This document shows positions 1 through 64,000 of a stretch of 64,000 nt of DNA, piece after piece. The position numbers and the translations under genes are program-made. Source of the stretch: Platanthera guangdongensis (lineage: Eukaryota > Streptophyta > Magnoliopsida > Asparagales > Orchidaceae); contig CM077147.1 in assembly GCA_039583875.1 (NCBI GenBank), positions 109,910,124 to 109,974,123 of the forward strand. The letters are read 5' to 3'. Position 1 is the stretch's first letter. The number at the start of each line of letters is the position of its first letter. The notes beneath the pieces were generated by a model that did no database searches, was not told the origin of the DNA, and saw only the letters and a program-made list of their open reading frames with translations.

Positions 1-103
1 ACCTCCCTGGCCGGCCACTTCCACCACCACCTCCGTTGAGGTGGTGGCTATCGTTTGGCGGCGACCATGCCGCCGGAGGCGGCGGTTTCCGGCGAACTCT
101 CAC

Positions 104-288
104 CACCATTTTTCATTGAATTTCAGGGAAAATTTCTCTCCGATCCAGCTCATTTGAGCCCGACTTCTCAACCTAAACAAGTCTAGATCTTGCACGCATA
201 GAGAGGAGAAGGATTGGACCTCATTTAGAGCATTTCCTTGCAATAGTCGCCGGCCGCCATTGATCCTCCTTGAAGCTTTTGGTGTCAT
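104..288 (-). other. Candidate LTR-encoded leader exon of Gypsy-1 (ATG frame ending at a splice-donor-like site)
   Basis: Reading leftward, an ATG at 288 opens a 61-codon frame beginning MTPKASRR that ends at a good donor-like GTGAGAG (complement of 97-103). The right LTR has the same frame at 11469 beginning MAPKASRR, with one internal stop. The basic start resembles the first ATG peptides of Gypsy-2's LTR (MAPKRNSR) and solo LTR S (MPPRR). Which acceptor it would use is unclear: the phase does not fit gag simply, because an in-frame ATG exists in the internal region. Treated as inference only. Confidence 0.3.
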
Positions 289-639
289 GGCTTTTCCTCC
301 TCCGAGATCTCTAAGTGTTCGGGAAAATGGGAAATTCTACTCCTCAGAGGTCTCTAAAGATGATGGAGGGGTCTGTTGGGTGGGTGTGGGGGCTTTAATT
401 CTCTTGGACATGGTTGACCTCTTCACCTCCCCTCCCATGGCCGACCCTATGCAGGCCCCCTTCACTAAATGTCTCTGGAAGCTGCTGAAATCCCCTTTAA
501 TTCATCAGTGAAGATGAATGGGAGCATAATGGAGGGATACCGAGGGTGTATCACCTTAATGACCATGAATGGCCACTTCCTTTCTCCTCCAAATTGGGGG
601 AAAACAGAGCTTTCTCTCTCCTACTCACGGCGATTCTGT

Positions 640-1230
640 CCAGAACCGCCGTGTCACGCCTGGTGATAGGGCTGTGACACGGGCGTGTATCATCTGACAC
701 GGGCGTGTCTGGTGGGCGTGTTCCCTTCTGTTCGACGAAATGAGCTCGACGATTGTCAGGCTGACGACACGCCTGGCGACACGGCCATGTCGGGAGTGTG
801 TTGCCCCCTGTTCTGCGAAATGAACTCGGTGAAATGAGCTAAGCTCGATGAAATGAGTTCGATGATTGTCGGGCTGACGACATACCTGGCGACACGGGCG
901 TGTCGGGGGCGTGTTCCCCCCTGTTTTATGAAATGAACTCTACGAAATGAGCTGAGCTCGACGAAATGAGCTCGACGATCGTCGGACTGAAGACACGCCT
1001 GGCGATACGGGCGTGTCGGAGGCTTGTTCCCCCCTGTTCTACGAATTAAACTCGACGATCATCGAGCTGTGGACACGCCTGGTGACACGACGTGTATCAC
1101 CCGACACAGGCGTGTCGGGTGGGCGTGATCCCCTCTAGTCGACGAAATGAGCTCGACGATCGTCGAGCTGACGACACGCCTGGCGACATGGGCGTGTCTG
1201 GGCCGACACGGGCATGTCACACCTGGAAGA
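640..1230. repeat. Palindrome array in Gypsy-1 LTR
   Basis: The block contains many copies of the imperfect palindrome GACACGGGCGTGTC, alternating with CGACGATCGTCG and the filler CGAAATGAGCTCGACGA. The same block recurs in the other LTR at about 11830-12410. No coding content is credible here: long frames through the block are palindrome translations. Confidence 0.85.
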
Positions 1231-1549
1231 TTTGTTTTCCGGGAATTTGTGTGGCTGTTTATTTCTTCCTATAGGATCGGATGGTTCAGATCTCCCCTTG
1301 CCTATATAAGGATGAGCTATAGGCAGGCCAAGATGATTTTCACCTTGGCCTTCTTCACTTGGTACCTTGGGCTTCCTAGGGTTTTGCCATGACCAAAACC
1401 ACTCTTGGGGGTCTAGTCAGAAATGGGATGTTACAAATCCCAACACATAATAAAAAAATTTCGTCTCCAAAATTAAGGTTAGCCCTGTGGTGTTCTACCA
1501 GAGTATTAATTGTAACATCCCAATATTTAACTAAAAAAAATTTACCTGA

Positions 1550-1987
1550 GACAAAGAGCTCCAGGTACCTCTGCTGCATCAAGTCCCGTGGCTCCCAGGT
1601 TTGCTCCTCCTGGCCATGATTTCTCCAAAGAACCTTGACCAGCGAGACCTTCTTGCAGCGAAAGACCCGCATATCCGCGTCGTCAATCCGGACCGGCTCC
1701 ATGTGCATTGACCGATCAGATGCTACTGGCCCATCTGTGGTGTCTATCTGCTGCTCTGGACGTAATAGGGCCCTCCTGAGGGAGGAAACATGGAAAACAT
1801 CGTGCAGGCCTTCCAGCTCTGGCGGCAGCTCCATCCTAATGGTAAGGGGCCGATCCGCTCTAGGATCCTGTAGGGCCCCATGTATCTCGGGCTGAGCTTC
1901 TTCCTCTGCCCACGAACTTGAGAGACTCCGTGCATCTGCCGTTTCTTCAAAAACACTCTGTATCCTACCTGAAACTCCACCTATCAA
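1550..1987 (-). pseudogene. Gypsy-1 integrase C-terminus with chromodomain-like tail (broken)
   Basis: This is the carboxy end of a chromovirus Pol. The frame starting at 1987 contains the post-core integrase motif LPPELEGLHDVFHVS (codons 54-68) and then a chromodomain-like segment at codons 98-145 (1553-1696), with VKVLWRNH and EEQTWEP. This layout is typical of the Del/Tekay group, where the chromodomain directs integration into heterochromatin. The preceding piece (KKLSPRYMGPYRILERIG, about 1850-1980) lies in another frame, so a frameshift separates the two. The frame runs on into the LTR, implying loss of the original stop. Confidence 0.75.
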
Positions 1988-3051
1988 TGCCGCGTGTCAT
2001 AATATTTGGCCTGTCTGCTCTGCGCCTCTAACATTCGGTCCCGTATCAGTCTCACTTGGGCCTTGGTGTCCTCCACAAATTCTGAGCACAGGACCTTTGG
2101 GTCTTCATCCTGTATCCATGACAACGGAGTCCTGCACCTCTTCCCATATAGGGCCTCGTAGGGGGCCATACCTATACTGGCTTGATGACTGTTGTTGTAT
2201 GAGAACTCTACCAGTGGCAGCATCTTCTCCCATGGCTCTCCTCGGTCTAGAATGCACAGTCATAGTAGATCTTCCAATGTCCGATTTGTACGCTCTGTCT
2301 GCCCGTCCGTCTGAGGGTGGAAGGTTGTGCTAAAGGTCAGCCGGGTGCCCAAGTATGCCTGAACTGACCGCCACTCCCTGGATGTAAACCACCCATCACG
2401 ACCTGACACTACTGACCTGGGTACGCCATGATAATGAATGAACTGCTCCACAAACTTCCGCACCAGAATTCCCGCTGAATCATCCTTCCTGATCGGTATA
2501 AATCGAGCCATCTTTGTCAACCGATCAACGATCACCCAGATCGAGTCATTCCCTGTCCGAGACCGGGGAAGCCCATGTATGAAGTCCATGGCTACGTCAT
2601 CAAACTTCCACTCCTGCACTAGGAGTGGCTGCAACAATCCTGCGGGGTTCCTGCACTCCGCCTTCACTAGCTGACATGTCTCACAATTGGTCATGAAGTA
2701 AGTGACATCCTTCTTCATGCCCTGCCAGAACATAGTCTTCTTCAAATTAGCTGTCATCTTTGTGATCCCCGGGTGCACAGAGTACCGGCTACAGTGCGCC
2801 TCCGTCATAATATCCTTCCGGATCTGGCCTCCCTCCGGTATATACACCCGTCCTCTGAAGCACACCAGGCCGTCCCTCAGTGTGTAATCTCCTGCAGTGC
2901 CTGCCTCCAGGGCTTGGAAGGTGGGCTCTAACTTGGCATCCTGCCTCTGTCCTTCTCTGACTCGGTCTCTGATGTCATCGATGACACCCATCCCGGCCAA
3001 GTACTCCTCATAGAGCTCGGGGTTGTCGGACGACACTAGAGTAATGTGCAT
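1984..3051 (-). pseudogene. Gypsy-1 integrase (inactivated)
   Basis: The frame carries an N-terminal H-H-C-C zinc region (YSVHPGITKM then CETCQLVKAEC) and the catalytic core. The core shows the first aspartate in DFIHGLPRS, the second in SGRDGWF, and the glutamate in FHPQTDGQTERTNRT, so all three DDE residues are present. It is split at about 2224-2259 by an in-frame stop, after which PLVEFSYNNSHQASIGMAPYEALYG continues in the same frame (1984-2223). It is contiguous and in frame with the upstream RNase H. The substitution SD to SG before RDG is unusual for the family. Confidence 0.85.
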
Positions 3052-3063
3052 TTCCTCTAGTCT

Positions 3064-3519
3064 CTAAAGCAGCTCCATAGACATCAGTTGAGAATTTGCT
3101 CCTGCTGTGGCGGCTCTCCTACTCAGTGTATCCGCTACCACGTTCGCCTTCCCCGGGTGGTAGTGCATCTCGTACTGATAGTCAGATAGAAAAACCACCC
3201 ACCGCCTCTGCCTGATGTTCAGTTCCTTCTGCATGTCCACGTACATAAGGTTCTTATGATCTGAGTATATATCACAGTGGACTTCGTAGAGGTAGTGTCG
3301 CCATATCTTCAATGCGAATACAACTGCTCCCATCTCCAGGTCGTGCACTGGATAGTTCTTCTTATGGGACTTCAGCTGGAGGGAGGCATATGCTATGATG
3401 TGTTCGTTCTGCATCAGCACTGCTCCCATCCCCTGATATGATGCGTCAGTATACACCTGGAATCCTTCCTTCCCAGATGGAAGGGCCAATATAGGGGCTG
3501 AGATGAGTTGGTTCTTCAA
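3064..3519 (-). pseudogene. Gypsy-1 RNase H domain
   Basis: This is the RNase H of the reverse transcriptase, which degrades the RNA template during cDNA synthesis. Catalytic acidic residues are visible in [21 protein letters not shown] and VVADTLSRR, the usual DEDD layout of Ty3/gypsy Pol. It is in the same frame as the RT piece to its right (3541-3771) and the integrase to its left, separated from each by single stops. The phrase WRHYLYEV is diagnostic of plant gypsy RNase H. Confidence 0.85.
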
Positions 3520-3540
3520 CTCCTGGAAGGCTGCCTCACA

Positions 3541-4364
3541 CTATGGGGTCCATACAAAGGGTACGTCCTTCTTCGTCAACGAAGTGAGTGGAAGGGCGGT
3601 CCGAGAAAACCCCTCCACAAATTTCCTGTAGTAACCGACAAGACCCAGGAAACTCCGCACGTCCGTGGCCATCTTCAGTGGTGGCCAATCCCTGACTGCC
3701 TGTACCTTTATAGGGTCGACCGCTAACCCAGCTCCGCTGATAACGTGGCCCAGGAAAGCCACCTCCTTCAACTAAAACTGACACTTGCTGAACTTTGCAT
3801 AGAGGAGATGCTCCCGCAATCTCTCCAAAGTCAGTGCCAGGTGTCGTGCATGATGCCCCTCCATCCTAGTGTAGATAAGGATGTTGTCTATGAATACTAT
3901 GATAAACACATCCAAATAAGTCTCGAAGACCCGGTTCATGAGGCTCATTAACGCTGATGGAGCATTCGTGAGCCCGTAGGGCATCATAGTGAACTCGTGC
4001 AGGGCATATTTGCTACTGAAGGATGTCTTTGGGATATCTTCCTCCTGGATCCGCAGCTGGTATAGCCTGACCTCAAGTCCACCTTAGAGAAAAAATGGGC
4101 TCCCTCTAGATGATCGAAAAACTCATCTATCCTTGGGAGCGGGTAGGTATTCTGGATGGTCAGCCTATTCAGTGCTCGATAGTCAATGCATAGTCGAAGT
4201 GTCCCATCCTTCTTCTTCACGAATAGGACCGGAGCTCCCCATGGAGAGGAACTCGGTCTGACGAATCCTGCTTCCACCAGCTCCTGCAAATGTGTCCGAA
4301 ATTCTTCCGGCTCCCTTAGGGCCATCCGATAAGGGGCCTTGGACACCAGCTTAACCCCTAGCAC
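3541..4364 (-). pseudogene. Gypsy-1 reverse transcriptase (catalytic site mutated, frameshifted)
   Basis: RT fingers and palm are recognisable: [43 protein letters not shown] and [10 protein letters not shown] in one frame (3984-4364). After a frameshift come [18 protein letters not shown], the catalytic region and [11 protein letters not shown] (3772-3987), then [13 protein letters not shown] (3541-3771). The catalytic motif reads FIDN where the family has F/Y-IDD, so one metal-binding aspartate is lost. Stops separate the pieces. The enzyme cannot be active. Confidence 0.9.
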
Positions 4365-4367
4365 TAA

Positions 4368-4919
4368 CTAAATATGAAAGTCCTTCTCCCTATGCGGAGG
4401 TAGTCTTGGCATCTTCTCCAAAAATACATCGGCGTAGTCAAAGACCACCGGAATGTTAACAATCAGGTCCTTCTCCTCAGTCATCTCGAACAACACTTGA
4501 TATACCTCGTCCCCCTGCATGTGGGCCTTGATGGGCTGAATAGATGAAAGGTGGCGGCGGGAAACCGGAGTAGTACCTTCGAATGTCGCATAAGTGTCGT
4601 CGTGTCTTAGCACCACCCTCCTCGTCGGGTAGTCAATCTAGGCATGGTTGCAGATAAGCCATGTCATGCCTAAGATAAGATCGAAGTCCGGCATTCTCAG
4701 GATCGTCGTCGGGGCCTCGAGTGTTAACCCGTCTATGGTAACCGTCAGGAGGCACTTCTCTGTGGACTGGATCTCCATCCCATTGAGGAGACGCACCCTC
4801 CTGGCATCTCCCATATAATATCGAATCTGGCCCAGATCCTTGATGAAATCCTCCAACACAAAGTTGTGTGATGCCCCTGTGTCGAACAGGGTACGGGCAG
4901 GTTTGCCGCACGCCATCAC
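4368..4919 (-). pseudogene. Gypsy-1 aspartic protease and PR-RT linker
   Basis: The retropepsin active-site motif LFDTGASHNFV lies near codon 12 of the frame starting at 4919, and the family's DLILGMTWL follows near its end. A stop at about 4635 separates it from the linker (4368-4616), which is in the same frame and holds DYADVFLEKMPRLPPHREKDF, the usual lead-in to gypsy RT. It processes the Gag-Pol polyprotein in active relatives. The frame differs from the upstream gag piece by a shift. Confidence 0.85.
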
Positions 4920-5080
4920 TATTCCTAAATTAGTTAAAGGTAAAACAGCTTAGGTCTAACGTTTTCTAACCTAGGTTGTGTAATTATTCTACCAATAGTA
5001 AAAATTACTCTCATACCTGCAATAACCCTGTTCAGGTTTCGGGGTTGCGCCAAGTCCAGAGCGTAGACCTGCTCCCCATC
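4920..5080 (-). other. Gypsy-1 degenerate gag-pol junction
   Basis: Short AT-rich stretch between the zinc knuckle and the protease. No recognisable domain is present. The gag-to-protease frame change falls here. Confidence 0.4.
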
Positions 5081-5281
5081 CTACCTGTGTTCACCGCCCT
5101 GAAATCTACGTCCGTGACCACGTCCACGACCTCCCATCTGGTGAGCTAGTGGGCTACCCTGTGCAGCAGGTATGGCCCCATTCCTCGTCGGGCAATTAAT
5201 CCGAATGTGCCCTGGCTGATGGCAGTGATAGCACCGTTGTGGTGTGGGTGGTCCCTGCCCTATCCTAGGTACCTCCCTCAT
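5081..5281 (-). pseudogene. Gypsy-1 gag zinc knuckle
   Basis: CYHCHQPGHIRINC is an intact CX2CX4HX4C nucleocapsid zinc knuckle, followed by an Arg/Gly-rich tail (GGRGRGHGRR) typical of plant gypsy Gag. It is in frame with the gag core to its right but cut off from it by stops at about 5282-5425. It would bind genomic RNA in a functional Gag. Confidence 0.85.
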
Positions 5282-5425
5282 CTGTAGTGGCTACTGGGCT
5301 AGCACTGCCTGCACCATTGGTTCCTGCCTTTCCTCCTGGCGGGGTTGATCCCCGTTCCTTCTCTCTCCCATGACCCGGCCCCTCTGCGGGTCCCTTCTCC
5401 CTCCTAGCACTGCATCATCCCCATG

Positions 5426-6094
5426 TCACTTCCTGCCCCGGACTGCAAGCTCGTCCGCATCCAGCTTCTTGGCCATCTCCAAGATCCTGGCCATGGTACC
5501 ATTAGACACGAACAAGAGGGCATGCCTCAGGTCATCACGGAGGCCCTTGTAGAACCTCTTGGCGTAAACCACGTCATCCAGCTTGTAAGAATCCGCAAAC
5601 AAGACCAAATGAGTAAACTCTCGGTGATATTCCAGAACTGTCCTGTTCCCTTGCTTCAACTGCAAGAATCTATCCTCCAATTCATCCCTTGCGGAATGCG
5701 GCACAAAATGATCCAGTAGTGTTGCCCTAAACTCCTCCCATGTAATGTCCGCGATCTCTATTCCCGCATAAGTGGTGTCCATAACCGACTTCCACCACCT
5801 CTTTGCATGCGACTCCAGACAAGAAACCAAAAACGATACTGCCAGGTCCACTGAGCACTGTATTCCCACCAACATCTCGTATATAATGTCTAGCCACTCC
5901 TCTGTGCGCACTACCGTCTCTATCCCCAAGTAGGATGGTGGGGTAAAGCCCCGGAATGCACTCAACCAGTTCACTCCGGGGTTCGGCTGAGGAGCCGGAG
6001 ACTGCTGTGCCCTAAAGGCCTCCAAGATGGTCGTAAAAGTGTGTCCCAGCTCCATCTGCTGCAACGGGGTCAGAGCCGGCGGGGGTGGAATCAC
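5426..6094 (-). pseudogene. Gypsy-1 gag (capsid region)
   Basis: A 222-codon frame with plant retrotransposon-gag signatures: FRGFTPPSYLG, ESHAKRWWKSV, WEEFRATLLDHFVP and LEDRFLQLKQGNRTVLEYHREFTHL. It ends at a stop before the zinc knuckle. An in-frame ATG at about 6139 is followed six codons later by a TAG, so the N-terminus is also broken. Gag forms the virus-like particle in the cytoplasm. Confidence 0.9.
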
Positions 6095-6319
6095 ATTCGG
6101 GGCTAGAGGTGTCCCCTACGGTAGGGGAGGATTCATCGCACTCGACAAAAGATGGTCTTAAGTTTAGTAAATTGACCTAAAATTCTTTATTACTGGTGAG
6201 CATTGCACGTGATTCCTCCCATGGGCACACCATAGCTTGCACTGCTAGTTTGTCCACAAACTAATCCCGCGCGGGGTGTCCCATGTTTTGTGGACTACAT
6301 TCTGTCGGATCGAGGTTTC

Positions 6320-6330
6320 CTTTAATACCA
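6320..6330 (-). other. Gypsy-1 primer-binding site
   Basis: On the minus strand TGGTATTAAAG matches the 3' end of initiator-Met tRNA (TGGTATCAGAG) at 9 of 11 positions. It lies two bases from the LTR end (TGT at 6333). This fixes the orientation as minus, with the 5' LTR to the right. Confidence 0.7.
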
Positions 6331-8044
6331 CTTGTAAGACCCCGTTTTTTTGGCAACAACCACCAGGGTCTTAGGCCCAGAACCGCCGCTTTGCGGTGAC
6401 ACCTTCGCACCCGGGAAGGTCATCACTACAAAGTGCCGATCCTACCGGCCATCTCAATCACCACCGACAGAATGTATAACGAACAAAAGTGTAAGCATCC
6501 AAGTCCACAATAGTATAAAGGAGGAAATCACATGACAAACAAATAGTCCACACCAGAAAGTGAATATGGGCTTAAGCCCGGTACATGATAACCTCACTAC
6601 AATCCACTCATAAAAGTAAAACTACTAATACTCGGCTCCACTCACGGACCTGGATGCCTGTCCACCCGAGCTACACTGGCCCATCTCCATCTACACCGTA
6701 CCCTGCTGGTGTTGCGTCTCCTGGGGCTGTTCCCTGTCTTCCATCCGGAGCACCTAAAATATGGTGGTCAAATGACCGTCAGTCAAACGAGACTCAGTCA
6801 ACAATCCCCCACCTCTCTACCTGTGGCTCCAAGGCACCGGTAGGAAAGGAGTGAAGAGGAGGACCAAAAGCAGGGCATATTCAAGCAGGTGACATCTACC
6901 CTAAGGAATAAAATAATAAGGTATGGCAGGGGTATCACAATAATTAAACATGAGTAAACAAGTGTGTAACAAAAGCAAACAGTAAGGACTAGCAAGTAAG
7001 TAAAAGCAGTAAGAAGAGTAAGTAAGAGCAACGAGAAATATAACCATTGATTTATAGGGATTACCCCTATAGACCAAGGGGTCGTTTTGCGGTGCCTATC
7101 GTATAAAACATCCCATACCATTTTATATGATAGGTGTCAGGGGTTAAATGAAATGATTATGTTATGACATACCAGTATGTTATGGTATGCACATGCAAGT
7201 GCAACTCACACACCCTACTCTATGCGCACAGACCTTTAGTTCCCCCTTTTGGAGTATGCTAAACTCTCAGGAGACTCTCGTCGTGGACAATGGAGACAGT
7301 GGGTTGGGCCTCTCCACTCCTAGAATGGTAAACAAACTACTCAGTCTAGCCCCTCTCGTACGTTCTCGTACTATTCCTAGTAAACGAGCTAGTCTCCCCC
7401 AGTCAACGTACCGACGATGGTGTGTTCGATCGTCCAATATCGAGGACCCACCACTGTTATGCACATGCAACCATGATAGTTGTATCTAATTATAGTACCG
7501 AGCCTCCAGCTCTTTAGACTACCAAGCCTACTAGTTCACCATATTCCCGTGCCCACGGCTCCCTGGACTAATCAGGTCTCCTTTTTCCAATTCCCCAAGC
7601 ATCCAGCTCCCCAGACTTCCAAATTAATACCGAGTCCATTTAATTCTACCAGTAAGCCCTTAGGCAACGGGCCTACGCTATCCATTCATTACCAATTCAT
7701 CTCCCTACGTGTACAAGCGTGAGTGTAAGGTGAAACTATTATTAGGGTTACTCTTGCCCAAATTATTCCTAAGGTTTACGTTAGCCGAGGACTGCCCAAG
7801 GTATTCCCCGTGAAGGGCTCTCGAAGGCACTAGGAACTATGATGGGATTACGCCCAAAGCTCCCTTTCGCAAGGCAATTAATATTATTTATTTCTACCCT
7901 TGATCAAACCTCTCTTTTATTTCAGTGTGACTACCCTAAGTGTGTTTGAGCTCTCCGAGTTAACCTATTTCTGACCTATCCACTATATGCAAACCATGCT
8001 AAGCTACATGGTGCTCCCATTAGGGGGTACCCTAATTACTCTCC

Positions 8045-10303
8045 CAATAGATCCCTAACAATTACTGGGAGTCTACCATGACCTATTAAGACTAAATTCA
8101 GAGTCTCATAATTTTCCTAACTATGTGGGCATTTAATTTAATTAAACATAGACTCCAAATGCCCTTCTTTGAACATGAAGTGCTCTCTAAGTTCAGAAAC
8201 AAATCCCCACAAAATTATGATAAATACTAAGTAACATTTAAACAATAAATACAAGGTTTGAGAATTTTTAGAGGTTATTAGACCTACCTTTCATAATTTA
8301 GAACTTAAGGTTAATAATACCATCTAATGATGAAAAGGCCAGCTATATTGTTCTAAAAACCATAATAAAACTCCAGTAGGACTATCATGGCCTAAAAATA
8401 CCCTAGGAGTAGTCTCATAATTTTTACAGTGAATAGTAGCCCCTAATTTAATTTATGACCATTAATTCCATAATCATTACTTAATGAAGCAAGTACTGTA
8501 AATACTCATCCAATAATTATTAGAAAATTCCAGAAGTCTGATAATAATCTAAAACCACAGTAACCATGTTTTACAATTTTCCTCACACATGAAGGGTTCT
8601 AAATCTAATTAAATGTAAACATCCAAATTTATAGACTTGTGAAGTAAGTACTGGTTTTATCCATCTAAAAATCATGGAAAAATTACAGGACAATAATAAT
8701 TGTCAGAAACACTCTTTGACCTAATTTCATAATTTCTTGATAATATTGGGGCTCTATTCCTATTTTTGATCAGAAACCACAAATCATAATTTTATGAAGC
8801 AAGTACTTGAAACAGTAATCTAAAAATTTAAACAAAAATACAGAGGGCTCTATATGATATAAAATGTCCTATTCCAAGGTTTCATAATTTTTCAATAAAC
8901 AGAAACTTCACAATCAACATAGTAATCTTTAAGGGCACATCTAGGGGTGAAAAGGAAGTACTGATTTTATTAGCCCAAAAATTCCACCAAAATTAATTTA
9001 GGAATATTTCTACCAGAGAACTACCCTGCCCAAATATCAATTGATTTTAATGTGATTGGATAGCCTATTACTAAAAATTAGTTTTGGTGCCCTAAACTAG
9101 GGTTAGGGTTTTGAGGGGGTTTAAGGCTTTCAAATTCCACAAAATTCTAACCAGAGTACTATGCTAACCCCTGACAATAGATCCCTAACAATTACTGGGA
9201 GTCTACCATGACCTATTAAGACTAAATCCAGAGTCTCATAATTTTCCTAACTATGCGAGCATTTAATTTAATAAACCCTAGACTCTAAATGCCCTACTTT
9301 GAACATGAAGTGCTCTCTAAGTTCAGAAACAAATCACCACAAAATTATGATAAATATTAAGTAACATTTAAACAGTAAATCCAAGGTTTGAGAATTTTCA
9401 GAGGTGATTAGACCTACCTTTCATAATTTAGAACTTAAGATTAATAATACCATCTAATGAGGAAAAGGCCAGTTATATTGTTCTAAAACTCATACTAAAA
9501 CTCCAGTAGGACTATCATGGCCTAAAAACACCCTAGGAGTAGTCTCATAATTTTTACAGTGAATAGTAGCCCCTAATTTAATTTATAACCATTAATTCCA
9601 TAATCATTGGTTAATGAAGCAAGTACTGTAAATACTCATCCAATAATTATAAGAAAATTCCAGAAGTCTGATAATAATCTAAAATCCACCATAATCATGT
9701 TTTACAATTTTTGTCACACATGAAGGGTTCTAAATCTAATTACATGTAAACTTCCAAATTTACAGACTTGTGAAGTAAGTACTAATGTTATCAATGTAAA
9801 AATCATGGAAAAATTACAGGACAATAATAATGGTCAGAAACACTCTCTGACCTAATTTCATAATTTTCTTGAAAATATTGGGGTTCTGTTCCTATTTTTG
9901 ATCAGAAATCACAAATCATAATTTTATGAAGCAAGTACTTGAAACATTCATCTAAAAATTTAAACAAAAATACAAAGTGCTCTATCATGATATAAAATGT
10001 CCTATTCCAAGGTTTCACAATTTTTCAATAAACAGAAACTTCACAATCAACATAGTAATCTTTAAGTGCACATCTAGCGTTGAAAAGGAAGTACTAATTT
10101 TATTTGCCCAAAACTTCCACCAAAATTAATTTAGGAATATTTCTACCAAAGAACTATCTTGCCCAAATTTCAATTGATTTTAAAGTGATTTGATAGCTTA
10201 TTACTCCAAATTAGGTTTGATGCCCTAAACTAGGGTTACGGTTTTGAGGGGGTTTAAGGCTTCCAAATTCCCTAAAATTCTAACCAGAGGACTATGCTAA
10301 CCC
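8045..10303. repeat. 1130-bp tandem duplication inside Gypsy-1 LTR
   Basis: The segment 8045-9174, beginning CAATAGATCCCTAACAATTA, is repeated at 9175-10303 with scattered substitutions and small indels. Both units end in ACTATGCTAACCC. It is AT-rich with no coding frames. Confidence 0.95.
8336..10250. repeat. Degenerate 155-bp subrepeats within the tandem duplication
   Basis: The motif AAGTACT preceded by GAAG(C/T) occurs at 8491, 8646, 8801 and 8956 (spacing exactly 155). In the second unit it occurs at 9621, 9777, 9933 and 10089 (spacing 156). Between the anchors are recurring phrases such as TTTCATAATTT and ATCTAAAAAT. The 1130-bp unit is therefore itself about seven decayed monomers. 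Confidence 0.75.
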
Positions 10304-11829
10304 TATGGTCCTCTCCACCAATTTTCAAGTCATTCCAAGGTCATTTAACCCCATGACCTTCAAACACTAAAAATCCCCATTAAGGGACCTACACTAGGGT
10401 TCTAGGGCTACCCCGCTCTTAACCACCCCAAATTCCATTGGAGGGTGTGTCATACCATAGAGAATCAGTGGCCAAAATATCATCCTCTGTTGAGGTGATT
10501 TGACCACTCAAACCCAAAGGGGGTGTTTTGACCTAATTAACCCTATAAGGGTCAAACTAGGGTTGGATAAAACGTAATCAAAACATCTCCAAAGGAGATA
10601 AAATTTTTAACCAGAGCCCTAACAACCTCTCTAAGACCACCCACCCAAATTTGGGGGATTTTGAGGTGTTTATGACACCTAATTAAATTATACTTGGTTT
10701 ATTAAATATTTCTAAAAACTATAGAAACATATTTTCCAAAAATTCTGATTTTTTGGATATGTTCTAGATATAGTTAAGAATAGCCCATTCCCCAAATTTC
10801 ACATCATTTAGATGTTTGGTTTGGATTGGGCATTTAAATTAAGCTCTATACAACCCTATGGATAGACCTCACCAAAATGAGTGTTGTGGTCTAACCATGA
10901 CTCCACATTGAGTGAAATCAATTTTAAATTACACTAGACATCAAGGGCTACATTTGCTATGTTGATCACTTTTACAGTAGAGGCCTCGAAGTATTTTTAA
11001 TAATTAAAACCATCTACTGCAATTTCCTACTCAGAAAATCCCCAAAAATAAACTAAATAAGATTTTTGCACAAATCTTAAAGCAAGATGGGCAGTTCTGG
11101 AGTCGTCTTCCTCCTTGAGCCAACGTCTCAGATTAGCCGCACCTGGAGCATTTTCTAGGCCGAAATGCCGGCCATCCGGCCACCTCCCTGGCCGGCCACC
11201 GCCACCACCACCTCCGTTGAGGTGGTGGCTAGCGTTTGGCGGCGACCATGCCGCCGGAGGCGGCGGTTTCCGGCGAACTCTCACCACCATTTTTCATGGA
11301 GTTTCAAGGAAATGTTCTCTCTGATCCGGCTCGTTTGAGCCCGACTTCTCAACCTAAACAAGTCTAGATCTAGCACGCATAGAGAGGTGAAGGATTGGAT
11401 CTCATTTGGAGTGTTTCCTTGCACCAGTCATCGGACGCCATTGCTCCTCCTCGAAGCTTTCGGTGCCATGGCTTTTCCTCCTCTGAGAGCTCTAAGTGTT
11501 TGGGAAAATGGGAAATTCTACTCCTTAGAGGTCTCTAAAGATGATGGAGGGGTCGGTTGGTGGGGTGTGGGGGCTTTAATTTTCTTGGCCATGGTTGGCC
11601 TCTTCACCTCCCCTCCCATGGTCGACCCTATGCATCTCCCCTTCATTAAATGTTTCTGGAAACTGCTGGAATACCCTTTAATTCATCAGGGAAGATGAAT
11701 GGGAGCATAATGGAGGGATACTGAGGGGTGTATCACCTTAATGACCATGAATGATCACTTCCTCTCTCCTCCAAATTGGGGGAAAACGGAGCTTTCTCTC
11801 TCCTACTCACGGCGATTCTGCCCAGAACC

Positions 11830-12410
11830 GCCATGTCACGCCTGGTGACACGGCTGTGACATGGGCGTGTATCATCCGACACGGGCGTGTTAGGTGGGCG
11901 TGTTCCCTTATATTCGACGAAATGAGCTGAGCTCGACGATCGTCGGGCTGACGACACGCATGGTGACAAGGGCGTGTCGGGGGCGTGTTCCCGCCTGTTC
12001 TGTGAAATGAACTCGACGAAATGAGCTGAGCTCGATGAAATGAGCTCGACGATCATCGGGCTGATGACACGCATGGCGACACGGGCGTGTCTGGGGCATG
12101 TTCACCCCTGTTCTACGAAATGAACTCGACGAAATGAGCTGAGCTCGACGAAATGAGCTCGACGATCATCGGGCCGACGACACGCCTGGCGACACGGGCG
12201 TGTCGGAGGAGTGTTCCCCCTATTCTACAAAATGAACTCGACGATCGTCGAGCTGAGGACACGCCTGGTGACACGGCATGTATCATCCGACACGGGCGTA
12301 TCGGGTGGGCGTGATCCCCTCTGGTCGACGAAATGAGCTCGACGATCGTTGAGCTGATGACACGCTTGGCGATACGGGCGTGTCTGGGCCGACACGGGCG
12401 TATTAGACCC
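11830..12410. repeat. Palindrome array in Gypsy-1 right LTR
   Basis: Second copy of the GACACGGGCGTGTC / CGACGATCGTCG block, alternating with CGAAATGAGCTCGACGA spacers, matching 640-1230. Confidence 0.85.
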
Positions 12411-12512
12411 GGAAGAGTTGTTTTCAGGGAATTTATGTGGCTGTTTATTTCTTCCTATAGGATCTGATTGTTCAGATCTCCCCTTGCTGATATAAGGCTG
12501 AGATATAGGTAA

Positions 12513-13493
12513 ACTTGGGGACTAACTCCAAGGTGTACCCGAAAAACTGGGCAGAAGCGTGATTCTGCCATCTTGGTGGCCGGGGAGCCAGGTTGCACAT
12601 AACTAGGTTATGTAAAATTATGTGATCGATTAGGGACTCGGGGAAGTTTGACCCGCGCCTATGGCTTTAATTGACGTGGCAGTGTGAACAACGGGTTAGG
12701 TGGAACCGTACCCTCTCTTTGTGGATCGGTTAAAGAGACCTAAGGTACATGACACTTACTGATGGCATAGATGGAGGGTCTTAGGCTTCGGCCGGAAAGA
12801 CTAAAATGTTCATGATGGTTGTCGTCCTGGGGGCGGAGGTGAAGCCTCGAAATGGACTAGATTCACCGAGAATGTGCCCTGAGAGCACGGGGTGTGTGGC
12901 CGTGCATTCCTATGCTTGTGGTGAAGTGTGCTTAAATTGTACTTTCACTATCATGTTTGATTATACTAATGAATGCAGGGAAGGAGAACCGCTGCCCCGA
13001 TTAAGGGGCGGGGTCGTTTTTATTTGGTTAGCTTTAGCTGAATATTGCCTTGTTTTACCACCATTCGGTGGATTGTTTGAATCGAGGAACAGGTGAGCCT
13101 AGTGGCAAGTAGCAGGCTGAAGCCCTTGATGCTGTGCTGGCCCTTGAAGGCCAAAGCGAAATGTTTGCTTTATTAGGTTCATGTGTGGCCGGCCTGTGTG
13201 CCAAAGTATGGAAAACATGTATTGTTTAAGTAAACACTTGTAAGGCCCTAAGGCCAAGACTTTATTGTATTTTGCTGTCATTCCTACTTTGGTTTTTGTG
13301 GACATACATGCTTTGGTATTTGGTTTCTTATAACTATTTTAAAAGCTTCTGCTAGAATGCTCTGAGTTAGGATGTGTATTCCTATGCTGTTAATTTAGTA
13401 TTCTTATGCAATTCCACTAACTGTCTGTGCAATATGGCATGGGGCCCCGGCTGGACCTTCTGTTATATTCCATGTGACGGATGGGGGTGTTAC
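12513..13493 (+). mobile_element. LTR fragment (R-U5 end) related to Gypsy-2, plus strand
   Basis: Reading rightward, this segment parallels the reverse complement of Gypsy-2's LTR: CTTGGGGACTAAC, GTTTGACCCGCGC, the CCCGATTAAGGGGCGGG block, CGGCCTG, GGCCCTAAGGCC, GGGGCCCCGGC, and finally GACGGATGGGGGTGTTACA at 13493. It lacks its own U3. Its left edge (about 12512) joins Gypsy-1 LTR and its right edge abuts Copia-Ma gag. Frames inside (for example 12806-13096) are not conserved and are not called. Confidence 0.8.
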
Positions 13494-13494
13494 A

Positions 13495-14305
13495 GAAGGA
13501 TTCTTTCCCCTACTTCTTCTTGTGTCATTAACTTTGAAGGCCACGGTGTTTTCTCTTGCCCGAGACTTGCTATTTTTCTACTCCTCCTTCTTGGTAGTAT
13601 ATTGCATTTTGTAAGACAACAGCTTCCCAAATAGGGTTGGTGGAGGGGTATCTGCCAGCTTTGCCACTTCCCTGATGAAACAAATCTTGGTGCACCAGTA
13701 TGTAGTTAGAGATCGTAGGAACTTATCATTAAGCTCATAATTATTGAAGACCTAGCTATGCATCATTTGCTCATTAACTATTATAAAGAATCTTTCATAG
13801 CTGCTAGTTATGCTCTGTTCCTTGGACATCCTGAAGGCCTTATACTCTTGATTTATCATGGACTTCATGTCATCTCTGACCTCTTTAATTCCCTCCATGT
13901 ATACCCCCATAGTGTCCCACATCTCTCTAGTTGTCTTGCAATGCACCAGATTCTTAAATGTGGATTCATCTATGACATAAACAATAATGTTTTGTGCCCT
14001 CTTGTCCAGTGTGGCAAGAATGACCTCATCCTTAGTAATTTCTGAGAATGTCTTTGGTGTCTAGACAGTTGCATCCATTGTTGAGACTTTTATAGGGATG
14101 AAAGGTCCCTCTTTGATAGTGACAAAGATCCTTTGGTCAGATGCCTCCATGAAGAGTTTGACCCCTCTACTTCCAAATTCCAAAGCCTTCCTTTCTGTAG
14201 ATAGGAAACTTCATGGAACCAAGATCCATAAGGTTCCCTCCTGAACCCATAAGTATAATCTGACTGCTACCCTTGGAGATCTACTCAGACTATTAATTCT
14301 ATCTT
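13495..14305 (-). pseudogene. Copia-Ma gag, N-terminal part (truncated)
   Basis: Minus-strand Ty1/copia gag of the UBN2 type. HCKTTREMWDTMGVYMEG and DDMKSMINQEYKAFRM (13752-13946) match the copia capsid core, and upstream pieces include ITKDEVILATLDKRAQNII. Downstream, ELNDKFLRSL and a basic stretch reading VAFKV correspond to the right end of Copia-Md (about 58400-58460). Stops interrupt it. The body is cut at 13494, where the gypsy LTR fragment begins, so protease and pol are missing. Confidence 0.8.
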
Positions 14306-14327
14306 GAGCAACCTCCCTCTGATACCA
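14306..14327 (-). other. Copia-Ma primer-binding site
   Basis: Minus strand TGGTATCAGAGGGAGG matches initiator-Met tRNA and is nearly identical to the site in Copia-Mb (29079). Two bases separate it from the LTR. Confidence 0.9.
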
Positions 14328-14329
14328 TT

Positions 14330-16471
14330 TGAAAGTCTTTGTTTATAAGGGTAGATAAACCTCCAAGTGGGTGGGGGGGGGGGTGAATACAATTCTAGGT
14401 CTTTAGTATGTCTTTTAACTTTTATAACTTAAGGCTGTGAGTGGTGATATACTTCCTATTGCTTTCAAGACATTCACCCAGATGAAATATAAATTTATAG
14501 TCATTCCCCAGATTATGGGTACGTCCACTGTCCCTCCCGCCTTTCTAACAGTGTGTTAGACAACGCACTTCTCCAATATCTCGGCTCCTAAGTGCTTATA
14601 ACACGATCCTGCAAGAGCACTCAGTCTTCTTCAAGATGTACAGCTTAGGCATAAATTCATACAACTCAGTGATCAGAAGATCATCTACCTCAAGCCTAAG
14701 GCCCTACCACTCAGGCTGGGAGGACAGCCCTACCTCAGATACAACAGACCATACAACTCAGGCCAAAGCCCTACACTCAGATTTTTAACAGAATCCTACC
14801 ACTCAGATTCACTCTTGAATCCTACCTAAGATCTATAAGAGATCCTACAATCTCAGCCTTTATAACATAGAGTTACATCTCAGATGCAAAAGGATCTTAC
14901 AAAAAGAATTAGGTTTGATGTTGATTTGACACCAGAGAAATTCTCTGTGTCTTTCTCCTTCTGTCCTGAGAAAGATCAGTCCAGATTTCTTCTTCACAGC
15001 GCCAAAAAACAATCTTTAGGATTTACTCAGCTTGGGTTGTGAAGTGGCCATAGCTAGGTTTAGCCTTTGCTACTCCTTCTTTCTTGTTGTTGATGATGAA
15101 GATGACAACATCAAACAGGAAGAACTTTCAGGTCGATTGATTTGAACTTCACCTTCTTGTCTCAGCAATAATGGCGAGGAAGACGATGAAGATCTGTCGC
15201 TTTTCAAAAAGACAAAGCCCTAAAAGTTAATTCGATTCTGCTGATCTCATTCCTTTTATCTTCCGTCATGCAGTGACTTTCTTGACCTGTGGGCCCAGCC
15301 TTAATTGCTGGTATATAGACTTCCTTTTACATAATATATCATACAGCTAGCCTTCGACACCATCAGCGGTGGATTCCAGCTTTCTTGCAATGTGTTTTAA
15401 TTCAGTTGACATTTTTTTGACATTGGCTAACGTTAGCATCTGTGGACTTAGCCAAATTCTCAGTTCTGTCCCAGGCGTTGAGTGCATTGAGTGAACAAGC
15501 TTCACTCAACGATTCTCAACTTTGCCAACTTTCAGCTTCCTCAGACATTGGGTTCATTGTGTGAAGCCTTCACCACTCAACTCTTTTAGACTTGGCTCAT
15601 CATTATGCATTTAGGTGTTGAGAGTGTTGACTGTGCCTTCCTCACTCAACGCCTTTGGACAACCAAATTCTTCATTTGTCTGAAGACATTGAGTGAGCTG
15701 GCCTCACTCAACGATTTCTGCCTTTGCATGTCTTCTTTATTAGGCATTGAGTGAACTTGCTTCACTCAATGCTTCTGGACTTGTCGATTTTTGCCTTCTT
15801 TCTTCATAGGCTTTGACTGCAACAACATGACTCATTACTTCTGCTCAACTAGCATTGAGTGAACTGGCTTAATTCAATGCTTCTGAACTTAGTCAATTTT
15901 TGCCTTCTTTCTTCTTATGCTTTGACTGCAGTAACATGACTCACACTTCTACTGTCTAGTGTTGAGTGAACTGGCCTCACTCATTGCCTGTGTACTTAGC
16001 AGTAATATTATCTCTGTATCCTGCTGGGCTTTGACTGTCCTATCTTAACTCAGCGCTTTTGTTGTCTGGCATTGAGTGAATTGGCTTCACTCAAAGCCTG
16101 TGGACTTAGCCGTAAAATTACATAGTAGACTGCTGGGCTTTGACTATCCACACCTTACTCGGTGCTTTTTGGCATCTGGCATTGAGTGGCCTGACTTCAC
16201 TCAACACCCCTGGACTTTGGTAGTTTTTAGCCTTTCCAGCATCCATCTTTGACATCTGGTGTTGAGTGAACTGGATTCACTCAATTCCTGTGGACTTAGA
16301 CTGATTTCTATCTCTCCAATCATCTACCTTGTGACAACCTGTCACAACCACTTGGAATACCTGTCCAACCTGCATGCATGAACTTAAACATACATCAAAT
16401 ACAACTATGTGTATACAATTGACTTGTTTGACTTCTACAAATCTGCGACATTGTGAGCAATTGACCCAACA
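14330..16471 (-). mobile_element. Copia-Ma 5' LTR
   Basis: In plus coordinates the LTR runs from TGAAAGTCTTTG to GACCCAACA (TG...CA, 2142 bp). Parts align with the LTRs of Mb and Mc: the G-run GGTGGGGGGG, CCCCAGATTATGGGTACGTCCAC and the CTACCTCAG/CTACCACTCAG run. The right half is U3 with hairpin repeats. No coding region is seen. Confidence 0.85.
15470..16300. repeat. Hairpin repeats in Copia-Ma U3
   Basis: At least seven copies, about 80-120 bp apart, of a hairpin of the form CATTGAGTGAA - 5 nt - TTCACTCAATG, each followed by TGTGGACTTAG-like text. Arm substitutions are often single bases. The repeat resembles the 42-bp hairpin units in Copia-Mb LTR. Confidence 0.85.
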
Positions 16472-16510
16472 GAATTGCTATAACAAGGCTATATATGTCC
16501 AAGTATATGA

Positions 16511-16684
16511 CCTTGGAGTGCACTGATCCTCTTTGTGAAGAAGAAGGACAGAAGCTTGCATCTATGCATTGATTATCGAGAATTGAACAAGTTAACAGAT
16601 AAAAACAAGTATCATATTCCACAGATTGATGACTTGTTTAATTAGTTGGTGGGATCGACTCTCTATTTGAAGCTAGATTTCAAT
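16511..16684 (+). pseudogene. Fossil Ty3/gypsy RT fragment
   Basis: Read forward, the stretch encodes [42 protein letters not shown], a stop, then LVGSTLYLKLDFN. This is the RT fingers region of a gypsy element, with one stop. Nothing of the rest of the element adjoins it. It lies in a small patch between Copia-Ma's LTR end and Copia-1. Confidence 0.9.
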
Positions 16685-17067
16685 TGCATTGTGATGCTAT
16701 GATGGATGTGAATACAGAGTTATTAAAAAACAAGTATCATTTTCCACTCTCTTGCATCTATGCTATGATGGATGTGAATACAGAGTTATTCACTAGTCAT
16801 ACAAGAATTGCATTGTGATGCAATTGGCAAGCGTTGCCTACCTAAATAGCTGCATTGTGAGATAAAAGCCAAAACTGACTCATAGTGTTTGTGAAATATG
16901 GATCTTGTCCACTAAGAGGGTTACTCGCCAAACTCTTCGAATTGATATCGCGGGTTATCAGTTTGATAAAAATAGTGAGAGCTTTTGATTAAAGTCCTAA
17001 TTGAAAGATAAATTGTATTTCGAAATGTGGTACTAATTTGCTTTGCTTTTATTCTTGCTGAATTTTC
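16685..17067 (+). other. Scrambled filler and probable Copia-1 leader
   Basis: The first part (16685-16825) repeats fragments of its surroundings: CTATGATGGATGTGAATACA occurs twice (16696, 16762), CTTGCATCTATGC and AACAAGTATCAT recur from the fossil RT, and ATTGCATTGTGATGC occurs twice. The second part leads into Copia-1 gag. GGTTATCAGTTT at about 16962 may be a decayed primer-binding site. The Copia-1 5' LTR cannot be delimited. Confidence 0.5.
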
Positions 17068-17871
17068 ATGGCATGTGGTTCACACTCCACCCTATCACTT
17101 AGAGAGATCCTTGAGAAGGAGAAGCTGAGTGGTACAGATTATTTGGACTGGTACAGAAACCTGAGAATTATTCTCAGGAAAGACCGCAAGCTCTATATTT
17201 TGGAAGAGATATCACCTAATGGGCCTGCCGGGAATGCACCTCGTGTAGATAAAAATACTTATAAGATGTATCTTGATGACTCCTCAAACGTCAAATATCT
17301 CATGTTAGCGACCCTGAACTCTGAGCTTCAGAAGCAACATGAGAACATGGGTTGTAAGGACATTGATGAGCATCTAAAGAAACTATTTCAAGGGAAAGCT
17401 CGTCAAGAGAGATTCGACGTCACCAAGGCATTGTTCCAGTGTAATATGGGTGCTCGGGACCTAGTAGGGACTCACATACTCAAGATGATTGGGTATATCG
17501 AGAACCTTAAAAAACTAGGTTTCCCTCTAGGCCAAGAGTTGGCTACAGACCTGATCCTGCAATCATTGCCAGACAGTTATGAGCAGTTCGTCTTGAACTA
17601 TAATATGAATGAAATAGACAAGATAGTGCCCGAGCTCCTAGGAATGTTGCGAACTGTCGAGATTAATATGAAGAAGGACAAGTATGCTAGCCCCATATTG
17701 ATGGTGCATAAATGCAAGGGCAAGGATACGGGCTACAAGAAGACGATGATGGGACCTAAATTTGGACTGGAGCCCAAGTCTTCTACAATGAAAAGGAAAG
17801 GCTCCGGGAAAGAAGAGAAGCGACACCATTGTGGCAAGGCTGGTCATTGGAGGAGGAATTGTCCTTCATAA
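17068..17871 (+). pseudogene. Copia-1 gag
   Basis: A 267-codon frame starting ATG GCA TGT. The N-terminal half has LSGTDYLDWYRNLRIILRKDRKLYIL, the copia gag entry signature. The middle shows LKKLFQGKARQERFDVTKALF and LPDSYEQFVLNYNMNE. The C-terminus is a lysine-rich stretch and a zinc knuckle HHCGKAGHWRRNC whose first cysteine is replaced by histidine. The frame continues in phase into protease after a stop at 17869-17871. Gag assembles the cytoplasmic particle. Confidence 0.9.
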
Positions 17872-18329
17872 ATTGAGGGTCTGCAGAAGATAACAGGATA
17901 TATGACCTCCACTTCAGGTATATATGTTATAGAGATAAACCTTTCTGCTCCTTCTTCCTGAATAATGGATACCGGATGTGGTTCTTACATTTGTATAAAT
18001 GTGCAGGAACTGGGAATGAGAAGAATACTGAGTAAAGGAGAGGTGGACCTACGCTTTGGCAATGGAGCAATAGTTCCTACCGTTGTCGTGGGGGTAGATT
18101 GTCTTGCTTTGCCCAGTGGGCTTGTAATAGACCTAGATAATTGTTATTTTGTTCCTTACATAACTATAAACATTATATCCATTTCATGTTTGGACATGGT
18201 GGGTTTTTCTTTTATTATTAAGAACAACTGTTGTTCCATATTTAAGAATGATGTTTATTATGGTGTATCCGAAATGTTTAAAGGTCTGTATGTTTTGAAC
18301 TTAAAGCATCTGATCTATAATATTGAAAA
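17872..18329 (+). pseudogene. Copia-1 protease, interrupted by solo LTR
   Basis: The retropepsin site is MDTGCGSYIC (17965), followed by LRFGNGAIVPTV and NIISISCLDMVGF, the copia PR pattern. It is in frame with gag, with stops at 17869 and just before the MDTG. The coding text breaks at 18329, exactly at the TSD GAAAA of the inserted LTR, and resumes at 21796 with the GAG-pre-integrase domain. Confidence 0.85.
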
Positions 18330-18449
18330 TGTAACGTCCCGAATTGCACTAGGCCCCTCGTATGTGTTTTTGAGTCAGGAAAGCTGACTTGGGTTCAGGG
18401 GGAGTGCTGACAACAGGGCAGCACATGTGAAAATGAGGAGAAATCAGTC

Positions 18450-19140
18450 AAGCATAGGACACCGGTAGAGACACGGGCATGTCCCTACCAATGTGGGAGT
18501 GGCCAGCTCTCGAGTTGATGACTCGAGTATGTCCAGAAAAGGACACAGGTAGTGTCACGGGAGTGTCACTACCCGTGTGAAGGGACACAGGTAGAGACAC
18601 GGGCGTCTCCCTACCCATGTACGTGTGTGTCGAGTTGAACTCAACACAGCGTGTCGAGATCGACGAACTTCGTGTCGAGATCGACGAATTGTATGACACG
18701 GGTAGAGACACGAGCGTGTACCTACCCGTGTGTCGTTGTGTCAAGTTGAGCTCGACGAGGCGTGTCGAGATCGACAAGGTGTGTCGACATCCTATGACAC
18801 TTGTAGCGATACGGGCGTGTCTCTACCCATGTGTGTGTCAAGTTAAACTCGACAGAGCATGTCGAGATCGACGAACTATGTGTCGAGATCGATGAATTGT
18901 ATGCCACAGGAAGAGATACGGGCGTGTCCCTACCTGTGTGCTGTTGTGTCGAGTTGAGTTCGTCGAAAGACATCCAGAGAAGTACATGAATAGGGAACAC
19001 GGCCGTGTCATGTGAACACGAGTTGGGACACGGGCGTGCCCCTACCCGTGTCGAGTGTTGAACCGACGCTGAAACCGCCGTTGACGCTTCGCCCGAAGCA
19101 AGACACGGGTAAGGACACGGGCGTGTCCCTACCCATGTTA
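18450..19140. repeat. Palindrome array in solo LTR S U3
   Basis: GACACGGGCGTGTCCCTACC and variants alternate with GTCGAGATCGACGAA. Both are imperfect palindromes, repeated about a dozen times immediately upstream of the TATA box. Confidence 0.85.
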
Positions 19141-19147
19141 GTTTTCA

Positions 19148-19155
19148 TATATAAA
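19148..19155 (+). promoter_or_regulatory. TATA box of solo LTR S
   Basis: TATATAAA followed by AGGGAAGTG and AAACCCTAG, a common plant LTR promoter context, about 135 bp upstream of the first long ATG frame. Confidence 0.7.
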
Positions 19156-19284
19156 GGGAAGTGAAAACCCTAGCCGTTTCCATGCTCATTTCATCTCCTA
19201 TATCCCGAGAGAAACTTCTGTAGAGAAGGAAACTGCTGGAGAAAGTCTTGGAGGAGAAGATCTGCCTTCGACGTAAACGAGAAG

Positions 19285-19344
19285 ATGCCGCCAAGAAGAG
19301 TTACACGATCCATGGGTGGAAATAGTGGAAACGATGGAAATGAG
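19285..19344 (+). CDS. Candidate LTR-encoded gag start exon (solo LTR S), exon 1
   Basis: ATG at 19285 opens 20 codons beginning MPPRRVTRSMGG and ending at a strong donor GAG|GTGAGC (GT at 19345). MPPRR starts are characteristic of plant gypsy Gag, and VTRSMGG resembles the beginning of Gypsy-2's gag frame (VTRSGVG). The exon ends in phase 0. A matching phase-0 acceptor (TTTTTAG|GAG at 21380) leads to a 41-codon open stretch within the same LTR (21380-21505). In a complete element the donor could instead join internal gag. Splicing is inferred, not shown. Confidence 0.45.
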
Positions 19345-21379
19345 GTGAGCTTCCTCCCCTCTCCTTTGGTGCTATATCTGTAGTTATCTCGGTGAGATGT
19401 CGACTCAAAAGAGTCTAGACTTGCGAGATGGTGATTTCCCTCGGAAGAGGCCGTCCTAGGGCTTGTTCTCTAAGGCTAGTTGTGTCTTCAACCTCTCCAA
19501 CCTTCTATGCGGGGATGGGGGATGGTTTCGTGAAGAGTAATGGCCTCATGAGGGTGAATAAGGGTGGTTGATTTCTGGAGGTGATTTTGGAGAATCGACT
19601 TGAGGAGGAAGATGAGCCGATGTCGTTCATTCCTCTTCAAGATGCGTGCAGAATCTGTATTCTGGGTGCAATAATCTTCTTGGCCATTTCAGATGTGATA
19701 TGTCCAGATCCGGGCTTTCGACTAAACACGAAATTTGAGGGCCTTAAAAATTTCCAACGAGTGGTTGTACCCCTTCATGCGAAGTCTGTAGCCACAGGAA
19801 AATCTGAACGAATATGACGTCCGATAAATCCTGTATGCAAAAATTGTGTTATGTACGCAGCGGTCTTCAAGGCTGATTTCAAGTATGATACCTTTGAATT
19901 TGATTTGTGGTCTGAACATAAACGTTGTAGCCCATGGAAAGACCTTTCCATTGATGGGTTACACGTCTTCACCGGATGCATGTAGCTTCGGGAAGCTCCG
20001 GTCAAATTTGCTGTCCAGATTTATTCTGCACTTAAATTCTGTGGTTTATATAATATGAATTTGAATTCGGTGGAATTGATGTTGTAAATTAACTCGAGAT
20101 TTTGGCGAACTGTTTTATGTTAACCACCGTAGTGCTATGAATGATTAGGATTACTAATTTGATTTCATATATCTGAATTGTGAACCAAACTTACTTAAAC
20201 GAAATGACTTGTTAGAAATTAGTAGATAATTATTTATGTGCATTATGTTATATTATGTTGAAATCATTTGGAATGACATATAGAAGGTTAAACCATGGCC
20301 ACAAGTATGTTCGACGGTTGGATTGAAATTTAGTAGTCCAATACTTAGAGCTTAGTCTCCCTACGGGTAGTATTGCGGAAGGATGTAAGTGCGGTGTTGA
20401 CCGTCACTAGTTGGGTTAGTGTGGAGATGAGGTATAGATGGATGGTTGGGTTGTGTCCTCGTGCTTACTTCTGAGGCCCCTTCCATGCCACGGTGTTGTG
20501 GAATTTGCATGTGGTGTGAGTCGACACATGGTATCGTAATCTTGGGTTAAGTATAATGTGGCAGGTCTACGGGCTCGCCGATCGTCACACCGACGGGAGT
20601 TGACAGTTAGACTTTGTGCGGTTGGACTTGGTCCTCGGTGTTCACGTCCCGGGGCCCCTTCCGTGCCAAGTGAATGGTTGGGTTGTGTCTTCGTGGTTTC
20701 TTCCGAGGCCCCTTCCGGGTCACACCAGGACAGTTCGGGTTGTGTTCTCGGTGCACATCTACCCGAGACCCCACTGGGCCATAATACGCATGAGATCTGC
20801 TGTTGTGTTCTTAGCGTTGAGGTGTACGGAGGCCTAGGTGAAGTAGTGTGAATACCCACCTAGTAGTAGAGATGCCCGCTCTACTGTCACCGCCTGGCCA
20901 CGGCGGTTGATGCCTGAGAGGTTAGCTGCCTGCTCGAATAGTGGGAACTATCGTCTGTGTCAGTATAGCGATTGCTTGTGTGTGATCATGGGTGAGCCAT
21001 TGCATAGCATACATACCATTACATAGCATTGCACAACAAGATCCTCATCGTATAAGTTTGTATGAGCACTCTTATACGATGAGTTACTTTTATGTAACCC
21101 GATCCTTAACTTATAAGCTTGTATGAGCTTCCTTATAAGTTAAGTTACTTTCCTGCTGTAGATACTTATACTTGATAGTTTATTATTGTTTATGTAGAAC
21201 TGCTAGATTATAATGCTATTAATCTTATTGCACCATTACCACCTGCTTTTAGCTATTATTCTATTTATTATACTTGTACCCTTATTCCTTTCTCCACCCG
21301 ATGCCGAGGAGTCGCCGGGGGAGCGGATGTGAAGCCACTTAGTCTTTTCGACTAACGGTTGCTACGTCTTCCTTTTTAG

Positions 21380-21505
21380 GAGGTCACCCCGCAGGTAGAG
21401 CAGCCGCAGACTTTGCAGCAGGACAGGCATGTCAGGACAACAGGGCCTGATGTGACGGTGTTGTCGCTACCATCGATGACGGATGTGAGTGTTGAGCGAC
21501 TCTGA
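21380..21505 (+). other. Candidate second exon in solo LTR S
   Basis: Follows a polypyrimidine tract and AG (TCTTCCTTTTTAG). Open for 41 codons in phase with exon 1 (EVTPQVEQPQTLQQ...), then TGA. It lies 411 bp from the LTR's 3' end. AG|G sites sit at 401-421 bp from the LTR 3' end in the other gypsy-type LTRs here (42108, 13093, 6753). Confidence 0.35.
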
Positions 21506-21795
21506 TGTTGCCCATTTGGGCAATTTTATAGCTGTACTCTGATATTGTAGAAGCATGTTTTAGCTTCTCTTATTTGATGCATTTGGACATATATACTTAG
21601 TGTGGATTTGAATTCTTCTCTTTTATATTATGGTTGGGTTGGCATGTTTATATTGATATTGGTCGTACCCGATGGAATAGACGTCTTGTGGTACAGGTTA
21701 GTCTGTGTGCTAATGCTACCGCAAGGTGACTGTTTCGGGCATAAGACCCCCTTCGTGCCGTGTTTTGGGAACCAGGAAGGGGGTCTTACAGAAAA

Positions 21796-22811
21796 TACTA
21801 AAGACTAAGAATGAATGACTCGAACCCTACGCGTCTTTGGCATTGTTGTTTGGGCCATATAAATGAGAAACGTATATCTAAGCTCCATAGGGATGGTCTG
21901 TTTGACTCATTTGATTATGATTCATTTGAGAGATGCAAATCTTATTTGTTATGCAAGATGACTAAAGTTCCTTTCACTAGCTTCAATGAGAGGGCTGATG
22001 ATCTCTTGGGTATAGTACATAGTAATGTTTGTGGACCCATGAGTTATATGGCTAGAGGTGGGTTCTTCTACTTTATTACATTTACTGATGATTTCATTAG
22101 ATACAAATACGTGTATCTTATGAAGTGCAAATCTGAAACCTTTGAAAGGTTCAAAGTGTTTAAAAGCGAAGTAGAAAACCTTTTGGGTAAGAAGGTTAAA
22201 GCACTCCGATCTAATCGAGGTGGCGAATACCTAAGTCATGATTTTATTAATCATCTAATAGAGTGTAGTATTGTATCACAGCTCACTCCACCTAGAACAC
22301 TACATCATAATGGTGTGTCTCAGAGGAGGAATCATACTTTGTTAGACATAGTACGGTCGATGATGAGTCATGCAGATCTGCCTATTTCCTATTGGGGCTT
22401 TGCTCTAGAAACTACTTCTTTAACATTAAATCGTGCTCCAACGGAATATGTTCTAAAGATACCATATGAGATATGGACTGGGAGCGTACCAGTATATCGT
22501 TCATTAAGGTTTGGGGCTGCGAGGCATACGTGAGATGTAAAATGCCCGATAAGCTGGAATCCAAATCAGATAAGTGTTATCTTATGGGGTATCCTAGGGA
22601 AATCAAAGGGTACTGTTTCTACCTACAGTCCGAGGGAAAAGTGTTTGTCGCAAGGACTAGTGTCTTTCTTGAGAAAGAGTTCATAAGTATAAAGACAGCA
22701 AGGGTTGAACTTGAAGAAGTTCAGGAACCACAAACAATGAATGAATCAGAATTGGAACCTGAGTCAGGACAACAAGTAGTTGTTGCTGGAGAACCTGCTG
22801 AGGAAATATAA
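21796..22811 (+). pseudogene. Copia-1 integrase
   Basis: GAG-pre-integrase zinc region (LWHCCLGHINEKRISKLH then CKSYLLCKMTK), then the catalytic core with FTDDFIRYKYVYLM and RSNRGGEYLSHDFINHL. In the usual RSDRGGE motif the aspartate is replaced by asparagine, so the active site is damaged. A frameshift at about 22490 moves the frame. The continuation (22473-22811) has KVWGCEAYVRCKMPDKLESKSDKCYLMGYP, then an acidic linker ending in TAA at 22809. Confidence 0.9.
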
Positions 22812-23681
22812 GTTCCACGTAGATCTGGTAGACCAAGATTTAAGCCTGAGAGATCTGGATTTCACTTGTCTCAAATAGGTAATGTATTTCTTATGGATTA
22901 TATTGATGAGCCTGCAACCTACCAAGAGGCTATACGTGGACCAGACTCCGAGAAGTGGCTTAAGGACATGAAATCTGAAATGTACTCCATGTATGAAAAC
23001 CAAGTATGGACTTTGGTGGAACCACCTGATGGGGTACGGCCCATAGGGTGCAAGTTGGTCTTCAAGAAGAAGATTGACATGGATGGGAATGTACAGACAT
23101 TCAAAGCCCGATTGGTGGCAAAGGGTTTTAAGCAAATTCATGGTGTTGACTATGATGAGACTTTCTCCCCTGTTGTCATTGTTAATAAGTACATCATAAA
23201 TCTGCATGCTATTACTGCGTATTATGACTACGAGATCTGGTAGATGGATGTCAAAATGGATTTCCATAGTGGGAACCTCCTCGAGGAAGTGTACATTACA
23301 CAACCTGAGGGTTTTGTATCACCAGGTGAAGCCAGTAAAATATGCATGCTGCAGAGATTCATTTATGGATTGAAACAGGCATCTCAAAGTTGGAATTTTC
23401 ATTTTGATGAAAAGATCAAAGAGTTTGGTTTTATCAAGAATGAGGATGAACATAGTGTTTACAAACAGATTAGTGGGAGCATTGTAGTCTTCCTGATATA
23501 GTATGTAGATGAGATACTGTTGATCGGGAATGACAAACCGACCCTGCAAGTTGTTAAGAACAACGTAGGGGACTGCTTTTCGATGAAGGACTTAGGGGAA
23601 GCGACTTATATACTTCGTATTAAGATCTATAGAGATAGATCGAAGAAGTTGCTGGGTTTGACCCGAAGTACGTACATTTGA
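22812..23681 (+). pseudogene. Copia-1 reverse transcriptase
   Basis: Copia RT_RVT2 domain: [64 protein letters not shown], then MDVKMDFHSGNLLEEVYITQPEGF, CMLQRFIYGLKQASQSWN and the catalytic motif. In-frame stops fall at about 23241 and 23499 in otherwise continuous frame. The catalytic YVDD reads YVDE, another inactivating change. MKDLGEATYILRIKI marks the end of the domain. Confidence 0.9.
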
Positions 23682-24108
23682 TAAGGTGTTGAAATGGTTC
23701 AGCATGCTTGAGTCCAAGAAAAGATTCTTGCCCATGTCTCATGGTGTGAGTCTCTCTAAGGAGTAGTGTCCTATGTCTTGTGAAGATAAGGACCTTTGAT
23801 GGAATGGGACTGAGAAATGCATTTTCATGCTTGGTTGAGTGAATATATGATATTGGACTCACAAATTTTTTGCAAGTCCATTCTAGATCAAGAAACTGGG
23901 ATTGAACATTTATGAGGGTGACACAGTATATATCTCTAGTTCTATCCGGATGTTAGGGACGAAGGGACAAGACAACACTCTAATATTGGTCACAATGGCT
24001 TTTGAGTTTTATAAACTCTTACTGTTTGGGGAGCAATGATGTATTGCTAGATAATGCTCATTGTTTGTGAAGCTTTTGTTTGATACTTTCTAGATCAAGT
24101 GGGAGACT
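23682..24108 (+). pseudogene. Copia-1 RT-RNase H connection remnant and polypurine tract
   Basis: DKVLKWFSM, SKKRFLPMSHGVSLSKE (about 23685-23765) match the copia RT-RNase H linker. Most of RNase H has been deleted. At 24093-24106 CAAGTGGGAGAC is the polypurine tract, directly followed by TGTTGG, the 3' LTR start. Confidence 0.75.
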
Positions 24109-24290
24109 GTTGGTGCAACCATAGTGATCTGGATGTGATCAAGCATGTAGCCTCACTGCCAACTCAGTATGTGCCTATCAGAGTCGAACATAATATAGTG
24201 GAGAAATTGAGAGATTGGATCTGTACTATTTAGCTTATATGATGAGTTGAAGGATATTGAAAAGGGGCTGAAAATATTCTAATGCATTTT

Positions 24291-24458
24291 GCATTGAGTC
24301 TGTTTAGCTCACTCAATGCCATGGGGATGTTGGCATTAAGTGTGCTTAACTCACTCAATGTCATGGGACTGTTGGCGTTGAGTGTGCTTTGCTCACTAAA
24401 CGCCATGGGGCTGAAGGCGTTGAGTGTGCTTAGTTCACTCAATGCCATGGAGGTTGTA
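24291..24458. repeat. 42-bp tandem hairpin repeat x4
   Basis: GCATTGAGTGTGCTTAGCTC-type units start at 24291, 24333, 24375 and 24417 (period 42). Each unit is an inverted repeat CATTGAGTG...CACTCAATG followed by CCATGGGGCTG. Confidence 0.95.
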
Positions 24459-24565
24459 ATATTCTTAGACATAAGGGTTTGAGTGTTTTTAGCTCACTCA
24501 ACACCATCAGGCTGAAAGCATTGAGAGCATTGAGTCCAGTAAATGCTTTTGCGGGTTAAATTCCT

Positions 24566-24775
24566 TTCGACGTTCTGGCCTTTGGCGCAGATTTCATCGA
24601 GCTGAGTTCGACGAATCCAGTTCGACGTTCTGGCCTTTGACGTAGATGTCGCCGAGCTGAGTTCGACGAATTCGTTCGACGTTCTGGCCTTTGGAATAGA
24701 TTTCGTCGAGCTGAGTTCGACGAATTGTTCGTCGAGCTGAGTTTGACGAATGCCAGTGTTGAGTCAAATGTTGAC
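24566..24775. repeat. 55-bp tandem repeat x3+ (TTCGACGTTCTGGCC)
   Basis: TTCGACGTTCTGGCCTTTG starts at 24566, 24621 and 24675. Each unit contains the near-palindrome CGTCGAGCTGAGTTCGACGAA, and a shorter partial unit follows. Confidence 0.9.
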
Positions 24776-24879
24776 TTGGTGGATTTGTCTCCTGGGATGT
24801 AAATAGGCTGTAGCACCTCCACTCTCACTCCAAAACTATCTAGACACAAGGGGAGGGGTGAATTTATAGAAAATTCTTG

Positions 24880-25360
24880 CGGGTTGGTCACGCCCCTGTC
24901 ACGCCCGGGTAGGGCATGTATGGGGGCGTGACATGTACGGGGAAGATTTCGGGAGGTGAAATCTGACAGAATTGTTAATTTGATTTGTACGTCAGTGGAC
25001 ATGCCCAAGGACACGATCGAGGACATGCTCATGTAGGCAGGGCTTGTAAGGCACGTCAAGCTTCAATCATTGGTCGGAAATCCGTCAAACTCCGGAAATT
25101 GCGAAACACGCCCGAGGACACACCCGTGTAGGGTGGGCATGTCAGTATTGTTGACGTGTAGAGACGGGAAAGCTTTAAATGCGGCAGCAGGTTTTGGGAA
25201 GAGGGCGATACGCCCGGTGACGCGCTCATGGAGGGCATGTCAGGGGGCGTGTCAGGGGTCTTGCTCGAGATTTGGGATCTGGGCAGCAAGCTTCCTCAGG
25301 ATCGGGTTACACGCCCGATGACATGCCCAGAGAGGGCGTATAAGGGGGGCGTGTAAGGTC
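24880..25360. repeat. CACGCCC...GGGCGTG array in Copia-Mb LTR
   Basis: Repeated CACGCCCG(T/A)...AGGGCATGTCAGG and GGGGGCGTG phrases, about 110-120 bp apart, forming imperfect palindromes like those of the gypsy LTRs. The rest of the U3 to about 25600 shows nothing else I can name. Confidence 0.7.
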
Positions 25361-26163
25361 ATTTTTACCAAAATTTTAGAAAACCTGCAAAAAGAAAAGA
25401 AAACATTAGTGGCAACAAAATATAAAAAGGAGGTCAATATATAAGCTTACAACACATGATTTGTACCAAAAAAACTAAAAATACCCTAATAGTTTAGACT
25501 ACAAAATGTACTATCAGGGGCCCACTGCTCAAGCATTCTACTGGCCATTAAATGTGTGGGGCCCACTGCTCAAGAGTCTTTGGGTGAAAATAAATAAAAG
25601 GAAAATGGCATACTGAGGAAGATAGACTTTGGGAAAAAGCAATCAGGAAGTTCTTCTTCTCCTCCATTGTTGTGGAGCAAAAGAATAAGAAGCTCAAGTC
25701 TACAAGATAGAGAGCAAGTTAGATGTTGGAAAACATCTTCAACAGTAAGATAGATGGTTTGATCTTCATCTGCACCAGTAAGTTAGATCAGAATGATTTT
25801 TTGAGAAAAAGGTAGCAGCTTGGGCTGACCCTTGCCGCAGGTACTTCACAGACTCCGCCAACAATTCCTAAAGAACATTCTCTTGGGGATTTATTAAGAA
25901 GGAGGTAGGGCTAAGCAGTTGGCTCAGTTCAGAAAGGGTTAGAGAAGCTGATCTGCAAGTTACTTCCAACACAAGCCAAAGAGATTTTCATCTGTGTTGC
26001 TGTGAAAAGAAGAAGCTTGAAGAAGCGGAGATCTGTAGAAAGACTCAGGGGACTTTTTCACAGGAGTCAAAGTCAGGGCTGAATCACCTCAGCCCAGGAA
26101 AGAAAGAAAAGGTAGAGCTATCTTAGTCTGTAAAGTTGAGCTGAGATTTTCTCAGCTCAGGTT

Positions 26164-27996
26164 TGATAGGCTAAAACCCAAACATGCAAGTGTACCTGTC
26201 GAATTGTAGTATCAAGGTCGTATTAAAACATGGGGTTGTCAAGTACTGCTACTCACGCTTGAACTATTATCCTACCGGAAGAAAGTGGGTTTTGAGAATT
26301 TTTTAAAATCAAACTGAAACGAAATCTAAAACGGAACTATAGATTAAAAGATAGCACTTGATCGATGATTCACCATGAAAAGAGATAGGAGAAATAGAAA
26401 TAATATTTTATAATTGCCACTCAACTCGACCGTGACGGATCCGAAAATAAGACAAAACCTCGCTAGAGCATTAAGTATCCTAACTTATAGACGCTTTGAT
26501 CGAAATCTCTTTACAAATCAAAGGGGCCTAAAGTTGCATTATCGAGGTGATCCGCACTATTGGATTTGACTCCAATCCGGAGGATTTACGTCGTCTTATC
26601 TCTAGGATTGCATGCAACTCCTTCCCTCTTTGAGTGATCTTTCAAATCAACGAGTCTCTCGACTATTATGAAATGAGATCAAAGGCCTACTACCGTATAC
26701 CGGAAATACGGAGTCGGCTCGAAATAAATCAAAGAGGGATCGAGCGAAATTTAGCAAAAATAAAATTACGAAGTAAAAAAGAATTTCTATCTCAAATCAT
26801 GGATCCTCATGATCAAATGTTAAAAGAAGATTAGCTACGCATAGTAAAAAGGGAAATCACAAGAATAAGAGAAAGAGAATAATTTTTCATTAAAAAGTTA
26901 AAAAGAGGTACATAATAATAAAGACAAGACAATACTATTCTACTAAAAGAAAGATCACAAATAGAAGAGAAATATAACAAGAAATGACAACTTGCATTAG
27001 AACAAAATCTTAACTAACTTAAACAAAAACTTCTCTAACAAAAACTTTCTAACTCATCAAGCTTCTCCTCCCTTTTTTCAACATGAGGCATGGGCTTCCT
27101 TTTATAGGAGAGGAGGAAGGTTCTAGAAAAATGGAGATGAAGGGATAAAGGGGGGTGGCCGGCCATGTGTAGGGGAAAATGTTCATGCATGGCATTAAAT
27201 GAAGGAGAGAGAGGAAGGTGGATTCATTGCATGCAATTTATGGAAATAAAATAGAGAATATAAAATAGAGAGGGGGAGATGAATGAGGAATAAAGAGGTG
27301 GGGGAAGAGAGGGGCCGGCCAAGCATGAATGAGAGATTCATGCATGTGGAAATTAATGAGGATGGGAGAGAGAGAGGATATGCATGAATGTGGATTAAAT
27401 AAAGGAAAAAAAAGAAATAAAAGAGGGAGAGAAAGAGGGGTGGCCGGCCATATGAATGAGAGATTGCATGAATGCAATAAATGATGAGGGAGTGGGGAAA
27501 GTGAGTGGCCGGCCACACATGGATGAAGTGGGCTGCACTATATGGGCTTGGGAAGATTGAAGAGGGGCTGAATGCATCATGTTGGCTTCAAGGAAAAGGT
27601 CCGGGCTGCTCCAAACTTCAAGGGCTGCATGTAGGGGGCTGCATCATGTAGAGGGGCTGCACCATAAGTGGCCGGGCTGCACCATGTGGGCTGTTTTGGT
27701 GGAAGAGGGCTGCTCCAATTGGGTTGCATTATGTAGTGGCCGGGCTGCATCATGTGGGCTGTACAACAACATAAAACATAACAAATTAGACACATATTTT
27801 TTATCAAAACATTAATTATTATAACATACCTATAAAATAAAAATAAGATTGAACATAACATAAAAAATATATTTATAACAAACAAATAAGATATGAAAGA
27901 AAGCATAATAAGAATAAAGTAAGCAAAAAATACCAATTAACTTAGGAATTTCTTAAACTAAACTATATCAAAAATGATGACTAAAAGTAGTCATCA
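26164..27996 (-). mobile_element. Solo LTR T inserted in Copia-Mb LTR
   Basis: A 1833-bp unit, TGATAGGCT...AGTAGTCATCA, flanked by the 5-bp duplication AGGTT (26159-26163 and 27997-28001). On the minus strand TATAAAAGG lies at about 27100, which supports minus orientation. The internal GGCCGGCCA repeats (27150-27520) and GGGCTGCA(C/T)CAT repeats (27600-27760) are low-complexity LTR sequence; Leu/Ser-rich frames there are not called. Its CAAGTGTACCTGTCGAATTG phrase (about 26185) is of a type common near the ends of plant Tat-like gypsy LTRs (from memory, unverified). Confidence 0.85.
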
Positions 27997-29078
27997 AGGT
28001 TGCAGCAATTAGCTGCAATAACTTCACTGAGCAGAAAGAATAATCCCTGGTGCTGTGAAGGAGTAGTAAGGGCTGAGCTTTAAGCTCAGTTCAGAAAGAG
28101 GAAGAACTTTGCTCTGCAAGTCACTTCCTGCTCAAGTAATTACTTGTTGCTATGGAAGTAGTTAGGACTAAGTACTTCTTAGTTCAGTGAAGGTAGACTC
28201 AGGAATTATATTCTTATAGTCATTGTTGGGCTGAGTCTATCTTAGTCAAGAAGCTTGACATAGATAAATATCTCTTGTGTCAAGAATATCCATCAACCTA
28301 CCTTCATCCTGTAGGATCCAAGTGTGGATCTGAGTGGTAGGGCTTAATTGCCTGAGGTAGGAGAGTGCTACTTTCTGAGTGCAGGGGTTGTGCCTGAGGT
28401 AGGTGACAAGTTTGTGACTGAGTTGTAGGTGCTTGAAAGGGGACTAGGGTAGGTACCTAGAAGTGTACTGAGCTGTAGTAGTGCTGCAGCGCTCTAAGAG
28501 TAGGGCTTTGTGCCTGAAGTTGTAGGGCTAAAAAGCTTGAGCTGTAAGCCTTAGAGTTAAGGATGAGGTAGGTGGCTTGAGGGTCACTGAGTGTAGGAGA
28601 GTTGTAGAGCTCTGAGAAAGGATCCTTTATTGATCTAAGGTAGAGTTGTCATCACAGCCTGAGTGTAAGTCTTAACAGATTGAGGTAGGTGGTATGCTGA
28701 CCATTGAGTTGTAGGCCTTTGTTACTGAGATGTAAGTCTTGGATGAGACTTAGAGATTATGTGGGATCTGAGGTGTAAGCTTTAGGAGCTGTTTGGAGGA
28801 GTTTGTGCCTAGTCCAACAAGATAGTTGGATAGGTGGGAGAGAAAGTGGATGTACTTAATTGGGGAACCACTATAAATATCTGTGTTCTTTTCTGTGTTT
28901 GTTTTTCTTTTCTTTTTTTTTCAGCTGTTAAGGACAAGCTCTAGATCACCGTAAGATGAAAGCAAAAAGAAAACATCACGATATTATAAAGAAGACAAAA
29001 GATAGTCATTAAGGACTAAGAAACCTATTCACCCCACCTCTAGGTGATTTAGCTATCCTTGAAACATATACTTTCAAG

Positions 29079-29100
29079 TGGTATCAGAGGGAGGTTACTC
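29079..29100 (+). other. Copia-Mb primer-binding site
   Basis: TGGTATCAGAGGGAGG, initiator-Met tRNA type, two bases after the LTR end at 29076. Same sequence as in Copia-Ma. Confidence 0.95.
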
Positions 29101-30235
29101 AAAAAATACTTAACAGTCTGAGTAGACCTCAAAGGATAGCTAAAAGGTTTGCATTGGTGGGTTTAAAGGAGAACCATATGGACTGGAGCTCAATGAAGTT
29201 TCAAGTCTGCAGTGAGAGCGAGGATCACATTGGACTGTTGGTAGCTCTTGTAGATGATGATGAATATGCAGATGCAAAATGGAGATCAGGGCCCCTCTAT
29301 CAAACTCAGATAGTGACTCAGAGGTGGATGAAGTTGAGGAAGGTGAATGCAGATGTTATGGGCTGATTGCTACACCAGAAGAAGAAGAATCCTGCCAGGA
29401 TCAGCCTGGTCCAGATCATTTACAATGTCTGTGTAGTTCTTATTACTCAGGTCATGAATCTTGTTCAGACTTTGATGCTTCCTCATCAAGTGATGATGAC
29501 GGTCCTTTGATATATGATGATATCAATCAATTGATTGACAATCATGATGTCCTTCTAAAAGCTTTCAAGGAAAGCAAGTAGCTTGTAAATAAACAAGCAG
29601 AGGAAATTTCCTCCATCTAGCTACTTGCTTCCCAGCAAGATGAGACTTCATCCTTACTATCTCAGAAAGAGAAGGAAGTTGCTCATCTGTAGATCATGGT
29701 AGATATCCTTGTTGAGTCTATCATACATAAGGACTGTATGATCAAGGTTCTTGAAGAGAAACTTGAAAGAGAGAAGAGGATAGTGGCCAATTTCTCCAAG
29801 ATAGATGGTATCAAGAAAAAATCTGAATCTGAGTGGATTACAAAAGTTATCCAATCTCAGAGGAGAGGCCAAGATCCTTTTATACCATAGTCAACCTTTC
29901 ACAAGGTAATCCTCCCTTCTCATAGGAATGACCAGGACTTCATGTATGGTCACTATAAGAATGAGAATTTTTCTTGTGAGAATACAGGTGTATCTTACAA
30001 TGGGAGAAGAAAGGGTAGGGGAATGAGTGCCTTTAAGGCTTCCCATGAAGAAGTACAAATGGCCCACTATGGAGCAATTATATTTGGTGCCTTAGCCCCA
30101 ACTCACAAGGATAAGGGAGTGGCTTTTACTCAGGCCAATCCAACAAGGACTCAGACTAAGGGTCAGTCTACCAGTAAGCCTAACTTGGCTACTTCTAATG
30201 ATATAAAGAACATGTCATCTGCAAAAAAGACAATT
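29101..30235 (+). pseudogene. Copia-Mb gag remnant with internal deletion
   Basis: After a leader matching Copia-Ma, the gag capsid core is missing. The text jumps to an acidic region (SDSDSEVDEVEEGE, 29300s), a stretch with DINQLIDNHDVLLKAFKESK, the coiled-coil-like KVLEEKLEREKRIVANFSK (29740s), and a Lys/Ser-rich tail with GQSTSKPNLATSNDIKNM (30160s). These align with Copia-Md at 57,900 to 57,000 (DINQLIYDYGELLQAFKESR, SRLQKERELVAKFSK, GKSVSKPDLGISEVIRSM). Several stops are present. Homology ends at about 30235. Confidence 0.85.
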
Positions 30236-30239
30236 ATAA

Positions 30240-30640
30240 TGCGAAATTGCACTTGTTTACTAAATGTTGTGATCTGCATGATTTGAGATCTTTTTGCAGG
30301 GTAACGATGTGATTGCGAACTCTGCGGACTGACATTGTGTCCGCTTATATTATGCTTTGAAATATGTTGAATTGCATGTTAAAAATGTGGCGAGCTGGGC
30401 AGACTAAAGTTGTGTCCGCCTACTTTTGCTTTGAAATATGCTTGGCAGGTGCCTAGGAATCTAGAAACAGCAAAATGAAAGGACTCAAGTTTGTGTCCAT
30501 GATGTTGTATTTTTGACTTGTATGAAAATTGAATTTGGTGCAAGCTTGGCGGACTATATGATCAAATTATGCTATTTGGCTGAAAAGCTGTCAGACCCCA
30601 CTACTACAAATACAGCTCCATTCTCTCTTCTATTCAGGAA
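30240..30640. other. Unassigned, with an 80-bp duplicated motif
   Basis: GCGGACTGACATTGTGTCCGC...GCTTTGAAATATG (30320s) recurs as GGCAGACTAAAGTTGTGTCCGCC...GCTTTGAAATATG (30395s). AG-type acceptor sequences (TTTTTGCAG at about 30298, TCTATTCAG at about 30637) suggest intron sequence. No match to neighbouring elements. Confidence 0.4.
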
Positions 30641-31319
30641 ATGCGACTGAAGTAGAAGTCTTTGCAGCCTAAGAAGACGTTGTCCGCCAAAACTGATGCC
30701 GCGCTGGCCTTCTACGCTGCCGAGCACAATAAATGCAAATTAACGGAGGCCGATCTCCTTCTCTTTGAATATCTTTAGAAAGATATTCTCAGTCCACTCT
30801 ATTACTCCATCTGGAGGCCGCCCATATAAGGGAGTAATATATTTTTATTGTAGAGGGGTAAAGGTGATGGGTCTGCCGAACAAAATCCACAACTAGACCT
30901 CGCGGTTCTTGATCTTTAAGGGCGAGCTCGTGTTCGCGCATACCTACCCGCAGGAGCGCGCAGATTCTACCTTCAAGAGCATCAGGCTTGACACAGTGGA
31001 TGCCGCCATTGTTGAGTTTCTCGAAGGAGCCAAGCTGGATATTGAACATTACATCCCGCTCTTAACGAGCCTGGATGACATATCTCGCGAAGAAAGTATG
31101 CTTTGCGGACTGATATTTGTACCTGTTGTGACTTGTAGTTCGCTGACATTCTTTTCTTCTTTTCTTATAGCGGTCTTAGTTGTGACCGTGAATCCGCCTC
31201 AAACACCTGGCGGCCTAACTCCAACACAAAGGGAAAGGAAATGGGAGCTCGCGAGGAAGAGGAGGGAAGAGGGTTATCCTGCCATGGATTACTCTTCATC
31301 AGAAAGCTTCGGGATGTAA
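30641..31319 (+). pseudogene. Gene-like fragment of unknown function (possible captured exons)
   Basis: Not recognised. After a TTCAG acceptor-like site, ATGCGACTGAAG, a TAG, and a compositionally protein-like stretch (KKTLSAKTDAALAFYAAEH, LTEADLLLFEYL) are seen. From 30909 comes FKGELVFAHTYPQERADSTFKSIRLDTV and FLEGAKLDIEHYIPLLTSLDDISREE. A 75-bp interval 31096-31170 has intron ends (GTATGC...TTCTTATAG). After it comes NPPQTPGGLTPTQRERKWELARKRREEGYPAMDYSSSES, then a stop. GC-rich codon use contrasts with the AT-rich surroundings. A stop in the first part suggests decay. AATAAA lies at about 31380. Confidence 0.4.
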
Positions 31320-31339
31320 GGTTTTGGAAACTGGTAGAA

Positions 31340-31365
31340 GGATCAGTGGGGCAACCCACTGATCC
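31340..31365 (+). other. Perfect 11-bp stem with GCAA loop
   Basis: GGATCAGTGGG - GCAA - CCCACTGATCC, 20 bp after the stop codon at 31319 and just before AATAAA. It could be an RNA structure in the 3' UTR of the gene-like fragment or a remnant palindrome. Confidence 0.6.
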
Positions 31366-31410
31366 ACTGTCATTGCAAGAATAAACATGTCCTCCTGTCG
31401 ACTGCCCTAC

Positions 31411-33077
31411 TGAAGGAATTGGTTTCAAGATTGTGTAAACACCTAGAGGGGGGGGGGGTGAATAGGTTCAATTCCAATCCTACTTAGACAGTTAATAAAT
31501 TGCTCACAACACATTAATAAATTCTACAGCTATCATAGTACACAATCATCCATTCACAGTATACACACAGATTTATAGTGGTTCCCCAAATGATGGGTAC
31601 ATCCACTTTCCCCCTTCGCCTATTTAGTAGTATAATAGATTCCGCCAAACTTCCTTCCACCTTCTCAGATCATCAGATCTTACAACTTAGAACCCAAACT
31701 GGTTCCTATAGCTCACACTTCAACAAGTGTTATAACTCAGGCTTTTCCCAAGAACCCTACCTCAGAGTGAATACACACTTCTACCACTCAGGCAATCAAG
31801 CCCTACCTCAGCCTTTATAATCACAGGCTTACAACTCAGAGGTTGAAATCTCTTACACTCAGATCTAAAATAGATCTTACAGAAAATTGATTAAGAGAAT
31901 GTTTTTTCCTTCACCCAGATAGAGAGAGGTGAGGGAATCTTGACAAGATCTTGATGGATCCACTTTCTCCTATTCTTTGCAGTAATGATTCTGGGTCAAC
32001 ATGACTTAGCCTATTCAAAGCTTCTTGAAGAGAGAACCTAGGTTGAATCTTCTTCAAAATTTGGGGTAGATCCAGCTTCTTCCTCCTTGTAGAATTAAAT
32101 CAGCAATCACTGATAGATCTGCTGTGATGTTATCCCCTTCTCTAATTTAGAATCAGAATCTTCTTGCTGTAAAGAATTCTGTAAACTCTTCTTTGAGAAT
32201 TCCTCTTTATTTTCTCTCTGTCTTCTGTTTTTGTTTTTCTCTAATAGCTCGGCACTATTTATAGATCATATCAGAAGCAACCGGCTAATCTGATAGATGA
32301 CTGACATCTGACAGTTCTGACAGGTCTAACAGGCCTTGACAATTCTGGCAGCTATCAAGTCTTCAATCTTGAAATTTGGCACTTAGAGTTATTTAACTCA
32401 GCTGAATGTGTCGAGATATAAGGATAGTATGTGTCGACACTGATGAAGTATGTGTCGATACAATTACCTGGGTGTCGACACACTTTCTTTAGTATTGTTG
32501 ACAAACTTTAGAAACTGTTGACATAGTTCTTCATTCAATTCTCGGCACTGCCTTTGTAGAATTTGTCGATATAATTAAGAACCTGTCGACACAATTGATG
32601 TATACTCAAACTCTGTAAGTCGACACAAGTCCTGTGTGTCGACACAGCTCTTCATTAAGTTCTCGACACAGCAGTTTTGGAATGTGTCGACACAAGTCCA
32701 GTGTGTCGACTCTGCTTCTCCAAATGTCAACCCAAGTCCTGGATGTGAACATAGTTGATTCTTTACAATTATCAGTACAATAGGGTCTAAGTGTGTCGAC
32801 ACAAGTTATGAGTGTCGATACAGTTGATGTTGACTTAACCTCTGGGTGTTAACATAAGTCTTGTGTGTTGACACAGACCTGATTCTTGTCTCGACATAGC
32901 TGCTTCAAAGGTGTCGACACTAAATAAGTGTCTCGATACTTTTGTACTTAGAATATTTTCTGCATTTTTTTGCCTGCACAAGTAAACTCAATACACCATC
33001 GAATAAAACCTGATGTATATCATTGAGTCAGGTGAGTCTTCTCCAAATCAGGTACACAATTTCCAATGTACCCAACA
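31411..33077 (-). mobile_element. Copia-Mc 3' LTR
   Basis: Runs TGAAGGAATTGG...TGTACCCAACA (1667 bp). On the minus strand it is preceded by the polypurine tract AATAGGGGGAGAT (complement of 33078-33090). It shares with Ma and Mb the G-run, GGTTCCCCAAATGATGGGTACATCCAC and CTACCTCAG phrases. TATA box CTATAAATAG (complement of 32255-32264) lies just downstream of the U3 array. Confidence 0.9.
32405..32940. repeat. TGTCGACAC array in Copia-Mc LTR U3
   Basis: More than 15 copies of TGTCGACA or one-base variants, mostly 19-24 bp apart (for example 32411, 32434, 32455, 32475, 32498, 32518, 32542, 32566, 32586). It lies upstream of the LTR TATA on the minus strand. Confidence 0.9.
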
Positions 33078-33384
33078 ATCTCCCCCTATTTGGAGAAGTC
33101 ATAACCTATAGTCAATGATATACACCAATATAACAAAAATGATAAGAATGATGTATTCAGACATTTCAAACAAAATAATTCAAGAGCAGAGATAGCATGA
33201 TACACACAAAAATTCAAAATGAAATATCATAAGGAAACTATGCAACTCAGAGACATAAATATATAAACTGCTATCAACCCAGAATTTTATTTTCATATAA
33301 TCAAAGTAAGATTACAAGGTTTATGTTTTTATAAGAATCAACAAAAAGCTCTACACAGTTCTTCTAGAACCTAGTCATCTAAAG

Positions 33385-35931
33385 TTAAGGTTTATCTGGT
33401 TCCTTGATGACAATCCCTTTGCCTGGCTGAATAGAAGCTTTGACTCCAGCTTCAGTATCAGAAATTAGTTGATTTTTGAGCTTTCTTGTTTCAAAGTGGA
33501 ATGGTTTTGGGAAGTACAAGATATTTATCCCATTCCTGTTTGGAGTACCACTTACCCCTATCATATTGATTTTCAGCAAATGCATTCCATGCAGTTAAGA
33601 TGATGCTCCTGGAGGTTGGCTCCATTTCTCAAAAACAGGCCTAGCCTTAGCCTGTTCTCTGAATCTCTTCTTGGATATTTGGGCCTCTTACTCTTTAAGT
33701 AAAATTGAGTCAGCCATGTCCACTTCCTCACAAATTAATGGCAGTTTGTCCAGTGGAGGGTTGTACATAATCTTGACTGCCTGTTGAATTTCTTCAAACT
33801 CAGAAGGGGGATAAATAACTTGATCTACTTCATGGTGCATCCCTTCCAAGAGTGCAGGTTGGCATCTAGATTATCCTATTTTGTGGTCATCACATAAAGG
33901 TGGATATCCCAAGGTAGCTCTGATACAGTTAGATAAACATTTTGCATGTTCAGAGCTAGCTTGAACTAATACCCTCTCCCCCTTTATGACTTCTCTATGA
34001 ATATGATCTCTAAGATTATTCTTCTGAAACCTTATTTGATTTGTAATATGATAGTTCACAGTTGTATAATAGTCTTTAAACTTCTTTACTTGAGCTAAAA
34101 TTACAGACTCTGAAGTTTTGATAGCAGTAGCAACTGTTGCCAAATCCAGTTTAATCTGTGCTTCTATAGCAGATAATTTGGTGTTCATATTGGTTTTTAT
34201 GTCTAAGGTTTGTTCATCCAATTTTGCCAAGGTGATGGCATATAGTTCCATCAAATTCTCATTCAGTATTCTCTAATTTTCAAGAATAATCCCTTGCTTG
34301 AGAACGAGATCATCAACATCAGTTTTAGTGGTTTGTTGCTGTTTCACACGATATAAAATAACATTACCTCCCTTATGAAAACAGTCTGTCATTTCTTTCT
34401 TAAGCAAATTTACCTCAAATCTGATAGATTTGATGCCATGTGCCAGACTGAACTGCAGTTCCTTGTGGCTTTCATCCACATACTTTTCTAATGCAAGTCT
34501 TTACTCATCAAGTTTGACTTGTAGTTATACTAATAGAGAACTAAAATGTACTGTAGGAGCAGTAGATGTGGAGCTTGCCTTTAAGACTTTCTTATATCCA
34601 CAGCTCTTTTTCCTTAGCTCCATAAACTTTCTTTTCTTAAGTACTGAGGCTGCCCCTCATCTTCAGAATCAGATGATATCTCAGGTTACACTGTTGTGCC
34701 TGGAACATCTACATCTAGTCTTGGGGCTAGGTCTGGCGCCTCCCCCTCAACCCTTGCAGCAGTTGGTGCATCAGCAGAAATATCTTCCTTGTGTACCTCT
34801 TCTTGCTCCCCATGGATGTCAGTCTCTAATTCTTGAATTACTTCAGTCTCAGGACCCTGAGGTTTCTCTAGCAGATCAGGAAAATGCACATCCTGTCCCT
34901 CTCTATTAGAAGGGTCAGTAGTTGTGTTGATGTCATGAACCACTTCCATTACAGTGGGGTCTGCACTCTCACTGTCTAGCTGGGCTTCTTTGACAGTTTC
35001 ACCTGGGACTGATAGCTCTTGATTATCTATTAGATGGATAGGCTCCCCATGGATTTGAGCTTCAGTTCCGATTGTGTGAGTTGGAGACTTCCTGGGTTGT
35101 TATGTGTTATCTTCATCAGAACTATATTCTACTCTTTCTTCTGAGTCACTGGAGGACTCCTCAGCTTGCACTGTATCTTTCTTTGATGTTGTGACATGTT
35201 TGGGCTTCTACTTTGGTGCAGGGTCTTCCTTGGACAATACTCTCTCCCACCTAGACAAGATTGTCATATTCATTCTCCTCATGTTGTTAATTTTGAAACC
35301 AACAATCTGGTTTAGTACATCATGTATACTGACAGCTAGATGCAGACTTAAGATTCTGCCTAGATTTGGCTTCTTAATACTTTCCTTAATCTTGTTAAAG
35401 ATTACTGTACTCAAGTAAGTCTTCACCTTGAAGATGATTCTTGTCATGAGGCTGAACATGTAGGAAGAGATCCTATCATGCCCCCAGTTTTGTAGAGAAG
35501 TACCTTCCTAATTATCTCAGACAGAAACTTCCCTTTGGAGTTCATCCCTTTCCTAGTCATGGATGATCCAATGTTTGTGGTTGAGGGCATCCCACACCAT
35601 TTAAGTGCTTCAACAGTCAAATTAGAATCAACCTCGGTCTATTCTTTTATCCTTGGAAGTTGAAGGGATTTACTCAGACTTTTGACTGTTATTTTTACCG
35701 TTTTATCGTGAACAGTAGACTTGATCTTGTTCCCCTTTGAATTCAATGTAGCGTTGGAATAGAATTCTAGAACTTCCTTCTTCCAATTCTGGTTGATTCT
35801 TAAACAAAATAATCCAGTCCGGGTTCCTGTATTAGGTCCACAACCGCCTTGATTTCTTGTTTAGCATCATTGAACGCTCCCCGAACGAGCTCATAACCTT
35901 CGTTAAAGATGTTGTCCAACTTGGGCACCAT
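33385..35931 (-). pseudogene. Copia-Mc extra 3' reading frame (accessory ORF)
   Basis: Between pol and the 3' LTR lies a region of about 850 codons, broken by stops and shifts, starting at ATG 35931 (MVPKLDNIFNEGYELVRGAF). In order: an N-terminal globular part, an acidic linker (ETEVIQELETDIHGEQEEVHKED, 34750s), a helical, coiled-coil-like region (KLDEQRLALEKYVDESHKEL; KLDEQTLDIKTNMNTKLSAIE, 34479-33871), and a C-terminal segment (33385-33585). The closest analogues by position are the env-like frames of SIRE-type copia elements, but I see no signal peptide or membrane segment. Copia-Md has a second copy with different stops. Confidence 0.75.
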
Positions 35932-35999
35932 TGGAGATGAGAGAAGTGAAGTTGAAGAGAAGGAAGAATAATTTCTTGTCGACACAGACGGTTTGGTGT

Positions 36000-36350
36000 C
36001 GAGATTTTTGAGAGCGTAGTTGACAAGGTCTCGTTTCCACCTATTTGTACTTTTCTAAATAGGTAAGGTTAAAAGGTGGGATAAAATTAGAGTTTCTTAT
36101 GTCGACATAATTTTGATTGTGTCGACATTGACTGCTAAAGTCTCGACAGAGAGTTTAGAGTCTCGACAAATCTATATGTCGACACTAATTTTTGAGTGTC
36201 GACACAGACGACCTTATGTGTCGACACCAACATTTGAGTGTCAACAACTCTATGTGTCGACACCAACTTCTGAGTGTCGACACTGACTTCTTTATGTATC
36301 GACACCAACTTCTGAGTGTCAACACAGACTACTTTATATGTCGACACTAA
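36000..36350. repeat. TCGACA array upstream of Copia-Mc accessory ORF
   Basis: TCGAC/TCAAC elements at 36122, 36143, 36163, 36180, 36199, 36221, 36241, 36257, 36277, 36299, 36319 and 36341 (about 20-bp spacing, 78-bp higher-order period). The equivalent of Md's TATA is degraded here (GTACAAATAGG). Confidence 0.9.
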
Positions 36351-36379
36351 TTTACTTAGAGATATGTTGAGTAGAATTT

Positions 36380-36926
36380 TTATTAATTTACCATCCTATT
36401 CCAGGTTCTTAGTAGATCCAAAGATTATGTCATCAACATATATCTGAACTAGGATAATCTTGCCCTTTGATTCGCTCATGAATAGGGTCTTGTCTATTTT
36501 CCCCCTTGAGAATTTGTTCTCAATGAGAAAAGTAGACAATGTCTCATACCATGCTCTACGGGCATGTTTCAACCCATATAGAGCTTTCTTAAGTCTATAG
36601 ACATGATCATGAAAGTGAGGATATATAAAACCTGATGGCTAGTCCACAAATACTTCTTCTTTTAGATCTCCATTCAGGAATGGTGACTTGACATCCATTT
36701 GAAAGACCTTGAATTCTTTATAGGTTGCATAGGGAAAGAATAGTCTTATTGCTTCCATCCTTGATACTAGGGTAAAGGTCTGGTAAAAGTCTATTCCTTC
36801 TTTCTGCATATAGCCTTTTGCTACCAATCTGGCCTTGTTCTTGACATTAATGCCATTTTCATCTAACTTATTCATGTAGATCCAATTAGTCCCTATTACA
36901 TTATATCCCTTAGGTCTAGGAACCAA
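36380..36926 (-). pseudogene. Copia-Mc reverse transcriptase (RNase H deleted)
   Basis: RVT2 text [23 protein letters not shown], [51 protein letters not shown] (36639-36926), then RLKKALYGLKHA-type text and IYVDDIIFGS on the minus strand at about 36420, with catalytic YVDD intact. Immediately after, the text jumps at about 36405 to the array. Relative to Copia-Md, about 900 bp encoding the RT end and RNase H is absent. Confidence 0.85.
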
Positions 36927-36950
36927 TTTCCAAACTTTGCATCTCTTGAA

Positions 36951-38018
36951 TTAGTTTATCTCTTTCTGCATAGCACCAATCCAGAATGAATCTTGGATAG
37001 CCTCTTCAAACTTCTTTGGTTGCATTTGAGATAGAAGGCTTGAACAAATTGCTGAGTTGAAGCTCTTGCTTCTGGTCATTACACAATGACTTGCATCACC
37101 AACGATTTGATGAGCTGGATGATCTCTTAAATGTCCCAAAGCTAAAGGTAATCTTTCTTCAGCTTGCTGATCCTCAATGTCATCAACTGGTTGTTCTTCA
37201 TTCTCAGCTTGTAAGTCTTGAGCTCCCCCCTGGACAGCATCCATCATCTTCACTCTCTTGGCCTGCTAGTTTATCTTCCCTAATGGTCAGATTGTTCATC
37301 TTATCTTTTAAACCCGCAGGACTAGAAGAAGTGCTAGGCAGCTCACAGTTAATTAAATTATACTAATCAAAGACAATATGGACAGATTCTTCTACAATTT
37401 GTGTAGTCAAGTTATAGTCCTATATGCTCTACTATTATTATTGTACCCAACAAATATCCCTTCTTGGCACCTTCTAGTAAACTTAGTTAAAAAAACTTAC
37501 CATTGTTTAGTACATAACACTTGCTACCAAAAATCTTAAAATAGGACAAATATGGTTTTCTGCCTTTCAGTATCTCATAGGGAGTCTTTTTTTTTGACTT
37601 TTAGTGATGGAAGTTCTATTGAGAACATGACAAGTAATATTTACTACCTCAGCCCAAAAATATTCTGGGAGAGAAGTGTCATTTAACAAAGTCCTACCTG
37701 CATCAATTAGAGTTCTGTTCTTCCTTTCAGCAATTCCGTTTTGCTGGGGAGTTTTAGGTGAGGAGAATTATTAATGAATCTCAAGCCCTTCACAGAACTT
37801 TGTCATGCATTCAGACTGAAACTCAGTCCCGTGATCACTCTGATCTTGACCACAGAACTATTAAATTTATTATGAATTTGCTTGACAAAAGTTTGGAAGA
37901 TATCTGGTGTTTCAGATTTTCTCATTAAGAAAAATACCAAAGCAAACCAAGAAAAGACATCAACCACCACAGGGGTATAGACTTTCCTACCTAGACTATG
38001 AACTGGCATGGGACCAAA
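36951..38018 (-). pseudogene. Copia-Mc integrase, truncated by D element
   Basis: Contains VHSLGRKVYTPVVVDVFSWF and FQTFVKQIHNKFNSSVVKI (37803-38009), then degraded core and C-terminal pieces, plus a linker with EDQQAEERLPLALGHLRDHPAHQIVGD (36951-37253). Compared with Copia-Md (55291-56046) it has extra stops and shifts. Its upstream part is cut at 38018, where the D LTR begins; the rest of the element is missing. Confidence 0.8.
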
Positions 38019-39764
38019 TGATGTAAACTGAAATCGTAGATATGATTTTAAACAAAGAAATTTGAAATTTACTTTTAAAACTTGTAGTACTAGTGTGATT
38101 TTCTAAAGCAAACGAAGGGACACAGTCAATCTCAAATTCATAGACACGTCTACGAGCCTAACGTTCAAACATATTCAATGTCATAACTTAATTCTTCCAC
38201 AAGTATAGACTGGAGTAGGAAATAAAAAAGAAACAGGGTTATGAAAAATAACGTCAAATAGAAAACAAGACAATTAAGGCAACATGCTCTGATTTTTAAT
38301 AATCAACTAAATATTAAGCATATCATTTTGTTAACAGGAACTAACAAAGGAGATTTGGCTCGAAGATATACCAACTGGTTATCAAGAAAACAACCGCTGG
38401 AATGGCAAAGAACTGTGGCAAGCTCGGCGCCAGAGTTGTCACTGGGGGAGGAGGGCCGGGAAAGCTTTGTCGGGGTCGACCGGCCTCGAAGGGAGGCAGA
38501 AGCACCGAACGGCCTCACTTTCCTCGCCAGGTCCAGTGGACTTGTTTCCGGTGGTAGAACACATGGAAGGGTTCGCCAGAGTTAAGATGGCGGTGGCCGA
38601 CGGAGGAGAGCTCGGCGATCTCTCCTGAAGGAAAACAGAAGGGAAACGACGGGTTATCGGGCCGGCTAACCGAGAAATAGAGAAGCACTGTTCCCGATTT
38701 CTGCCAACCTCTTTTTGGGATAAAATAATGATATTTTTGGGCGCTTACCTTGATTATCCTATTACCTAATTTTGCGAATCTTTTTATTTAAGGATTTATT
38801 GGATGATTACCTCAATAAGCCATACGAGTGCATGAAATAAAATACATGTGCGCTAATACATGCGCTACAAATATCGCCATACAAATGCGTGAAAGAAAAT
38901 ACACATGCGCTAATATATGCGCAACAAATATCAAAATATAGTTTCATGAAATAAAATAAGACACATGATGCGACACAGGTTGCATCAATTCTCCCGGGGT
39001 TGAAAAATATCGACCCCGTCGAGAGTGTAATGTTGCCCACGACAAGAAAATCCAACCGTCGATCTGGACCTGCTCTGTTACTGACATGTCTTGGATGGTG
39101 GTGCGTAGTGAGGCAAAGAAGGATCCTCCACTGCAGCTCTGGACATGTAGGAAAACTCCCTTTCCTGAAAAATACAGGAAACCAATCTCCTTCGAAAAAA
39201 TATAATTCCCGGTGAAAGAATCAACCAAAGAATTATAATTTTTCGAATATGCCCGCGAACAGTTAGTCGAAATTTTATGTATGATATTTATATGACCAGA
39301 AAAAATCAGAGCATAAAAAGGAATGGTATCACAAAATATGGGAGAGCGGGGATCGGAGAGATGGGGTGGGAAGCAAATAAGCTCGACTTGTGGAGTTATT
39401 AATTCACATCGCATCGTATGCTCTCCTGTCAGACACATATGAGCATCCTTTACACTGAAATCGACTATCCCAAACATTTCACACGATCGAATCTGACTAA
39501 CGTTACAAACTTTAAAATGAATCCCAAATTTAATATTTAAAATTTTCCAGAGAAATCCTTTAAATCTAGTGTCTTTGTTTGGTGTGAAAATTTTTGGCGT
39601 TTCCTATTATCCTTAGAACACGAGTTTTCTTGAATAAATCAATAATTTGATAGTAAAAATCTTCATACATATTTATAATTATGGGATAATGTAGTGACAC
39701 AAAATGATGTTCCCCAAATATAAAATCAATATACGGTGGTGATTCTAATGTGAGTGATACATCA
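38019..39764 (-). mobile_element. D-family LTR copy Da
   Basis: Termini TGATGTA...TACATCA form a 7-bp inverted pair. The body matches Db and Dc. It lacks about 240 bp present in those copies (break at about 38728, GATATTTTT|GGGCGCTTACC). Contains the conserved minus-strand reading frame (see Db), here with a 1-bp shift near 39590. An uninterrupted GGATGGTGGTGCGTAG at about 39094-39110 is the empty-site counterpart of the Gypsy-2 insertion. Confidence 0.85.
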
Positions 39765-40366
39765 CTGATAATTCCTTCTCTGGAGGGGACTCGGAAATAA
39801 TCTCAGCGACTAGAGGCGGTGCCTTAGTGTAAGCAAGTGGGAGCACCATATCAGTCGGGATGAGGGGATGAGGAGGAAGCTCTTCTTCCTGGAGCTGGGG
39901 CTCAAGAAGAACCTCCTCGAATAAAGTGAGTGCTTCAATGGAGACAAGTGGGGTCAAGGTGCTCGTGGGAGAAATGACGAGTCTAGAAAGTGGACTATTA
40001 ATAATTCGAAGTCCGGGTTCCACTAATTGATACGTAGTGGGAATGTAGTCAGGAAAATTATTTTGTTTGCGCAATGTCATTTCAAGATTGTGTAGGTCGG
40101 TGCACAACCACGTCAGATTCTGCGTGAGTTCAGCAGTGACGAACTCAACGTTTTTCATTAAAATTTTCATTCATTCTTCGAGACTCTCCATTTTTTAAAA
40201 TTATTATTACTATTATTATTGTTTTTTAAGTAATATAAAGATTTTTTTATATATAATATTTTTTTTAAAAAAAAAGTTAAATATATTTTAAAATAGATTT
40301 GCTTTAATTTTTCTTTTTTTTTTGAAATTCGGATAGCGTGATTCCCAATAGGAGCGAATCACATAC
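39765..40366 (-). other. D-element short internal region with an unrecognised ORF
   Basis: Only about 600 bp separate the LTR end from the primer-binding site. A minus-strand frame (39745-40170) runs MKILMKNVEFVTAELTQNLTWLCTDL, then a Pro/Glu-rich tail (EPQLQEEELPPHPLIP), and stops shortly after entering the LTR. No pol is present, so the element is non-autonomous. 40190-40330 is a T/A-rich low-complexity run. Confidence 0.5.
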
Positions 40367-40378
40367 GCCCTGATACCA
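40367..40378 (-). other. D-element primer-binding site
   Basis: Minus strand TGGTATCAGGGC, initiator-Met tRNA type, three bases from the LTR start at 40382. Establishes that D is an LTR element in minus orientation. Confidence 0.85.
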
Positions 40379-41707
40379 AACTGATGTAAACTAAAATCCC
40401 ATATATGATTTTAAATAAAGAAATTTGAAATTTACTTTTAAAAGTTGTAGTACTAGTGTGATTTTCTCGAGCAAACGGAGGGAGACAGTCAATCTCAAAT
40501 TCATAGACTCGTCTACGAGCCTAACGTTCAAACATAGTCAACGACATAACTTAATTATTCCACAAGTATAGACTTGAGTAGGAAATAAAAAGGAAACATG
40601 GTTATGAAAAATAACGTCAAACAAAAAACAAGACAATTAAGGCAACATGCTCTGATTTTTAATAATCAACTAAATATTAAGCATATCATTTTGTTAACAG
40701 GAACTAGCAAAGGAGATTTGGCTCGAAGATATACCAACTGGTCCTCAAGAAAACAACTGCTGGAATGGCAAAGAATAGTTGTAGGCTCGTCGCTGGAGTT
40801 GTCACTGGGGGAGGAGGGCCGGGAAAGCTTTGTCGGGGTCGACCGGCCTCGAAGGGAGGAGGAAGCACCGAACGGCCTCAGCATCCTTGCCAGGTCCAGT
40901 GGACTTGTTTCTGGTGGTAGAATACAGGGAAGGGTTTGCCGGAGTTAAGAGGCACGGTGGCCGGCGGAGGAGGGCTCGGCGATCTCTCCTGAAGAAAAAA
41001 CAGAAGGGAAACGACGGGTTATCGGGCTGGCTAACCGAGAAGTAGAGAAAGCTCTGTTCCCGACTTCTGAGAACCTCTTTTTGGGATAAAAGAATGATAT
41101 TTTATAGGAGGAATATTGAATTGGTATGGTGAGGGGGGGGGTCAGCTGCCTTGAGATGTCATTAAAATGGAAATAAATAATCAAAAGATAGTAATATGGG
41201 TAAGAGAGAAATTAATTGCTAAGAGAGAAAAATAAAGTTTTTAAAAACTTTCTAGAAGCAGAATTGTTTCTTCCCTACTAACTAATTTCAAAATTGGGTT
41301 TTGCCTAAAATGAGATATGCTTAATTTTTATAATAAATTGTTATTGAGCGCTTGCCCTAATTATCCTATTACCTAATTTGGCGAATCTTCTTATTTAAGG
41401 TCTTATTGGACGATTACCTGAATAAGCCATACGAGTGCACAAAATAAAATACATGTGCGCTAATACATGCGCTACAAATATCGCCATAAAATGCGTGAAA
41501 GAAAATACACATGCGCTAATATATGCGCAACAAATATCAAAATATAGTTGCATGAAATAAAATAAGACACATGATGCGACACAGGTAGCATCAATTCTCC
41601 CGAGGTTGAAAAATCTCGACCCCGTCGAGAGTGTAATGTAGCCTGCGACAAGAAAATCAAACCGTCAATCCGGACCTGCTTCGTTACTGTCATGTCCTGG
41701 ATGGTGG

Positions 41708-44008
41708 TGTAACACCCCCTATCCGTCGCATAGTATATAGCAGTAGGTCCGGCCGGGGCCCGACGCCATATACCACAGACAGACCGGGTGGTTACGTATG
41801 GAAACCATCCAACCAATCTCAACGTCCTACACAGAGCATTCTAGCGGAAGCAGTTTATAAGTTGTAAACAAGAACCCAGCATTAGAGCACGAATGTCCAC
41901 TATTACATAATTAGGAATGTCATACAAAATACCCAAAATCGGCCTTAAGGCCTTACAGAGTGTTTCACTTGAATAATACATGATTTACAAACCTCGGCAC
42001 GCAGGCCGGTCATACATGAATAAAACAGAAACATTTCTACTTGGGCCTTCGAGGGCCAGCTTCGCAAAAAGGCTTTAGCCCGCTATTGACCGCTTGGTCC
42101 AGCTGCACCTGCAAGCAACAAACCACCGCACGGTGGCAAAACAAGGCAACGGTCAGCAATGCTGACCAAATTATAACGATCCCGCCCCCAACTCGGGGCG
42201 GCGATGCTCCTTCCCTGCATTTCATTAGCATAAGCGAGCAATACATATAGCCATAGCCTTTTCATCACAGACGTTGGCTCGTACGGCCACACGTCCCGTG
42301 CACTCAGGGCACATTCTCGGTGAACCGGTCGATGTCACGTCAATTAAAGCCATTAACATTCCGGACTCACCACCGCCACTTAGACGGCCAAACCTATGAG
42401 CAATTCGTCTTCCTGGCCTGGGTCACGTCAATTAAAGCCATAGACCGCCGAAGACTCACATCTATGCCAACGGCGAGTGCCACGTAACCTTAGGTCTCTC
42501 TAGCCCGAACGACATAGAGCGGGTACGGTTCCATCTAACCCGTGCTCACATCGCAACGACAATTTAAGCCATTTGCGCGGGTCAAACTTCCACCGAGTCC
42601 CATTCTACCGCAAGACACATAACCCTGTTATGTTCAAGTTGGCTCTCAGGCCACCAAGTTGGCAAGATCTCGTATCCGCCAAGTTTTCCGGGTGCACCTT
42701 TGGGTTAGTCCCCAAGGCTCTCTGCTGCAATCTACCGCGTAGAAAACCCGAAAAACAACCAATAGCACGGAGTCTTCTCCGGCCTTATGCAATGCAACAT
42801 CACCGATCCAGACCAACATGTCCGGGTAGGCTTCACACAGAATGCCTATGTCCGTTCTCGCATACGGACTCTAAACAACGGGGACTTTACATATCTACCC
42901 GAAGGAACGCCTCCAACTCTCCACAAACTCGCGAGAGCGGGCTTCCTATGCTAAGAAAGAGAGCTATTCATGCTCAAGTTGAGGATCGTTAACCTTGAGT
43001 TCCTCTTTGGCGCCATCGAAAAAGTAATCGGATAGAAATCACCGCACTTGCATTGCCTCCGTGGATCCGGAGTCGGCTTGCGATTCGGAGCTCCGAAGCT
43101 CCTCCAATGGCGGATCTAGCTCTTCTTCTTCTTGCCTTAGCTCTCCTCTCTCCAAGGATTTAGAAAGAGAACAAGTGAGGAAAAGTGAGGTTTTCCAAGT
43201 CAACTCACGGGTATATCCTCTCAGGAACAACCCCCAGCCGTCGGATCTCAACCTAAGGAAACGAACGGCTTTGATTCGGGGCTGAAATGCCCAATCTGGG
43301 CCGAACACGGCCTGGCACACGCCCGTGTCCAGGGCCGTGTGCCGCATTCGCCGTCAAAATCGAATCACCTGGAACCTCACACGGGTATCGAACACGCCCG
43401 TGTTCGAGCTGACACGCCCGTGTTCCACCTAACACGGCCGTGTAGCCGGCCGTGTACACCATGATTTTCCCCCATTTTCAACCCGAGCACTGCACGGGTT
43501 CTAGGACACGCCCGTGTCCTTGCCCGTGTCACATTGACACGCCTGGACCCCAGGCCGTGTACACGGGACATTTCGTCGAGGGAAGAACGACGACTTGTTG
43601 ACACGGCCTTGGACACGCCCGTGTCCTAGGCCATGTTCCTTGTCTCGACGATCGTCGAGTGAATCTCGACGACTCCCCGGGACGATCGTCGACACGGGTC
43701 GACACGCCCTGCGACACGCCCGTGTCGCAGGCCGTGTGCCCATTCTCGACGAATCGTCGAGTATAACTCGACGACTTCACGGCTAAGTGTCGACACGGGT
43801 CGACACGCCCTGCGACACGCCCGTGTCGCAGGCCGTGTGCCCACTCTCGACGAATCGTCGAGTAAAACACGACGACTTCGCGGCTAAGTGTCGACACACG
43901 CTTGAAACGCCCTGGGACACGCCCGTGTCCCAGGCCGTGTGCCTGCTGCCAGAACCCAAACTGGCCCAAAACGTCCCCCTTTGCTTCTTTGAGTTTCGGG
44001 GCGTTACA
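41708..44008 (-). mobile_element. Gypsy-2 3' LTR (2301 bp)
   Basis: Full-length LTR. It retains 465 bp at the U5 end (41708 to about 42173) that the 5' LTR lacks; the LTR fragment at 13087-13493 confirms that this part is genuine. Contains the palindrome array 43290-43960. The minus-strand frame 42037-42108 follows AG|GTGCAG and ends in TAG. It is in phase with the LTR mini-exon but may be coincidental. Confidence 0.95.
43290..43960. repeat. Palindrome array with 101-bp tandem repeats, Gypsy-2 3' LTR
   Basis: ACACGCCCGTGT, ACACGGCCGTGT, CGACGATCGTCG and CGACGAATCGTCG recur. GTCGACACGGGTCGACACGC starts at 43688 and 43789, with a diverged third unit at 43890 (period 101). Also present in the 5' LTR at about 50013-50683. 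Confidence 0.95.
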
Positions 44009-44028
44009 ACTCTCCCCCTCTTAAAAGA
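44009..44028 (-). other. Gypsy-2 polypurine tract
   Basis: Minus strand TTTTAAGAGGGGGAGAGT lies directly before the 3' LTR; it primes plus-strand cDNA synthesis. Confidence 0.9.
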
Positions 44029-44043
44029 ATTTCGCCCACGAAA

Positions 44044-44268
44044 TTACATAAAGGAAAGACATACAAAACCAAAATTTGTACCTGAGCGGAACAACTCCGG
44101 ATACTCGTCAAGCATAGTCTGCTCTCGCTCCCAGGAGAGCTCCTCACGACCGCAATTGTCCCACCGGACCTTGACCATCCTGATCTCTTTATTGCGTAGC
44201 CGCTTGACCTCCGAGTCCTCAATCCGCACGGGCTTGACCTTTGTCGTTAGCCCACTATCCACCGGCAC
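44044..44268 (-). pseudogene. Gypsy-2 chromodomain-like C-terminus of Pol
   Basis: In frame with the integrase after a single TAA (at about 44269-44271): KPVRIEDSEVKRLRNKEI, MVKVRWDNCGREELSWERE, MLDEYPELF. Aromatic/tryptophan positions and spacing match the chromodomain of Del/Tekay-type chromoviruses, which binds heterochromatic histone marks. The stop would remove it from the protein. Confidence 0.85.
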
Positions 44269-45453
44269 TTAATCAACCGCGATCACTTGCGTAGGCTCTT
44301 GCACCGCCTTCTGAAGCACTGAAATGTGGAATACATCATGTAAACCACTTAGCTCCACTGAAAGCTTCAACCTATAGGCTGCTTCGCCAACTCGCTCCAG
44401 AACCTCAAACGGTCCAAGGTACCTCGGGCTTAGCTTTTTCAATCGCCGCACCCGCGAGACACCCTTGAACGGCTTGATCTTTAAGTATACATAATCGCCC
44501 ACAGCGAACTCCACGTTCCTGTGTTTGGCATTATAGTACTTTGCTTGCCGGTCCTGAGCAATAAGCAACCTCTCCCGAATGGTTCTCACCAAAGAAGTAG
44601 CACCCTCTACTTCCGATCGCTTATACAACTTTGACTCACCCGTTTCTATCCAAGACAACGGCGTGCGACATCTTCTACCATATAGGGCCTCGAAGGGCGC
44701 CATCTGAATACTTGCTTGGTAGCTGTTGTTGTATGCGAACTCCACCAAATAAAGGTGGTCTTCCCATTGCTTTCCAAAATCCAAGACACACATGCGAAGC
44801 ATGTCTTCCATGGTTCTATTCACCCTCTCGGTCTGCCCATCCGTTTGTGGGTGGAAGGCTGTGCTAAACTTCAGCTTTGTTCCCAACATTTGCTGCACCA
44901 GCCTCCAATCATTGGACGTGAACCGCCCATCTCGGTCACTCACGATGCTGCGGGGCACACCATGAAGCCGTACTATATTATCCACATAAAGCTTTGCCAG
45001 CTTCTCCACCGGATCATCCTTCCTATGCGGAATAAAATGCGACACCTTCGTTAATCGATCCACGACCACCCAAATGGCGTCGTTCCCCTTTTGCGACCTT
45101 GGCAAACCGTGCACAAAGTCCATAGAGATGTCGTCAAATTTCCACTCCGGAATAGGCAAGGACTTAAGAAATCCTCCCGGCTTTTGGCACTCCGCCTTTA
45201 CCAAGGCGCAGGTTTGGCACTTCGCTACGTATAGCGCCACATCCTTTTTCAAACCCGGCCACCAAAACAGTTTCTTCACATCGCGGTACATCTTCGTGCT
45301 CCCCGGGTGAATCGAGTACTTGGTATGATGTGCCTCGTACAACAACTCCACCCGTAAATTGCCCACGCTTGGGACGCACAGACGACCGTCTTTCCAAAGC
45401 AATCCGTCCTCCACGACGAATTGGGAATTTGACCCATCTAGAGCCTCTATCAT
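44269..45453 (-). pseudogene. Gypsy-2 integrase
   Basis: A 394-codon open frame in phase with RT-RNase H, separated from it by one TAG at about 45457. The zinc region is HHTKYSIHPGSTKMY then CQTCALVKAEC. Core residues are D in SMDFVHGLPRS, D in VSDRDGRF and E in FHPQTDGQTERVNRT, all intact. The C-terminal part is KKLSPRYLGPFEVLERVG and GLHDVFHISVLQ. It inserts cDNA into host chromatin. Protein length and motifs are typical for the group. Confidence 0.9.
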
Positions 45454-45456
45454 GGA

Positions 45457-46893
45457 CTACTTCATATGAGCATCCATATCCAAAGCCTGCCGAATCCGAT
45501 CAGCCAGGTCATATTGGACTTCAGTCCAATTCAGAACTGCTTCAGCACTTGATTGTCTGTCCACACAAACAATCTCCAACGCCTCCAACTCCCGCACCAA
45601 CCGCTCATCATGCACCGATAGCCAATTGGCTTGAGCTGGGGCTCGGCGACTCAACGCGTCCGCAACCGCATTCCCTTTGCCAGGCACGTAGTGGATCTTG
45701 AATGTATAGTCCCCCAGCAACTCCATCCACCTACGCTGCCGCATATTCAGATCCTTCTGATCAATTAGATACTTTAGGCTCTTGTGATCGGTGTAGATAT
45801 CAATCTTCACACCGTACAAATAGTGTCTCCACAGCTTCAAAGCAAAAATCACGGCCGCTAACTCCAAGTCATGCACCGGATAATTCCTCTCGCGCACTTT
45901 TAGCTGTCTCGAGCCATAAGCTATCACGCTTCCGTGCTGCAGTAGCACGCAACCCAAACCGCTGCCTGAAGCATCGCTATATATCTCATAGCCTTCGGTT
46001 CCATATGGCGAACTCAGCACAGGCGCCGTGGTCAACCGACACTTCAGTTCCTCAAAAGCTCGCGCGCACTCCGGCGTCCAAACGAACTTATGCTCCTTCC
46101 TCGTCAAAGTAGTGAGAGGTAACGCTATCCGCGAGAAGTTCTCTACGAAGCGCCTATAATAACCGGCAAGCCCCAAAAAGCTCCGGACTTCTGCTATCGT
46201 AGCAAGCTCAGGCCACTCCCGTATCGCAACAATCTTCGCCGGATCCACAGTAATACCCTCTCCACTCACTATATGCCCGAGGAACGCTACTGAGGATAGC
46301 CAAAACTCGCATTTCGAGAACTTGGCATACAACTGATTTCTCCTTAGCGTCTCCAACACCAAATGAAGATGCTTGAAGTGATCTTCCTCACTTTGCGAGT
46401 ACACCAAAATATCGTCGATGAAGACGATCACAAAATGGTCCAAGTACTCCCTGAACGTCCTGTTCATCAAATCCATGAATACTGACGGCGCATTAGTCAG
46501 CCCAAACGACATGACCGTAAACTCATAATGCCCGTACCTCATACTAAACGCTGTCTTCGGGATATCACTCTCCCTTATCCGCAGCTGATAGTACCCAGCC
46601 TTGAGATCCAACTTCGAGTACACCGTCGACCCGACTAACTGATCGAAGAGATCATCAATCCGGGGGATCGGGTACTTGTTCTTCTCCGTCAGCTTGTTTA
46701 GCTCCCGATAATCAATACATAGCCTCAAGCTTCCATCCTTCTTCTTAACAAAGAGGAACGGTGCGCTCCAAGGCGAAGAACTCGGGCGCACATACCCTTG
46801 CTCCAACAACTCTTGCAGTTGAACTTTCAGCTCCGCCATTTCCTTAGGCGCTAGCCGATACGGAGATCGTGACACAGGCATTGCACCTGGCAC
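45457..46893 (-). pseudogene. Gypsy-2 reverse transcriptase-RNase H
   Basis: A 478-codon open frame. [71 protein letters not shown], catalytic FIDDILVYS intact, [11 protein letters not shown]. RNase [37 protein letters not shown] with all acidic residues present. A TAA at about 46920 separates it from the protease, in the same frame. Closest in layout to Del/Tekay Pol. Confidence 0.95.
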
Positions 46894-46920
46894 TAGCTCG
46901 ATCGTAAAATCTATCTCCCG

Positions 46921-47487
46921 TTAAGGCGGGGCTCCAGGAAGATCTGCAGGGAACACATCAGGGTATTTCGATACCACTGAAATACAATCCAACGCGGGCT
47001 TCGGCTTTGCAACCTCCACTAGTGTAAAGAACAGTTCTGCTCCAGCACGAACCGCCTTCACCACCTGAAGAGCAGACATCAACGTCTTGCTCGACCCCTT
47101 TAAGCCCGTAAACGTCGTCTCACGACTCGCTCCCAGCTTAACTTCCTTGCTACCGCAATCTATATGGGTCTGCTGCTCCGAGAGCCAGTCCATGCCAAAT
47201 ATGACGTCGAACACCACTAACGGAAGTAAAGACGCTCACAGGTCGAACTCCTGCTCCCCAATACGAATCATAACATCACAGATCCTATCCGCTCGCATCG
47301 AACACCCATTGGGCAACAACACATCCAACTTATCCTTCGCCATCGAGGAAGGGACCCCGATGCGTAATATAAATCCTTCGGACAAGAAGGAGTGTGAAGC
47401 TCCCGTATCGAAGAGTGCTCGTGCCGGATTTTCACAAATCAATACAAATCCTAAACAAGTAGTGGTAAGGTAACATGTGCATAACAA
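46921..47487 (-). pseudogene. Gypsy-2 aspartic protease
   Basis: Two in-phase pieces split by one TGA at about 47236. ARALFDTGASHSFLS is the active site (47440-47400). VVFDVIFGMDWLSEQQ follows (47217 on), then VVSKYPDVFPADLPGAPP leading to RT. The frame differs from gag, as expected for a gag-pol shift or a mutation at about 47490-47515. Confidence 0.9.
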
Positions 47488-47515
47488 GCATATAAAGAAA
47501 TTGACTTGCTATAAA

Positions 47516-48670
47516 TTAAATCGTACCTGTCACCACATCAGCTTGTTTAATGGCCTCCTGTTGGCCAAGATTGTAGACCCTTGGTTGGGCCGGAGCATAA
47601 TGGGATGCAGTCGACTCCACCGCCTTTCCCTTCTCTTCATAAGTGGCTCCCGGACTCCTCTCGGACTTAGGACGTCCGCTCCAACAATCACGGGCAAAGT
47701 TCCCCGTCTTTCCGCATGTAAAACACGCGCCCGGGGTCCGACTCGTAGTCGCCCCAGAAGCACCAGAAGGAGCTGGACCCGAAGTCCTAAGCTTCTTGAA
47801 AGCCCTCCGATAGCCGGACTTTGAAGTAGTCGGCACTTTAAACTCAGATTTCTTCTCACCCAAGCTTTTCTTCGCTTGTACATTTTTCATGTTCTTCTCC
47901 AAGGACCAGGCAGTATTGACCAAGGTTAAGAAACCCTGCGTCATCGGCCCCGAGAGTAGCAACCTCAACTCGTCTCTCAACCCTTCGTAGAAGTGATTAG
48001 TCTTGCGCTCCTCATCCATGATGGTGGAGGTAGCATAACGACTCAACCGCGTAAACTCGTGGAGATATTCATCCACGCTCCTCTCACCCTGCACCAACTT
48101 CAGGAACTCATTCTCCATTGAAATCCTCTGAGTAGAAGGGAGGTATCTTGCTAAGAACAATCCCGAGAACTCTTCCATCGGAACGTCTATCAGTTGTCTA
48201 CCTCTCAAATGATGCAGCTCCAATCCTTCCCACCACATCCGCGCTTCACTGTCCAGCAGGAATGTAGCGATGGTGGTCATTTGCCACTCCTCCGTCTCCG
48301 TCGCCGTCATGACTCTCTTCACCCTAGAGAGCCAGTCTTCAGCCTGAGATGGGGTTCCCAACCCCGAGAATAACGGAGGGTTAAAGCTCATTACATGATT
48401 TAGTTGTCTCTCAGTTTCCCTCCTTGGCACTATTGGTTCTACAACCACTTGCTCCACCCTCCTCAGCTCAGCCTCTTGCAGAGGTTCTTGCTCCATCACA
48501 GGAGCGGGCTGCTGCGCTTGCCTTCCAGGCTGCGCATTAATCACGGCCAACACCGCTTCAGCCACCAAACGTATATTTTTAGCCGACAGAGGTGTTGCAG
48601 GAGCAACATCCGGTGCACTACTAGCCTCAGAAACTCGGCGTTCTGACGGCCCAACACCACTTCTGGTCAC
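47516..48670 (-). CDS. Gypsy-2 gag
   Basis: A 385-codon open stretch. The gag core lies at about codons 100-245 (PPLFSGLGTPSQAEDWLSRV, WWEGLE, EEFSGLFLARYLPS, LKLVQGERSVDEYLHEFTRLSRYA). The basic region precedes a zinc knuckle CFTCGKTGNFARDC in which the usual histidine is asparagine. The frame has no ATG at its start: it opens with GTG (48670) right after CCACTATAG, where a TAG blocks upstream extension and where the AG makes a splice acceptor. The first ATG is about 58 codons in. Initiation may come from the LTR mini-exon at 49717-49740, in phase. Confidence 0.85.
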   Translation of the reverse strand: MTRSGVGPSERRVSEASSAPDVAPATPLSAKNIRLVAEAVLAVINAQPGRQAQQPAPVMEQEPLQEAELRRVEQVVVEPIVPRRETERQLNHVMSFNPPLFSGLGTPSQAEDWLSRVKRVMTATETEEWQMTTIATFLLDSEARMWWEGLELHHLRGRQLIDVPMEEFSGLFLARYLPSTQRISMENEFLKLVQGERSVDEYLHEFTRLSRYATSTIMDEERKTNHFYEGLRDELRLLLSGPMTQGFLTLVNTAWSLEKNMKNVQAKKSLGEKKSEFKVPTTSKSGYRRAFKKLRTSGPAPSGASGATTSRTPGACFTCGKTGNFARDCWSGRPKSERSPGATYEEKGKAVESTASHYAPAQPRVYNLGQQEAIKQADVVTGTI

Positions 48671-48880
48671 CTATAGTGGTACAAAACACCGTTAAGCGAC
48701 CAAATTGTATTGCAAACAGCAATTATAGGAACACGCAGGTTCCTCAAACACGAGTATTTTCATTCCTAAATGGACATTCATGGGTTCTTTTACCATTATA
48801 ACGATGACGCACGCAATGTGCTCACCACCCCTTAAAAAGAATTCGCCCACGAATTCAGTTTAAGCCCGACCAAAACCAGT

Positions 48881-48892
48881 AGTGTGATACCA
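48881..48892 (-). other. Gypsy-2 primer-binding site
   Basis: Minus strand TGGTATCACACT, with the first 8 bases matching initiator-Met tRNA. Three bases separate it from the LTR-like TGTAAC at 48896. Confidence 0.85.
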
Positions 48893-48895
48893 AAT

Positions 48896-50731
48896 TGTAA
48901 CGATCCCGCCCCCAACTCGGGGCGGCGATGCTCCTTCCCTGCATTTCATTAGCATAAGCGAGCAATACATATAGCCATAGCCTTTTCATCACAGACGTTG
49001 GCTCGTACGGCCACACGTCCCGTGCACTCAGGGCACATTCTCGGTGAACCGGTCGATGTCACGTCAATTAAAGCCATTAACATTCCGGACTCACCACCGC
49101 CACTTAGACGGCCAAACCTATGAGCAATTCGTCTTCCTGGCCTGGGTCACGTCAATTAAAGCCATAGTCCGCCGAAGACTCACATCTATGCCAACGGCGA
49201 GTGCCACGTAACCTTAGGTCTCTCTAGCCCGAACGACATAGAGCAGGTACGGTTCGATCTAACCCGTGCTCACATCGCAATGACAATTTAAGCCATTTGC
49301 GCGGGTCAAACTTCCACCGAGTCCCATTCTACCGCAAGACACATAACCCCATTATGTTCAAGTTGGCTCTCAGGCCACCAAGTTGGCAAGATCTCGTATC
49401 CGCCCAGTTTTCCGGGTGCACCTTTGGGTTAGTCCCCAAGGCTCCCTGCTGCAATCTACCGCGTAGAAAACCCGAAAAACAACCAATAGCACGGAGTCTT
49501 CTCCGGCCTTATGCAATGCAACATCACCGATCCAGACCAACATGTCCGGGTAGGCTTCACACAGAATGCCTATGTCCGTTCTCGCATACGGACTCTAAAC
49601 AACGGGGACTTTACATATCTACCCGAAGGAACGCCTCCAACTCTCCGCAAACTCGCGAGAGCGGGCTTCCTATGCTAAGAAAGAGAGCTATTCATGCTCA
49701 AGATGAGGATCGTTACCCTTGAGTTCCTCTTTGGCGCCATCGAAAAGTAATCGGATAGAAATCACCGCACTTGCGTTGCCTCCGTGGATCCGGAGTCGGC
49801 TTGCGATTCGGAGCTCCGAAGCTCCTCCAATGGCGGATCTAGCTCTTCTTCTTCTTGCCTTAGCTCTCCTCTCTCCAAGGATTTAGAAAGAGAACAAGTG
49901 AGGAAAAGTGAGGTTTTCCAAGTCAACTCACGGGTATATCCTCTCAGGAACAACCCCCAGCCGTCGGATCTCAACCTAAGGAAACGAACGGCTTTGATTC
50001 GGGGCTGAAATGCCCAATCTGGGCCAAACACGGCCTGGCACACGCCCGTGTCCAGGGCCGTGTGCCGCATTCGCCGTCAAAATCGAATCACCTGGAACCT
50101 CACACGGGTATCGAACACGCCCGTGTTCGAGCTGACACGCCCGTGTTCCACCTAACACGGCCGTGTAGCCGGCCGTGTACACCATGATTTTCCCCCATTT
50201 TCAACCCGAGCACTGCACGGGTTCTAGGACACGCCCGTGTCCTTGCCCGTGTCACATTGACACGCCTGGACCCCAGGCCGTGTACACGGGACATTTCGTC
50301 GAGGGAAGAACGACGACTTGTTGACACGGCCTTGGACACGCCCCTGTCCTAGGCCGTGTTCCTTGTCTCGACGATCGTCGAGTGAATCTCGACGACTCCC
50401 CGGGACGATCGTCGACACGGGTCGACACGCCCTGCAACACGCCCGTGTCGCAGGCCGTGTGCCCATTCTCGACGAATCGTCGAGTATAACTCGACGACTT
50501 CACGGCTAAGTGTCGACACGGGTCGACACGGCCTGCGACACGCCCGTGTCGCAGGCCGTGTGCCCACTCTCGACGAATCGTCGAGTAAAACACGACGACT
50601 TCGCGGCTAAGTGTCGACACACGCTTGACACGCCCTGGGACACGCCCGTGTCCCAGGCCGTGTGCCTGCTGCCAGAACTCAAACTGGCCCAAAACGTCCC
50701 CCTTTGCTCCTTTGAGTTTTGGGGCGTTACA
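48896..50731 (-). mobile_element. Gypsy-2 5' LTR, U5 end deleted
   Basis: 1836 bp, matching 42173-44008 of the other LTR. The U5 terminal 465 bp is missing: GTGATACCAAATT|GTAACGATCCCG joins at a place where the intact LTR reads CTGACCAAATTATAACGATCCCG. The 8-bp ACCAAATT shared by both suggests a microhomology deletion. TATA-like GGATATACCC (complement of about 49932-49941) lies just downstream of the palindrome array. Confidence 0.9.
49717..49740 (-). CDS. Candidate LTR-encoded gag start exon of Gypsy-2
   Basis: The first ATG after the LTR TATA (none lies between) starts eight codons, MAPKRNSR, ending at AAGG|GTAACG, a good donor. They end in phase 0. Internal gag opens in phase 0 with VTRSGVG immediately after an AG (48671). 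The predicted intron, 48671-49716, removes U5 and the primer-binding site. Solo LTR S has the analogous MPPRRVTRSMGG exon. In the 3' LTR the donor reads GTTAAC. Inference; no RNA evidence is available here. Confidence 0.5.
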
Positions 50732-51022
50732 GGTGGTGCGTAGTGAGGCAAAGAAGGATCCTCTAGTGCAGCTCTGGACTTGTAGGCAAACTCCCTTTCC
50801 TGAAAAATAAAGGAAACCAATCTCCTTCGAAAAAATATAATTCCCGGTGAAAGAATCAACCATAGAATTATAAATTTTCGAATATGCTCGCAAACAGTTA
50901 GTCAAAATTTTATGTATGATATTTAAATGACCAGAAAAAATTAGAGCATAAAAGGGAATGGTATCACAAAATATGGGAGAGCGGGGATCAAAGAGATGGG
51001 GTGGGAAGCAAATAAGCTCGAC

Positions 51023-51398
51023 TTATGGATTCATTAATTCACATCGTATCGTATGCTCTCCTGTCAGACACATATGAGCATCTATTACACTGAAATCAAC
51101 TATCCCAAACATTTCACACGATCGAATCTGACTAACGTTACAAACTTTAAGATGAATCCCAAATTTAATATTTAAACTTTTCCAGAGAAATCCTTTAAAT
51201 CTAGTGTCTTTGTTTGGCGTGAAAATTTTTGGCATTCCTATTATCCTTAGAACACGAGTTTTCTTGAATAAATCGATAATTTGATAGTAAAAATCTTCAG
51301 ACACATTTATAATTATGGGATAATGTAGTGACACAAGATGATGTTCCCCAAATATAAAATCAATATACGGTGGTGATTCCAATGTGAGTGATACATCA
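51023..51398 (-). other. Conserved reading frame within D LTR (function unknown)
   Basis: In Db the frame (no ATG at its left limit; enters from the LTR start) encodes LTLESPPYIDFIFGEHHLVS, HYPIIINVSEDFYYQIIDLF, RFKGFLWKSLNIKFGIH and EMFGIVDFSVIDAHMCLTGEHT, then a TAA. In Da the corresponding text continues past that point (CELITPQVELICFPPHL to 38944) but has a 1-bp shift earlier. The three D copies keep largely synonymous-looking text here. I do not recognise the protein. Confidence 0.45.
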
Positions 51399-51440
51399 CT
51401 AATAATTCCATCTCTGGGCGGGACTCGGAAACAATTACTA
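51399..51440 (-). mobile_element. Stub of D internal region at the Db right edge
   Basis: CTAATAATTCC-TCTCTGG...GGGACTCGGAAACAAT parallels Da's downstream flank at 39765-39800, so the second LTR is followed by D internal sequence before Copia-Md begins at about 51450. Confidence 0.75.
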
Positions 51441-51449
51441 AACCACTGT

Positions 51450-53028
51450 ATTACCTCTCTTATGTAAACAGTCTGTCATTTATTTCTTAAGCAAATTTAC
51501 CTCTAATCTGATAGATTTGATGTCCTGTGCCAGACTAAACTGCACCTCCTTGTGGCTTTCATTCACATACTTTTGTAATGCAAGTCTTTGATCATTAAGT
51601 TTGACTTGCAGTTGTACTAATAAAGAACTAAAATCTATTATAGGAGCGGTAGATGTGGAGCCCGCCTTTAAGACTTTCTTATATCTAGAGTTCTTTTTCT
51701 GTAGCTTCATAAACTTTCTTTTCTTAAATAGTAAGGCTACTCCCTCATCTTTAGAAGCAGAGGATATCTCAAGTTCCACTGTTGTGCCTGGAAGATCTAC
51801 ATCTAGTCTTGGGGCTTGGAATCAGAGGATATTTCTGTTGATGCACCCTTGCAGCAGTTGGTGCATCATTAGAAATATCTTCCTTGTGCACCTCTTCTCG
51901 CTCCCCCTGGAAGTCAGTCTCTAATTCTTGAATTACTTCAGTCTCAGGAGCCCGAGGTATCTCTGGCAGATCAGGAATATACACATCCAGTCCCTCTCTT
52001 TCAGAAGGGTCAGCAGTTGTGTTGATGTCATGAACCACTTCCATTACAGTGAGCTTTGCAGTCTCACTGTCTAACTGTGCTTCAATGATAGTTTCCCCAG
52101 GGACTGGTAGCTCTTGATTATCTGTTAGATGGATAGGCTGCCCCTGGATTTGAGCTTCAATTTCAGGTGTGTGAGTTGGATACTTCCATGGTTGTTCAGT
52201 GTTATCTTCATTAGAACTGAATTCTACTCTTTCTTCTAAGTCACTGGAGGACTATTCAGCGTGCACTGTGTCTTTCTTTGACGTTGTGACCTGTTTTGAC
52301 TTCTGCTTTATTGTAGGGTCTTCCTTGGACAATACTCTGTCCCACCTAGAAAAGATTCTCTTATCCATTCTCTTCATGTGGTTAATTTTGAAACCAACAA
52401 TCTGGTTTAGTACATCAGGTATACTGACAGCCAGATGCAGACTTAAGATTCTGCCTATCTTTGGCTTCTTAATACTTTCCTTAATCTTGTTAAAGATTAC
52501 TGTACTCCTGTCAGTCTTCACCTTGAAGATGAATCTTGTCATAAGGCTGAACATGTAGGAAGAGATCCTATCATCCCCCCTAGTTTTGCAGAGAACTACC
52601 TTCCCAATTATCTTAGACAGAAACTTCCCATTGGATTTCATCCCTTTCCTAGTCATGGAAGATCCAATGTTTGTGGTTGAGGGCAGCCCACACTATTTAA
52701 GGGCTTCAGCAGTCAAATTAGAATCAACCTCAGTCCCTTCTTTTATCCTTGGAAGTTGAAGGGATTTACTCAGACTTTTGAGTATTATTTTTACCGTTTC
52801 ACTGTAAACAGTAGACTTGATATTGTTCCCCTTTGAAATCAACGTAGCGTTGGAGAAGAATTGTAGAACTTCCTTCCTCCAAATTCTTGTTGATTCTAAA
52901 ACCAAATAATCCAGTCCGGCTTCCTGGATTAGGACCACAACTGCCTTAATTTCTTGTTCAGCATCATTGAACGCTCCCCGAACGAGCTCATAACCTTCGT
53001 GAATGTTGTTGTCCAACTTGGGTGCCAT
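51450..53028 (-). pseudogene. Copia-Md accessory 3' ORF
   Basis: Starts ATG 53028 (MAPKLDNNIHEGYELVRGAF). The N-terminal globular part includes WRKEVLQFFSNATL and SLSKSLQLPRIKEGTEV (weakly like the plant-mobile-element N-terminal domain seen in many plant repeats; unverified). Next comes a central basic part (MTRKGMKSNGKFLSKIIGKVV, IGRILSLHLAVSIPDVLNQIVGFKI), an acidic linker (ETEVIQELETDFQGEREEVHKED) and the start of the coiled-coil region. A TAG at about 52692 and a frameshift at about 51775 interrupt it. The C-terminal half is missing, cut by the D element. Mc has tryptophan at the TAG position. Confidence 0.8.
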
Positions 53029-53136
53029 TTGAGATGATAGAAGTGAAGTTGAAGAGAAGGAAAAAGAATTCCTTGTCGAAACAGACGGTTTAGTCTCGAG
53101 ATTTCAGAGAGCGTAGTCGACATGGTAACGTTTCCA

Positions 53137-53146
53137 CCTATTTATA
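53137..53146 (-). promoter_or_regulatory. Internal TATA box upstream of accessory ORF
   Basis: TATAAATAGG on the minus strand, about 109 bp upstream of ATG 53028 and about 50 bp downstream of the TCGACA array. This is the same order as in the family's LTR (array, then CTATAAATAG). An ATG at 53123 would lie upstream of the expected start site. Confidence 0.55.
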
Positions 53147-53194
53147 ATTTTCTAAATAGGGAATGTGAAAAGGCGGGCTGAAAATAGAGTTTCT

Positions 53195-53460
53195 TATGTC
53201 GACACAATTTTGATTATGTCGACACAGACTGCTAAAGTCTCAATAGAGAGTTTAGAGTCTCGATAACTCTATGTGTCGACACTAATTTCTGAGTGTCGAC
53301 ACAGACGACCTTATGCGTTGACACCAACATGTGAGTGTCAATAACTCTATGTGTTGACACGAACTTCTGAGTGTCGACACATACTTCTTTATGTGTCGAC
53401 ACAAACTTCTGAGTGTCGACACAGACTACTTTATATGTCGACACTAATATAATTAGTCAT
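53195..53460. repeat. TCGACA array upstream of Copia-Md accessory ORF
   Basis: TCGAC or variants at 53199, 53219, 53240, 53260, 53276, 53296, 53318, 53338, 53354, 53374, 53396, 53416 and 53438, with spacings of 20, 22, 20 and 16 bp making a 78-bp higher-order unit. Confidence 0.95.
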
Positions 53461-53519
53461 ATGTTGAGTCGAATTTTTCTTAATTTGCGATCCTATTCCA
53501 GGTTCAACATGCCTAGTTC

Positions 53520-54049
53520 AATTTTAATTTAATTGAATTTACTTTCATCTAGAGGTTTTGTGAATATATCAGCTACTTGTGTATCAGTAGAAATAAACTC
53601 TAGACTTATGTCCTCTTTCTCAACATGTTCTCTAATAAAATGGAACTTAATTTCAATGTGTTTTGTTCTTCTATGGAAACAAGGTTTCTAGTAATTTATG
53701 TAGCACTAGTAGAATCACAGTATAATGGAGTTTTACTTATCTTAATGTCATAATCTTCTAGTTGATGTTGTATCCATAGAAACTGAGCACGACAACTTCC
53801 GGCTGCAATATATTCTGACTCTGTTGTGGATATAACAACACTTGTCTGCTTTTTGTTATTCCATGACACCAATCTTCCACCTAGGAATTGGCATGTACCG
53901 GTGGTACTATTCTTGTCTTCCTTGCATCCTGCAAAGTCTCCATCTGAAAAGCCTGTTAGCAGAAAATCTCTATTCCTAGGGTACCATATACCAAGATCTT
54001 GTGTGCCCTTAAGATATCTTAAAATTCTCTTGGCAGCAGAATAATAAGA
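53520..54049 (-). pseudogene. Copia-Md RNase H
   Basis: Minus-strand text AAKRILRYLKGTQDLGIWYP, GFSDGDFAGCKEDKNSTTG, LVSWNNKKQTSVV, STTESEYIAAGSCRAQFLW, DYDIKISKTPLYCDSTSA is a copia RNase H with its usual D-E-D residues. A stop at about 54050 separates it from RT in the same frame, and the end is degraded toward 53520. Confidence 0.85.
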
Positions 54050-54967
54050 CTATTTAGGGCATGCCTGGTATCTAGTACAGACACATGTAGCATACATTAT
54101 GTCAGGCCTACTTGCAGTCAAGTATAAAAAGAAGCCAATTATCCCTCTATACAAAGACTCATCAATAGGTTTCCCTACCTCATCTTTGCCTAAAGGTATG
54201 CTTGAACAAATTTGAGTTTTCATGGGGGAAGTAGTCTCCATGCCATATTTTTTAATCAACTCCCTGGTGAACTTGGACTGGGATATGGATAATCCATCAT
54301 CAGTCTGTTTTACTTGAAGTCCCATGAAGAACTTTAGCTCACCCATGCTGCTCATCTCAAACTTCCCTTGCATAAGTTTGGCAAACTTCCTACAAAGGTT
54401 GTTCTCTGTAGATCCAAATATTATGTCATCAATATATATCTAAACTAGGATAATCTTGCCCTTTTATTCCATCAGGAATAGGGTCTTGTCTATTTTCCCC
54501 CTTGAGAATTTGTTCTCAATGAGGAAAGTAGACAATGTCTCATACCGTGCTCTAGGGGCTTGTTTCAACCCAGATAGAGCTTTCTTAAGTCTATAGACAT
54601 GATCAGGAAAGTGAGGATCTGCAATACCTCATGGCTGGTCCACATATACTTCCTCTTTTAGATCTCCATTCAGGAATGCTGGCTTGACATCCATTTGAAA
54701 GACCTTGAATTCTTTATAGGTTGCATAGGAAAGGAATAGTCTTATTGATTCCAGCATTGCTACTGGGGCAAAGGTCTTGAAAAAGTTTATTCCTTCTTCC
54801 TTCATGTAGCCTTTTGCTACCAATTTGGCCTTGTTCTTGATAATAATGCCATTTTCATCTAACTTATTACTGTAGATCCACTTAGACCCTATTACATTAT
54901 ATCCCTTAGGTCTGGGAACCAGTTTCCAAACTTTGCATCTCTTGAATTGGTTCAACTCTTCGTGCAT
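54050..54967 (-). pseudogene. Copia-Md reverse transcriptase
   Basis: N-terminal half 54629-54967: [66 protein letters not shown]. Then, after stops, IYIDDIIFGST with the catalytic aspartates intact (about 54425), and FEMSSMGELKFFMGLQVKQ through SRPDIMYATCVCTRYQ (54050-54373). It makes element cDNA in particles when functional. Confidence 0.9.
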
Positions 54968-55290
54968 AGCACCAATCTAGAATGAATCTTGGATAGCCTC
55001 TTCAAAGTTCTTTGGTTCCATTTGAGACAGAAAGCTTGAACATAGTGTTGAGTTCAAGCTCTTGCTTCTGGTCATTACACCATGACTTGCATCACCAATG
55101 ATTAGATGAGCTGGATGATCTCTTAAATGTCTCTATGCTCGAGGTAATCTTTCTTCAGCTTGCTGATCCTCAATGTCTTAAGCTGGTTGTTCTTCATTCT
55201 CATCTTGTAAGTCTTGAGCTCCACCTGGACAACATCTGTCATCTTCACTCTCTTACCCTGCTGGTTTATCTTCCCTAATGGTCAGATTGT

Positions 55291-56274
55291 TCATCTATCT
55301 TTTAAACCTGCAGGACTAGAAGAACTGCTTGACATCTCACAGTTAATTAACTTAAACTCATGAAAGACAACATGGATAGATTCTTGTACAACTTGTGTAG
55401 TCAAGTTATAGATCCTATATGCTATACTATTACTATTGTAACCAACATATATCCCTTTTTGGGACTTGGCAGAAAACTTAGTTAAATTAGACTTACCATT
55501 GTTTAGTACATAACAATTGGTACCAAAAATCATAAAATAGGACAAATTTTGTTTTCTGCCTTTCAGGATCTCATAGGGAGTCTTTTTGTGACTTTTAGAG
55601 ATGGAGGCTCTATTGAGAACATGATAATTAGTATTTACTACCTCAGCCCAGAAATATTCTGGGAGAGAAGTGTCATTTGACAAAGTCCTACCTGCCTTTA
55701 TTGGAGTTTTGTTCTTCCTTTCAGCAATTCCATTTTGCTGGGGAGTTCTAGGTAAGGAGAATTCTTGATGAATCCCAAGCCCTTCACAGAACTTTGTCAA
55801 GCATTCAGATTGAAACTCAGTCCCATGATGACTTCTGATCTTGACCATAGAACTATTAAATTCATTCTGAATTTGCTTGACAAAAGTCTGGAAGATATCT
55901 GGGGTTTCAGATTTTCTCCTTAAGAAGAATACCCAAGCAAACCTGGAAAAGTCATCAACCACCACAAGTATATAGACTTTCCTACCTAGACTATGAACTT
56001 GCATATGACCAAATAGATCCATATGCACGAGATATAAATATCTCACTGAGTCCTTGGAATCAAGACTTTGGAAGGAAGAACTGTTCTGCTTGCCCTTTTG
56101 ACAAGTTTAGCAAATTCCCTCCTTAATGCACTTGACTTCAGGATCATTCCTCAACAACTCTTCACTAAAGAGTCTACCTATGGTCTTGTAGTTCAGGTGA
56201 GCTAGCCTCTTGTGCCAAATGAAATAATGAGAAACTTTCTCATCTCTAACTAGGAATATAGGAGTGTCCTCACT
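55291..56274 (-). pseudogene. Copia-Md integrase
   Basis: Pre-integrase zinc region (WHKRLAHLNYKTIGRLF then CIKEGIC..CQKGKQ, about 56060-56230, with a stop), core with HMDLFGHMQVHSLGRKVY (first D), KIRSHHGTEFQSE (the second catalytic D of RSDHG is H), and EFSLPRTPQQNGIAERKNK (E). The C-terminal half has FGTNCYVLNNGK and GIYVGYNSNSIAYRIYN. 251 codons are open from 56046. The D-to-H change disables it. Confidence 0.9.
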
Positions 56275-56649
56275 CTAACACTCAAAGTCTAGACAGTAAA
56301 CATTTCCACTCCTAGTGCCTGTCAAGATAACTCCTTGATCACTTGACCTTCTAATTTGACACTCATCCTTGAGGAAAGAAATGTCATAGCCCAAATCACA
56401 TAGTTGACTTATTCTTATAAGGTTATGTTTCAAACCTTTCACATAAGCTACTTGTGTGATAGTTACTATGCCATTAGTTATCTTACCCAAACCTTTAGTT
56501 ACACCTTTTTCTGAGCCCCCAAAGGTAACTCTAGGACGATTCTTAATAGGAGTGTATTCCTTTAGCACACTTCTTGTTTCAGTCATGTGTCTGGAACATC
56601 CACTGTCCAAGTACCATATAGGGGTATGGCCACTTGGACTTACCTGCAA
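56275..56649 (-). pseudogene. Copia-Md protease
   Basis: WYLDSGCSRHMTETRSVL is the copia retropepsin site, followed by VTFGGSEKGVTKGLGKI and VKGLKHNLIRISQLCDLGY. Open for 124 codons to a stop just before the integrase. It lies downstream of the gag tail in the usual copia order. Confidence 0.9.
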
Positions 56650-56657
56650 TAAATATA

Positions 56658-57900
56658 TTATCTAACCTTAGGAACCCACATTTTTCTGGGTCCTAGGTGT
56701 AAGTTAGACTTAAACTGAACATGACTACATGTAGTTCTTCTGACAGATAAGCCGTCATTACTTCTCTGGACACTCTCACTATGCCAGCAATCAATGACAT
56801 ACTGGCCCACTTTACCACAGCACCAGCACTCATGCACATTGTACCTTCTTTTAATAATGGGCTTCACAGCAATGTTGTTTGTAGCTCTCAACCCTGCTGG
56901 TACATCAGCTCATTTCTTAAGTCTTTCAGCCACAGCTTGCTTAGGGACATGTATGGTAGCAGAAGTACTTGGGATATCTTGAACTCTATCTGCAACTGCT
57001 TTCTTTTTAGAAAGCATACTCCTGATAACTTCAGATATTCCTAAGTCAGGTTTGCTAACAGACTTTCCCTTAGCTTCCAAATGGGCTGGCAGAACTTGTG
57101 AGTCAGCTACTACATTGTTCTTGAGTGTTAGGGCTGGTACAACAAAGACAAATGGTCCATTTTGAGCCATTTGGGTTTTCTCTTGGGCTGCCCAATCGAC
57201 ACTAGAACCCTTGACATTTCTACTACCTTGCTCACAGTGATCATAAATACTATCATGGTCATACCTGTTAGAAGGTTGATCCACCTTTTTAAAAGATATT
57301 TGAGGCTTGGAAGCAAGTGGCTGAGCCGAAGCTTTGCCTTTCCTATTGGAATTGGTAGCTCTTGTTCTTCCTTTGAAACCTAGACCATTCTTACCCTTTT
57401 GGGAAGAGAAGGAATCTATCAAAGCTAATACAGAACTAGGTTTTGAAAACTTGGCCACTAGCTCCCTCTCCTTTTGGAGTCTACTTTCAAGATTCCTAAT
57501 ATGATTATTTTTGAAAGTAATTGTATCCATCCAAATAACAGTTATTTTCTTCAATTTAATAATCTCTTTTAACATCTGATCCAGCACTTTTGTTGAGTCT
57601 GAGGTAGACAACTTCAGACTGGCATTCTCCTTTGCCAGGTGTTTGGATAGGAGCCTGCTTTCCTTAAAGGCTTGCAGAAGCTCTCCATAATCATAAATCA
57701 GTTGATTGATGTCTCCTTTAGATTCAGAGCCATCTTTATATCTTGATGAAGATGCTTCTGACTCTGGACTAATAACATAATCTGATATTGAGGGTGAAGT
57801 TTGTACCTTACTAGGACCAACCTGCTCCTAGCTGAGTTCATCCTCAGCTATAGCCATCAGACTAATGCCTTGGCTATTTTCTGCTTTATTAATTTCATCC
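56658..57900 (-). pseudogene. Copia-Md gag C-terminal part
   Basis: From 57900 leftward: acidic text ending KGDINQLIYDYGELLQAFKESR, the coiled-coil-like LKLSTSDSTKVLDQMLKEI and RNLESRLQKERELVAKFSK, a Lys/Ser-rich stretch, QKTQMAQNGPFVF-like text and GKSVSKPDLGISEVIRSML (to 56910), then a second zinc knuckle CWCCGKVGQYVIDC (56658-56891) with H replaced by Y. Stops interrupt at several places. The long gag tail with two zinc knuckles is unusual for copia Gag. Confidence 0.8.
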
Positions 57901-58465
57901 AATAATTACAAGAATTCTGTTTCTACAGAATTTTCCTCAGTTGAGAACAGCCCAACGTAGGCCTCAGCATCCTCTTCATTTTCTGACTCTGATGAAGAAG
58001 AGTCAGTACAGCTTTTCAGCTTCTTAGCCACAAAGGATTTCTCTTTCTTGCCTTTATACTGATGTTTGTTTTCTCACCAGACTCCTTTCTTTTGACAGGA
58101 CAGTCTGCTATAACATGTCCTGACTTGCTGCAACAATAACAAACAATTTTAGTAGATGTCTGTTTACTATGTTTAGAACCATACCATTCCTCTTTAGAGG
58201 TTTTCTTCTTTCCCTTGTAGCTCTCATCCTTGGAGTAAGAGGAAGAGGAAGGCCTTCTCCTCCAGTTCTTTTTCTTCATAAACTTCTGGAATTGCCTAGA
58301 AAAAGCAGCAAGCTCCTCAATAGAATTATCGCCATCTGTTGTGCTAGTGTCTGAACTTTCTGACTCAGTATCAACAACTTTTCAGGGAGGAGGAGTATTT
58401 CTCCTGCCCTTCTTTGTAGCTTCAACTTTGAAAGCCACAGACTTATCTTTGAAATAAGACCTGTT
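57901..58465 (-). pseudogene. Copia-Md gag zinc-knuckle region, truncated
   Basis: VAFKVEATKKGRRNTPPP (about 58390-58440), LAAFSRQFQKFMKKKNWRRRP, a Lys/Ser-rich stretch, the knuckle CYCCSKSGHVIADC (about 58120-58080), and an acidic SSSESENEEDAEAY region. The gag core that should precede it (as in Copia-Ma) is missing: homology ends at about 58465. Confidence 0.85.
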
Positions 58466-60330
58466 GATGCAGGCTACGTCTCATGACAAACTGCAACAGA
58501 CAAACGACACTGAATTGTTCTATCACGTTCCAATTATGCGTTTGCACAATCAAATGGTTTAGTTCTTAATTGAGGTCTTTTAACACACACGATTAATTTA
58601 ACACGCGTAATCCTTGTTAACCAAACAATACCACAACATTCACAACACCTAAAATTATGAGTCCTAACCGCTCCAATATTTGTCGTGTATAACACAACGT
58701 CACAACAACAATCTGAGAAGAACTTGACTAAAAAGTATGATCCAAAATTAGTCTTGTTCGCCCCAAAAAAATCTGAATATAACAATAAGGTTAGCTAATC
58801 CTTTAGAGATCTAATAAGGGCTATTTGCCAATATTTGGATCAAGCGAATAGGATCCACCCGATCTAGAATCGATTAAGGAAATTGAAGAACATAAACAAC
58901 AAAATTAGATTTTTAAAATGACAGATTCAAAAGCCGCGGATAAAATTCGACGTCTCGCAACCTCCAACTAATTAATAAAGGAATCACACAAGTGTAGATA
59001 TTTTTCGTTACCCAATCACAAGAAAATAGACCTTCAAAATCATCCACAAGGATGAGCGGATGAATCACACGATGAAGGTGGAAAGATCCACTTCCACGAA
59101 ATTCCATGGAGCGGCACCTGAAGGAGAAGACGCACGCCGCTTTCTTCGGAGTCACCGGACGAGATCCAGGAAAGATGATACGTGAAAGTTCCTTAGGTTT
59201 CTTCAAGAGGGAATGGAGGGGATTAGAGAGAAGGGGTCGGCCAGAAGGGCTTAGAGGAGGAGTGGAGAGGGTAGCCGAATAGATGGGGGGAGGAGATAGG
59301 GTGGTCGGCGGCCAAAGAGGGGAGGAGGAGAGTTGGCTGCTAGGGATTGAGGGGTGGCCGAAATTTTGAGAGGAGCGGAAGAGGAGGGAAGACTCAAGAG
59401 GGGAAAATTAGGGTTTAACTCAATTTCATTCATCACTATTCTTTTCATTACCCATGCAAGCATATATATAGGATACACCACTCAATATCCACCATACAAC
59501 AATAATCTAAAACATAGATGGTTATAGACAACCCATCTCCAACATAAAAATTTAAATAACAATGAAAATAACAATAACATGAAATAAAATGCTAAAAGTG
59601 AACAAGCTTAAAAATAAAATAAAATTCTTAAAAATATATAATTATAAATATTTAATTTATAACCATATATTTTTATGTGACGGTAACGGACGACGACATG
59701 CGTAACATGTAGCGGAGATTTGGCGCGGCGTTGGTGATGGATGTCGTGGTAGAATATTAACTTCAAGCTTGCGGCAATGATCGTATCAATCAACAAACTC
59801 TCTGTGGCGGAGATCAGCGGCCTCATCAGCAACATCATCATGAACAAGTGGTGGGACTTCGCCGCCAATAATTAATCGGTCATGAGCATTACGAGCACAT
59901 GGCCAGGCCTCTTCGCCATCAATGCTCCCCCACTCAAAATCACCCATCACCGATGAGTGTCCAGGAAGAGTGTGGTGTAATAAAGCAGCCTCCAAATGTA
60001 GTACGACGAGCTCTCAAGTAATAGCCGAGAGTAACCTGTGAAGCATTACCAAAATAACCAAGGTTTTCAAAAAACTAGACATAATTGTGACAGAAAGAAA
60101 AATGACGTTTGTCTTACCAACCAGTGCAAGTACCATGGAATCCCAGTGGAAGATAGATACGGCAATAACTTCACTCCCCAACCCATGCGAACATTTAGTG
60201 GGAGGAAGAAGCGATAGAGAAAGCCACTCTAGAGGAGGAGAAATATACAACATAAAATACGGGACGTTGAAAATGAGTACTAGTGTGATTGGAGGCTGCT
60301 TTGAAGAAATTTGAAATTTACGTCATTTTT
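58466..60330. other. Unassigned region, LTR-like plus unknown
   Basis: On the minus strand TATATATAGG (about 59463-59472) is followed by AAACCCTAATTTTCCCC and a CT-rich leader (59400-59200), resembling a plant LTR or gene promoter. A left terminus TGATGCAGG at 58466 adjoins Copia-Md. From 59690 to 60260 there is minus-strand gene-like sequence with a donor-like GGTTGGTAAGAC at about 60115 and an acceptor-like CTTCACAG at about 60040; I do not recognise the product. 60270-60330 contains scrambled pieces of D LTR. Confidence 0.4.
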
Positions 60331-61806
60331 AAAATCCCAGATATGATTTTAAATAAAGAAATTTGAAATTTACTTTTAAAACTTGCAGTACTAGTGTGAT
60401 TTTCTCTAGCAAACGGAGGGAGACAGTCAATCTCAAATTCATAGACACGTCTACGGGCCTAACGTTCAAACATAGTCAACGTCATAACTTAATTCTTCCA
60501 CAAGTATAGACTGGAGTAGAAAATAAAAAGGAAAAGGGTTATGAAAAATAACGTCAAACAGGAAACAAGACAATTAAGGCAACATGCTCTGATTTTTAAT
60601 AACCAACTAAATATTAAACATATCATTTTGTTAACATGAACTAGCAAAGGAGATTTAGCTCGAAGATATACCAACTGGTCCTCAAGAAAACAACCACTGG
60701 AATGGCAAAGAACAGTGGCAGGCTCGGCACCGGAGTTGTCACTGGGGGAGGAGGGCCGGGAAAGCTTTGTCGGGGTCGACCGACCTCGAAGGGAGGCGGA
60801 AGCACCAAACGGCCTCAGCATCCTCGCCAGGTCCAGTAGACTTGTTTCCGGTGGTACAACACAGGGAAGGGTTCGCCGGAGTTAAGAGAGGCGGTGGCCG
60901 GCGGAGGAGGGCTCAGCGATCTCTCCTGAAGGAAAACAGAAGGGAAACGACGGGTTATCGGGCCGGCTAACCGAGAAATAGAGAAAGCTCTGTTCCCGAT
61001 TTCTACCAACCTCTTTTTGGGATAAAAGAATAATATTTTATAGGAGGAATATTGAATTGCTATGGTGATGGGGGGTCAGCTGCCATGAGATGTCATTAAA
61101 AGGGAAATAAATAATCAAAAGATAGGAATATGGGTAAGAGAGAAATAAATTTGTAAGGGAGAAAAATAAATTTTTTAAATACTTTCTGGAAGCAGAAATG
61201 TTTCTTCCCTACTAATTAATTTAAAAATTGGGTTTTGCCTAAAATGAGATATGCTTAATTTTTATAATAAATTATTTTTGAGCACTTGCCTTAATTATCC
61301 TATTACCTAATTTGGAGAATCTTGTTATTTAAGGTCTTATTGGACGATTACCTCAATAAGCCATACGAGTGCACGAAATAAAATACATGTGCGCTAATAC
61401 ATGTGCTACAAATATCTCCATACAATGCGTGAAAGAAAATACACATGCGCTAATATATGCGCGACAAATATCAAAATATAGTTGTGTGAAATAAAATAAG
61501 ACACATGATGTGACACAGGTTGCATCAAATCTCCCAGGGTTGAAAAATCTCGACCCCGTCGAGAGTGTAATGTGGCATGCGACAAGAAAATCCAACCGTC
61601 GATCTGGACCTGCTCCATTACTGTCATGTCCTAGATGGCGGTGTGTAGTGAGGCAAAGAAGGATCCTCCACTACAGCTCTAGACATGTAAGCAAACTCCC
61701 TTTCCTGAAAAATACAGGAAACCAATCTCCTTCGAAAAAATATAATTCCCGGTGAAAGAATCAACCATAGAATTATAAATTTTCGAATATGCTCGCGAAC
61801 AGTTAG
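60331..61806 (-). mobile_element. D-family LTR copy Dc, truncated both ends
   Basis: Matches Db from AAAATCCCAGATATG (12 bp short of the LTR start) through GCTCGCGAACAGTTAG, where Gypsy-3 begins. Contains the 240-bp segment missing in Da, and an unoccupied Gypsy-2 target (GATGGCGGTGTGTAG at about 61635). Confidence 0.9.
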
Positions 61807-62276
61807 TGTAACGCCCCAGATTTTTGTTTTGTCGTTGAATGATTGCATACGCTTGATGGGAGTTACGTTGGCTCTAATCGAAACGTAGTGTATGAATGTA
61901 ATTCAAAATGGCCATGTCTCGATCGAGACGCAGTCCGCGGAATATCAGACTCCCGAACCTTTAGCTGATGATAGCCCGAGCGGAGATCAATCTTCGAAAA
62001 TACTGAACTGCCACACAGTTGATCAAACAAATCATCAATTCTTGGCAGTGGGTACTTATTCTCAATCGTCACCTTGTTCAATTCCCGGTAATCGATGCAA
62101 AGCCGCATCGACCCATCTTTCTTCTTCACAAATAACACCGGTGCACCCCAAGGTGATGAAATTGGCCTGATAAACCCCTTTGCCAATAAGTCATCCAGCT
62201 GGGTACGCAACTCTGCTAGCTCACGCGGGGCCATTCTGTACGGCGCTTTCGCAATAGGCCGCGTACCCGGCTCCAA
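61807..62276 (-). pseudogene. Gypsy-3 LTR stub and reverse transcriptase fragment
   Basis: TGTAACGCCCCAG at 61807 is an LTR end, but within about 20-40 bp the text becomes RT: (reading left) [91 protein letters not shown], then degraded RHGHFEL. The catalytic region onward is deleted. GTTAG (61802-61806) would be the left TSD if the insertion is intact. Confidence 0.8.
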
Positions 62277-62288
62277 ATCAATGACAAA

Positions 62289-62722
62289 CTAGACATCACG
62301 ATCTGGTGGAAGACCAGGAAGATCAGTAGGAAAAACATCTGGAAATTCACGCACAATAGGAATGTCCTCCAAACGTGGCAAAACAGCACTAGTCCCCACA
62401 ACTGAGACTAGACAAGCAAAACAGTCGGAAACAAACAACGTCCAAACACATACCGCCGAAATCCCTGGAGAATCCTGGCATGAATCACCATAAACACTTC
62501 CCGGATGTCCATTGTCCTTCATAAAATCCAAGCACTTTCCTTTGCACTGGATGACGGCGTCATAGCGGGATAACCAGTCCATGCCCAAGATAACATCAAA
62601 ATCTTCCAAATCGATAACCTTGAAATCAGCCTTCGCTAAGAAATCCCCCAACAAAATGGGACAATCAAGAAGACCCCAGTCTGCAACCATAGAAGCACCG
62701 GAAGGAAACCGCACCAAAAAGG
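62289..62722 (-). pseudogene. Gypsy-3 protease C-terminal part and linker
   Basis: FPSGASMVADWGLLDCPILLGDF, DFDVILGMDWLSRYDAVIQC, then a linker with FPDVFPTDLPGLPPDRDV and a TAG before RT in the same frame. The DTGA active site is beyond the right break at about 62722, where plus-oriented LTR-like DNA begins. Confidence 0.85.
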
Positions 62723-64000
62723 CAAGGGAGAAAGCAAGGGAGAAAAGCTAAGGCAAGGGAAGGAGAAAGAGAGGAGCAGCCATCGCAGTGTCGTCTCGGT
62801 TCAGGCAAGCGGTGTTCTTCACCCTTGCCAATCTTGTTTTCTTGTTCTTTGATTATGCAAGTTTAGCTAGCTTTCCCCTTTCAATTTTAATAGCTCGTTC
62901 TTCTTGTTTTGCACCTCACTTTGGTCTAAATAACTTAGCCTTGTTACCCTTCCGTTTGTTTCGGATTCACAAGCATAAATCATCTTGTCGTTCAAGAATT
63001 TTCTTACCTTTTGTTCATCTCATTTTGTCATGTTTTCCCTTAGATTTCTCTATTAGTTACTTTTTTTGTTCATATGATTTGCAAGCTTGTTGTGGTTAAT
63101 CAGCGTTGTTACTTGTGGGGCTCGCTTAGGGTGACGGAGAGACCCAAATTCTGTCAAGTTTGACATACCTTGGACAATTTGTAGTCATGAGTGAGGACGA
63201 GGAAAGGAAACGGGTTTAGCTTGGATTATGGTGATTTTTGCGAGGCGAATTGGGAACCATGGCAGAAGCGTTTGTGTGAGGATTCGGTAAGGGGTGGTGT
63301 GGTTTCAGCCTTGGTGGCCACCGGGTTTTGTTTTGTGGTGTAGAGCACCGTTTTGGCCCCGATTTGGGCTGGCTTTTATAGTTGCGTTCCACTTTAGGGC
63401 CGCCACCAAAAGACCCTTGCGGAATCGAACTTAACTGCTGCTTATATGTCACTAGTATAGTTGTTTCTTGTTATCAATATGATGGAATGGGCATATATGT
63501 GTTGCCTTTTTGCTCCTGTTTACATGAAAAATTGCTACGGGGTCGGTAAGCCCTTCATTATATTGTATGAACGTAATGCTCTATGTTTTTGTAGCTTTGA
63601 TGATTGCTGAGGTGTTCTCTTTCGAATGCCTCAGTTGCAGGTTGTAGCCGGTTGAGCGGCTAAGGCTTGGGTAGAGTCTCTTTGGAGCTAGCCGAGCTTG
63701 CTTAGCGAGGTAGTTCTTTACTTTTGTGTACATACATACATACGCCCCAATGTGTTCGTGTCAGCTTATTGACACCCATTGGTGGCTTTCTTTACTTGCT
63801 ACATATGTATGCTAGACTGCTAATATGAATCATTTGGATGAGATGATGTCTACTTTCTCTTGGGAAGGATTTATGCTAGGTTGCATTAGGTATTTCTACG
63901 CTAAACAAAACCTATTATTGTATAGCATTCATAACATGTTTTGGTCACCTAACAAGTATTTTCCAAACAACATAAAAAAGATGATTTCTTATCTAATTAT
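62723..64000 (+). mobile_element. Gypsy-type LTR (R-U5), partial
   Basis: Purine-rich leader (AAGGCAAGGGAGAAAGC) and later phrases such as CCTTGGTGGCCACCGGG, then CAGTTGCAG|GTTGTAGCCGGTTGAGCGGC, parallel the R-U5 of Gypsy-2 (CAACTTGGTGGCC; TTGCAGGTGCAGCTGGACCAAGCGG). The AG|G site at 63643 predicts an LTR end about 400 bp on, just past the window. No coding region recognised; short frames such as 62788-63099 are not supported. Confidence 0.5.

Follow-up and report, generated by a model that had tools for sequence, protein, structure and literature searches.

A Ty3/gypsy retrotransposon of the orchid Platanthera guangdongensis in which the start codon of gag is probably spliced from the 5' LTR

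Introduction

For plant LTR retrotransposons, it is an open question how one RNA can double as message and as genome. The element Gypsy-2 raises this question in a particular form. It was found in a window of 64,000 nucleotides of the Platanthera guangdongensis genome (contig CM077147.1; the window is the whole stretch of DNA that was analysed, and all positions refer to it), and its gag frame opens directly after a stop codon, without any ATG in a long N-terminal part. Where does the translation of gag begin? The original prediction, made from the letters alone, placed the start codon in a mini-exon inside the 5' LTR, joined to gag by the removal of an intron in which the primer-binding site lies. 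From the analysis reported here, we give a probability of about 0.8 to the reading that Gypsy-2, a Ty3/gypsy element whose end is chromodomain-like, has its gag-pol split in exons and the start codon of gag spliced from the 5' LTR.

Results

Structure and surroundings of Gypsy-2

Gypsy-2 displays two LTRs, a target duplication, a primer-binding site, a polypurine tract and an RT-RNase H region located before the integrase, as expected for Ty3/gypsy elements (Table 1). The Pfam matches follow the Ty3/gypsy order, namely gag, protease, RT-RNase H and integrase, and the protease match begins directly after intron 2. The C-terminal end of the integrase matches the chromodomain PF00385 with an E-value of 1.7e-4 and 21.9 bits, a score that does not reach the curated cut-off of 25.1. 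Our guess is that the element belongs to the Tekay/Del clade. The sequence TGGTATCA is taken here to be a primer-binding site of the initiator-Met type.

Table 1. Features of Gypsy-2 in the window. Positions are given on the forward strand of the window.
Feature	Position	Strand	Length	Sequence or content	Basis or remark
Whole element	50731 to 41708	minus			flanked by the 5-bp repeat CCACC
Target duplication	50732-50736 and 41703-41707		5 bp	CCACC	
5' LTR	48896..50731	minus	1836 bp		self-comparison, reading of both LTRs, other copies
TATA-like match	49934..49940	minus		GATATAC	motif scan; 200 nt ahead of the ATG; putative promoter
LTR mini-exon, coding part	49717..49740	minus	24 nt	ATG and 7 codons, MAPKRNSR	phase 0
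Intron 1 (predicted)	48671..49716	minus	1046 nt	donor GTAACG, acceptor TATAG	
Primer-binding site	48885..48892	minus		TGGTATCA	within intron 1
Branch-point-like motif	48691..48696	minus		CTTAAC	candidate motif, about 22 nt 5' of the acceptor
gag exon	47527..48670	minus		Retrotrans_gag	ATG-free in the first 58 codons
Intron 2	47451..47526	minus	76 nt	CAG/GTACGA...TTGTTTAG/GA	gag/protease boundary
Protease, RT-RNase H, integrase, chromodomain-like end	44047..47450	minus			in-frame stops in the window copy
Polypurine tract	44010..44022	minus		AAGAGGGGGAGAG	by eye; ahead of the 3' LTR
3' LTR	41708..44008	minus	2301 bp	TGTAAC...GTTACA	self-comparison, reading of the LTRs

The 5' LTR of the window copy is short by about 466 bp at its 3' end in comparison with the 3' LTR and with other copies. 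In the copies compared, the LTR ends with GTGTTACA or a close sequence, followed by ATT and then by TGGTATCAGA, and an internal site NTTATAATTTGGT is found about 700 nt upstream of gag in seven of the eight other copies compared. The LTR-end site and the internal site NTTATAATTTGGT are fused in the window copy, in which about 466 bp of U5 are missing and the primer-binding site is retained. This loss, noted at 48885-48901 and 42165-42177 on the minus strand, was apparently a deletion between two near-identical 13-bp sites (GTTAYAATTTGGT).

Gypsy-2 is inserted into one copy of a repeated block. Repeated blocks about 88-95% alike are found around it at 34363-41709 and 50732-61807, and another block copy retains the empty homologous site of the insertion, at about 61620-61660. 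The U3 of both Gypsy-2 LTRs contains tandem units of about 101 bp (43688-43897 and 50411-50620) in which ACACGGGCGTGTC-like motifs are abundant; similar motifs are present in the LTR of the family B described below. Elsewhere in the window, a tandem duplication of about 1.13 kb (8045-9170 and 9175-10303) is 93% identical.

Gypsy-2 is present in many copies in the genome of 4.25 Gb, where the 107 best-scoring gag matches were scored out of 140,607 candidates. The protein search found a single database relative, from Platanthera zijinensis, which matches 89% of the query at 73% and whose gene model begins at an internal Met.

A predicted mini-exon with a start codon in the 5' LTR

In the window copy, the first ATG past the TATA-like box is at 49740-49738 on the minus strand. 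It begins the peptide MAPKRNSR and runs in phase 0 into the donor GTAACG, which begins at 49716. The last letter of the acceptor (...CCACTATAG) is 48671; from 48670 on, gag reads GTGACCAGAAGT (VTRSGVG), in the phase that joins both frames. The TAG that closes intron 1 doubles as an in-frame stop immediately 5' of gag, and the first Met of the gag frame is codon 59. The original prediction had claimed a gag frame open after this TAG and free of ATG for about 58 codons, an LTR ATG meeting a phase-0 donor, a phase-matched acceptor and an intron containing the primer-binding site, and all these features were recovered on the minus strand at coordinates that agree. Intron 1 also contains the end of the LTR, though about 466 bp of U5 have been deleted; because of this deletion, its length in the window copy is reduced to 1046 nt.

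The stretch from 30 nt beyond the TATA-like box to the mini-exon contains no ATG, and 26 ATGs are present inside intron 1. The combination of an ATG-free leader and a phase-0 G/GTRA donor in the frame of the first ATG was obtained in 0.22% of 5000 dinucleotide shuffles, with a criterion chosen post hoc. The counterpart of the mini-exon end in the 3' LTR reads AAGGTTAACG, versus AAGGGTAACG in the 5' LTR. Relative to what we take as the donor consensus, GTAACG is weak at positions +5 and +6. The candidate branch point CTTAAC presumably resembles the branch-point motif, and in each of its six columns the window letter is kept in 36 to 38 of the 38 aligned copies.

Conservation within family A

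The window copy is a member of family A (it is the copy L001 in the gag comparison). The region upstream of gag was taken from 40 copies; three of them, which have no exact anchor word, were absent from the first counts and are included in the 40-copy counts by a tolerant match. In these counts, the mini-exon ATG is conserved in 39 of 40 copies (the lone exception reads ATA), the donor GT and the acceptor AG in 40 of 40, and the mini-exon is free of stop codons in all of them. Just before VTRSGVG, at the place where an ATG in the unspliced frame would have argued against splicing, the 40 copies all have the TAG stop instead. The length of intron 1 is comprised between 1491 and 1542 nt in 37 other copies, versus 1046 nt in the window copy, and the lengths in the family are spread over all three classes modulo 3. 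The leader is ATG-free in 34 of 38 copies, intron 1 holds 26-44 ATGs, and a TATA-like match is located 180-201 nt upstream of the mini-exon ATG in 36 of the 37 other copies.

These copies are closely related and had been ranked on the similarity of their proteins, so that their conservation is by itself weak evidence. The mini-exon and its donor are at rank 203 of 490 thirty-base windows, which is not unusual for the LTR; conservation within family A, no stronger here than over much of the LTR, was dropped as a proof of the mini-exon.

Comparison of families A and B

Because conservation within the family is unexceptional, the case for the mini-exon is carried by the comparison between families. 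Family B was reached from an old LTR located at 12514-13494. On the plus strand, the old family-B LTR is observed at 11182-13494 and is about 71% alike to the LTR end of Gypsy-2; the U3 part of this LTR recurs at 1-1323, where only about 110 bp separate it from a TGTTACA end. Family-B copies were picked by their LTR DNA: 40 LTR ends were listed, that of the window included, and 20 of the other 39 were examined further. Nine copies, which look old and damaged, were taken as having 5' LTRs with a leader like that of Gypsy-2.

The LTRs of families A and B are about 70% alike. Between the families, the mini-exon is 70% identical. The leader ahead of it shows 64% identity and the stretch past the donor 73%; the values for the 5' UTR and the start of gag are 85% and 73%, respectively. 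The mini-exon is matched in the nine family-B copies (24 nt, ungapped, at most 5 substitutions), with the donor GT in 9/9, the ATG in 8/9 and the acceptor AG in 8/9. That relatives would keep ATG, donor and acceptor was an expectation of the original prediction, and it is borne out in both families. The family-B peptide is MAPKRTSR in two copies; the seven others differ by 1-4 residues, and one of them has a stop.

Five sites of the mini-exon have a different majority letter in A and B, and four of these differences are synonymous (codons read by eye; with 5.6 of the 24 sites synonymous, the binomial P is 0.012). The pN/pS between families is 0.22 in frame, or 0.17 using the seven of nine copies that have the ATG and no stop, and the pattern is reversed in the other two frames. 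In a scan of 337 windows between A and B, the mini-exon has rank 8; four of the seven windows above it overlap the mini-exon in the same frame, and the three non-overlapping ones are at +182 to +188. Judged from these substitution patterns, a peptide-coding stretch is retained by families A and B within an otherwise diverged LTR. The LTR start codon looks common to these two families and not to Gypsy-1, the element considered with intron 2 below.

The same comparison bears on an alternative in which the intron of the 5' leader uses other splice sites, the LTR ATG belongs to a regulatory upstream ORF and the phase match is luck. The weak donor of intron 1 would be compatible with it. In maize CRM4-derived tandem repeat cDNAs, as described in the part of the source available, most of the 5' UTR is removed by splicing, and a splice inside the LTR is also found in one cDNA (PMC3648361). 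However, any spliced form would still require a start codon, and the phase, the exon length and the MAPKR(N/T)SR coding signature are common to two families; we consider this alternative improbable.

The N-terminus of gag upstream of the first Met

In gag codons 1-58, the variants found in two or more of 30 copies are 14 synonymous and 2 replacement changes (16 and 3, respectively, in an overlapping set of 38 copies). With these shared variants, the pN/pS of codons 1-58 is 0.05 versus 0.08 for the rest of gag, and with all variants of the 30 copies it is 0.18 versus 0.16, values that are lowered in family A by the ranking of copies on protein similarity. Between families A and B, the codons before the first Met have a pN/pS of 0.36 in frame, and the two other frames give 1.32 and 1.22. 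Codons 1-58 are thus probably translated. With these codons under protein constraint, translation would therefore start upstream of them, where no ATG is available without splicing.

Gag could otherwise start at codon 59, the first in-frame Met ahead of the conserved gag domain, and the open frame upstream would be incidental. Residue 134, where the gag match of Pfam begins, is downstream of codon 59, and the P. zijinensis relative is modelled from its internal Met, as such a start would allow. Against it, codons 1-58 are constrained like the rest of gag, with in-frame constraint also between families, Met59 is absent in one of 30 copies, and an unspliced leader would present 26-44 upstream ATGs. 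A start at codon 59 is in our opinion very improbable. We judge in the same way a non-AUG start (GUG at codon 1) or a shunting of ribosomes along the unspliced RNA. The window copy has GTG as codon 1, directly after the stop, and plant pararetroviruses shunt past leaders with many short ORFs (PMC5902531, from the part available); however, this would leave unexplained the ATG, the frame, the like peptide, the donor and the acceptor common to families A and B, and codon 1 is TTG in one of the nine family-B copies, though that copy may be dead. Finally, a degenerate non-autonomous lineage, with gag unexpressed and the ATG lost by decay, is hardly credible: the window copy has stops in pol, several fetched family-A copies carry stops in gag and 13 of the 107 best-scoring gag matches list one, but 94 of these 107 list none at about 94-96% identity, with constraint at the protein level.

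A second intron between gag and protease

Gag ends with VVTG ahead of intron 2, its stop codon TAA (47518-47516) is inside the intron, and the protease frame picks up at FVLICENPARALFDTGASHSF. The GT and AG of intron 2 are present in 29 of 29 placed family-A copies, with a length of 75-77 nt; the copy L025 was not placed in this count and was placed in the junction and tree set. The proportion of non-majority letters is 0.032 in intron 2, 0.030 on the protease side and 0.011 on the gag side.

A probe of the spliced intron-2 junction detected 145 genomic places with at most 3 mismatches, 30 of them exact, and the reversed control detected none. From the places listed, 18 of the 145 were hand-chosen at 0 or 1 mismatch, and 17 of these 18 show the same spliced junction (L130 was not placed). 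Gypsy-2 RNA is spliced at intron 2, as recorded by these genomic retrocopies. A tree was obtained from the 17 intron-2-less places and 29 intron-bearing copies (L013 was not placed). The intron-2 state needs 10 changes on this tree, at least five of them forced by starred branches, versus an average of 14 with shuffled labels, which indicates that the label is partly clustered. One single clade of intron-2-less copies is rejected (AU p 5.2e-5). In a tree whose bootstrap is unsettled, and where recombination could also spread a loss, the simplest reading is that spliced RNA was reverse transcribed many times, with repeated losses of intron 2. Such recurrent loss would amount to a natural archive of RNA that was spliced and then reverse transcribed.

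The probe of the mini-exon/gag junction, designed on family A, detected 0 genomic places with at most 3 mismatches in a search that skipped very common words, so that this absence is not firm. If intron 1 is spliced, genomic copies devoid of it are not expected, because the corresponding RNA would be without U5 and primer-binding site.

In family B, the region of intron 2 was recognised in six of nine stretches, with GT in 5/6 and AG in 4/5 of those with the protease side matched. Gypsy-1 belongs to a different family, with a pol about 63-67% alike to that of Gypsy-2 at the DNA level and its own gag ATG at 6136; it has a 92-nt GT...AG stretch at 5016-4925 (minus strand), at the same gag/protease site and in the same phase. 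Intron 2 looks older than the arrangement of the LTR start codon, because a like stretch is present in Gypsy-1 too, which does not share the LTR start codon of families A and B.

Discussion

Proposed expression of Gypsy-2

According to the proposed model, exon 1 would start in the 5' LTR and end with the 8-codon coding stretch, where the sole start codon that can be used would lie. What remains of the LTR would fall within intron 1, together with the primer-binding site and the former leader, and exon 2 would be gag. The conserved and coding-constrained anatomy suggests that removal of intron 1 would give a translatable gag message. When intron 2 is kept, translation would stop after Gag, and when it is removed, Gag-Pol would be produced, which may set the ratio of these proteins. 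The RNA retaining intron 1 would keep U5 and the primer-binding site and would be the only form suited to the usual reverse transcription; its translation, begun at the LTR ATG, would yield just a short peptide. The spliced RNA would, we infer, serve translation only.

It seems fairly likely that the coding exons of gag begin with the LTR itself, that intron 1 splits the template from the Gag RNA, that intron 2 splits Gag from Gag-Pol in replacement of a frameshift or readthrough, and that this arrangement predates the split of families A and B. If this is true, an intron holding the primer-binding site would separate the roles of message and genome by splicing alone, and annotators could overlook the real start of gag in such elements and split gag from pol.

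Comparison with known systems

Gypsy-2 resembles the plant chromoviruses (Tekay/Del, CRM and kin) by its gag-protease-RT-RNase H-integrase order, its chromodomain-like end, its Met-type primer-binding site and its TG...CA LTRs. In yeast Ty1, the start codon of Gag is also located in the 5' LTR; unlike in Gypsy-2, the frame is continuous and no splicing is involved.

A start codon of the LTR spliced to gag was matched by no paper in the literature searched, which covered only a minority of the subscription papers. A search by terms in the available parts of the chromovirus papers PMC6317226, PMC3605345 and PMC3059260 found no spliced join of an LTR start codon to gag, and nothing of this arrangement was found in the accessible portions of PMC4079200, PMC9289625 and PMC7175516. 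The closest descriptions below are likewise taken from the parts of the sources that were available. For Diaspora (2005), donors were predicted in the LTR and acceptors near the start of gag, and introns upstream of gag were called unreported (PMC1142308). The maize CRM4-derived repeats differ from Gypsy-2 in being cut-down tandem repeats with no stated link to gag translation (PMC3648361). In rice tungro bacilliform virus, a short ORF of the leader gives the start codon of ORF IV and is spliced to this distant ORF (PMC5902531); this virus is a pararetrovirus and the protein is P4, whereas in Gypsy-2 gag itself is concerned and the primer-binding site would be lost together with the intron.

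Intron 2 also has counterparts. In Ogre elements of pea and Medicago, an intron lies between gag-protease and RT, and its partial splicing joins the coding parts (PMC6317226, PMC12786077). The Ogre intron is thus located after the protease, whereas Gypsy-2 has one intron ahead of gag and one between gag and protease, and none between protease and RT. In the Ty1/copia elements EVADE and BARE1, splicing to a short gag parts the translated RNA from the genomic RNA and adjusts Gag to Pol (PMC12786077). There, splicing excises the protease and gives the short gag; in Gypsy-2, Gag would result when intron 2 stays in the RNA, and Gag-Pol when it is spliced out.
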